Shown here: one piece after another, positions 1 to 64,000 of the stretch
How positions within the stretch are numbered: position 1 is the first letter of the stretch
How the letters are laid out: the number at the start of each line of letters is the position of its first letter
Source: Ustulina deusta
Taxonomy: Eukaryota; Ascomycota; Sordariomycetes; Xylariales; Xylariaceae
Length of the DNA stretch: 64,000 bases
Direction of reading: 5' to 3'
Assembly: GCA_023159155.1 (NCBI GenBank)
Contig: JAJNNX010000019.1
Coordinates: 558,001-622,000, forward strand
Notes under the pieces: model-generated
Told to the model about the DNA's origin: nothing
The model's input: only the letters and a program-made list of their open reading frames with translations
The model's database searches: none
Translations under genes and position numbers: made by a program

Positions 1-484
1 ACTCTCATCATTATGCGGTACGAAAACTAGGGTACATGATGGGTCTCAAGTCCATAAACTGAGATGCCAAATCCCCGTAGTCTGTCCATCCCAAATCAAC
101 GAGACACTCTCACTTGCCAGGAGATCGTCACTCCCGGCCTCAGTTGCGCAATCACCCCGAGCTAGAAATAGAAATTGTGCCATATGAAATCAACGACGTG
201 TTGTCACTTCTTGAAAGAAGATCCTCTTCCTTAGGGTCATTGCGGGAATGCAACATCGCTGATGAACTCCTGGGTTTTTGCAGTTGGTCGACGCTCGAAT
301 ACAACCAGATAGGCCCGAACAAGGTATTAGCGTGCGCATTAGGCAGGGCCAAATAGCGACTCGCTTCCTAGTGGCCCATCAGTCTCTTAACAGAAAGATC
401 TGCCTCCTCTTCAATCTCGCTCATGCTGGTCGCCAAATTATCGCTTTCCGCACGAACTCTTTTCTGATCGTCCCCTTTCCTGGT
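1..484. other. Left-edge stretch without a recognised gene
   Basis: Normal-composition DNA downstream of the coiled-coil gene's stop codon. A plus-strand open frame covers about 114-356, but it lacks an ATG start and I recognise nothing in it. It could be 3' untranslated sequence of the minus-strand gene or part of a gene beyond the window. Confidence 0.4.
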
Positions 485-2273
485 CTAATCTCGATCGTCA
501 CTTGAGTCATTACCGATTACTTCAATCACGTGGCGCTCTTCCGCAGGCTTACCAAGTCTTTCTACCGCACGAGCTTGTCTACCCGACAGTGTCGTCTTTA
601 CTTGGCCCCCCACATCTGGTGGCGGTTCTGACGTGGGATGGATGGAGGTGCTGGTTCGGCCTTGCCCGAAGCAAACCTCAGCCTTGACAATCACTCTTGG
701 AGATTTGAATTCGTCTCCTGCTGAATTTGTCAACTGGATCAACGCTGGCGTAACAAGGAAGTCGATATCTTCGTAATGGTTGATGCTTTTCTACACGAGG
801 ATCAAAAGTCAGCACTTAATGTTTAAAGGAAAATATCGGGTAAGGTTGGAGAGCTCGTAAGAATAACCGAATTAGAGAATATTCGATTTGGCAACTGTGC
901 TGCCGCGTTATGTAGAATATGGGAAACAACAAACTTAAACGTACTAACCTCGACAACTTCCATCCATGTGCTGTTATACATCTGAGGCTCGTTGTCATCT
1001 GCACCGAGGTCTTTTCTTTGGCAAGCACACAGCGTGCGAGACTGGGCTAGGGCTTTAGCGAGCTCAATGGTACCCTTGAGAATTGGCTCAACGCAGTTCT
1101 TAAAACTATCTTGATGCGCAACGCTGATAAGCGGCATGAGGTAAGAGACTAACAACTCGTGATAATATTTGATTTTCGACTCTGGGGGCTGTCTATTATT
1201 AAGTAGCTGTCCAGTGATCGTACGCCAAAGCTCTCGATAAGGAAGAGGCACGTCCGAGCCACCTATGAAGTCAAATTAAGTTTTAGAGCTTGACGAGTGC
1301 AAAGACTGGCTCAGCACTTACTCTGAATCATATCAATGGTTTTCCCGATAATATTGGTGTTTCCCCAGATAAAGAAAGGGTTTTCAAAAATATTCTCGCA
1401 CAACAGGCGCCAGATAAGGCCTTCAACGAGATATCTTGCATGGAGTCCGCTTTTGAGAAGACGATTAATAGGAAGTCCAGTCAGCGCTGTCAATGCTACT
1501 CTAACACTATCGGGAATAGACGAGGTTGAGATCTGGCGGTCACACAATTCTCTGGTAAACGACCTTACTGTTTCCCGCAAGTCCAGGAATTGGAGCTCGA
1601 GGGCGTTGTCAAGATCCGGGGCGCTGTGCCGTGCGATTCCAATCCGCTCTATGTCTTCAGCAAGTTGCTCATTTTGCTTGTTGGCCGCTTCTAACTGTTT
1701 CTGTACCGCTCCCAGATTGTTTTGGACTAGTTCGAGCTTGTCCTGTGCTGTTTTTAGCTTGTCTTGAAGCTTGTCTCGCTGATTCTCAATAGTCTTGATA
1801 TCAACATCATATGATTTGCGCATCCACTTTTTGGTTCGTCTCTCAAGTCTGCGCATGCGCTTCTGGAGTATTATGTCCATTCGTGCGGCATCGTATGATT
1901 TGCTCGTCAATTTTTTGTTCTTTTCCTTAAGTTTGTGCGTGCGTTTCTCGAGTATAGCGATTTGTTCTCTAACATCATCACCGTAATTTGTTGCCTTGTC
2001 GCGGGGGCCCTCTAATTGATCATCGGCATTTATTGTAGCTGTATCTGCGTCTTGAGGACTCCCCAATGGATTGTCAATAGTCACCCCAGCTGTTTCCGCG
2101 TCTTGGGGGGTATTCATCGGTTCCATTGGCGCAGATAGCGTACAACCTGAGCTGAGGGCGGCGGGTCTATGTTGATCAAGAAGCCTTTGCTCGTCAGAAT
2201 TTGCCGTTTTCTTGTTGGTATGCTCTGAGACATCGTCTTCGCCCACCGAGCGCTGCCTCTTGGAAGGATTCAT
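485..2273 (-). CDS. Conserved fungal coiled-coil protein, three exons
   Basis: I read three exons on the minus strand: 2273-1322, 1262-949 and 790-485. They total 1,572 nt, giving 523 aa. The introns are 59 bp and 158 bp, with donors GTAAGT and GTTAGT, acceptors CATAG and TGTAG, and a GTGCTGAC branch point in the second; phases match at both joins. The start ATG at 2273 is followed by a basic cluster (SKRQR) that could be a nuclear signal. Residues of about 100-215 are rich in K, E, Q and L with heptad-like spacing, which predicts a long coiled coil. The C-terminal half (SVRVALTALTGLPINRLLKS, then a PYRELW segment and an ID/FLVTPALIQL segment) resembles uncharacterised multi-copy proteins of Pezizomycotina that I know only as hypothetical. 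No catalytic motif is visible. The gene is divergent from the HSP70-like gene across 812 bp. Confidence 0.85.
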
Positions 2274-3085
2274 GATCAGAGTACTAAATCAGTGAAGAGT
2301 CCTCTCAGCTTCGCTCGCGATAATTGTGCCTTTTCTCTCTTATGTTGCTATTTGAGTGTCTAGGCTCCGTGGCTGAAGGGGTGTAGGTGGGGAACTGAGA
2401 CTCCGGGCCCTAGATGTTGGAGGGTATGTTGGCAAGTAAAGAAAATTCTGGGTTTTAAAGAGAATGGGAAGTACTGCAGGCACGGAAGCTTTCTACCTCC
2501 TAGGTAGGTCCAACGTATACTTACATATATGTAGGTACTTAGGTACTTAGTAGGTAAGTGTGAAGTTGCCAAGCTTGAAGCCTGGAGAACTAGGTACGTG
2601 CCTTCCCACACCTTCCTGCAAAAGCACCTTTTGAGCACCTTCCAAGTTTATGTCGTATGTATTATCTACATTCCCTAAGTTGCCCATTGCAGTGCCAATA
2701 CCTCGAACCAGGTGCACCTCCCACAACACTCGCAGTGCATTGGACTTACTCCATAGACATTACTTCATTACTTGACTATATCTAGATCTAACATCCAAGT
2801 CTGACATCCATCCCACATACAAGTCACATACTTACTTAATAGATGCAACCCTGTCCACATCTACACACTCTTGGAGGCTTGCATAAGATTCTCGCATTCC
2901 ACTCTCATCCAGGAATACATCTCCTTCCGTCTTAGTCTTGCCCTTGACCAGTCTCGCACTGTTACTTTCTACCGTTCTTTATCTATTCTCGTTCGACGGC
3001 CCCGAGCAAAACAATCATCGCCAAAGTCCAGCCGATTTGGTCATACAAAAACTTCGCCCCAGCTCTCTATACTCTCTCTTTCAGC
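2274..3085. promoter_or_regulatory. Divergent promoter region with TAGGTA-type motifs
   Basis: This is the shared upstream region of two divergent genes. It contains a cluster of TAGGTA/TAGGTC motifs at about 2496-2600 (for example GTAGGTACTTAGGTACTTAG). A pyrimidine-rich tract (CTCTCTATACTCTCTCTTTC) ends just before the HSP70-like ATG, as is usual upstream of fungal start sites. I cannot assign any transcription factor. Confidence 0.5.
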
Positions 3086-5321
3086 ATGGCAGCCCAGATT
3101 GACCGCAATGGCCTCGTAGTTATTGGCATTGATTTCGGCACCACGTAAGTCTCTTATCGAGCAGCCAGACATACTGTCTACTAATTTTATCAGGTTTACT
3201 GGTGTGGCTTATGGCTATATTGGAGCAGGCAACAGAAGCCAGAAAGATATTACGCCAGTGCCGATCACGCTCTGGCCCACCTCAAGCTCCAACGGAGCCC
3301 ATTACGACTCTCCCAAAGTTCCGTCCTATATTTCATATACCACAAGAGAAACCATTAGCTGGGGACACCAAGAAAACGATGGAAAGGGGGGCATCCTTTG
3401 GTCCAAGTTGCTATTGCTTGATGAGAGCGATTTGCAGCCACATTTGAAGAACTCGGACCACCTAGAGCAAGCCCGTGAAAGCGTTCAGCAGTCTGGTAAG
3501 GATGCCGTCACCGTCATATCTGACTTCCTCGCGAAAGTCTGGGAGCATGTTATTGAGGTTATCACTCGAGCCTGGGGACGGCAGTTCGTCAGCACCCGCC
3601 CTTTCCACGTGGTTGTCACGGTACCTGCTATATGGCAGGACTATGCAATTCAACGAATGGAACGCTCTCTGAAACAGGCTGGAATCTTGAACAAGCGCCC
3701 TGGCTGTGCCGACACTACCCACACGTTCATCTCAGAGCCAGAGGCCGCAGCTCTGGCCGCTATCGACGGATTCAATAAACACGATGTTCTCCAGCCTGGA
3801 CAGACTTTTATTATTGCTGACTTGGGTGGCGGCACCGTGGTAAGATGCATCTTATTTTCCAGTCTTCTGTTACAAACACACTCTTACGTGAATCGTGATA
3901 TATAGGATCTTATTAGCTTCAGAGTTAAATCTATCAAGCCGCAGCCAACTCTTGAAGAGGTCGTCGAGGGGGAAGGGGCGCTGTGTGGTGCTACCTTCCT
4001 CGACCAAGCGTTCCTAGACTGCCTTGAAGAGAGATTGCAGCAGCAGAAGCGGAATAAAAAGCAGTTTCAATCTTGGCAGCAATTGCACGAACGGGAGCGA
4101 AAGAGAATCGTGGACACCGTGTGGGAAAGAGGAATCAAACGAAAATATTATGACGGTCAACCAGGCCATCGTATTGATTTGGGTGCGCAAGGCAACCGAA
4201 GACCAGACATTTTATTGGACGCGTAAGTCACGATCCTACTAGGAAGCCATAGAAGCTCGCTAACCCTCTACTGAACTAACAAGAGGGGACCTGAATGGTA
4301 TTTTCGATTCCATATACTATGACATCTTGAAGCTTGTAGAAAGGCAAGTCAAGGCAATCGTAAAAAAGATAGGAAAAATGCCTCAGGTAACGACCACTAT
4401 CCAAGTATATTATGGGTTTTCAGGCTAACATCCTGTTTCATAGTTCATCGTTTTAACTGGAGGTTTCGGTCGTTGCGAATACATATACCGCAAACTCTAC
4501 CAGAAGTACGAAAACCGTATCGAAGTACTCTTCGAAAGCAATGATAGACCGTAAGAGTGTTAAATCTGTAGTTGTTTGAATTTTCTAACAATATTTCAGT
4601 TGGACCGCTGTTGCGCGAGGTGCAGTCCTCTCCGGAGTCGCGCACATGACCAACCAAGACAGGGTTCGTTCCCATGTCTCTCGATACAGCTATGGGTGGG
4701 CAACGTGGGAGAATTTCAAGTAATAATTGAGCCAATGACCATTACTCAGGAACATACAGGCTAATTTCAACTCTTATAGTCACCGCATTCATGACCCTGA
4801 TGACCACGATATCCATGAGTTAACCGGTCGCCCTGTTGCCCGAGACCAGATGGAATGGATCATCCTCCGCGTCAGAAATCCCTCCTCTCGGACATTGAAA
4901 ACAAGCTAAATTACTAACTCTGTACTAGGGTGAAAGCGTTAAGGCCCAGAGCTCACGTGTATACGAGTATGAGAGATTCTTCGATATTGACGAGGCTGGG
5001 TTCGTAAGCTTCTCGGAGCCCATCTACCGATCGAACCTCGCTATGCCCCCAAAGCGACTAGCAGAGAACGAGGCAAAGAATTCTTTGGGTAGACCTGGTG
5101 AATACCCTAAGTTTCAGAAGCATGTCATTATTGACATGAGGACTCCTGTGCCAGTTGAGGAGCTCCCTAGACGTGGCGGAGCAGAGTTTCCACATCGCGT
5201 ACTTGTTTACCAAGTTGAAGTGAATATCTCTGGTGCCTCTTTGATAATCATGGCGACGTCCAATGGCAAGGAAATCGGAGAGAAGGTTATCGCTGGTCTT
5301 TCGGAGCAGGACGAAAAATAG
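3086..5321 (+). CDS. HSP70-like ATPase-domain protein, eight exons
   Basis: Exons read: 3086-3144, 3194-3839, 3906-4222, 4284-4386, 4444-4550, 4600-4719, 4780-4870 and 4929-5321. They total 1,836 nt, giving 611 aa. All seven introns (49-65 bp, the sixth 60 bp) have GT..AG ends and the phases are consistent. The actin-fold ATPase signatures of the HSP70 family are present: VVIGIDFGTTFTGVAYG near the N-terminus (phosphate 1), ADLGGGTVD at about residues 228-236 with the D after intron 2 (phosphate 2), and VLTGGFGRCEYI (adenosine motif). The protein ends about 200 residues after the ATPase domain and shows no canonical HSP70 substrate-binding domain or EEVD tail. It therefore belongs to the divergent HSP70-like group that is expanded in filamentous fungi, whose cellular roles are mostly unknown. 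Assigning chaperone activity would be inference. Confidence 0.9.
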
Positions 5322-6407
5322 GTATTTGTGCACTGTTGCATCTAGACATACACGCTGTGGTTCCGATTCAACAGTCAGGGGATATGAACAGGGTCTTCAG
5401 TTAAAATTTGGCTTTATGTAAGCTCGGATGGATATGGCTAAGCCTGTACGAGCTCTATCTAGGGGTCAATCTGTGAAACCAATCGCGGCTGCATAGATCA
5501 CCCAATAGCGATGGGCTTGTAGACTGAAATAACCCTGTCACACCCATCTACGCAAGTAACTAGTTATTAGCTGAACTTATTGCGAAGAATTGATTGCGAT
5601 TCCGGTCAACATGCCCTGGTACAAACAGTTAAGTTGGATGAATCCAGTGAAGCCTATTGCCGAGCACACCTCCAACTTATACGTGCGGGCAGGATTAAGC
5701 CATTCGAGCGCCCTGTTCACTTCATTAATTATCATTTAGAATAATAAATCATATTTGCAGAATGTGTCCTGCATGACCCGGGATAAGCATAACACCCTAT
5801 CTTTCTCCCCTCCCACAACGGAGAGAAGCAGTAAAGGTTAAGGCCTTTCTAAGAGTTAATATACATCAATTACACCCTAAACCTGCAGATCCTTTCAACA
5901 GTTGTCCTGATACGCTAAAGTTGATTGCTTCCACGATTCGCGGGCATTTTCTTCTTCAATCTGCTTCTCACGTCAAAAAACTCGGGTCCTGTTTTCTTGG
6001 GTCCGTCTTCACTTGAAGATAGAAACTATGATTTTTCGGTCTAGTAAGTCCCATATACTTCTGGAAACACACTTTCACCTCGGTTGGCATTCTGTAGAAA
6101 ATCGTGTATTTACAAATTGGGTAGCCAAAAGCGAGCAACAATACCTAATGCACGACACCAGCGGCACATTGCTGAATTAACCCCTCCAGGGCCCTGTGTG
6201 GAGATGGAGGCGCGGGTGATGACGGGCGCCCTTTGTTGATTGGTGGAAGTGACCCGAATCTACGGAACCAGGAGCCAACATCTCGTCGGGTCCACTATTA
6301 TTAGTAGGTGACGAATGCCTGAAGTGTCAAAACCAGGAGGCTGGGATACTTACGATCTACATGCTGTATATAAGACTCCTACATCTGCCACCTACTTGTA
6401 TTGTAAC
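5322..6407. other. Intergenic stretch, nothing recognised
   Basis: About 1.1 kb of normal-composition DNA with no open frame of useful length and no splice pattern that I could join into a protein. The first part is presumably the 3' untranslated region of the HSP70-like gene. Confidence 0.5.
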
Positions 6408-6710
6408 TTAGACTTCTACATAATCAACGGGATTACCATGTACCTCTTCTGACATGAAGGCTAAAAAAGGCACACCAACAACTAACAACTGGGCCGCATT
6501 CATGTGGTCTTGTATTTGAAACTTATAGGCGGTTAGAATACCAATCACTGCTTGTAGGTCCCTCGTCAAATAGACCCCATTCTCATCCTCCACACTTAGT
6601 AGTGCTTGTATCTCAAAATGCTGGTCTTCATTTTCGAGATATCTAAGAGTCTTCAGGGTGCTTCTCCGCTGTGAACGGCTTCAATGGGGGAAAGCAAGCC
6701 TATCATCGAT
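6408..6710 (-). CDS. Unrecognised open frame, possibly a gene fragment
   Basis: On the minus strand an uninterrupted frame runs from just after a TGA near 6710 to the stop at 6408, about 100 codons. It contains segments such as VEDENGVYLTRDLQAVIGIL and AAQLLVVGVPFLAF, with fairly natural composition and hydrophobic patterning. It has no convincing ATG of its own near the 5' end (an internal start would give about 60 aa). It overlaps the first codons of the plus-strand broken gene at about 6655-6710. I do not recognise the family. It may be the last exon of a lost gene or a chance frame. Confidence 0.3.
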
Positions 6711-7505
6711 TTTTGAGTCACAGCACACTAGGGGTGGGTGCTGATGCCTCCGCATTTGGCCTGCCATTTGACGTTGGGGGTGTCGTTAGTTATGCTACGG
6801 CTCATGGCTTCGGCGCCGTCCTGGTTTGTGATGGGGATGTTGTGTCCGAGGGCTTCGACTACCGCGACCCATTTCTGGTGTGGCTTAACCAGAACGCTAG
6901 CCTCTCACTTTCAAGGTACCCCTACGCGAAGAAGCATGGTGTTTGCGTGGCGACTTGGACTTATTCGACGACCGATGTTTATATCAGCGCCTGGGAAGGA
7001 GGCGCCAACTCTGTCACGGTTGGATTCATAGCCACTGCAGCAGGTGTTGGGCAGGTCAACCCCCAGACAACGTGGCACCGTGGCCATGCGAGTAGTGGCT
7101 GGTCAACTTATACAGACCAGAAGCGTGTTGTCAGAGTAGGTTAGGTCCAGAGTGAATAGAGAGTCTCATTTGCAGCTGGGAAGCAGGTAGGTCGTAGTTA
7201 GGGCTCAATAGAGGGGTCAATTGATTCCTGAACCTTCCAAATATCCAGGGGGGCAACACCAATATATATATACAGAATACTAATATATCCACTCCCATGG
7301 GGTAGCGTAATATATATCCCTGACACGTGTCATATTCTTCGCCGGCGTGAAGATTGAGACGGGGGTTTTTGGCATCACAGAGCAACCGGAGAGAAGATGG
7401 CGTGGGAACGATTTGTTCATGGTAGAGGGTGAAGGCGAAGGAGAGCGCTACATAGCTGAAGCCGAGATTTTTGGAGAAGACCGGTATGTTATCAACGACA
7501 CCTGA
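6655..7505 (+). pseudogene. Conserved fungal protein gene, 5'-truncated and split by a solo LTR
   Basis: A frame from about 6655 encodes GADASAFGLPFDVGG, ATAHGFGAVLVCDGD, KKHGVCVATWTYS and then TDQKRV, after which the inserted LTR (7129-7325) takes over and stops it at 7144. If the LTR and one copy of the CGTGT duplication are ignored, the frame continues directly as IFFAGVKIETGVFGITEQ and runs to a TGA at 7503-7505. The combination resembles the C-terminal domain of uncharacterised proteins common in Sordariomycetes; I know no function. Upstream of 6655 the frame is closed by a TAA and I see no recognisable N-terminal half, so the gene is also truncated or joined to missing exons there. The coding part shows no RIP-type stop codons, so the break is the insertion, not point mutation. 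Confidence 0.8.
7129..7325 (+). mobile_element. Solo LTR with perfect 5-bp target duplication
   Basis: A 197-bp element begins TGTCAG and ends CTGACA, an inverted terminal pair, and is flanked by CGTGT at 7124-7128 and CGTGT at 7326-7330. This is the signature of an LTR retrotransposon reduced to a single LTR by recombination. It contains a run of TATA repeats around 7260-7272. A diverged copy lies inverted at about 61,957-62,111. It interrupts the conserved fungal gene described at 6655-7505. Strand is arbitrary because no internal region remains. Confidence 0.9.
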
Positions 7506-8057
7506 CACGTCATAGGATTCATATCAAGGGATTAGAAAAATTCGGAAACACACTTGGAGATTGTTGCATCGTCGGCCATGTAAACACAGCTTGGCCCTCA
7601 TCCCTTCCCCTTACACAAGACGCATTTAGACGAAACCTGGTTCTTTATTATATAAAATTAGAGACATTCAGTAATCACAGCAATAAAATAGACGACAGGT
7701 CTTAATACACATGATAGCTGAAGACCCCGTGTAGGGAGTTAGTGGTCTGTGATTTTGTAACTGAAACAGTATTCGGGTGAATCAAGATCCGTCAAATCTA
7801 AATTATTCCTTCTTACAGAAACAACTGTGCCAGGATATTTATCTCGATACGAATCAGACCTTCCATGTCACCGAAGCATATAATCTTCACTGGACAGTCT
7901 GCTACCTGTCACAGTTCAGACTGCTGGATGCTCCAGTATTGACTATGGTTATTGCACAAGGAGAAGAGCTGCTGTTTCAAATAGCCAGAATATGAATGCT
8001 CCCTTAGCAATTTCACCATTTTATCAACTAATAAACCCGGGGGGTGCGCAACTCGAC
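7506..8057. other. Intergenic stretch, nothing recognised
   Basis: Between the broken conserved gene and the 3' end of the SNF2 pseudogene. A short plus-strand frame at 7777-7995 lacks any feature I recognise and is probably chance. Confidence 0.45.
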
Positions 8058-9300
8058 TTACCTCCCAACGCCCTTCAGTAAGCGCCTCTTCTTACTTCTC
8101 CCCAGGGCCATGATCTGAAGACGACAGAGACTGGCTAATCAGCTTTATTTCCCTAGCCTGAACTCACTGAATGTACTACAGAGAAAAGGTGAGCATGGGG
8201 ACTACTCCCGCATAATGGCTGACAAGGTGGGAGGAACTTGGGGACAAACATCCGCATCACGTGTGTGGAAATGGCTCAGCGAAACGGGCTCACCTCCTCT
8301 ATGCTATCATTAACACAGTACCTCGTAATCTGGACATCTCGTGTCTGGCCAATCCGATAGACCCGATCCACCACCTGAGCCTCGGCCATGGGGTCCCAGT
8401 GCAGCTCAACAATGTGTGTCTCAGAGGCGACGGTGAGGTCGATGCTATGATGTAAGTGTTTTTCATTAGCGCGCGCTCCCTCTCTTTGTCTCTATAGATG
8501 TTGATACTGATCATAAAATGGCTTTAAATTGAACTTCTCCAGGGCACTGCGGCGTTGCTGGGATGTCGAAATTCCGTCAATGCGAACAAAGGAGAAGTCG
8601 AGGGACGATCATCAAGGTTGCCAAATTCCATTCGTTAAAACGAAGGCATACACATCGTGTCTCATTTAAATCCAGTAAGCCGATGTTAAATGAAGAACGA
8701 AGGATTATCTACCTCTATCAAAAACCTTTCGGTGCCGACCATTTCGCGTAAGCAGTGGATGAGTTGTTATAGGGATACGAGCTTAGTGTTGATTTCTATT
8801 GGCCCACCGGTTTTTCCGACTATATCTACTGCCATATCCAGGTGTAGAGAAAGCGCCACCCCCACGAATTTCCACTTCGTACTAAGGATAACAACGATAT
8901 GAAATGAGAATTGTCTCTCATGAGCCGCAACCAGTCCCCCAAAGCCATTCAATGGTTGCTACTATATTTGCCATTGTACTAACCTGGTAGACCTTTATGC
9001 GGAAGCCGACCCAACCACATTATGTCGTTTCATTACCTAAAATCATCGGACACATAGTACGCAGTCATGTCTTCAACATTCCATCTCCAGGAGCGCGTGC
9101 GTCTGAAAGGGGCTTGGTTACCAGATAGTCGTCATCATGTAAGAACAATGTTTAGTAAATGCCAAGTAACGAACCTGGAACAGCCCTAGGCATTGAAGTG
9201 GAATAACCCTTGAGGTCTTGGGTATATAAATAGCTTCAATCTGGCAGATTTCGTGCATTTTACGTCCTACTAAGCCTTTGGGAAGTAACCGGGTAATGGT
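8058..9300 (-). pseudogene. SNF2-family helicase pseudogene (Rad5/HLTF-like C-terminal part)
   Basis: Read on the minus strand, 8290-8450 encodes a near-perfect helicase C-terminal segment including WDPMAEAQVVDRVYRIGQTR, which holds SF2 motif VI (Q..DR..R.GQ), ending NDSIEE. Upstream, about 8520-8590 encodes FVRIDGISTSQQRRSALEKF, the preceding conserved block. Downstream, after a plausible GTGAGC...TGTAG intron, 8058-8206 reads YIQ-stop-VQAREIKLISQSLSSS and then a second in-frame stop. The stretch that should link the RIDG block to the IDLTVAS block is replaced by about 80 bp of garbled sequence. Farther upstream, fragments such as IPKTSRVIPLQ (about 9190-9240) and EVEIRGGGAFSTPGYG (about 8830-8880) fit the same protein in shifting frames. 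Stops, frameshifts and absence of the N-terminal helicase lobe show decay. A functional copy would be an ATP-dependent DNA translocase. Confidence 0.8.
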
Positions 9301-9743
9301 GTGTACTTTCGCTTTGATCGGGCGCAATGTACTCACTCAAGTGAGCAGTAGGAAATTTGACACGGATCATGTCCCTATCTAGTGGCATGAATGGAATTAT
9401 TGAGCATTTGGATAACCAAACCCTTGTAATTATCTAGGACGACCAGGCTTTCTTTCTCGAAGTACTTAAATTCACCGCGACTCATGTCTCCCTCGCTGAC
9501 ACTAACTAACCACGCGTGCGAGATATAAATACCATTTGATAATCTTATGAGACCAAGTTCTATACCTGTCTATCATGAGCAAAATTCCTCTATAATAGTG
9601 TTTCACCCAACAGCGAGTTCATGGGTTACCTCGTTGGAATATACTGATTGTATGATTAGCCTGCAACCAAGACTTATACGTTTCATACTCTGGAGCCGGC
9701 CGCATATCACCTCCATCAATTCTACATACGCATTTGTCAAGAG
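9301..9743. promoter_or_regulatory. Upstream region of the kinase gene
   Basis: About 440 bp between the SNF2 pseudogene and the kinase start. It may include the kinase promoter and undetected 5' remains of the pseudogene. A TATAAATA-like sequence lies at about 9524-9531. No other motif could be assigned. Confidence 0.35.
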
Positions 9744-11697
9744 ATGGCACTGCAGGTATCTCTAAGGGAACATCTCTTGAGCTTGGGCACGTCTGATTCA
9801 GACAAGCCGCAACCTGGAGGAGCAATTGACAGGGTAAAGACAGCTATACAAAATGCACGCTGTCTTAACAATGAGGGTAGTATATTCATTCCAAACAATA
9901 CATTGGAAAACCTACTCACACGCACCACTATTTGTGATGTCATTTCATCCATGGCCAACCTGTCCGCCCACGAGTTGGATCCTGAGCTAACAGCTCTCGT
10001 CGACGAAATCGACCCAAGGGATAAGAGAAACCTAAACGATTCCAGGAGACGGATCCTCGCTATACTTATCATGGGAGATATACCTAATTTGATCATCCAT
10101 TTCATCGACGCAGGCATAGGAGACAGGCATCTTCCTTTTGAATACCAGCATGACGGGCAGCTTGAGTACACCAAGGATGACGGGAGCCGAGCTGTCTGCC
10201 CATTTCGATGTTTCGATAATGATCCCAGCAAGTTGTACAATTTTGAAATATCTCAATGGGATTACATGGCTCCTGTATTCAGCTTCACGGAAGAGGAGGT
10301 ACACCATCACCAAATACAATATAGGATCCCCCTTCCCTTTACGGAAGACAATATTGTACCTACACAAGGAGGTAACAGTCAAGTACGCCAAGTTGTCATT
10401 CACCATGAGCATCACGACTTGGTAAGTTCATCCAGTTAGATTTCAAGGTTCATGCTAATTCCGCAACAAGACTGATGGAAACTCATTTGCTGTGAAACGG
10501 CTCCTATGCTCAACAGATGAAAATTTCAACAAAGAGGTCGAGGCTTTGAAGCTCGTCCGAAAACTTAGGCATCCGCATCTTATTGAGTTACTTGGAACAT
10601 TCCAGTACCGCCAATCTTATTACTTGATCTTTCGATGGGCCATTGATGACCTGCAGACGTTTTGGAAGAGCAATCCATCCTTCAATCCAGTCCCAACTAT
10701 GAGTCGCTGGGCCCTTCAACAATGTCTTGAGATAGCTAGAGGGCTACACTTGATCCACGGTGGACAATGCCCACCTCCAGAGCGATCCGGTCTCAGGGGT
10801 AGGCATGGAGATATCAAACCTGCTAATATCTTACGGTATGCCCCGAGAGCAGGATCCGAAGATTCCGAATGGGGAGTTCTGAAAATCTCGGATTTCGGCT
10901 TAACACGATTTTACGAGAACCATTCCTATCGGCGCGAATACATCAACGGTCCGCCGGCGACAAGGACCTATCGTTCACCAGAAGGCGATTTGCAACATGA
11001 GGTATCCTACTTGTGGGATATTTGGCCTTTGGGCTGCCTCTACCTGGAGTTTGTCACTTGGCTACTCCAAGGCTGGGATGGAGTGGTCGCATTTGCCGAG
11101 GAACGCGAACGCGAAGATCAATCGCGCGACCCGAGGTTGTACAAGGAGGACAAATTTTTCAACATAAATCCCCTGAAGATTTTTGGGGCCTGTCGGAAGA
11201 TTTCCGTTATCGACGTAAGATGCCCTTGCCAAAGTAAATGAGACAACGACTTACATCAAAACCAGCAGATCCGTGTGCTACATAGCCACCCAGAATGTAC
11301 AGAATTCATACACGACTTCCTTGATCTTATTTCAAAAGACCTGATTCGGATCCGAGACAGGAAGCGTGCTAAATGCGATCAAATCGTCCAGAAGCTAGAA
11401 GCCATGGGAAAGAAATGCGAGAATAACGAGGACTACTACACTAAACCACAGATACGACCCCTTAAAACACTAACATGCGAGTCCGACAAATCCTGTAACC
11501 CTACCGCTACAGTACCCAACGCCGGTCACATATCTGGTGAGAGCAGATCCAGCAGAAAGCCAGGGTCAAGCAGTGAGTCTGGGGCCGAAGAAAACTCCCC
11601 ATCAAGATTGAAGAACGAACACAAAGAAAGAAGATATCTCCGCAGCTTCTTGTATTTTGTAGGGTCTTGTTTTCACGGCGATGCCGTATATTCGTAA
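9744..11697 (+). CDS. Protein kinase-domain protein, three exons
   Basis: Exons 9744-10421, 10471-11214 and 11266-11697 give 617 aa; the introns are 49 and 51 bp, both phase 0. The N-terminal 220 residues lack a recognised catalytic motif. The kinase domain begins at the second exon: SFAVKRLL carries the VAIK-type lysine, EVEALKLVRKLRHPHLIELLG covers the helix-C and following region, GRHGDIKPANIL is the catalytic loop (HGD in place of HRD, with D, K and N kept), KISDFGLTRF is the DFG motif, TYRSPEG replaces APE, and LWDIWPLGCLYLEF is subdomain IX. The glycine-rich loop is not evident: VVIHHEHHDL precedes exon 2 instead. The tail of about 75 residues is Ser/Lys-rich and looks disordered. This architecture is frequent in Pezizomycotina; substrates are unknown. 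All key catalytic residues are present, so activity is plausible. The second acceptor could be 3 nt downstream (CAG|CAG). Confidence 0.88.
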
Positions 11698-12001
11698 TAT
11701 TGTAGAAAACAATACCTGGATATAGGTAGCCCATGTTTTCCTATTATGTTACGCAATCAATTTACTGTCCTGAACCTGCATCTTTGTACAAATCCTTAGC
11801 TTTCATGTACTTTATAGAATAGAGCTCCAAAACTATGCTACCTCAATACTAAAAATGCAAATCCTTACTAAATTTGTCCCTTAAAAACAGCGACAATAAG
11901 TGTTGATGTCAGGGATGTGCCTCGATACGGTCCCTCTACAGAACTAGTCACTTGGTGTTACTAGGTCTGATCGGAAGGTCTGTATTGAGTATGGTTGTAG
12001 A
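11698..12001. other. Transition from gene DNA to the A+T-rich domain
   Basis: About 300 bp holding the kinase 3' end and ordinary sequence up to the first base of the D-element LTR. No gene or repeat seen. Confidence 0.5.
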
Positions 12002-12245
12002 TGTCGGATTTAGTGTTATAGAGCGTACCGCGTATATGTATTTAGATCACCTTGTCTATTATTGTTTCTTATAGGTCCTATTTTGCCTCTATAAAATATT
12101 TATCTATAAGCTTGCTAGTAAGTATAGCCTAGCCACACTTATTAAACCACATTATTAAGCCATAACGCTTATATAACCAAGTAATCCTGCTATTTATACC
12201 TAATTAGCTCTTTTTATAGCTACTAGCTATAGGTTAAATCTAACA
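12002..12245. repeat. LTR of element D, left copy
   Basis: A 244-bp terminal repeat. Its outer (left) part keeps G+C (for example GAGCGTACCGCGTATATG), whereas the right part is RIP-mutated. Confidence 0.8.
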
Positions 12246-12371
12246 TATTTTTTTAAAAAGAATTATTTTAGTAATTTTTTATATATATATATTATTATAG
12301 CTACAATAGTAGTTATAAATAAATATTAAAGTATAAATAATATATAAATAATTAGTATAGTATATAAATAA

Positions 12372-12607
12372 TGTTACGATCAATCGAATAAAGCTTTTAT
12401 AGCTAGTTTATTAATACTATAGACAAAGACTCTAAGCTAAAAAAAAAAAAAAAAGAAAAAAAAATCAGAGTTTATAAAGTAAGTAAATATAAACTTTGTA
12501 TATATAGCTGCAAAATTATAAGTTAGTTTATATATAGATTTTCTATTTTATTGCTATATAGGTCTAAAGTTTTTATAAGTTTTGCTAAAACTATACTAAT
12601 TATTATA
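12372..12607. repeat. LTR of E1, left copy
   Basis: Starts TGTTACGATCAATCGAATAA and contains an A-rich tract at about 12,440-12,463. Confidence 0.8.
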
Positions 12608-15600
12608 TTACTTTTTTTTAAAACTAAAAGTTTAAACATAGTTTTAATTTAAAGTTATTAATAATGCTAGGTTTATATAGCTTTTTTATATTATATTGCT
12701 TTATTATTATTATATATATTTATTTTTATAATTTTATAAAAAGTTTAAAAGCTTTTTTATAAATTTTATAAAATTAGTTAAACTTAATTAATATATTTTT
12801 AAAATTTTAAGCTATATATTAAGTATTATTAAAATTATAGCTTTTTTAAATAATTTAATATTATAGCTTTTTGTTTTTTTTATATATTTTTAATTATTTA
12901 ATTTATTTAATTTTAAATTTTATTTTATTATTAATATTTTTAACTAAAAATAATAATTAGATTTATTAAAATAAAAAGTTATTACTTATTTTTTGTAATT
13001 AATTAGTATAAAATAAGTTTTTTATTTTATAAAAATTAAGCAAATTAAAAATATAGCTAAATTTTTATTTTTTTAGAATTTTAAAAAATTTAACCGATTA
13101 AAAATCTAATCTAGTAGTTAATATTTATGTTATAAAGCTTTTTTTTTTTAAAAAAACTTTATTTTTTATTTTAAAATCTATTAAGTATTTTTTTTTTTTA
13201 GTTTGTAGCTTATATTATTTTTTAAATATTTTAAGTTTAATAAACTAGTTTAAACGTTTATTGCTTAGTATTAAAATTTATAATAGTTTTATTAATATTT
13301 ATTATTAAAAAGTTTTATGTTTTAATTTTTATTGCTATTTTTAGTAATAATATATTAATTAATAAATGTTACAAAAAATTATATATAAAGTCTAAAGCAA
13401 AAAAATAAATATTTTAATTGTTTTAATATTTATTAATATAAAAATAAAATTATTAATTTAATTTTTAATTAATTAATTTTATTATTTTTTAGGTTTAAAA
13501 GTAGTAAGTACTACTAAAGCAATACTTGATGCTTATAAAACTATTAATTATTACTATAAACTTAAAAATAAACAATTTTATATTATTTAATATTTATATA
13601 TTTAATATATTAAAAAATCTATATAAACTTTTATAATATTATATAATTAATAACTTTATAATATTTATTTTTTTGCTAAGTAAAGTTATAATTAAATAGC
13701 TAAACTTATTTATAAATATTTATATATAATTATAACTTTATTAGTTAAATAATATGTTTTTATTATTTATTATTATATATTGCTATATTATAACTAATAT
13801 AAATAATAAATAAAAAAAGCTAAAAGTTTTATTTTATAATATTTTGTTTTTTTATAGTTATAATAATTATATTTTAAATAAAGCTAATAATATTTTTGTT
13901 TTAATATTTTAATTGTTTTATATTAACTTTAGTATATAATAATTAAAAATATATAAAAAAAATATTTTATAAGTTTTTAAGTTATATTTTTTTATTACTA
14001 TTAAATAACTTTTTTTATTATATTATATAAAATATTTATTTTTATTTATATTAATTAGCCAGGCTTAAAAAAAGCTAAAATAAATATTTTATATATTAAT
14101 AGTTTTATATATTTAAAAACTTATTTTTGTTCTAGTTTTATTATAAATAGTTTATTTTTTTTTAATAATTAATTTAAAAAAGTAGTAATTTTATTAATAT
14201 AATAAATAAATATATAAACATAATTATAAAACTTAAAAAATAACCGGATTAATTTAGTACTTTTAAAATTATTAAAATTTTAATTTAAAATTATTTAAAT
14301 TTTTATAAAATTAATTCTAATTTTTATTTTAGCTTTTATAACTATTTCTAAATAATTAATAATAAATATATTAAAATAAAATTTTCTAAAGTTTTTTTAA
14401 TATTTAGCTTAATATAAGTAATAAATTATTTTTTTATAATAAATTTAGTACTATTTTATAGTTTTAAAATAAATTAAAATATTATTTATATAAATATTTA
14501 TAAATTTATTTAAAAATTTTTAAATTTATATATTAATAAAAGCTTGCTATTAAACAATTTTTTTTTTTAGATTAAATAATAAAACTTTTTATTAAAATAT
14601 TCTTTTATAAATTTAAAAAAAATAATAATAATATAATTTTATAATTAATAATAATTAATAAAAAATTTTAATAATATCTAGTTTTATAAAATAAATAATA
14701 TTATAATAATTAAATATATTTTTTATTATTAAGTTTTAATACTATATTAAATTTTAGTTATAATAATAATAAAATTTTAGATTTTGTTTTAAAAAAATAA
14801 AAAGTTTTATATTAACTTTATATATTTAAGGTTTTTTTTTTTAGAAATAAAATTGGTTTATTATTAAAAGTTTTTTATAATACTACTTAATTAATTTAAG
14901 TTTATTTTTTTTATAAAATATTAATTATTTTTAAGTTTTTTTAAAATAGCTTAGTATAATTTTTTTTAATTATTATAAATTTAATTATAATAAGTTTTTT
15001 TAAAGTTTTTTTAGCTAGTTATTTTTACTTATTTTAATAGAAATAATTCTAAAAGTTTTATATAATTTTTTTAATAATAGCTTAGTTTTTTTTTTTTAGA
15101 AATTATTATATAAACCCTTTTTATTTTAAATTTAAAAGTTTTAGGTTTTTTTTATATTTTTTTAGTTTTAGTTATTTTTAAAACAATTGTTTTATTTTTA
15201 AAAAATTATTTTAATATTTAATAATAATTTTTTAATATTTAATTATATTAATTAATATTCTTTTATATTTTTAAGTTTATATTTTATTATTTATAATTAA
15301 AAAGTTTAATTATAATTATTAGCAAAAATTAAACTAATAAAAATAAATTCTCTAGCTAAATTAATTATTATTTTTAAGTTTTTATTAAAATGTTTAATTT
15401 TTAAATTATTAATTATTAATTTTTATAATATATATTAAATATTTATAAATTTTACTAATTATTTTATTTTAATAATTATAAAACTTTTAAAATTTAATTA
15501 AATAAACTATTTTTATTTTTAATTATTATTTGATTTATTATATAAATTTATAACTAATAATTAAAAAAATACAAGTTTTAGTATTATATAAAACTAAAGT

Positions 15601-16438
15601 TTTTATTTTAATATTATTAATTTATAATTAAATAAATATTTTAAAAATAATTAATTTGTTTTAGTTATATATTTTAGCTAAAATAAATAAAAAAACTAAT
15701 AAAAAAATTTCTATTAGTTCTATTTATTTTTTAAATTAAATAAACTACTAGAGCTATTTTTATTATAGCTTTTTTTTATTAGTTAAATATTTAAAACTTT
15801 AAGCTTTTAATTAAAATAGTTAATTAATATATATATATTTTTTTTATTATAAATAAAAGAAGTTTTATTATTTTAATAAGTTTTTTTTTTTTATAATTAA
15901 TATTTATTTTAATTATTTTAGAATTTTTAAAATTAACTAAAAATTAATAAGCAAATTTATTAAAAGTTTAATTATTTAAATTAAATTTTTATTTAATTAA
16001 ATTAATAAGTTTAATTTATTAATAATTTTTACAAGTGTATTTAATATTATATATTAATTTAATAATTTTATTAATAAATAATTTATAAAAAATATTTAAA
16101 TTTATAAAAACTTTATATAAATTTTTTTTTAAATTTATATAAAAATAGTTCTATAATTTATATTTTTATTATAATTTAATAAATTAATATTTTTATTAGT
16201 TTTATATATATAAACTTAAAATATTTTATAAATAATAGTTATTTAATTAAAATTATAATAAATTATTAATAAAGTTTAAATTATTTTAATAATATGATTA
16301 AATAGTTTTTTAATTAAATAAAAATATAATAATATTTTTATTTAGCTTTTTTATTAGTTTATAAACCTAATTATTAAATAAAGCTTTATTTTTTATATTT
16401 TAGCTTTTTTAATATAAATAAAATTTAAAGCACTAAAA

Positions 16439-16492
16439 AATAAACTAATAAAATAAAAAACAAATAAACTAATAAAATAAAAAACAAATAAA
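16439..16492. repeat. Short tandem repeat of about 24 bp in E1
   Basis: The unit TAAACTAATAAAATAAAAAA followed by CAAA is repeated about twice, with a third partial unit. Confidence 0.55.
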
Positions 16493-17085
16493 ATAATAAA
16501 ACTAAAAAATTTAAAATTAATATTTTTAAAAATACTAAAAAAATATATTAAAAAATTAATGTTTTATTTTTTTTATTTATCAAAAAAGTTCTATTAAAAC
16601 TAATACAAAATTATAAACTTATATAGCTATAATATTTAATATATTATTTATTTTAAATTATTTTAGTTCTAGTTTAAATTTTAATTTTTTAAGTTTTAAT
16701 TTTTTAATTTTTTTAATTTTTATTTTAAATATTAGTTTGCTTAAAATATTTATAAAAAAGTTTAATACTTAAATTTTTTTTTTTATAAAAATTTTTTTTT
16801 TAAAATTATTTAATAATAAAAAGCTAGCTATATTTAAAAATTAAAAATAAAATAAAAATATTTAAAGTTAGGTTTTTTATAAATTATTAGTTTTTAAATA
16901 ATATAAAAATTAAAAATTTTATTAAAATTAAATCAAAATTAAATTTATATTATAAAATATATAATTTTTTATATTAAATATATAACTAAAAAAAAAAGTT
17001 TATTTATATTTTATTAATTATAATAAAATAAAAAATATATATTTATTAAATATTTATTAATAAATAATTAAGAAGTTTAAAATAG

Positions 17086-17320
17086 TATTATAATTAATTA
17101 AATAAAGTTTTTATAGCTAGTTTATTAATATTATAAATAAAAACTTTAAATTAAAAAAAAAAAAAAAAAAAAAAAAGTTAGAGTTTATAAAATAAATAAA
17201 TATAAACTTTATATATATAGCTATAAAGTTATAGATTAGTCCATATATAAACTTTTTATTTTATTACTATATAGGTCTAAAGTCCTTATAGGTTTTACTA
17301 AAACTATATTAATTATTATA
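17086..17320. repeat. LTR of E1, right copy
   Basis: Heavily RIP-mutated partner of 12,372-12,607, with a pure A run at about 17,153-17,176. Confidence 0.8.
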
Positions 17321-20300
17321 ACTATAATATATAAAATTAATTTTATTTTTTATTAATAATGCTTAATACTAACAAATATAAAAATCTTTTTATATAAAAA
17401 AAGCTTTTAAGCTTTTATTAAAATAATTATATAAGTTACAGCTATAATATTTTATAGCTTAGCAATCTTTTTAATATAAAAAGCTTATAAAAACTAAAAA
17501 AAGTTTTATTTTTTATTTTTAATTATTTTAATACTTAAGAACTATTATAAGTTTTTATTTTTAATAAAGTTATAATATATTTTAAATATAACAATTGCTT
17601 TATTTACAGTTTTTTAGTTTTTTTGCTTATATACTATAACTATATTATTAATATATATAAACAAAAATATATTTTTTAAAAAATAATAGTAAAGTTTATA
17701 AAGTATTAGTTTAAAGTTTATTTTTTATAATAATTTAGTAAGCTTTTTTTATTATAATAAAAAAGATTTTTAAAGTTTATATAAAGCTTATAATAGCTTA
17801 ACTATTATATTTAGCTTTTAATAGCTTAGAAGCATATATATATAGATTTTTTTATTTAATTGAGTATTTATAAAAGTATTTATAGCATTCTATTATTTAA
17901 GTTCTAAATTAAACTTAGTAATAATAGTTATTAATATTTTAAAAGATTTTTTTACTAGTATATTAGTATAAGTATTTTTTTAATTATTATATAGCTATTA
18001 ATTCTTTTATATTATTAGATAAGCTTTATATTTTTTATAATATTTATATTTATTAAACTTATAAATATAAACTTATATATAATCTAAAATAATCTTTTTT
18101 TATAAAAAGTTTTTAAATATTTTTTTCTAAATATTTATTTTTTTATAGTTTTATAAATAAATAAGTTCTGCTTGCTTAAAATAATCTTTTAATAAATAGT
18201 TTATAAAATTTTTATATTATTTTAATAATTATAATAGATCTTATTAGTATTTTTTTTTTAATCTAAAAAAGTTTATAATTAAACTTTTAAATAACTAATA
18301 TTTAGTTTAAGGGCTTTTTTTTTTATTAGTAGAACTTTTAACAAAATTTATTAGTTATAATTAGTTATATAATAATTAAGAAGTTTTTTTAAAAGCTTTT
18401 TTTTTTTATCAATAAAGTTTTTAATAAAATTTAATAATTAAAATTAGATATATAATAAATAATAAGCTTTTTTAAAAGCTTTTTTTTTATTAGCAAAGCT
18501 TTTAATAGCATTTAATAATTATAATTAGTTATATAATAGTTAATAAGCTTTTTTAAAAGTTTTTTTTTTTATTAATAGAGCTTTTAATAAAATTTAATAA
18601 TTATAATCGATTATAATAAATTTTAAAAAGCTTTTTAATAGTTTAGCTTTTTTTTTTATAATTATTAATTTATTATTAATAGTTATTATTCTTTATAATT
18701 TAGCTATATTAAAGCTAGCTGTTTAATAAGTTATAGTTAGAATATTAAAAATTAATTTAGCAAAAGTTTAGTATTAATTATTAAATAGTTTTTTGTTTAA
18801 GTTTAAATTTAGCAATTTAGCTTGTAGTATTATTAAATATAACAAAACAGCTTTTAGATTTTATAATAGTATTAGTAATCTAAAAGCAAACTATAAATCG
18901 GCATAAAAATAAAAGCTTTAATAAAAAGCTTTTGTTTTTTTTTATAAGCTTCTTTTTATTAGAATTTTTTTTAAATTTAGATTTATTAATATTTTTAGTA
19001 TTATTTTTTAAAAATTAACGAGTAAGGTTATTATTTTTTTGTTTGTTAGCTATGTTTTTTTTAAAGTTAAAAGTATTTTAGTAACTAATATTATTTATTA
19101 ATGCTTTATATATTTTTAATTTTATTTTTATTATTACTAAAAAACTTATTTTTATTAAAAACTATATTTTTTATTATTATAATTTTGTTTTTTTAGAAAA
19201 ATTAAATATAATAAGTATTAATAAACTAATAGTTTATTAAATAGCTTATTTAAATATTAAAGTTATGCTTTTTATGTTTTTATTTTTTAAGTTTAGTTTT
19301 AGTAGTTATAATAAATACTATATACTTAAATATTTTTAAATAAAATATATAAAATGTTTAATTATAACTAATAAGCTTTTATAAATTATTAAAGTATAAA
19401 TAGAATTTTTTATATAAAGCTTGCTAGCAATTAATTTGCTTAGGTGTCCGGTTATATAAATATACTGCTATTCGAACTATTTTAAGCTAAAAAAAAATAA
19501 AAAACTTATAATTATTATATATTAAGCTTGCTTAATATTTAATAGTATTTTTTACTTTTTTAGCTACTTTATTAAGATTTTGAATATATAGTAATAAAAT
19601 CTTAAAATTTATTTTATAAGCTTATTTTATAACTATTACTAAATATATAGTTTTTTAATTACTACTAATAATTTTATTATTATATTTTATAACTTTGATT
19701 TTAATATTATAATATATTTAAATATATTAAATATAATATTTAAAAACTTTTTAAATAATATTAATATATTTATTATTAATATAATAGTTCTAAATATAAC
19801 TTAAATATTAATTAATAATTAGTATAACATATTATAAGTATTTATTTTTATTAAAAGTATTAAATTTATAAAAATTAATAATTAATTAAGTATTAGTTTT
19901 TATAATTTTTAAGCAAATATTTTGTATTATTTTATAGCAAACTTTAAATTTATTATATATTATATAGTTTATAGTTTATAGTTTAAATCTTATTACTAAA
20001 ATATAAAATAATTATTTTTTTTTTTATATAATTAAATAACTATTTTAAAAGTTTAAAGTTTATATATCCTAAATATTAGTATTATTTATAAAAACTAGCT
20101 TAAGATATAAAACGTTTTATATAAAAGTTTAGTAAATTTTTTTATATATAAAACATTTGTTTAGTTAAACGTTTTAGAAAATATTCTATAATATATTAGC
20201 TATATATTTAGGTTAAAAAATATAAGGGCTTTTTTTATTAATATTTTAAAAGATTAGATTTAAGTTTATTATTTTAATATATGCTTATTTAATTTAAAAC

Positions 20301-20991
20301 TTATAAAAAAACTAAGTTAGTAGTTATATTTAAGCAAAAAGCAATATTATATAGCTAATATATAACTATACTTTTTAGGCCCTAAGCTTTAATATTAATT
20401 TTGTTATAGCTATATATATAAATTATACTATTTTTTGCTAATATTATATTATTTAGGTTAATATTTTTTAAATATATAAAGCAATATACCTAATTAAATA
20501 TATAAATAGTTAATCTAGAATTTATTATAGCTAAATTATATAGTTTATATATTTTAGCAAGCTTTTAGTTAGTAACAAACAAGCTTATTACTTTTGCTAT
20601 AAAAAGCTTTAAAAATTAATTATTTTAAAGGTTATTTTTTAAAACCTTAAATTTTACTTTTTTTTTTATTACTTTTATGCTTTTTTTACCCCTTATTTAA
20701 TATTTTTTTTATTTGCTATATATATTTTAGCTACTTTATTAATATTTTAATTAAATTTTTAGTGTTTTAGTTAAAGCTTTATAAATATAAACTAGTAGCT
20801 TAATATATAGTAATAACTATAATATATAATAAAATTTTTTATATTTAAGTGTTTTTTTTTAGTTTTAGTCCTTATATTAATATAAAAACGTTTAGTAAAA
20901 ATATTTCTAAAGCTTTTTTTTTAATTGTTTTTATAGCTTTTATAATTATTATTAGTTTAGTATTATTAATAACTTTTATTATTTTAATAAT
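17321..20991. other. Interior of element D, middle segment
   Basis: About 3.7 kb of A+T-rich DNA between E1 and E2, interpreted as D's internal region. It includes a degenerate tandem array (18,313-18,630). A small less-mutated island lies near 19,440-19,475. No protein domain could be identified. Confidence 0.5.
18313..18630. repeat. Tandem repeat, about 82-bp unit, four copies
   Basis: Units begin at about 18,313, 18,395, 18,478 and 18,559 (lengths 82, 83, 81 and a partial). Each holds GCTTTTTTTTT, then an A/T-rich TTAATAAAATTTAATAATTA-like stretch and an AATAAGCTTTTTTAAAA end. The unit length is not a multiple of three, so a coding repeat is unlikely. Confidence 0.8.
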
Positions 20992-21224
20992 TATAACGGT
21001 TAGTATATTTTAGCAAGACCTGCAAGGACTTTAGACCTATATAGCAATAAAATAAAAAATCTATATATTAACTAACCTAACTCTGCAGCTATATATACAG
21101 AGTTTATATCTACCTACTTTATAAACTTTGACTTTTTTTTTTTTTTTTTTTTTTTTTAGCTTAGAGTTTTTATTTATAGTATTAATAAACTAACTATAAA
21201 AGATTTACTTAACTAATCGTAATA
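20992..21224 (+). repeat. 5' LTR of E2
   Basis: Begins TATAACGGTTAG, contains a long T tract at about 21,131-21,157 and ends CGTAATA. The outer left part is less mutated (GACCTGCAAGGAC) than in the 3' copy. Confidence 0.85.
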
Positions 21225-24200
21225 CTACTCTAAGCTTATTAATTATTTATTAATAAATATTTAATAAATATATATTTTTTATTTTATTATAGTTAGTAAA
21301 ACATAAATAAACTTTTTTTTTTAGTTATATGCTTAATATAAAAAATTATATATTTTATAATATAAATTTAATAAAGTTTTTAATTTTTATATTATTTAAA
21401 AGCTAATAATTTATAAAAAATTTAACTTTAAATATTTTTATTTTATTTCTAGTTTTTAAATAATTAGAACAATTTTAGTTTTTAAATATAACTAGCTTTT
21501 TATTATTAGACAATTTTAAAATCTTTTTTTAATAAAAAAAAAAAAATTAAATATTAAACTTTTTTATAAATGTTTTAAGCGAACTAATATTTAAAAAAAA
21601 ATTTAAAAAAAATAAAAAGTTAAAACTTAAAAAAATAAAATTTAAACTAAAATTAAAATTATTTAAAATAAATAATATATTTAGAAATATAGCACTAAAT
21701 ATTATAGCTATATAAGCTTGCAATTTTGTATTAGTTCTAGTAAAACTTTTTTAATAAATAAAAAAAATAAAGCACTAATTTTTTAATATGTTTATTTTAA
21801 TATTTTTAAAAAATAATTATAATTTAATAATAAAAAATATATTTAAAAATATTAATTTTAAACTTTTTAATTTTATTGCTTTATTTATTTTTTATTTTAT
21901 TAGTTTATTTTTTAGTGCTTTAAACTTTATTTATATTAAAAAAACTAAAATATAAAAAATTAATTTTAATAAGTTTACAAAAAATAAAGCTTTATTTAAT
22001 AATTAAGTTTATAAACTAATAAAAAAGCTAAATAAAAATATTATTATATTTTAAACTAAAAATAGCTAATTTTAATATATTATAAACTAATTAAAAAAAT
22101 ATACTAAAAAATTAATAAAAATATATTTTTATTTAACTAAAAACCTATTTAATAATATTATTAAAATAATTTAAATTTTATTAATAATTTATTATAATTT
22201 TAATTAAATAGTTATAATTTATAAAATATTTTAAATTTATATATAAAAAACTAATAAAAATATTAATAAGTTTATTTTTATATTTAATAGTTTAGCCTAA
22301 AAATATTAATTAATTAAATTATAATAAAAATATAAATTATAAAACTATTTTTATATAAACTTAAAAAAAAATTTATATAAAGTTTTTATAAATTTAAATA
22401 TTTTTTATAAATTATTTATTAATAAAATTATTAAATTAATATATAATATTAAGCAAGCTTATAAAAATTATTAATAAATTAAGCTTATTAGTTTAATTAA
22501 ACAAAAATCTAATTTAAATAATTAAGTTTTTAATAAACTAGCTTATTAATTTTTAGCTAACTTTAAAAGTTTTAAAATATTTATTTTAAAATAGTTAAAA
22601 TAAACACTAACTATAAAAAAAAAAAAACTTATTAAAATAATAAAACTTGTTTTATTTATAGTAAAAAAAAATATATATTAATTAATTATTTTAACTAAAA
22701 GCTTAAAATTTTAAATATTTAATTAATAAAAAAAGCTTTAATAAAAATAGCTTTAATAGTTTATTTAATTTAAAAAATAAGTAGGACTAATAAAAAAAAT
22801 TTTATTAATTTTTATTTTTATTTTAATTAAAATATATAACTAAAATAAATTAATTATTTTTAAAATATTTATTTAATTATAAATTAATAGTATTAAAATA
22901 AAAACTTTAATTTTATATAATATTAAAGCTTATATTTTTTTAATAATTAGTTATAAATTTATATAATAAATTAAATAATAATTAAAAATAAAAATAGTTT
23001 AGCTAGCTAAACTTTAAAAGCTTTATAACTACTAAAATAAAATAATTAGCAAAATTTATAAATATTTAATATATATTATAAAAATTAATAATTAATAATT
23101 TAAAAATTAAATATTTTAAGTTATTAATTTTAGCTATAATATTATTATTAATATTAAATAGTTAATAAAATAAAATATTTTAATACAAACTTAAAAATAA
23201 TAATTAATTTAATTAAATAATTTATTTTTATTAGTTTAATTTTTACTAATAATTATAATTAAACTTTTTAATTATAAATAATAAAATATAAACTTAGAAA
23301 TATAAAAAAATATAAATTAATATAATTAAATATTAAAAAAATATTATTAAATATTAAAACAATTTTTTAAAAACAAAATAATTATTTTAAAAATAACTAA
23401 AACTAAAAAAATAAAAAAAAAACCTAGAACTTCTAAACTTAAAACAAAAAAAGTTTATATAATAATTTTAAAAAAAATAAAAAACTAAGCTACTATTAAA
23501 AAAATTATATAAAACTTTTAGAATTATTTTTATTAAAATAAATAAAAATAACTAACTAAAAAAACTTTAAAAAAGCTTATTATAATTAAGTTTATAATAA
23601 TTAAAAATAATTATATTAAATTACTTAAAAAAAATTTAAAAATAATTAATATTTTATAAAAAAAATAAACTTAAATTAATTAAGTAATATTATAAAAAAC
23701 TTTTAATAATAAATTAATTTTATTTTAAAAAAAAAAAAACTTTTAGTATATAAAGTTAATATAAAACTTTTTGTTTTTTTAGTTATTATATTTAAAAAAG
23801 TTCTTTTTAAAAAAAAAATCTAAAATTTTATTATTATTACAACTAAAGTTTAATATAGTATTAAAACTTAATAATAAAAAATATATTTTTAGTTTTTATT
23901 AATATTATATATTTATATAGTTTATTTTATTTAAAAAAAATTTATAAATAAATTGCTAGTTATAAACTTTATTAAATAAAATATAAATTTAAATATTATT
24001 TTTGTTTTATTTATATTTAAACTTAAATTAATTAAACATAAATTTATAATTAATTATTAATAAAAAAATATATATTTAAAAAATTAAATTATATTAGTTT
24101 TAAATATTAATAATATTATATTTAATTATTATAATATTACTTAATTTATTAAACTAAATATTATTAAAATTTTTTATTAATTATTATTAATTATAAAATT

Positions 24201-24297
24201 ATATTATTTTTTTTTTTTTTAAATTTATAAAGGAATATTTTAATAAAAAGTTTTATTTTTTAGTTTAAAAATAAAACTTATTTAATAATAAGGTTTT

Positions 24298-24645
24298 ATT
24301 AATATATAAATTTAAAATAAGTTTATAAGTGCTTATATAAATAATATTTTAATTTATTTTAAAACTAAAAAATAGTACTAAACTTATTATAAAAAAATAA
24401 TTTATTACTTATATTAAACTAGATATTAAAAAAATATTAAAAAGTTTTGTTTTAATATATTTATTATTAATTATTTAGAAATAGTTATAAAAACTAAAAT
24501 AAAGATTAGAATTAATTTTGCTAAAATCTAAGCAATTTTAAATTAGAACTTTAATAATTTTAAAAGTACTAAATTAATTTAGTTATTTTTTAAGCTTTAT
24601 AATTATATTTGTATATTTATTTATTATATTAGTAAAATTGCTATT
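24298..24645 (+). pseudogene. Reverse-transcriptase relic of E2 (Ty3/gypsy type)
   Basis: One frame of 116 codons keeps the order of a Ty3/gypsy reverse transcriptase despite many stops. It reads SAYINNILIYFKT, matching the family's Y-x-D-D catalytic block with both D codons changed to AAT (N). After exactly 71 codons it reads INFAKI-stop-AILN and then NNFKST, followed by a YY..I..YSKIA-like end, which corresponds to the DP-K--AI--W..P.N--- and N-YR-FI--(Y/F)S-I-- region of the family. No indel is needed. Stops replace Q, W and R positions, as expected from C-to-T and G-to-A changes. Only this catalytic-to-thumb region was read with confidence; RNase H and integrase should follow downstream. 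Confidence 0.82.
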
Positions 24646-26827
24646 TTTTTAAATTAATTATTAAAAAAAAACAAGCTATTTATAATAGGACTAGAACAAA
24701 AATAAACTTTTAAATATATAAAACTATTAGTTTATAAAACATTTGTTTTAGATTTTTTTAAGCCTAGCTAACTAATATAAATAAAAAGAAATATTTTATA
24801 TAATATAATAAAAAAAGTTATTTAGTAGTAATAAAAAAATATAACCTAAAAACTTATAAAGTATTTTTTAAAAACAATAATACTAACTAAAAAAACTTAT
24901 TTAATTTAAGATTATAAATTTTTAGTAATAATATAGATTTTAAAATATTATTACTTAAAGTTTTTTAAAACTAAATTTTTTATAATAATTAATTATTAAG
25001 TTTTATTATATTTTTTAAATAAATAGATTTTATTAATATAATAAGTATGCTAAGCTAACTTTTTATTAAACTTTAATATTATTTTTTAATATTAACTAAA
25101 ACAAAAAAATATAGTAGTTAATATTTTGTTAAAAAAAATAGCTAAGTTTTTTATAGTTAAAGCTAAAAAAGCTAAAAAATAAATAATAATATTAGTCCTG
25201 CTTAATAAAATATTAAGTTTAATATTAACTATGGACTTTTTATTTAATATTTTTTAAAAAGCTAATCTAATAGATTTAATTAAATAAAAAAACTAGCTAT
25301 AAAAGCTAAAAAATAAAAATAAAAAGCTATACATATTTAAAGTTATTTTAAATAGGATTATGTTTTTTTATATAGCTTTAATTTAAAAAGCTTATATATT
25401 TTTAATTATTATATATTAAAGATAATACAAAACAATTAAAATATTAAAACAAAAATATTATTAGTTTTATTTAAAATATAATTATAAATAATATATATAT
25501 AATTGTTATAACTATAAAAAAAATAAAATATTATAAAATAAAACTTTTAGCTTTTTTTATTTATTATTTATATTAGCTATAATATAGTAATATATAGTAA
25601 TAAATAGCAAAAATATACTACTTAACTAATAGGGTTATAACTATATATAAATATTTATAAGTAAGTTTAATTGTTTAATTATAATTTTATTTAGTAAAAA
25701 AATAAATATTATAGAGTTGCTAGCTATATAATACTATAAAAATTTATATAGATTTTTTAATATATTAAATATATAAATATTAAATAATATAAAACTATTT
25801 ATTTTTAAGTTTATAGTAATAATTAATAGTTTTATAAGTATTAAATATTACTTTAGTAGTACTTACTACTTTTAAACCTAAAAAGCAATAAAATTAACTA
25901 ATTAAAAATTAAACTAATAATTTTATTTTTATATTAATAAATATTAAAACAATTAAAATATTTATTTTTTTGCTTTAGATTTTATATATAATTTTTTATA
26001 ATATTTATTAATTAATATATTACTACTAAAAATAGCAATAAAAATTAAAATATAAAACTTCTTAATAATAAATATTAGCAAAACTATTATAAATTCTAAT
26101 ATTAAATAATAAGCGCTTAAACTAGTTTGCTAAACCTAGAACGTTTAAAAAATAATATATAATATAGCAACTTTTATATAAAAACAATACAAGCTATAAA
26201 CTAATAAAAAAAATACTTAATAAATTTTAAAATAAAAAATAAAGTTTTTTTAAAAAAAAAAAGTTTTATAATATAAATATTAATTATTAGATTAAATTTT
26301 TAATTAGTTAGACTTTTTAAGATTTTAAAAAAACAAAAATTTAGCTATATTTTTAATTTGCTTAACTTTTATAAAATAAAAAACTTGTTTTATATTAACT
26401 AATTATAAAAAACAAGCAATAAATTTTTATTTTAATAAATTTAATTATTATTTTTAGCTAAAAATATTAATAGCAAAATAAAATTTAAAATTAAACAAAT
26501 CAAACAATTAAAAATATATAAAAAAAATAAAAAGTTATAATATTAGGTTGTTTAAAAAAGCTATAATTTTAATAATACTTAATATATAGTTTAAAATTTT
26601 AAAAATATACTAATTAAATTTAACTAATTTTATAAAACTTATAAAAAAGCTTTTAAATTTTTTATCAAAATATAAAAATAAATATATATAATAATAGCTA
26701 ATAAGTTTGCAAACAATTATAAAAACAATAATAAAATAATATAATATAAAAAAACTATACAAATTTAATATTATTAGTAACTTTAAATTAAAACTATATT
26801 TAAATTTTCGGTTTTAAAAAAAAGTAG

Positions 26828-26964
26828 TATAATAGTTAGTATATTTTGGCAAGACCTACAAGAACTTTAGACCTATATAGCAATAAGATAGGAAGTTTGC
26901 GTACGAATTAACCTGATTTTATAGCTATATATATAGAGTTTATATTTACTTACTTTATAAACTT

Positions 26965-26998
<34 letters not shown>

Positions 26999-27063
26999 CT
27001 TAGAGTTTTTGTTTATAGTATTAATAAACTAACTATAGAAGTTTTACTTGACTAATCGTGACA
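26828..27063 (+). repeat. 3' LTR of E2
   Basis: Starts TATAATAGTTAG, has a T tract at about 26,968-26,996 and ends CTAATCGTGACA. The right end is less mutated than the same end in the 5' copy. Confidence 0.85.
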
Positions 27064-27068
27064 ATAAT

Positions 27069-27967
27069 TTTATGTAAAATAATCTTTTTTTTAATTATTT
27101 ATAAGATTGTTTGAATTGTTTTAGTTATTAGAAAATTTAATAGTATTAAAAGCATTTTTTTTAATAATCTTGTTAAAAATATAAATTATATTTAAAATTA
27201 TAGCTTTTTAGTATAGTTTAGTAGTAATAGTCTAGTATTATAATAAATATTTTAAAAAAAATAACTTAAATTAAATAAATATTTTATAAAACTTTTTTTA
27301 GATTAGTAATAAGCTTAAATAAATTTATTATTTTAGCGCTTTTTAAATAAACTTTAAAAACTTTATTAAACTACTTGTTTGCTTATTTAATTAGATTTTT
27401 AATAGGTTTTTTAGCTATAAAATTAATAAAAACTTTATATTCTAACTTATACTTAAACTTTAAAACATATTAAACTATATTTTTAAACTTTTTAAAATTA
27501 TTATATTATTTATTAATTATTTAATTAGTTTTTATTTATATTAAGCAGTAGTTTAAATAAACTATTTTATATATTTATTTAGCAAGTTTAATAAGTTTAG
27601 TTTAATAATTAATATAATACTTAAAAATAGTTTTATAGTATTGTTTAATGTTTTAGTATAGCGCTTTTTTAATAATTATTAGTTTTATATATATTATAGT
27701 ATTAAAATTAGCAGTTCTAATAAAAAAGAAATTGTTTATTAGTAGTACACTTAATAGCTAAAACTATAAAGTTTGCTTTTTTTTTAAAACTATATATTTT
27801 TAAAAATTATAGTTATAAGTGCTAATAATAAAGTTTTTTTTTTATAGCAGAAAATTTTTTAAAAAATTAAATATAATAGTATATTATTTAAACATAGTAG
27901 CAATCTTTATATATTTCTAACTAAAGATCGCTTATAATAAAATATAAAAATTAATAAAATTTTTAAT
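27069..27967. other. Interior of element D, right segment
   Basis: About 0.9 kb, T-rich on the top strand, between E2 and the right D LTR. No domain recognised. Confidence 0.45.
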
Positions 27968-28211
27968 TATTAGATTTAATATTATAAAACATACTATATA
28001 TATATATTTAAATTGCTTTATTTATTATTGTTTTTTATAGGTTCTATTTTGCTTTTATAAAGTATTTATTTATAAGCTTGCTAGTAAGTATAGCCTAGCT
28101 ATACTTACTAAGCTATGTTGTGAAGCTATAATGCTTATATAACCAAGTGATCTTATTATTTATGCTTAATTAGCTCTTTTTATAGCTACTAGCTATGGGC
28201 CAAATCTAATA
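27968..28211. repeat. LTR of element D, right copy
   Basis: 244 bp, the same length as the left copy. Its right (outer) end keeps CTATGGGCCAAATC where the left copy has CTATAGGTTAAATC. Confidence 0.8.
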
Positions 28212-31200
28212 ATATTTAGTTCTTTAAAGCTTTTAGATTAATAAAATAGTTTTTTATAATTAGTGCTTTATAATATATTGCTAATTCTTTTTAATATTTA
28301 GTATTTTTTTTTTTAGTTAAGTTTTAAATATAATTAGTTATATTAATTATTAATTATTATTATAATAATTAAGTTTTAAATATTAAAAAATAACTGTTAT
28401 ATTTAGATAGCTTAGGTATATAGTTATAAATATATATTACTAACTTTAGTAAAATTTAAAAGTTAGAATATTATTAAACTAAAGCTTTTTATAATATAAT
28501 AGATTTAATATTACTGTTAGTTTTTTTGATTTTATTATTTGTTTATAATTACTTTAATATAATTAGTTTTATAATTAATCTGTTAGATTTATATTAAATA
28601 ATAGTTTTATTATTTATAAATATATTAGTATTATTACTAATTTTCTTTTTAAATAACTAAAGGTTTTTTTAATATAAATTAATAAAAATTAAATTGTTTT
28701 CAATAAAATATTAAATATTAGCTCTACTTTGATTTATTTAGTAATATATTTAATATAAACTAATATTTTAAAATTAGTTATAAAAATATAATCTATAGCT
28801 TAATAAATTAATAAAATAAAAAATATAATAAGTTATAAATTAAGTAATTTATTACTAAGTATCTTTATTTGTTAATATTATAAGTATTTAATAATAATTT
28901 ATTAATTAATTAAAGTTATTTTAAAATATTAGAAATATTTATTTGTTTTTTTTAATATTATTTTAATAATAGTATAATTATAGTTAATATATATATTTTT
29001 TATTTTTAATATTTTAAAAAAAATTTTAGTATATAAAGCAGTTCTAGCTATATATAATAAATTACTTAAAGCTTTTAACTATATTGCTATTTTATATAGC
29101 TTGCTTTATTAAATAAAAAAGTACTGTTTAATTTATTTTAGTAGTATATTAAGTAATAAATTAATATTAAAACATAAAAATTTTAATATTGTTTAAAGAT
29201 CTATATAGTTTAATTATTACAGCTATAATATAAATAAAACTTTATTATTAATTATAGCGAAACTAACTATATAACTTTTTTAATATTTAAATTATTTAAA
29301 GCTTAAATAGATTTTTTTTAGTAGCTTTAATAACTAATTAATTAAAATGTTTAATTTATTTATATAATATATAATATATACTAGTTATTTTATTTTAATA
29401 TAAAAAGTTAATAATAATTTATAATTTATATAAATAGTTATTTTTTTATTTTTAATTTAGTGCTTTTAGTACTAAAAAGCTAATATAATAGCTATTAATC
29501 TATATTTTTAAACAGAATATTATAACTAAATTATTTATAGTTTTTTTTAAAAATAAGCTATAAAATAAAGTATTAACTTATTATTATATATATATAGCTA
29601 TATTAGATATGCTTTTATATAAAATTAACTAAAGTTTATATTTATAATAAAAAGTAAGCACTAATTAAATAGCTATACGATTAATATTGTAGTAATAAAG
29701 TTATAAATATATATTTATGCTTTTTTTACTATATAATCTAGCTTAATAAGTATATTTTTAAATATTTTAGCAAAAACTTTAATAAATATTTCTATAATAA
29801 ATAAATAATTACTAATTAAATATTTAAAATATTTTACTACGTTAATAAAAGTATATATTTTAGTTATTGTTGCTAGTTTTAAATAATTTTTTATAGCAGC
29901 AATCTTTACTAGATCAGCTTTAATATTTTTATAAAAAATATTAAAACTTAAAAAAATATTTCTAAATATAAATAATAATTAGTATTATTTAAACAATTTT
30001 TTATAAGTTTTAGTTTATATAATAATATTATTTAATAAACTAGCTAATTAATTTTTAAAAAGTTTAATAATTTTTTAAATTAATAAAAATATATTATAAA
30101 TATTTTACTACTTTTTAAATCTAGTTCTAAATATTAAGTAGCAAATAAGCTTTTTTTTTTACTTATTTTATTAAGTTTATAATAGTTATAACAAAATTGC
30201 TAGATTATATTTTTAGAATATTTATTAATAATTTTATTTACAATTATATTACTAGGCGTTTTTTTTAGTATTAGTAATACTAAAACATTTTATAATCTAT
30301 AACTTTTTTAAATATAAACTTTAAAGTATATATTAATAAAGTTTTTAGTTACGTTTTTTTATTAAAAATTATATTAATAAAGTAGCAACTTAATTAGTGC
30401 AATATTTCTAATATTAATGTAATATTTTGTTTTAGTAATAATTTTTGTTTTTTTTAGTACTAGCTTAAATAGGCTTAAAAACTTACAAATAAAGTTATTT
30501 AAACGTTTTTTTATTTATAAATTATTAGAAATATTTTTATGCTTTTTTATAATACTTGTTTAATATACTATTTTAAATATTATATTAGCTTGGGTATTTT
30601 TTAGTAGTTTTATAATAAGTTGGTAAAAAAACTAATAGGTATATAAATAAAGATAATAAATTAAGAAAGAGTAGGTGCGTAACAGAATATTAAAAGGTCT
30701 AATATATCTGTGTGCGAGGTCCCACTCACAGGAGCACAGGCCACCTAGTGTGGACCTGTCCTGACCTAAGGCATAGGCCACCATTTAAGGCTGCTAGTTC
30801 GAGCCCCTTATAGGCCTCTATCATAAGTATTCTTATAAAGCATATTAGTTATATAGTTTTTTGCTTATTTTTTTATTTATAGAACTTATATTTATTTATA
30901 GTAAAGTTTTTAAAAAAAGTCCGGTCCGGTATAATATTATTAATAATTTTTTATATTTATATTATATTATTATTAGTAATAAATTTAGCTATAATATAAC
31001 AATTTTGCGTTATTTATAGTTTTATTTTTTTAATACTATATATTATGCTTTATTATTAAAATAAGTATAGCTTTAGTTTAACTATTAGTAATTTTAATAT
31101 ATAGTAACTTATATATTTATAGTTTTAAAAAACTATAAATATTATATTATTATTAGCAAACTAAGCTTAAAATAAGTTATAATAGTTTTAATATTTATTA

Positions 31201-32607
31201 TATAGTTTATTTTTTTTTAGTATTAGTTTTGTTTTGCTTTTATTTATTTTAATTATATAAATAAAGCTATTTTATATATTAAAAAATTCTTAAAGCTTAT
31301 GATTAATTTTGGGTTTTTTATTATTAAGTTAATTATAAAAACTTTGTTTGATTTTTTTTTTTTTAAATTATTAAAGCTAGCAAAATATATATACTTACAA
31401 ATTAGTAATTTTTTTTAAAACAATTTATATTTAGTCCAAAACTTATCGGCTAAATTATTATAAAATAGTATATTTTTAATTATTATAGATTAATTTAATT
31501 TTAAGGGCTATAAGGTTTATAGGGTTTATTTTAGCTATTTTGGTTATTTTTGGCAGTTTTTGGCCTAATAACTTGTTTTGCTACAATTAAAACATTTATT
31601 TTTTTTAGCTTTAGTAATATATCTAGCTTTATTAGTTTTATTTAGTTTAGTTATTTAGCTAATTTTATAATTATTATTATAAGAATTAAATATAACTAAT
31701 AGTAATATTTTTAGAATTATTAACTTATAATTAATAAACTAAATATAATTAATACTTAGCTTAGCTAATATTACTAAGTTAATTTTATAGTTATAAAACA
31801 GCGCTAAAATATTTTATAACAATACTATTATTTATAATATGCTATATATTTTATTTTTAATTATAATTTTAAATATAAACTTAACTAATTAGGTTACTTT
31901 TTTAATTATTTTATTATTATTTAAATTTTATATTAATTTTTTAAAATATAGCTAGATTATTAATATATATATACTAAACTTATATATAAATAAGTTTTTT
32001 ATTTATTAAGTTTTATATTAACTACTTAAAAACAAATAATAAGCCTTTTTAAATTATTATAAATAATTAATATATAATTTTTTTTTGTTAGTAAAAAATT
32101 TATAAATAGCGCTAAAAAGCTATAAAATATATTGTAAATTTTTAATACTGATATAATAGTTTCTAAGCAATTATCTTAAATAATATTTTTAGTACGCTTA
32201 ATAAACTAGGTTATAGCTTAAAAGTTTTTAGTTAATTTAGTACTAATATATATTACTTATAATTTATATAAAACAAATATTTAAATTAGTTAGTTTTATA
32301 TATTTTTTATTTTATTAAAAATTATAATTTTATTTTTAAGTTTGTATTTGTTTAAACTGCTTATATTAATTATTAATATAGCTTTAAAAATATATATATT
32401 AAATATACTATTTTTGTTTAGTTTATATTTTTAGTAATATTTAATATTAATATAAGTTTAATAATTTGTTTTAGAATTCTTTATTATTAGTTATATATAT
32501 TAGCTACTATATATATAACTTATTAATATATTGCTTATTTATTTTATATATTATTTATAGTAATAATAATACTAGTATTAAATAAAGTTATTAATTATAA
32601 TAGGTAT
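28212..32607. other. A+T-rich stretch between elements D and C
   Basis: About 4.4 kb, mostly T-rich on the top strand, probably another decayed repeat of minus orientation. I found no terminal repeats for it and no readable domain. It contains one higher-G+C island at about 30,690-30,830. Confidence 0.45.
30690..30835. repeat. G+C-richer island with a Pol III B-box-like motif
   Basis: Unlike its surroundings it contains blocks such as GAGGTCCCACTCACAGGAGC and ACCTAGTGTGGACCTG. On the plus strand CTAGTTCGAGCCCC (about 30,797-30,810) resembles the B box / T-loop of a tRNA gene. No complete cloverleaf can be folded by eye. It could be a SINE fragment or another short insertion that escaped RIP. 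Confidence 0.35.
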
Positions 32608-32760
32608 AACTATAGATATATTAGCTATAGCTATAAATATGTTTATTATGTTTATAAGTAGGTAGATGTCCTTATGATTTTATATTTTAAAAAAGAAATT
32701 ATTTATTTATATTTTATATAATAATTGTTATTTTTAATAAGTAACTGAATTACTATAACA
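32608..32760. repeat. Terminal repeat of C, left copy
   Basis: 153 bp; shares ATAATAATTGTTATTTTTAA followed by TAAGTAACT with the copy at 61,230-61,385. Confidence 0.75.
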
Positions 32761-34104
32761 AGTAGTGCTTATTTATTAACCCGAACCTTTAATTTTTATG
32801 TTGCAAGAAGCACATATATTTAGGCTTATTAAACTATTTATTACTAATAAGATTTTAATAAAGTTATGCTTTAAAAAAGTTTAAGCAGTAATATTAAAGT
32901 TAAACTTAGCTATAATATTTTTATATTTAGTTTAATATAAGCAAAATTAATAAGTTGCTATGTTTTAATTATAAACTTAAGTTTAAATAGTTATTATAGC
33001 TAAGCTTAATAACTAAATAGTTATGTTTTAATTTTTTATTTTTTATTAGTTTAAGCTTTAGTAATTATATAGTAATATAAAACAAAAAAAAAATATAAAA
33101 TATTTTAGTTGTGCTTTAAAAATAATAATTATTATTTAATATGTTATAAAAAAAATAAAATATATTAATTTTATAACTAAATGTTAGAACTAGTATAAAA
33201 AATAATATTTTAAATAAATTATAATATAATAATATAGTTATAAAAATTAAAAAAAAAACAAGTTAAATATTGAAATAAAATTAATATATATAATATTACT
33301 TGTTTTAATTTAAGTTAAACAAATCTATAATTTTTTTTTTAATAATTTTAACTATTAAAATATTAAATATAAAAATAATATATATAAATATATTTTTATT
33401 AAAGTTATTTAATTAAACTAGAAATAAAAGATTTTTAATATTTTTAATTGCTTTTTTAATAAAAATAAAAAACTAGATTTTAAAAAAAAGTTAGTATTTA
33501 AAAAGTAATAGTTAAATAATATTTTTAATAATATTTATACTAAAATTAAAAAAGAATTTATAAAGTTATAGTTAATAAAAAATTAAACAATTATTTTTAT
33601 AAATAAAAATTTTAAACTTTAAAAAGCTATATTTATTAATAATTAAAAGCTAAAAAAAAAACTAGCTTATTTAAAAAAACTAATAATTATAAATTAGAAC
33701 TTAACAAATATAACTAATATTAATTTATAAGTAGCTAAAATATTTTATAATATAATCTAGTTTATTATTATTATTTAATAACGCTTAAATATAATTTAAA
33801 AATAAAATTTTATTATAATAAAATAGTTATTTATAATAACTTATATAGACTTTTTAATAGTAAAACTATTAAAAATTAGATATTTTTGGCCTAATATATT
33901 AAAAATCTAATAAAAGTTATATAATTTTAATAATTATTTAAAAAAAAATATAACAAAATATAAAGCAATTTTATTAATATTTATAAAAGTTCTAATTAAA
34001 AAACAAAATATTTAATTAAATTTAATAAATGTTTAGTTTTTTATTTATAAATATTATATAAAAAATATTATATAAAAAAAGTTTATTAGAACTTATATTA
34101 TAAA
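32761..34104. other. A+T-rich segment, probably C interior
   Basis: Mostly A-rich on the top strand from about 33,060. The first 60 bp keep some G+C (AACCCGAACC, TTGCAAGAAGC). No gene readable. Confidence 0.4.
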
Positions 34105-34316
34105 TGTTACGATCAGTCGAATAAAGCTTCTATAGCTAGTTTATTAATATTATAAATAAAGACTCTAAGCTAAAAAAAAAAGAAAAAAAAAAGAAAGTTA
34201 AAGTTTATAAGGTAGGTAGATATAGATTTTATATATATAGCTGCAAAATTATAGGTTAGTCTATATATAAGTTTAAAGTTTTTATAAGTTTTGCTAAAAC
34301 TATATTAACTATTATA
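34105..34316. repeat. LTR of E3, left copy
   Basis: Starts TGTTACGATCAGTCGAATAA, the best preserved start of the family. Confidence 0.8.
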
Positions 34317-36468
34317 CTATTTTTTTTTAAAAACTAAAAATTTAAATATAATTTTAATTTAAAGTTATTAATAATATTAAATTTTAGTACTATATTAAAT
34401 CCTAGTTATAATAATAGCAAAATTTTAAATTTTTCTTTTAAAAATTTTTTTTTTAGATATAATAACTAAAAAAGTAAAAAGTTTTATATTAATTTTATAA
34501 ACTTAAAAATTTTTTTTTTTAAAATAAAATCGGTTTATTATTAAAAAAATTTTTTAGTATTACTTAATTAATTTAAATTTTTTTTTTTTTATAAAATATT
34601 AATTATTTTTAAATTTTTTTTAAATAGTTTAATATAATTATTTTTAATTATTATAAACTTAATTATAATAAGTTTTTTTGAAGTTTTTTTAATTAGTTAT
34701 TTTTATTTATTTTAATAAAAATAATTTTAAAAGTTTTATATAATTTTTTTAATAGTAGCTTAGTTTTTTTTTTTTTTTAAATTATTATATAAACTTTTTT
34801 TGTTTTAAGTTTAAAAGTTCTAAGTTTTTTTTATATTTTTTTAGTTTTAGTTATTTTTAAAATAATTATTTTATTTTTAAAAAATTATTTTAATATTTAA
34901 TAATATTTTTTTATATTTTTAGGTTTATATTTTATTATTTATAATTATTAATAAAAATTAAACTAATAAAAATAAATTATTTAGCTAAATTAATTATTAT
35001 TTTTAAATTTTTATTAAAATATTTAGTTTTTAAATTATTAATTATTAATTTTTATAGTATATATTAAATATTTATAAATTTTACTAACTATTTTATTTTA
35101 ATAGTTATAAAGCTTTTAAAGTTTAGCTAAAGAAACTATTTTTATTTTTAATTATTATTTAACTTGTTATATAAACTTATAATTAATTATTAAAAAAATA
35201 TAAGCTTTAATATTATATAAAACTAAATTTTTATTTTAATATTATTAATTTATAATTAAATAAATATTACAAAAATAATTAATTTGTTTTAATTATATAT
35301 TTTAACTAAAATAAATAAAAAAATTAATAAAAAAATTTCTATTAGTTCTATTTATTTTTTAAATTAAATAAACTATTAAAACTATTTTTATTATAAATTT
35401 TTTTTACTAATTAAACGTTTAAGATTTTAAGCTTTTAATTAAAATAGTTAATTAATAAATGTTTTTTTTTATTATAAATAAAATAAGTTTTATTATTTTA
35501 ATAGGCTTTTTTTTTATAATTAATATTTGTTTAAATTATTTTAAAATAAATATTTTAGAACTTTTAAACTTCGCTAAAAGTTAATAAGCAGGTTTATTAA
35601 ATTTTTAATTATTTAAATTAGATTTTTGTTTAATTAAACTAATAAGTTTAGTTTATTAATAGTTTTTATAAACTTGCTTAATATTATATATTAATTTAAT
35701 AATTTTATTAATAAATAATTTATAAAAAATATTTAAATTTATATAAAAATAGTTTTATAATTTATATTTTTATTATAACTTAGTAAATTAATATTTTTAA
35801 GCTAAACTATTAAATATAAAAATAAACTTATTAATTATTCTTAGTTTAAAATATAATAATATTTTTATTTAGTTTTTTTATTAGTTTATAAACCTAATTA
35901 TTAAATAAAGTTTTATTTTTTGCAGATTTATTAAAATTAATTTTTTATATTTTTATTTTTTTAATATAAATAAAATTTAAAATATTAAAAAATAAATTAA
36001 TAAAATAAAAAATAAATAAAATAATAAAACTAAAAAAAAAAAAATTAATATTTTTAAATATATTTTTTATTATTAAATTATAATTATTTTTAAAAAATAT
36101 TAAAATAAATATAATAAAAAATTAAATTTTTTTTTTATTAAAAAATTTTTATTAAAACTAATATAAAATTATAAGTTTATATTATTATAATATTTTTTAA
36201 TATATTTTTTAATATATTATTTATTTTAAATTATTTTAGTTTTAGTTTAAATTTTATTTTTTTAAGTTTTAATTTTTAATTTTTTTTAGATTTTTTTTTA
36301 AGTATTAGTTTGCTTAAAATATTTATAAAAAAATTTAATATAAAATCTTTTTTTTTTTTATAAAAATTTTTTTTTTAAAATTATTTAATAATAAAAAGCT
36401 AGCTATATTTAAAAATTAAAAATTTTATTAAAATTATATTAAATATATAATTAATAAGTTTAAAGTAA

Positions 36469-36705
36469 TATTATAATTAATTAAATAAAATTTTTATAGC
36501 TAGTTTATTAATATTATAAATAAAAACTTTAAACTAAAAAAAAAAAAAAAAAAAATTCAAAATTAAAATTTATAAAATAAATAAATATAAACTTTATATA
36601 TATAGCTATAAAATTATAAATTAATTTATATATAAACTTTTTATTTTATTATTATATAGGTTTAAAATCTTTATAAGTCTTGCTAAAACTATACTAATTA
36701 TTATA
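36469..36705. repeat. LTR of E3, right copy
   Basis: Fully RIP-mutated partner, starting TATTATAATTAATTAAATAA. Confidence 0.8.
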
Positions 36706-37795
36706 ATTAATATAATTATAAAACTTATTACTACCTAAGCTATAAAAGTTTATATTAAAACTAATAATAAAATAAATTATTAATAAATATTTAAAAAAGC
36801 TAAAAAAAAAAATAGCTAGTATTAACTAAAAAAATAATTAATATTAATTAGTTTTAGTAAAACTAGCTAAACTACAAAAATAATAATATTTTATAATAAT
36901 AAAACTTTAATTAAAAATATTAAGATTTTAAAATGTTTTATTATAAATAAAGTTAACTATGATAAATTAGATTATTATTATTAAATTATAAAAAATAAAG
37001 CAACTAAAATAACTAAAAATAAAACAATAGCTATTTCAAAATATATTAATAAAATAACTAATATAATATTAAGTTTAATAATTAAAATAAAAAAAACGAA
37101 TAAAAATAATAAATATATTATTAATATTTTAAGTAGCAAAAACTAAATATAAACAAATTATAAAGTTATTATAATAAAAAAGTTATTTAAAATATAAATT
37201 TTAATAATAATAGCAAAACTAAAAATTTAACTATAAAAAAAATATGTATTTTAATAATAAAAAACTAAAAATAATTAATAAAATATATATAACTATTAAA
37301 TATAATAAAATAAATAGCTACTAAATATATAACTAAAATATTATATTAAAAAATAAAAACATACTAATAAACCTAAACATAATATTAAAAATTTATATAA
37401 AGTATAAAATTATATTTTATTTAATAAAAATAATAAAAAACTATACTAAAAATATTTATATAAAATAAAGTAAACTAAGCAAAAAAAACATTAAATAAAT
37501 AAACTTTATATTAATAATATTAACTATACTAAAACTAATTAAATAAAAAATTAATATCTAACTAAAATCAATTATTAAAATAAACCTAAAACTATTACTT
37601 AAAAAAGAAATTAAAAAAAAGATTATATATTTCTAAATTTTTGTTTAAAATAATATTAAAAGCCCTAAAATTAAAGTTTGCTTAAATATAAAATGTTTTA
37701 ATATATTAGTAAACAAAAGTTTTATTAAAGATTTTATAAGAAACCTAAAATTTGAATATATTAACTTTATACTTATTAATAAAATAAAAACATAA
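36706..37795. other. A-rich segment, probably C interior
   Basis: About 1.1 kb, A-rich on the top strand between E3 and A. Stops in all frames; no domain recognised. Confidence 0.4.
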
Positions 37796-37800
37796 TTAGT

Positions 37801-38163
37801 AAAATGGAGCAGGGCTCCTAATTGGCGTATTATATATTCAAACTAACCAAACTTACCTAATCCTTCTATATCGGACTATGTTTTCTGGCTCGCAGATTTT
37901 TATATATATTAAGTTAAGATCTAATTTATAAGTATAAATAAAAATGCAATAATTAATTAATAAAAATAAATTTTTTAACTTTTATTTAATATTTTGTAAT
38001 AATTATTTGTTGTTTGTTGCTTAAAAAAAAAATCTTTTATAGCTTTAAATAAAAACGTGCGTTTTTTATACTTTTTGTTTTATAATTTTTAAAGTTTTTA
38101 AAAATATGTTTTATTTTATAATTAAAAACCTGTTTTTTATATATACGTATTAGCTTTACTACA
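37801..38163 (-). repeat. LTR of A, left copy
   Basis: The outer 100 bp are nearly unmutated (AATGGAGCAGGGCTCC at the start), while the inner 250 bp are heavily mutated. Confidence 0.85.
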
Positions 38164-40738
38164 AACTCTTTAAGTTATTAAGTTTTTGTTTTTAGACTAT
38201 AATAACTAATTTAAACTATAACTAATTAGTTATTTATTTTTTTTTCATTTTTATTGCTAAGCTTTTTTAGTTTTTATGTTTATTTTTAATAATTTAGCTT
38301 TTTGTTTTTTTTGTATACTTAGCGCTTTTTAAGCAGCTTTTTAATTTTTAGGTTTTTTAGCATTTGTTTAATTAATTATATATATTTATAAACTATATTT
38401 TTTTAAAACTTTTATCTAGTAAGAAAGTTTAATATAAAATAACTTTTTATATTGCTATATATATTATTTTTTTAAAATATAAAAAAAAATTATTAATAAG
38501 CAAGTTTTTTATAAATTATAACTTAAGTTTTTTTATTACTAAAAAAAGGTTAGTATTGCTTACTAAAATTAAATATATTAAAATATTTATATTTTTAATT
38601 AAGTTTTTTAGATTTAAGTATAATTACTAAAGTATTTTTTGATTAGTTTTATATTAATTTTTTAAGCAATTTAATAATTATTATTCATTTATAAATAGAT
38701 TAAAAAACAAAAATATTTATTATAAAAAAATTTAACTTAATTTAAAAAAAAGATTTATAAAATATATTTTATATACTTATATTATTATTTATTAATTAAT
38801 TAGTTTTATAAAATAAAATAATTACTAATTATTTATTTGTTTTAAGTAATATTAATTAAAAAAAAAGTTTTATTTTAATAATTATAATTCTAATATATAA
38901 TTTTATTTTTTTAATAATATTTAAGCAATTTTTTATAATTTTAATATTTACTACTAGATTATTAAATATTAATTTTTAGCTACTAGGTTATAAATCTTTA
39001 AAAGAAATACCTAAATATTTAAAAAATAATACTATATAAATAATATATATTAGACTATAGTTTTATTAATTATTTTAAATATATATAAAAAAGTTATATA
39101 TATAAAATAAAATAAATATATTAAAAAATAGCTTTAAGATTTATTAATTAATAATATTTTTAAAAGTTTATATTTAATAATTATAAATAAATTGTTAGTA
39201 TTTTTTATTTTGCTTAAAAATCAAGTTAATAAAATAAATAGTTTGCTTTTATTTATTAATAATTATAATAAAAAAATAATTTAATTAGTTATTACTTGCT
39301 TTAAAAAATTTAAGTTTATTAAATATTATTTATTTAATTTTAAAGATTAATATAATTATAACTATTTTTTTATTAAGTTTTATAAATTAAGCTATAAAAT
39401 AATTAAATAATATAAATAATTATTTTTAAATTATTTTTATATTTAGCTTACAAAACTAAATAGCAAATTATATTTTAATATTTATAGTATTAGCTTAAAT
39501 ATATTATTTCTGTTTAATTATTATATTAATAATCTAGGTACTAAAGCTATTAGTTATTTAAATATTTTTAGAAATAAAAAAAAAATCGGTTGTTTTTTAA
39601 AAAATTTATTATTTATATATTAGTAATTATTATAAAAAGGCGTATTAATAAAAATTTTGATTTTAATAATTGCTAAGTACTACAATAATAAAAAAATATT
39701 TTTATATTTTAGGTTATACTAACTATATATTTTTATAATTAAATTTTATAAATATTTGTAATACTTTAAGTAGAGTTTTATAGGTTAGAAATTAATAAAT
39801 AGAATAATTAACTAAAAAATTAATTAATTTTATTAAAAAATTAGCTAAGCTAGCTAGATTGATTAAATTTATAACTAGAAATCTAGAACTAGCTTTTTTA
39901 TATAAACTATAATATAGTTTTTGTAATATTTTAATAAATTATTTTATATATTTTTGTTTAAATTATAGGATTTTTTATTTATAATATTTATTATTTTTTT
40001 CTAAAGTTTTGGTTTATAAAAAGCTAAAAATATATAGGTCCTATAAAAATAACTATAGTGCTAGCTATTATTTTGTTAAATACTAAGGATTAATATTATA
40101 AGCTTAGGTTTAAACAGGTAATTATTAAATAATAATTTTTAAACGTAGTTAAAAGCAATAAAAACTTTTTAATAAGTATTAATTATTATACTATTATTAA
40201 TAAAATTTATAATATATAGTATTTTTTATTTAATATTATAGATTATAATAAACTAATAATTAAAAATATATTTAGTTTTAGTTACTTTAATTATTTTAAA
40301 TATTATAAAACTAATAAATCTATTTTATTTTTTAAAAAATTAAAAAATAAAGTAGTTTTTATTAAAGCTTTTGTTTTAAGCTTAAAAAAATATTTATACA
40401 AAAGTATTTTTAAATACTACCTATAGTTTAAAATAACTAATAATTACAATAATTAATATATTAATTTTTAATATATTTAGTTATTAATACTGTTATATTT
40501 TCTAGAATATATTAATTAGTCTAAATTTAAACAAATTATAAAAAGCTTAAGTTGTAATACTTAGGGAAGTTTTATAGTTATATAAAATATTTTTATATTT
40601 TAAACAAAAATAAAATAATAGTTTTTTATTATAGTAATTTATATATAATAGTTTATTTAGCAATATATATTATACTAGCTTAGATAATATAATAATAATA
40701 ATATTATTAAAAAAAAAATATTTTTTTTCTAGATCTTT
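38164..40738. other. Interior of element A, left segment
   Basis: T-rich top strand, RIP-mutated, with no readable domain. Confidence 0.5.
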
Positions 40739-40743
40739 TTAGT

Positions 40744-41011
40744 AAAAAAGGACAGGGCAACTCGACACTAAAAACAACTAAAAACAACAAAAACAAACTA
40801 AAGCGCCTACTACTAGAAAACTAGTATAAATTCTATACGTATGAAGTAAGTGTTGCTCTAAGAAGTTCGAAAGCTTTTATAGCTATTCGAACCCCCTAAA
40901 TACAGCCGAAGATCAGCCGATTCGGGCCACGGGCGGCCCAAATACAGCTAATAATTAACGTGCAGCCACATTCGCAGCTGCCAGCGGGCCGCTAGCACCA
41001 GCCCTACTACA
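40744..41011 (-). repeat. LTR of B, left copy
   Basis: Only lightly mutated. Includes the near-palindrome GGGCCACGGGCGGCCC at about 40,915-40,930. Confidence 0.88.
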
Positions 41012-41089
41012 AACTTCCCTTATTCGAAGCCTTATTCTCCAGATAGCTTCGAATCCAACTACAGAACTGAACGCACCAAAAAAAACAAC

Positions 41090-41185
41090 ACAACACAACA
41101 CCCACTCGAACCCCTAGGCCTCAACAGCCTAAAAAAAAAAAAACTAGCCCTAACCCACTAGGCCACCAAGCCCTTGATCAACCAA
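41090..41185 (-). repeat. tRNA-like Pol III promoter boxes inside B
   Basis: On the minus strand GGTGGCCTAGTGGGTTAG fits the A box of tRNA promoters, and about 40 bp later AGGGGTTCGAGTGGG fits the B box. A T tract and an AGGCTG...CAACAG-type segment lie between them. I cannot fold a functional cloverleaf, because the T-stem does not pair. It is therefore a tRNA-derived (SINE-like) segment or a relic, not an intact tRNA gene. Confidence 0.5.
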
Positions 41186-41199
41186 TTACTAAACCGGTC

Positions 41200-44100
41200 A
41201 CATATTCGTATAGACTTCCCTTAGTCCATAGCTCTTCCCTTAGTCCGTATGCCATATACCAAATGCCCTCTAGCTAGGTATACCCTCTAACATAACCCTT
41301 TCGGCATAACCCTTCAAATAACCCATTCCCTCGTAATCCTTCAACATATTCCTATATAAAACATATATAATTCTATCTAGACCTAACATATATAGCAGTA
41401 TTTACTAATATTTCGTATTTAAAACCTAAATAAATGCCACAGTTAGCCACTACTTCGAACCTAAGCTAAATCTTTATACAAAAAGTTACGCTATAGCCCT
41501 CACTACTTTCTATATATACAAATCTTTATATAACTATAATAACGTTTTTTAATAATATATATATAGGTTAAAATTCGTAAAATAAGCCCTAATCAGCTTT
41601 ATAAATAGACTTTTATAAATAATTCTAAAAATTATAAATATAAGCGTATCCCTATATAAATCAATATAGGTAGCTGCTTATATACAAAAAAAACTTATTA
41701 ATTAGCAATAATAATACAACAATAAAATAACTAATTAGCGCAGCAATAACAAATTAACTAATTAGTAGTATTACAATAGCTATATAATATATATAGTACA
41801 AACAAGTTCACATATAAAATAGTATAAAAAGCTATTCGTACATAACTAAATAACTAATTAGTACAGTAATAATAATTTATTAATATTATACTATATCTAT
41901 AGTAATAATAAACTAATTAGCAATATAACTAACTATATAATATATACTATAAGCAAGTTTATATATAAAATAATATAAAAAGTTACTTATATATAACAAA
42001 TTAACTAGTTAGTATAGCAATACTAATATAACTAACTAATTAACGCAGCAATAATACATTAACTAATTAGCAATGCTACGCTATATATATATTACTATAT
42101 ATATAAAGCATAAAACATATAAATCATATAAATATAAATAGATTACTATATAATTTATATAAACAATTGCTTATATATTTATAGCTTTTATATAAACTAA
42201 CTAATTAGCATAGCAAACAAATAAACTAATTAATATTGCTTTATATATAGCGCAAAATAGTATAGAGCTAATTAAAAAGCCTTTATATAAATAAATAATA
42301 TATATATAAACAAGTTTACATAAAAAACTATATATACGCCTGCTTATATTTAAATAAAACATAGTAAACTTGCTAATCAATAGTAAATATAACTAAAAAT
42401 TATATAAAACATAGTAAACTTGCTAATCAACGCATATATAACAAAATCGCTAATTAATAGCAAACATAATATTAATAAAAACATTTGTTTATATAAAACA
42501 ATATATAGGCTTACTTATACGCATATAAAACTAGTATAAACTTGCTAATTAACGTATATATAACAAAATCGCTAATCAATAACAAACAAAATATAACAAA
42601 TAAATATAAGCATACATATATATAAATTAATATAAGTGGCTGCTCGTACGCACATATATCAGCTAAATTGCTAATCAATCATATATATAACAGCTAAACT
42701 AGCTAATCGGCAGCGCATACATATAATACCTAAACTAGCTAACATATATATAACTAATCAACACATATATAGCTAAATTAGCCGATTAGCAGCGTAGCAG
42801 TCCAGCGATTAGCTAGCTAAACAATAGCTTCCCTTAGACCATAAATATAAAAGCATATTCGCATATAAATTATATAGAGATCTGCTTATATAGCCATTAA
42901 ATAAAAGATTTATTAGTATAGCTATTAAAACCAAGGGCTAAATAAAAAACTAACTAATTAACAATATAACAATTCGTTAATTAAAACCATAAATAAACGC
43001 TCCTTTATAAGCTATAAATATACTCTTATATAATTTAGGATATAAATATGTTTATACGCTACTAAACATAAACAGCCTAGCTAATTAATAATATAACTAT
43101 ATAATTAATAATACGTATAGCTAATCAGCAACATAAAAAGCAATATATAGTGCTAATACCGTAACAAAAATAACGCTTCCAAAATAAAGCTTCAAAAACA
43201 ATATCTAAACAGCACTTCCTTTAAACCGTACATATTTAAACTAACTCCCATATAAACTATATAAGCACTTGTTTATATAGCAATTCATATAAAAAAACTA
43301 GCTAATCAATAGTATAAAAGCTTTAAAACAACAAAAAACAATAAAAATACTAAATTTGCTAAAAACGCTAAAAATGTTAAAAACGCCAAAAATACCAAAA
43401 ATACTAAACAATAAAATTAACAAAAATAAAAGTATACGTATAACTAACAAAAACTTAGAACGGACCTTCCTATAAGCTATAGCACTACAAGCGTATTCAT
43501 ATATAAAATATATAAAGATTTATTTATAGAACTATTTATAACAAAAAATCTAGCTAACCGCTAATAAAACACTAACTAAACAAAAAACTAAACAAAAAAC
43601 TTTTTAAAGCAATAACTTCTTATAAATAATATGCATACAAGCAAGTTTACATATAAACTTATATAGCAACTTGTTCGTACAATATTTAAATATAAACTTA
43701 ACTAATTAACGCAGTAACAATAAACTAATTATAAACTAAAACAAAAGCTTCTCCAGTAGCTATATATCTATAAGCTAGTTCGCATAATAACTTGTATAAA
43801 ACTCAGCTCGTAAATATATTCAAATAAAGAACTCGTAAAATAACTAGCTAATTAACTAGCTAACTAATTAACTAATCGGCAGTTTAAAACAAAAAACTTC
43901 CTTTAAACTAAAAGGCATATAAGCATATTTATATATATAATAATATATAGATTTACTTAAACAACTTTTTAACAAAAAAACTAACTAGTTAACTAACTAA
44001 ACAACATAATAGCTAGCCAACAAAACCATAGGCCAATTAAGCTAATCAACACATATATAACTAGCTTAACTAACAAAGCCTAAAAAATAAAAACAATTAG

Positions 44101-44800
44101 CTAATCAATATATCATACATATAATATATAAATAAAAATATATTTATATATAAATTTATATAGCAAACTGCTTAAACATATATATAAATATATAAACTAA
44201 CTAATTAATATAAAATTAGGCTAAATTAGCTAATTAACATATATAGCTAGCCTAGCTAACTAGAATAGCCACCTAAAAGCTTCCCTAGACTCAAATAGCT
44301 ACAAGCAAAGTTATATATAAAATTATATAGCAGGTTATTTATAAATATATTGTAGCAAAAAACTTAGCAATTAATATATATAACTAAAGTAGCAAAACTA
44401 ATCAACACGTATAGACAATTAGCTTAGTTAATCGTACAAGCTAAGCTTTATATAGCTAACAAACTAAGCTTCCCTAAAAAATATACAGTTATAAACAGAC
44501 TTATATATAGATTTATATAAAAAACTGCTTATAAATATATTTATATAAAAAATTAGCTATTTATAGGTTAGCTAATCAACTAACTAACTAATCGGCTATA
44601 TATTAGCTAAGTTAGCTAGGTTAGTTTTCGCATAGCTAGCATTAAGTTTATTAATAAGTTATAAACATATTTATATAGTAATTTATATAAAAAAGCATTA
44701 AATATTAATCTCTGATTATAAATCATATTTTAAAAAATAATAAATATTTATAAGTATTATTATATATAAATTTATATAAAAGACTGCTTTATTATAGCTT
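41200..44800. repeat. Degenerate motif array filling the interior of B
   Basis: Modules recur at irregular spacing: (1) CTTCCCTTAGACC-like, at about 41,207, 41,228, 42,827, 43,214, 43,465, 43,616, 43,747, 43,897, 44,279 and 44,469; (2) a following GCATATTCGCATATAAA..TATATAG..CTGCTTATATA block; (3) dozens of CTAATTAGC / CTAATCAAC octamer-like motifs. Base composition differs from neighbouring RIP DNA: C and CpA are common on the top strand while G is scarce. Nothing is coding. Confidence 0.7.
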
Positions 44801-44816
44801 TACTAAAAATATTATT

Positions 44817-45084
44817 AAAAAAAAACAAGGCAACTTAACACTAAAAACAACTAAAAATAACAAAAATAAACTAAAGCGCTTACTATTAAAAAACTAGTAT
44901 AAATTCTATACATATAAAGTAAATGTTGCTCTAAGAAGTTCGAAAGCTTTTATAGCTATTCGAACCCTTTAAATACAGCCAAAGATCAGCCGATTCGGGC
45001 CGCGGGCGGCCCAAATACGGCTAATAATTGACGTGCAGCCACATTCGCAGCTGCTAGCAGGCCACTAGCACCAGCCCTGCTGCA
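44817..45084 (-). repeat. LTR of B, right copy
   Basis: 268 bp, the same length as the left copy. The left third is RIP-mutated; the right part is preserved and ends CAGCCCTGCTGCA. Confidence 0.88.
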
Positions 45085-45089
45085 TTAGT

Positions 45090-48000
45090 AATATTTTAAA
45101 TAAGTTAGTTAAAATATTTTAGGTATAGTAATTTAAAGTAATAATACTAAAATAAGCTAATTATATAATAGCTTTAATATTAAAGCAAAGTATTAGTTTT
45201 ATTTATTAATAATTAAAAGTATAAATAAAATATAATAAATATATAGTTTATATATTAATAAATAAAGTTTAAAAACTAGTAGTATAAAGTATATTAATTA
45301 GAAAATAAGTGGTTAAAAGCTAAATATAAGGTCTACTAAGCTAATATAAGTCTAGTTAGTTTATATTACTTTTTTATAGAGATTTTATTAGTTCTTTTTT
45401 AATATAAATTATTATTAAAAAAAAGTGCTAATTAGGGCTTCCTTACTTATATTATTTTATAAAAAATAATATTTATTAGTTTTATATAAATTAGTTGTTT
45501 TTTTTTAACTTACTTACTTATTTTTTTATATAAACTATATTTATACTTATACTTTTTTATATTTTTAATTTTATTTATTTAATTTATAATAATTAGTTTA
45601 TATATAATATATTATAATATATATTTATATTTTTTATTATTTTTTATAATATTTAATAATTAGTTATTTTAAAGCAAAAAGTATATATTAGCTTTTTTTG
45701 GTTGTTTTTGTTTGCTATATAATTATTATTTTTATATTAACTATATTAAATATTATATAAATATATTTATGTTTGGTTAGATTACTAATAAGCAATTAAA
45801 ATTTTAAGCTTTAATTGTTTTATAAATTAATTTAAAAGTTCAAATAATCTAAAAAAAAACAAATATTATTAATCAAAATATATTTAAAGCTTTTATATTA
45901 ACTAACCTATTGCTATATATATTAAATTTTATATATTATTTTTAGCTATACTATTTTATTACTAATAAGTTTAACGTTTAATTTTTTTTTTTTTTAATTA
46001 TAAAGATTTTTTATTTTAAGCTAGTTTATATAATTCTAATTTTTTATTACAATTAATCAAAAAAAAACTAAGTTATAAAAAAAGCTTTAATAGTTCAATA
46101 TTAATTAAAATAGTATATATTAGAGCTAATAAATATTTTAATTAAGCGAATTAATATATAAATTATATTTTTAAAATAATTATTATATTGTTTTTTTTAT
46201 TATTTAGTACTAGATTATAATATATTATATATTTTTAGTTAAGATTTAATATAACTTTAATAATTTTAGCTATATTTTTTTTAAACATATATTTTTTGGA
46301 GCTATAGTTTTAAAACATATAGTATTACTAAAAGATTTTAATAAGCTAATAGAGCTATATACTATTTAAAAAAAAACTTTTAAATATAGTTAAAATAAAT
46401 ATTATAACTTTTTTAATTAGTATAAATAAGTAAGCTTTATATTTTTTTTTTAATTTTTATATATAGCTAATAAAAATATTTAATAGCAATTACTAGATTT
46501 TTTATTATTTTATTATTAAAGTTTTAAATAGCTATACTACTAGTTAATATATATACTAGAATATTTATTTTTTATTTTTTATAATATTTAATAATAAAGC
46601 TATATTTAAAACAATTATAATGTTTGCTAATAAGTTTATATTTTTTTATATTAAGCTATACTATAGTAGTCTATTTAGCAAATATTTTTTATAATGTTTA
46701 ATTGCTTAGTATAAATAATAATATTTGCTATTTAATTAATTAGGATTTTTAATTTTATTTTTTGCTAGTTATATATTTGTTAATTTTAAGAGTTTAAAAG
46801 TAATAGTTGCTTTAGAATATAGCTATTTTTTAAATATAGGTTAACAAATCTTTTATAGTCTAGTATTTGTAGTAATTGCGTTTATTTAGTTAGCTAGCTG
46901 GACTGCAAGCATTATATAAGTAATATTAAGTATGTTTATTTGTATATAGTGGCAACCTAAAAAAATAGAAATAAAGATCTAAATAAATAGAATAGCCCAA
47001 GGAAGTTTTTAATTTAGGCTGATTAAATAGAGATTATTATATGCTATTTTATATATTTTTTGGTTGATCTGCCTATAGGGCGGTAGTAAGGTTGCTGTTT
47101 TGGAGCAGGTTCCTAGGGGCGAAAGTATAAATAGCAGGTATTATTTTATAGTAGATCTGAATTAATTAGGATAATATTGTTATAGTATGTAGTGCTAGAT
47201 TTATAGATTTTAGTTATATTTATTTTTCTAGTTTTTAAATTTAAAAAAATATTGCTTGCTAATTAATAGATTTTTTTTTTAATTATAAATTATTAAAGCT
47301 TAAATACCTAGTTTTTAAGCTTGTTTTAATTAGGATTTTAATTCAATATAATAAAGCTTTATTACTAATAATATTTTAATTTTTTTTAACTGTTTTGTTT
47401 ATATTTTAGTATTTTTAGCTTGTCTAGGCTATGTTATAGTTTATTTAAGCTTATTTTAGCTATATTTTAGTTATGTTTAGTTATGTTCTAGGTTTTGTTT
47501 GGCCTTTGTCTAGTTATATTGTGGCCCTAATTAGGGCTATCCTAGCTATATCTATATCTTTTTTATAATAGTTGTTCTTTAGTAAGCCTATTATTTATTT
47601 ATTAGTAGTAAAATTAACTAGTTTTTAATATTTAGTTTTATTTTTAATAAATAGTTATAAGCTGTCTAATATATAAGTTTTTATTTTTATATGTTTTTTT
47701 AGCTTTTTTATTTTATATTTTTTATTTTTTTCTTTAAATATTATAAAAAATGGGCTTTTTTATTTGTATAAAAGTTTAGCGCTTCAAAATTTATTGTTGT
47801 TTAATAGAGTATTAAACATAAAAACAAGGTTTTTTTTTTTAAAGCTATAGGGTAGACCTTATAAGCATATTGCTAATTAGCCTATTTTATAGTTTAATAT
47901 TTTTTTTTAGTAATAATACGTTAGACCTTAGCTATATTTTTTTTTTTTAAATTATTATATTTTATATACTAAAAAAATATATATAATTAAAAATATTTTA

Positions 48001-51000
48001 TTAATTAATAATCTATTATATTAAAATAACGTTTTTAATTAATAAAACTAATAATTAGCTATAAACTATTTTATATATATTATAGCTATAATATTAAGTA
48101 ATAGTTTTATTAGCTTAGATTATTTTATTAAATTGTTTAGTTTAGCCTTTTTTTATTTTTTAAGTTATTTTTTTAAAACTATTAATAACTACTTTATAGC
48201 CTAACTTAATAAATCTTTAGCTTTAGGGGTAATATATTATATTATAAATTATTATAAATCTAAGTTATATTTTAGCTATTATAACTTTTTTTTTATTTTT
48301 AGAACTATTATTATATTTAATTTTAATAAAAATATTATACTAATAAATAATATATTATTTAATAAATCAAGCAATATTTTTAAAATTAGCTAATTAAAGT
48401 AGTATTATTTTAAAATAAACTAATATTTTATATTTAGCTTTAATAATTGTTTTAAACTTGTTATTATTAAATATAAATTAAATATTAAAAATTTAGTTTA
48501 TAAATATATTTTTAGCTTTATTATAATAATATTTTTTTTTAGATTGCTTGTCCTATATTTACTAATATAACTTATAGCTTTTTAAAACATTTTTAATATT
48601 TTTATATAAGTTTTTTTAGTAATATTAGGCAGTAATTCTATAATATATAAAATTCTAGCTTTAATATTCTAGTTATATATAGTTTTTTTTAAAAAAACAT
48701 TTTTAATTATTAAAATTATTAATATAATATTAGATCTAATATAATAGTTTTGTTTTTTTTTAAAAGTAATTTTTATAGATTTTTTTTTATATTACTATTA
48801 TAAAACAATTAAGTAAACTTTTAGTAGTAAGATATATTGCTAGTTTTTATAAATATATTAACTATTTTTGCTTTAGTTTTAAAAAAGCAGTAGTATTTAA
48901 AATAATTATTAGTTTAATTATTATAATATAAAATTAAAAATTAATAAAAAAAATCTTTTTTTTTTATTAATTATTTAATTTATTTAATAGTTTTTTTAGT
49001 TTATATAATAATCCGTTTATTATTATATGTTTTTTTTTAAAAACATAATACAATTTAAAATTAAATATTTTAATAAAAACAACCTATTAGGTTAGAACTG
49101 CACAAAATAATATAAAAAATTTATTATTTAGTTAAATAATTAATATTTTTATATTTATTTTTAAATAAAATTTAATCTTATATAAATAATTTTATAATTA
49201 GCAAAAAGCTTTAATAACCTTTAGGTTTTTTTTAATTTTTTAATTTATATTTAAACAAATATATTTTATTTTTAATTAATTAATAAAATATAACGCTTTA
49301 TTTTTTCTTTAAAGCATTAATTTTTAGCTAGATTTTTTTAGTTTTATAATTTAAAGTAATTAAATAAAAAATAATTATTAAAACTTATTATAATATTATT
49401 ATTCCTTGTTTTTAATTATTTCCCTAAATAAACTTAATATTATACTAAAAAAATATAGTTAGTAAAAATATTATTATAACATATATTTTTATTTATGTTT
49501 AATAATAACTATTTATTTTTAAAAAAGTTTTTATTTTTATAATATTGTTATATACTATTTATTTTAAAATTTTAAATATTTTAGCTTTTATAGGTTTATA
49601 GCTATTAGTTCTATAAAAATATTTGATTAATATTACTATTAGTTTATATTATTTGTTTTTAATACTATTTATAGTAATATTTACTAATTTAAAATTTAAT
49701 AAAATTATATTAATATTTTTAATATGTTTAAAAATAAATTGCTATATATTAAAAATAACTTTTTAATTATTATAACAAATAATAAGTTTTTTAATTTTTA
49801 TATTATTAAAAAATAGTTTATATTTTTTAAATATAATATTATATATTATTTAGCTAACTATTTTAAAAAAATAAACTACTAAATTTGTTATACTTTAAGG
49901 AAGTATTATTATTTATAGAATTCCAAGTAGTATAAAAAAAACTATTAGTGCTTAATTAAAAAAAATAAAAATATTTAATTATATTTAAAAAAAAAGTTAA
50001 TTATTAATAAGATTTTATATATAACAAATTTTTTAATAAATTTGTTATAGTTTTTTAATAAAAAAGTATTTTAAATTATAACTATGTTTAGTTTAGTAAT
50101 AAAGTTAATTAGTTTAAGTTTTTTATTTTTTATTTTTATTATAAACTATATATTTTAATATATGCTATGTTTTTTTTTAATATATTATTTATAAGTTAAG
50201 TTTTAAATATATTTAGTATTTTTTTTTGTAGTAGTATAAAAATAAAGATTTTTTTTGTTTATTAAGCTTTATATAGTATTATCTAGATTTTGTATAGTAG
50301 TACAATTTTATTACGTATTTTTTTGATTTTATTAAAATTTTAAGCTAAAACTATTTTATATTTATATAGCATTTTAATTAGAAGCTTTTTTTTTAATTAG
50401 TAAGTTTTAATATTTTTATATTTTTTTTTATTTTTTAGAAGCGTTTTTTAGTTAATTAAGTTTTTTTAGGTTATATAACAAAATATAAGTAAATATTTAA
50501 ATAAATCTTTTTTTTTTTAAATATTTTATTTAGTTTATATTAATTATATATTTTTATTAGAGTTTTCTTTTTAATTAATTAATTTTAGAAGTATAGAACT
50601 ATTATATTTTATATTATTAATTAAGTAAACTTTTTTTAATTTAGGTTTATATATTATAAATATTAAAATAAAAAAAATAAAAAAATATTGTTTATTTAGC
50701 TTTTAAGATTTTTATTTTTTTTGTTTTTTTTATAGTTTTATAAATAATAGTTTTAAAAATTGTTAAAAAATTTATTATTTAATAAAGTATTTATAAAAAA
50801 ATATTATTGTTTAGTTTTAGTATTTAGTTTATATAGTTTATAAGTAGCTAATTAGTATTATAAAAATGTTTTTATATAATTTTATTATTTAAGTTTAGTA
50901 CTAAATTAAAAATCATTTTAGTAATATATAATAAAAATAAAATTTAAATATTAATTAAAGATTAATTATAGCTATTTATAGCAGCTTTTTATATATAAAT

Positions 51001-54000
51001 AGCTATTAGTTTTTTATAGCTTTAATTATTAATTTGTTATAAAAATATATTTTATATAAGCAAGGTTATAAAAGTAATAATATATATATTACTAAAAGTA
51101 AATATAGCTATTAGAACTAAATTCTTAAAGTAAAAAATATAATTTGTAATTTTTAAAAAGTTTATTTTTAGAAACAAAAAAGTAGTTATTTTTTAATTTA
51201 GAACTATATATATAAGAATAGCCTATATATACTTTTTAGTAATTTATATTAGCTAAATAACAATTTTTTTATATAATTATAGGAGTACTTTTAATTTAGT
51301 AAAATATTTATTTTAAGTTATTTAAGTATTAATTATAAAAAATTGTTTATTTTTAATATAATTTTTTATTAAAATATATAATTAAGCGCTAGTATTAAGA
51401 AGTCCAATAATTAGTAAGCTTTTTAGTAATTCTTTAATTTTTACTATAATTTTAAGTATAGTTTTTATATAGTTTTTTATATTCTATAAAAATATATTTG
51501 TTTAGAAAGTTTTATAGATTTTTTTTATAAATTTTTGTAGTATTATATATATATTATTGATTTCTAAAATAAGTACGTCCAGTATTTATTAATTATTTTC
51601 TTTAAACTTAAGTTTATTTAGTTAATTTAATTTAATTGTTTTTTTGCTTAATATTTGTCCTATTTTAAAGGCTTATACTACAAATAATTCTAATATATTA
51701 GGGAATAAACCTAGTAGTTCTTTTTAAATTAACCCTATTTTAGCTTTAAATAAGTTATTAATTTTATTAAAAAATATTTAGCGTTTTTTTATTTTTAAAA
51801 TAAGTAAAAGTACTTACTAATTAGTGCTTATATTTATTATAGCACTAGTTATTTTATAAAATTAAGTAATATTATAAGTTTTAAGCGTAATATTATTTTT
51901 TTTATTTAAGTATTTTTTTGTTATTATTATAGCTTTTGTATAAATTTATATATTAAATATATTAATAAAGTCCGGAACTATAAGTATTAATAAGTTATTT
52001 AAAAAAACAATTCGATTAATTGTTTTTAATACTATAAATCTTTGCCTATTTTAATATTTTTACTATTTATTATATTAGAATTTTAAGTAATTTTTTTTAA
52101 CTTAAATATTAAGCTTTTGTTATTTTATAAAAACTGAATTAGTTTGGAATTTTATTCTAAAGTTAAGCTAATTAGTTATAATTAGTTATTTAAATATTAA
52201 AACAAGTAATTAAGCTAGGTTATTTAAAGTATTTTTATTTTTGCTAAGTTTTAAGTTTTATAATTAGGTTTTGTTTTTAAAATTTGGATTTTTTAAAACA
52301 TAATTAAATTTATATAAAGTTTTATAAGCTACTAGAGCTACTAAAAAATATTTATTAGAATAGTTACAATAAATCTATATTAAAGCTAAAAATATAAATT
52401 CTTTTTTTTTTTTTAATATTTTATTTAGGTTAATTATAAATAAGCAAATATACTAAAATATATATAATAAACTAATATATTAAGCTTTAAAATTATATTT
52501 TTTATATAAAGCTTTAAAATTTTTTTTTTTTTTTAATTTATAGCTTTATTATATATAATTTTTAGTTTTATAAAACTAATATTTATATAAATTATTACTA
52601 ATGCTTCTAGAGTTATTTTAGCTACTTAATTAGTTATATTTTTAAAAGTTTAATTGTTATATTTAAGTAATAAAAGTTTTAAATTAATTATTTTTATATT
52701 ATTACTTATTTTACTAATTGATTTTTTAGTAAAACATTTAATTAAAAAAAATATAGTATTAATTTTGGTTAATTAGTAATTATATTATTTTAGTTATTAC
52801 TTTAATTATTTAAATATTATAAATAGAAAGGTTTTTTATTTTAGTTATTAATTATTTAATTACTAAGTTTATATATATATAGATTATTAGAAATATAATA
52901 AAAAAGGTAGTTATAAATAGCTAGGTTATAAAAATAACTAATAAAGCTTAGAATAGTTATATTTATATATTTTGCTAAATAAAATAAAGAGGTATGTTTA
53001 GTAATAGTTTTAAGCTAGTAGTATTATTTAAAAAATTTAATATTATTGTTTATAACTAAAAAAAAAATTCTAAGTTAGTTTATTGTTTAAAAATATTTAT
53101 AATATTAATATATTTTTTTTGTTATAAGTTATTTTTAATAATTTTATATTTATTAAAAATAATTTTAAAATAATTAAAAAGGATTAATTCGATTAAATTA
53201 TATAAATAAGATTTTTTAAGTATTAAAAAGATTTTTTAGTTAAGTTTATTAATTAAAACTATATATTTAAAAAAAAATTAAGCATAATTTTAAAAAATTA
53301 TTTTAGTATTTAAAAAAAACTTAATAAGTTATTTTTTTTATAATTAAGTTTATTTAAGATTAATTATTTTATATTTTTGTTTTAAATTTATAATAGTTTA
53401 ATTTTAATTAATATAAAAACTAATAATATATTAAATTATATATTTTTTAATTATAGTTTTTATTTAATATAATAATTAATTAATTTATTTAGTTTATAAA
53501 AGTTTATATAGTTTAAAAAGTTTTTTTATTTTATAAAATTATTTAGTTATATTTTTTTTATTAAATTAGTTTTAAAAACAAAATATAAAATTAAAAATAA
53601 ATAAACTAATAATATATAAAACTATAGTATTTTTAAAAACTAATTATATAAATATTAAAAGTTTAGTTAGCTAATATTTATTAGTTTAATTATTAGTTAA
53701 TATAGTATTAAAAATAAATATATTTATAATTAGAATATTTAAAATAAACTTTATTAAAAAAAGCTTAAAGTTTTATAGTTGTTTTAAAATATTTAAGTTG
53801 TTTATTTTAGGTTATTAATTAGAACTATTAATATATAAAAATAATAAAATAATAAATGTTTTAAAAATAAAATAATAGTTTTTAAGTTTTAATAATATTT
53901 TTTTATTTAATATTTTATAGTTTTTATTGCTATATAAATATATATAATTAGCGTAATATTTTTATAAGTTTTTTATTAAAAGTTTATATATATTTAAGTT

Positions 54001-54377
54001 TAATAAATATATTAGTTTTTTTAATATAATTATAGTTAAGTTTTATGTTTTTTTTGCAGATTTAATAAAAATAATATAATACTATTAATATTTTTATAAT
54101 TAGTTGTTCTAAAAATAATAATTTTATTAATACTTTATATTTATTTAATTTTTATTATAATTAGTTTTTTATTATTTTTATATTATATTATTAAATTATA
54201 TTAAAAGTTTAGCTTTATATAAAAATTTATTAAAAAAAATATACTTAATTAGTATAATTAATAGTTAGTTTTTATATATTAGATATATTAACTAAAAATA
54301 TTAGTTTTTAATCGTAAGTTATGCTCCGAAAAACATTAAATAATATTGATTTTTATTATTTTATTAAAAATACTAAT
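45090..54377. other. Interior of element A, right segment
   Basis: About 9.3 kb, T-rich on the top strand, stops in every frame. Mild G+C islands lie at about 46,980-47,110 (CTATAGGGCGGTAG, GGTTCCTAGGGGCGAAAG) and 47,490-47,560. No domain recognised; additional undetected nested repeats are likely. Confidence 0.45.
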
Positions 54378-54741
54378 AAAATAAAGCAAAGCTTTTAATT
54401 AATATATCGTATACTTAAACTAACTAAACCTATTTAATTTTTTTATATTATATTATATTTTTTAGCTTGCAAATTTTTATATATATTAAGTTAAGATTTA
54501 ATTTATAATTATAAATAAAAATACAATAATTAATTAATAAAAACAAACTTTTTAATTTTTATTTAATATTTTATAATAATTATTTATTATTTATTATTTA
54601 AAAAAAGAAGTTTTTTGTAGCTTTAAATAAAAACACGCGCTTCTTATATTTCTTGTTTTATAATTTTTGAGGTCTCTAAGAATATGTTCTATTTTATGAC
54701 TAAGGACCTGTCTTTTGTACGCGCGCACCAGCCCTACTACA
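54378..54741 (-). repeat. LTR of A, right copy
   Basis: The mirror image of the left copy in mutation pattern: the first 250 bp are mutated, while the outer 100 bp (ending GCGCGCACCAGCCCTACTAC then A) are nearly intact. Confidence 0.85.
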
Positions 54742-54746
54742 TTAGT

Positions 54747-57347
54747 AGTTATTTAAACTATAGATTTTAATATATATATTAAAAATATATATTAAAAAAA
54801 GCATAGTATTTAAATATTTTATAATAATAGCAAATATAATTAATAATTTAAAACTAAAAATACTAATTAAAATAAAATTTATATTAAAATATAAAATTAA
54901 AATTAACTTTATAAAAAAAACATATATTTTTAAGTTAGTACTAGAACTAAAAATATAAAATAAAACAAAAACTAAGCTATTTTTAATAATATTAATCTAA
55001 AAATATTAGTAATATATATAATAATTATATTTGCTATAATAATAATATTTGTAAATATAAGGTTTCTTAATTTGCTAATACTTATTAATAAAAAAAATAG
55101 AATAGCAAAGCTATACTACTTTAAAAAAAATATAGTTTATAATATAATACTAAACAGATATTTATTAAAAACGGTTATAGTTTATAACCTATATATTTAG
55201 CTAATTATAATATAAAAAAATAAAAAACTAAGAACTATTTTTAAATATTAAAAAAACAAAATTGCTTAAATTATTAACTAGGCAAACATTATAAACCACT
55301 AAAAAAATAATATAAACTAAAAAAACTAAACTAAAATAATAATATATTTAAATAAAAAAAAAGTTTAAAAAGTATATATATTTTTTATAAAAAAACAAAT
55401 AAGCAATTTAATTATATTAGTTATAAAAATAAGCATATTATTTTATAAAATAATAAAACTAATAAATATATTTATAATTAGATTAATAGCTAAAATAGCT
55501 ATAATAACAAATAATATATTATAAATAAAAAAGATCTATAAACTATTTAATAAATATAATATTTATATTAAATAATTAAAAAATATAAATAAACTTAATA
55601 AATAAATTATAAAATTAGTTTAAAACTATTAAAGCATATTTATTAATTATTAAAAATTATACGTTTTTTAATATTAAATATAATAAAATATATATTTAAA
55701 AAAAACTTATATTTATAAATAAACTTACTTTAGTTGCTTGCTTTATTTTTATTATTTAAAAAATAATTAATAGTACTGAAAAAGATTAACTAGTAGTAAA
55801 TCTATAACTATTAAACAAGATTATAATACTAAATATATATTTACTATTTAATTAAAATAATATAATTAAAAATATAATTAGTAAAGTTTAGTTTATATTA
55901 TTTAATATATTAAGCTTTTTTTTTAACTACTAATATATTTTAAATATTATAATAAAATAGTTATTATTAGCTTTTAAAGCTTTAAAAAATTAAACATAAT
56001 ATTAATAAAATTTAAAAATTTATTAATATATATATAAAAGTTTATAAACTGTTTGTTTTTTATATATTATATTTTTATATAAACTTATATTAATAATATA
56101 ATTATTTTTAGTAATAATTTTAATATTTATATAAAATATATAAAAATAATAATAAATATTTTTAATAAAGCAAAAGTTTATATTAGCGTTTTAAAAAAAA
56201 ATTTGTTTTTTTGTTAGTATAGCTATTAAACTATAATATTAATAATAAAAACATTACTAAAACAAATAATAAAATTAAAATATTTAAAAAACTAAAAATA
56301 TATATTAAAATAGCTAGTTAGCTATACTATAAAATAGCTTGGTTTGATTATAAGATTAAAGTATTGCAATAAAAAACCCCCGATTTAATAATCTAGACAA
56401 AAAAAAAAAACTTACTTATTAGAAAGTCTAAACTAACAAAACAAAGCTTTATTTCTAAAGTTATTTTTAAGTTAATAAAAAAAAAATGCTAAAAAGCGTT
56501 ATAAGAATATTTATATATATAATATATTATTTATTACTATAAACTAAATAAGCTTTTTTTTTTTAAATAAATATTTATAAAAAAGCTTATAAATTAATAG
56601 TTTTTTAACTAAAAAACAAATAAAATAATATATTAATATTAAACTAAAATATTTTAATAATTAAAGTTAAACTAATTATATTTTTATTTAAACTTACTAA
56701 TAATATTAAAAAAAAATAATAGCAGTAATTTAAATATATAAAAAGCTATAAAAAATAATCTAATTAAATATATAACTAATAAATATATTAATAAACTATA
56801 TATTAATCAAAAAAATAGTAATATATATTTTATTATATATTATAAATTTAAATAAAATTAATCTAAAACTTGTTAATATAACTAATTATTTTTTTAATTT
56901 TAGCTTAAAATTTATTATATATTAAAAATACTAAATATAATACTAAATATATTTTTTAAATTATTATAAAAGCTAAAAAAATAAATTAAGTATACTAAAT
57001 AATATTTAAAAAAATAACATTTATTAAGCATACTTTGCTAAAAAAAACAAATTTATAACAAACTTTTTTATATTAACTTTAATAATTAGTAATAAGTTTA
57101 AAAAAAATAACCTAAAGATATAAGAGCAATACTAGATATAGCTAAATAAAAAATATTTTATTTTAAAAAAAAGCAAAAAAAAAAAAAAAACCTAAACAAC
57201 TTTGCTGCTAAACTAACTAAATACTAAAAAAGCATAATAGCTTTTTTTTTGTTTAATAATAATTTTTTTTTATATTAGCTATAATAAAAAATAATTTTTA
57301 TATATTCTAAAAAACTATATTAAAAATATTTTTAAATTTATATATTA
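54747..57347. other. A-rich segment, probably C interior
   Basis: RIP-mutated, A-rich on the top strand, with no readable domain. A small less-mutated patch lies at about 56,340-56,395. Confidence 0.45.
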
Positions 57348-57607
57348 TTGTTTGAATGGAATGTACTGCATATTTCCAAGGCAGCAGTACATGCCTGCAA
57401 GGTTGGTGGAATACAGTCTATTCACTATATGCCACACTCCAAGGAAGGGAGAGAAAGGAAGGAAATGGGGAGGTGGGAGCCCCCTATATACCCCTTCGTA
57501 CGAAGGGGTCTGTGGGTGGTCCCTAGTCGGACCCCTTGGCCTAGACCCCCCTTGGTTAGACCCCTTCGTACGAAGGGGTCCATAATTGCGTACGATTAAT
57601 CCAACAA
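57348..57607. mobile_element. MITE-like 260-bp palindrome-rich element, not RIP-mutated
   Basis: This is a sharply bounded G+C-rich insert in RIP DNA. Ends are TTGTTTGAATGG and, inverted, TTGTTGGATTAAT, forming imperfect terminal inverted repeats; TTA occurs on both sides (57,345-57,347 and 57,608-57,610), the 3-bp TWA target duplication typical of PIF/Harbinger transposons. Inside are a hairpin (ATGTACTGC at 57,361 with its complement at 57,384-57,392) and two perfect palindromes, 57,490-57,509 and 57,559-57,580, both containing CCCCTTCGTACGAAGGGG. Overlapping open frames here arise from the palindromes and are not genes. It is too short for transposase, hence non-autonomous. Confidence 0.75.
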
Positions 57608-57610
57608 TTA

Positions 57611-60600
57611 TAAACATTACTACTTTAATATAAAATATATACTATATAACTTATAAAATATTTTTTTAAATAAATATTAAAATATATACTAGTTTATAAC
57701 CTATTATATAATATATAAAAAAAACTAAATTAATAAACAACTATTACTAGAAAAATTAATATTAATTAAAATATTAGTTATTTTTTATTATATTATTACT
57801 ATAGATTTTATTATAAATATACTATTAGTAAGATCTATAAAAAAAATTTAAAACATAAAAAAATATAACTATTTTAATATATTAGTAATTATATTATATA
57901 AAGCTAATAAAAAATTGCTTTTAATACTAAAATATAAAAAATATATAATAAAAAACTAAGCAAAAATATTATTATAAATATTATATTTATATAATTAAAG
58001 ATTACTAGTAGTTATTATTAGTAATAAAAACTTAAAGTTTATTAGCAAAATTTAAAAAAAAATCTATAATATATTAAATATTAAACTTTTTTTTAATAGC
58101 TTATTATTTTTAAATAGATAAGCTTTTAAAAAAAAAACTAAGTTATTAAAATAACTATTAGGTTTTATATAGCTATTAATTTAAATATTTTTTAAACTAA
58201 ATTATTACTAGTATTATAATACTACTTAAATAATATATTATTAGTAATAGTTAAAAGATTACTAAACTAACTAGTACTAAAATTTTAGCTATAATTTATT
58301 ATAAATATTCTAAATTAAAAAAAAAGCACTAAAACTAGTAATAAAGCAATAAAAATATTAAAAATAAAATATGCTTAAAAAGCTAAATATTTTATTAATA
58401 TAACTAATATAATTACTAAAAAAAATATAACAATAAATATATTTTAATAAATTTTAATAAAAGTAATATAATTTATTTTAAATTATATAAAAGTTATTAC
58501 TTATTTAATAAATTTAAATAAAAATAATTATTAATAAAAGTAAAACTTTTTAAAATTATTAAAAAAATGAAGCTACTAGTATATAAATTTGATTTTTTTA
58601 ATAGTTAGTATATTTATTTTATAGTTTTAGTTATATAGCTTTATAAACTTAAATAAAAAAAAAGACCTTTTTAATAAAAAAGTCTTTTTATTAGGCCTAA
58701 TTATTATTAAAAGGACTAAAGATTACTAAAAATTAAAAGAATTACTTAAAAAAAATCTAATTTTTAAATAACAAACCTTTGTTTAAATATATTATTAAAT
58801 AAATAAAAATAAAATACCAAATATACCTAAAACTTTAATAAAAAAAAACTAAAACTATTAATATTTAATTTAATTAATAAATATAAAGCTAATAATATTA
58901 TTAATCAAATAAAAGAATATAAGAAGCACAACATTACTTATATATATAAAAAACTTATTAAAATAACTAAACTAAAAAATAAAACAAAAAAAACATATAT
59001 AAAGCAATAAATATATTATATTTATTTTAAAAAACTTTTATTTTTTTAAAAATTATAAATTAACCGTATATACTAATACAAAATATATTATACTTATTAT
59101 AACTATTTTATTTTTTAAAAAACTATATTAAAAATAATAAATATATAGCTATAAATAAAATATATACTACTAAGCTTAGTTATTATAATAATAATAAAAG
59201 AACTACTATAAAAATAATATATAAATAGCTAAAAAAAAAGATGTATTGCTATAGCTACTTATTACAAAATAAACAGTAGTACTTTTTTTATATATTTAGG
59301 GGCGTTTTTCTAAATAATAAAATATATTTACTATTAAATATATCTACTATAAACTAATATAGCTATAATAAAAAGAACAAGGTATAAAGTTATATATTAG
59401 TTTATTTATATAAATAGGCCTTGCTTTTTTTATTTTTTTTACTGCTTTTTTTTTTTATAAAATTTAAAAAATTTTATTTTGTTATACTTAATATTAGATC
59501 TACAAAAATACTAATTATTATAGTAACTATATTAAACTTAATAAATCAGCTACTAGTTTAGAATTAGCTCTAGTATAATAATAATATTATTTTTTTATTT
59601 AATAGCTATAATAAAAACAATATTATGTTTAATAAAACAATATAAATGCTATAGCTATTAATAGATATAATATTTCTGCTAATTAAAGATTTAATATTTT
59701 TGCTAACTAAGGATCTAATATTCCTACTATTTAAAGCACTAATATAAACCTTAGTAATAATAATAATAATAATAATAATAAATAGGTTATATTTATTATA
59801 ATATATAATAATAGTAAAAATAATAAAGATATTAAAAAAACTGCTAAACTTATTAATTTAGTATAAGCAACTAAAAAAAAAATTTAAGGTTTTTAGATTA
59901 TATTATAAAAAAAAAAAATTTGCTGTAGCTAAAAAAATTATTAAACGTAATATTATTTTTATTAAAAATAGTACTTAAAAAAAAGATATTATACTAGAAA
60001 AAATCTATTAGGATAAAAAGAATAGTAAAAATACTAAAAATAATAAATTAAGTATTAAAAGTAAAAAATAGCTAATTATTATTATTAGATTGTTTAAAAA
60101 TAGTAATAATAATAATAATAATAAAAATAATAATAATATTTTTAATTACTTATTTAATTTTAATAAAGGCAAATTTTATATAGTATTATATAGTTATAAA
60201 AAATAAATATTATATAATAGTAATAATTTAAAAAATAATATTTGTAGCAAAAGAAAAGCTAGAAGTAATAATTAATAAAATATTTATAATAGGTTTAATA
60301 GTAGCTTAGCAATATTTAAAAAACCGCGCAGCAAAACAAATAATTTTAATAAAACTATTGCTTGTTTTAATAATAAAATAAATAAGTTTAACTTTTTTTA
60401 TAATTTAGTTATTAAAAAGCTTATTAAACTATTTAATAAAAATAATAAAAGATTTTTTATAGCTAATAGTTTTATATAAAACTTTAAAACTAAACATATA
60501 AATATTATAAAAACTAAAAATTAAAAAAAAGTATAAAATTTTTTATTTTTTAATAAAGCTAGTATTTTAGTTTTTAGGTTTATATTTTTAAATAATAGTT

Positions 60601-61229
60601 TTAACTTAATAATTATAAAACAACTAATAAAGCTTAACTAAACAAACTTAATATAAATTAAATCTAATTATAAAAAACTATAAATAACTTTAATAAATTT
60701 ATTACTTAGTTTTATATTTATTTAAAAAAAAATATTAATAATTTTAAAAAAAAATATTATAAAAAAATTAATTTAAACATTATATAAAATAAGCTTAACA
60801 ATTTAAAAGTTAAATTTAAATAATAAAACAAAGCTATTATTAAGCTAGCTATTTAAATTGATAAGCTTAATTTTAATAATAATAAAATAACTAGAAAAGT
60901 TAATATTATTAGATTTTAATTATAAAAGGCTATATATACTACTAAAATATATAAAAAAACGTTAAAAATACTTTTAAACAAATAATAAAAGTGCTTAATA
61001 ACTATAAAAGTATTTTTAATAATTATAAAGATATTTTTAATAAAATAAAGCAAAGCTTTATTAAGTTAGATAAAATTATAAAAATAATAAAAAAATATAA
61101 AAACTAGGAAAATAAAAAAAAAATTATTACGTGTTATATAATAAAAAAAATTAAGAATATTAAATTATAAAAAATATTTATAATTTGGGACAAATAGCTT
61201 TATTTAAAAGAAAGAGCACTTAATAAGCA
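57611..61229. other. A-rich segment, probably C interior
   Basis: About 3.6 kb, RIP-mutated. Contains TAA-type microsatellites at about 59,755-59,783 and 60,104-60,140. No gene readable. Confidence 0.45.
59755..59783. repeat. (TAA)n microsatellite
   Basis: About nine to ten uninterrupted TAA units. Confidence 0.85.
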
Positions 61230-61385
61230 TGACTATAAATATGTTAGCTATAGCTATAAATATATTTATTATGTCTATAAATAGGTAGACATTTTTATAA
61301 TTTTATACTTAGAGAAAAAAAGATTATTTATTTATACTTTATATAATAATTGTTATTTTTAATAAGTAACTAAATTGCTATAATA
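61230..61385. repeat. Terminal repeat of C, right copy
   Basis: 156 bp, starting TGACTATAAATATGTTAGCT and ending GCTATAATA. Confidence 0.75.
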
Positions 61386-61956
61386 AATTAGTTATATTAT
61401 TTATTATAAGTATATTTAGCTTTTTAATAAAATTAGTAATTATTTTTTTTAAATTATTAATATTGTTTTTTAGTTTTGTTATATTATAAGCTATATTAAT
61501 AATAAAAATATTAATTTATTTTTAAAAGTTTTTAATAATATTATTTTATAAAACGCTAATAATTTTATTAATTAGAATTATTAACATTTTTAATGTTTTG
61601 TTAGCTATTTTAAAAGTTTTAAAGTTTTTCTAGTATAATAAAAAGTATAAAAAAGTATTAAATATAATAAAAATAAAAATAATACTATAAAGCTATATAA
61701 ATAGTTATTTATATTTTAATATAGTTTTTTTATAGAACTAGTTATTTAGTATTATTAAGTTTGATTAAAAAGTTTATATTAAGTATAGTTGTAAAAAAAA
61801 ACTAACTAGGGTATCTAACAGAGGTGCGAAATATTTATACTTTTAATTAGGTGGGTCGGTACCTGGTGCCTAAGGGCTACGCACGGTGCCCTTTCATGCA
61901 TGTACCATTGTACTAACTTAATGGATTGACTTCAATAGAAGCCAATGGCAATAGGA
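61386..61956. other. Right transition out of the A+T-rich domain
   Basis: A+T-rich until about 61,800, then ordinary composition. No gene or repeat recognised. Confidence 0.45.
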
Positions 61957-62111
61957 TCCACAGGGATATATATCCCCCCCCCCTCAAAAGATATCTGGGA
62001 GATTCAGGAATTAACTGACTACTCTATTGAGCCACAACTACTACTACTACCTACCTACTACCTGACTTCAGATAGGTCTATCTATTCACTCTGGGACCCC
62101 ATTTCCTGACA
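61957..62111 (-). mobile_element. Decayed LTR relic related to the solo LTR at 7,129-7,325
   Basis: Read in inverse orientation to the left copy, it shares AGGGATATATAT, GATTCAGGAAT-like, CTCTATTGAGCC, ACTAC..CTACCT and CTATTCACTCTGG in the same order, and ends CTGACA. Its left end is worn and no target duplication is evident. A CTA microsatellite (CTACTACTACTACCTACCTA) lies within. Confidence 0.7.
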
Positions 62112-62128
62112 GTGATAATATTGAAAAA

Positions 62129-62343
62129 GAAAATGTCACGGTCAGGTGGATCCAGGGGATCCACCGGAACGGATCAACGCTATTCCGAGAGATCCTGTAT
62201 ATATACAGCTCATTTCATTCCCTTTATTAGATCTAGAACTTAGACCTTCGATCATCTGAATACACCACTGGTGACCATACATGGAATATGCACTGGTCCC
62301 TTTTCTCCACTAGATCGCAACTCCACTCCTCCGTGAGAGAAAA
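62129..62343 (+). mobile_element. Solo LTR with GAAAA target duplication
   Basis: The LTR occupies 62,134-62,338 (205 bp), starting TGTCACGG and ending CCGTGAGA (inverted with one mismatch), between GAAAA at 62,129-62,133 and GAAAA at 62,339-62,343. It carries a 9-bp stem with 3-nt loop at 62,145-62,165 (GGTGGATCC/GGATCCACC) and a TATATATA block. It lies 59 bp beyond the stop codon of the CorA-like gene, so it may supply or replace that gene's 3' untranslated sequence. Strand is arbitrary. Confidence 0.8.
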
Positions 62344-62402
62344 CCTTCCTAGCACCTAACTACCAAGGCCGGCGCCCTAACCCCATTTCCATCGTAATCT
62401 TC

Positions 62403-63957
62403 TTATAAACCTACTGCAGAACCCAGGGTTTTTTTCGGGCGTAGAGCTATGGCGTAGTAATACGTCAACAAGGTCGCAGCAGTGGAAACGACGGTGAATA
62501 CGATATAAACCCATAACAATGATGACACTGTTGCCTCTCCATCATTGGCTTGCCAGTTGAAGAATGTCATCGAGAATATTGTCTAAAAATGTTACTATAC
62601 CGGTTTCTAGAAATTACAATAGCATGAATCATCGACTTACAGCAAAAAAGGTTCCAGGAAGGAACAGCATTGTTACTAGTGCTATGGTTCTCATGTGACG
62701 GGAGTCCTGACTTGTTCCCAAGGCCAATACCACGCTAGTCTCGCCTTGGAACTGTGATATTTTCGTTTAGCAATCTGAATTATCCTATTTTTCAATGGAT
62801 AACAGGTTCTTACCAATTGCGTAGTCATTGTTAAGCTGTCAAATCTTGTCTGACATTCTCTGATCTTGTCGCTGTAATCCTCCAAAATAGTATCGACACG
62901 CCTTATGATCCTAGCGTTCATCCTAGCCATGGTTTCTTGATCAAGGCTCAAGTCTCGACTTATCTCGAGTCCATTGACCACGGAGTCGGCCTGATGCTGC
63001 GCCCCAAGATACTCCGTGTTGAGGCTCAAAGCATGCTCCAGCATTTTCTTCAATTGCTGGCTCCAGGTAATTAAGTTATGTTTCAAATGTAGCATGTCGA
63101 GGTAAACAGTCCGCTTGTCTTGTCCATTAGAATACTCTCCAGACTGCTGGTGACTCAGTAACGTTTGCATGTCGGATTCAGGGATCATTGATTCGAGCTT
63201 TGTGATTCCAGATTCAAATATAACGTGGTGCCTTTGTCTCTCGATCTCTACAAAGATTCCTGGCAGCAGCAGCGGATGAGCTGACTGCTGGACTGAAAGG
63301 TCAAGTCGTTGACGAATATACTTCTTCTGAGAATCAGTGCATCCGAAAATAATTCCAAAGCTGAGTCTGCAGTGCGGGAAGTGGGTAACTGACATGGCCA
63401 GGTCGCTACCCCAAGCGTTTGTCGATCGACAATTGTAAACTTGACAATGTTAGCTTGGGAAACTGATCTGGAGAATATTTAGATAACCAACTCCTGGCTT
63501 TCACTGGGTGAAGTCCATCTTGTACGAAGACCTCTTCGTGGGAGAACAGAGGCACGTCAGCGCGATTAATGGCCGGGGAAATGGAACGGTGCGTGTAGAA
63601 TGCCTTGGCTATTCGTGAGAACAGATCTTGTGAAAATGGCAAGACTCTTGTCAGCCGTTGCCCCCCGCATCCAAGAGACTCTTCGTTCTCGAAAATAGCA
63701 GTTTCATAACCTATCTGAGGACTTTCCTTTTCTTCGTCACTTAGGTTCGTCGCGGATTTAGAAGGTTTTGGCTGTGTATTTTCCAGCTTTCGTGGCGCTA
63801 TTCTAGCCCTCTGTTGGTAAAGCGCCGAAATGCGTGATCACGAGACTTACAGTAACACAAAGCCTGAATCTCCATCTCTTGCCCTAATCGAAGGAAGTTT
63901 CTTGGTAATCAGCATATCCCAGTCGTCCTCCGTTATACACTTTTCCTCGACTAATTT
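62403..63957 (-). CDS. CorA-like two-transmembrane protein, 3' five exons (5' end beyond window)
   Basis: Exons on the minus strand: 63,957-63,851, 63,808-63,492, 63,439-62,814, 62,751-62,641 and 62,582-62,403. They sum to 1,341 nt in one consistent frame, 446 aa plus stop. The start exon lies to the right: 63,958-63,975 is an intron end with ACTAAC branch and CACTAG acceptor. Diagnostic segments of the fungal CorA-like family are GSDLAMSVTHFPHC, HPLLLPGIFVEIER, a helical stalk ending in SLTMTTQL, and DSRHMRTIALVTMLFLPGTF at the first membrane helix. TIFSMTFFNW and a second helix (SLLWVYIVFTVVSTAATLL) follow. The loop between the helices lacks the GMN motif of true CorA magnesium channels, as usual for this family, so Mg2+ transport is unproven. 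The join at 63,491/63,440 (donor GTTGGT) is the least certain; the four introns measure 42-62 bp. Confidence 0.85.
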
Positions 63958-64000
63958 CTAGTGCAAGTTAGTAGCACATTGCATTTCGCTTGAACGTATC

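Follow-up and report, generated by a model that had tools for sequence, protein, structure and literature searches.

A probable RIP-spared solo LTR of a miniature GalEa-type retrotransposon in Ustulina deusta

TRIM elements form arrays in which LTRs are shared, and the minimum repeat length for RIP is known mainly from Neurospora crosses. For Neurospora, a RIP limit of 380 bp was given by Watters and colleagues (1999), as cited in PMC4646964. In Podospora, RIP hits the LTRs of full crapaud and grenouille copies but few of their solo LTRs, and small size was proposed as the cause (PMC10787394). In the fungal GalEa elements of the Copia type, a Conserved Hairpin Site composed of CHSeq1 and CHSeq2, with a published spacing of 12–41 nt, replaces the primer-binding site, and how these elements initiate reverse transcription is described as not yet explained (PMC5445492).

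The window analysed here is the whole 64,000-nt stretch at positions 558,001 to 622,000 of contig JAJNNX010000019.1 of U. deusta. One kinase encoded in it has its best match in Nemania abortiva (72% over 100%), a single gene that points perhaps to Xylariales. Segment 57349–57606 of the window is likely the solo LTR of a non-autonomous GalEa (Copia)-type retrotransposon and would have stayed intact through being too short for RIP. This intact-looking patch of 258 bp is probably the leftover end of a retrotransposon without protein genes and not a small DNA transposon. It is identified as a solo LTR from other copies, in which this sequence occurs at both ends of a short internal region as a direct repeat. 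In the minus-strand reading, the element runs from TGTTGGATTAATCG to ATTCAAACA (TGTT...AACA) within an exact 5-bp target-site duplication, ATTAT, at 57344–57348 and 57607–57611. Its GC content is 0.51, as compared with 0.11 and 0.09 in the 500-bp flanks, and is the highest among 10 islands found in the AT-rich block. The first-pass annotation was right to see a palindrome-rich mobile element spared by RIP: the sequence is present in many copies and shows little or no RIP decay. The element it delimited is real, except that it measures 258 bp and not 260 bp (57348..57607), and the duplication that it gave as TTA is the 5-bp ATTAT. In the surrounding AT-rich block (46001–61000), the residual G+C is enriched in GpC, at 5.0 times expectation versus 0.97 in window positions 1–12000. 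The plus strand of window 41001–45000 holds 641 C versus 322 G and 1831 A versus 1206 T, a strand-asymmetric decay that suggests heavier mutation of one strand; the GC skew of 41001–42000 is −0.45.

Copies were collected by two genome searches, one with the intact LTR (40 scored out of 176 candidates) and one with a longer LTR variant (40 scored out of 134). The merged loci gave 65 segments, 41 of which are one LTR without internal sequence. Because the intact LTR served as the query and the candidates were scored in part, this collection is biased towards undecayed copies and covers part of the family. Three more palindrome sites (L087, L088 and L089) are likewise solo LTRs, making 44 in total. 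The solo termini are TGTTGG...CAAACA in 43 copies and TGTTGG...TAAACA in one. Exact 5-bp duplications border 41 of the 44, with an expectation of 1.45 under shuffled pairing; one of the remaining three has a duplication pair with a one-base difference, and two have no duplication. The solo copies show the TG...CA ends of LTRs and, at 5 bp, a duplication within the 4–6 bp range of such elements. The first-pass annotation had named the lack of a TTA duplication as grounds for refuting the MITE reading, and this was the outcome, with duplications of 5 bp. A MITE-like DNA transposon (Harbinger or other) bearing palindromes would agree with a short, multicopy sequence that has imperfect inverted ends and no long ORF. 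It is nevertheless highly improbable, given target duplications of 5 bp and direct-repeat units that carry an internal region, the GalEa hairpin site and a purine tract; a Harbinger/PIF MITE in particular needs a 3-bp TTA/TAA duplication and is ruled out by the exact 5-bp duplications. The imperfect terminal inverted repeats noted earlier, TGTTTGAAT and TGTTGGATT, are present, but they are the short inverted ends of the LTR.

Insert-free sites were matched across the junction for 32 of the 44 solo LTRs, 21 of these with no more than two gaps; among the 12 solos with no such match, L087 and L089 had joined flanks below the 150-bp limit. For the window copy, the empty sites are S49 (87%, 499 columns, 19 gaps) and S7 (83%, 493 columns, 37 gaps). 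The empty-site comparison, as well as the GC and LTR-pair comparisons below, covers LTR matches of at least 130 aligned bases.

An internal region, for which a further search scored 40 out of 57 candidates, is present in 24 of the 65 segments. These are mostly LTR-internal-LTR units, and three are arrays that share a middle LTR. In order, a full unit comprises an LTR, the hairpin site, a leader, a minisatellite of variable length, a purine tract and a second LTR. The internal region measures 436 bp in the reference copy and is longer where the minisatellite is expanded (unit of approximately 65–68 bp; one locus). Exact 5-bp duplications flank 10 of the 15 full units with both ends found; five lack an exact duplication, two of them by one mismatch, and in six other units the ends were not both found. 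In the 24 printed junctions, an A/G-rich tract lies approximately 7 nt ahead of TGTTGG or its RIP-altered form, in the position of a polypurine tract. The leader does not start with TGG in the junctions seen. By eye, the LTR contains no complement to the leader start, and Tf1-like self-priming was rejected on this ground.

Directly behind the LTR, the hairpin-site motif YTAATTART, with a CAAATTAG-like partner 42 nt further on, was found by script in 24 of 25 junctions. The 25th junction belongs to S27, which was misoriented in the scripts for the solo GC, empty-site, LTR-pair and junction analyses, and its hairpin-site motifs are present by eye. CHSeq1, of the CTAATTAGT or CTGATCAGT type right behind the 5′ LTR, is present in RIP-tolerant form in 24 of 25 junctions; CTAATTAGT is exact in eight of the 25 and RIP-altered in the others. 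A CHSeq2-like sequence with an A/A mismatch was likewise found in 24 of 25, at a spacing of 42 nt where the published range is 12–41 nt. A hairpin fold was predicted for all three copies tried, and for two of the three once flanking sequence was added. The family resembles fungal GalEa elements in its TGT...CA LTRs (138–311 bp in the published elements), its 5-bp duplication, the CHSeq1 after the LTR, the CHSeq2-like partner with the A/A mismatch and the hairpin fold (PMC5445492). In contrast to GalEa, it has no gag-pol, its internal region of approximately 0.4–1.7 kb compares with GalEa elements of 5.4–7.0 kb, its hairpin spacer is 42 nt instead of 12–41 nt and its internal region contains a minisatellite (PMC5445492).

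A large gag-pol ORF with a GalEa-type reverse transcriptase was sought in one internal region, that of L033, where there is no long ORF and the longest measures 73 aa. The family is therefore a non-autonomous GalEa derivative or a look-alike and not an autonomous GalEa element, and a reverse transcriptase (RT) phylogeny is impossible on the family itself. The label of a GalEa derivative is based on the hairpin site and on LTR ends, LTR length and a 5-bp duplication in the GalEa range, with gag-pol missing; judged from these sequence features, the family is a non-autonomous, TRIM-like GalEa derivative. Similar to TRIM, it has short LTR-internal-LTR units without coding capacity and arrays with shared LTRs. 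It differs from TRIM in its GalEa hairpin site, in place of a recognised tRNA primer site, in its long variable minisatellite, and in that most copies seen are solo LTRs or RIP-decayed. Limited literature searches, with subscription papers mostly outside them, returned no miniature GalEa element, and the form is new as far as these searches show.

A mobilising partner with this LTR was sought in the genome with PF00665, PF07727 and PF00078, and none was identified. The search for the integrase core (PF00665), for which the control was positive in 6 of 14 named genomes, prokaryotes, gave no candidate. Copia reverse transcriptase (PF07727) gave 103 matches, with at least one in-frame stop in every match listed (fewest: one TAG). 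PF00078 gave 56 matches, some of them with open frames of 881–1293 aa without stops. Such stop-free frames lie on C40, C49, C113, C65 and C30; stops interrupt many of the other RT matches, and some retroelements of this genome look intact or recent.

The minus-strand orientation of the window element follows from the purine tract, the TATA box and the CT tract, which also led to rejection of a plus-strand reading. In this orientation, the LTR consists of two palindromes, the TATA-box-like TATATAGG, a CT tract and R-U5. The putative U3 (promoter part) would occupy 57440–57606 and the putative R-U5 (91 nt) 57349–57439, on the basis of the 91-nt inverted R-U5 piece in L039 described below. Palindrome P1 (GACCCCTTCGTACGAAGGGGTC, 22 bp) lies at 57559–57580 and palindrome P2 (ACCCCTTCGTACGAAGGGGT, 20 bp) at 57490–57509, where it shares the first base of the TATA-like motif at 57483–57490 (minus strand), whose function is putative. 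The pyrimidine-rich tract at 57441–57479 (minus strand) lies between the TATA box and the predicted start site, and we take it to have a promoter role from what is general in fungal promoters. Both palindromes are perfect and have a common core, as first annotated, and the additional 9-bp hairpin, ATGTACTGC at 57361–57369 with GCAGTACAT at 57384–57392, was also recovered, its arms lying in the putative R-U5.

A search of the 56-Mb assembly found the 18-bp core CCCCTTCGTACGAAGGGG exactly at 92 sites and its reversed control at none. Among solo LTR matches of at least 225 aligned bases, a 20-bp core of P1 is perfect in 37 of 41 and P2 in 35 of 41, the latter in three symmetric versions (20, 9 and 6 copies). 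These versions are found in both LTR length classes, so they can be explained by recombination without repeated compensation. For this reason, and since P2 could have arisen as a copy of P1, no independent compensatory evolution is claimed for the palindromes. Most likely, they would serve the U3 promoter as binding sites for a dimeric protein. The fold predicted for the LTR strand, which pairs P1 with P2 in one long stem, and the three perfect symmetric versions of P2 would also suit RNA hairpins acting in dimerisation, packaging or export within the 3′ U3 of the transcript. We regard such hairpins as rather unlikely in place of DNA-binding sites, since P2 adjoins the TATA-like motif in the fashion of a promoter site and recombination suffices for its versions. 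Both L087 and L089 have lost P2 and the TATA box between CCACCT repeats, and L088 lacks the P1–P2 interval; the palindromes may have promoted these deletions.

Transcription would start near window 57439 on the minus strand, driven by a U3 promoter that contains the two palindromes and the TATA box. A GalEa enzyme would then copy and integrate the unit in trans, and recombination of the two LTRs would give rise to a solo LTR. One aberrant copy, L039 (1399–2590 on C32), bears on the first of these steps. In this full unit, an inverted R-U5 of 91 nt, TGTTTGAATGG...CCACACTC, forms the left end. The inverted R-U5 joins the end of U5 via a shared ACACTC, which is followed by the hairpin site, the internal region and the 3′ LTR, and an exact TTTAG duplication is present at both outer sides. 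The junction was found once in a search allowing three mismatches, and two other matches were read as ordinary LTR ends. L039 looks like a minus-strand strong-stop cDNA trapped in an insertion, as a single copy for which misassembly is possible, and a copy of this kind is new as far as limited searches show. Such a reading would place the cap near window 57439, 44–51 nt past the TATA box.

The solo LTRs examined are intact, with a GC content of 0.47–0.55 (41 copies). For decayed LTRs, 40 matches were scored out of 162 candidates. An internal match lies within 300 bp of 34 of the 40 decayed-LTR matches and of 5 of the 40 intact-LTR matches (Fisher p = 5e-11, with 60 of the 85 internal matches used). 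The six exceptions among the decayed-LTR matches comprise two with an internal match within 400 bp and four, at C48:608511, C91:749001, C2:264301 and C71:143649, with none detected near, which may be decayed solos.

A usable LTR pair was available in 19 of the 24 segments with an internal region, the others being S1, S27, S30, S43 and S44. In all 19 pairs, the 5′ LTR has more C-to-T-type changes than the last LTR, with 513 versus 82 transitions and 17 transversions; in S30, compared separately, the changes number 8 and 2 respectively. Similarly, GC content is lower in the first LTR in 18 of the 19 pairs; the one pair that deviates is that of S10, where the last LTR is partial. In the three arrays, S10, S26 and S48, the last LTR is the least decayed. 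Relative to the first LTR, decay of the middle one is stronger, about equal or somewhat weaker, respectively. Decay by context in the 19 pairs was 200/399 for CpA, 193/595 for CpT, 50/163 for CpG and 70/741 for CpC. The low decay of CpC means that the C-rich arms of the palindromes are poor RIP targets in any case. This 5′/3′ polarity of RIP is strong, and it is new as far as limited searches show: a RIP difference between 5′ and 3′ LTRs was not found in the literature searched, with subscription papers mostly outside. Both crapaud and grenouille resemble the present family in that solo LTRs are mostly spared and the LTRs of full copies are hit, so RIP-free solo LTRs are already published and that part is not new; they are different LTR families in a different host, and no 5′/3′ difference is reported in section 11 of that study (PMC10787394).

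A length threshold of RIP best explains the intact solos, the decayed full copies and the stronger decay of the 5′ LTR. RIP would need an unbroken shared stretch, and a solo LTR of approximately 260 bp would be too short to be scored as a duplication, leaving it intact, whereas full copies of approximately 1 kb and more would be mutated. Within these, the 5′ LTR would form an unbroken shared block of approximately 480 bp with the leader and decay heavily. The last LTR and the end of the internal region would form a block of approximately 330 bp, limited to this length because the minisatellite varies in length between copies, and would decay less. Full copies are most AT-rich in the stretch behind the 5′ LTR (mean GC 0.25, n = 19). 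This would also be expected if the polarity arose because a longer, heavily mutated element shares homology with the 5′ LTR and leader, and not because the minisatellite breaks the homology. That origin seems improbable: a 30-base RIP-tolerant pattern for the LTR end and hairpin site gave 20 matches, every one of them on or next to internal matches of the family, and among these 20 no longer element sharing the pattern was seen.

Late insertion and a size below the RIP length were both offered in the first-pass annotation as routes of escape, and each has some support. The window LTR fits an insertion into already decayed, AT-rich DNA, since the 41 exact duplications contain 9% G+C (19 of 205 letters), like the flanks, and of the 44 copies just one other has a duplication pair that differs, at a single G/A position; the case is weaker if some cytosines were kept context-dependently. 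These duplications would also suit solos that are intact through youth, or through LTR-LTR recombination before RIP of the parent copy, and not through length, and early recombination is named as one option by Westerberg and colleagues (PMC10787394). We consider this somewhat unlikely, for it leaves the graded decay inside full copies unexplained. Also, divergence from the window copy reaches approximately 10% among the solos over the aligned part, so not all of them come from one very recent burst. Under the preferred length threshold, the LTR series of approximately 260, 330 and 480 bp would bracket the limit; that it does so, that the minisatellite shields the repeat and that L039 is a strong-stop cDNA is, as a combined statement, tentative and less likely than not.

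The object in the window is of an ordinary kind, a RIP-escaping solo LTR, and its family is an unusual one, a miniature GalEa element. For annotation, the lesson is that GC-rich islands within RIP deserts are not necessarily genes or MITEs. A non-coding derivative that keeps the GalEa hairpin site suggests which parts suffice for mobilisation. If the reading of L039 is true, the ends of this copy show that reverse transcription begins exactly at the border between the LTR and the GalEa hairpin, and they also mark the RNA cap site; they would bear on how GalEa elements are primed without a tRNA site. Finally, the presence of short solo, long full and minisatellite-split forms in one family would allow the RIP threshold to be read from a single genome.
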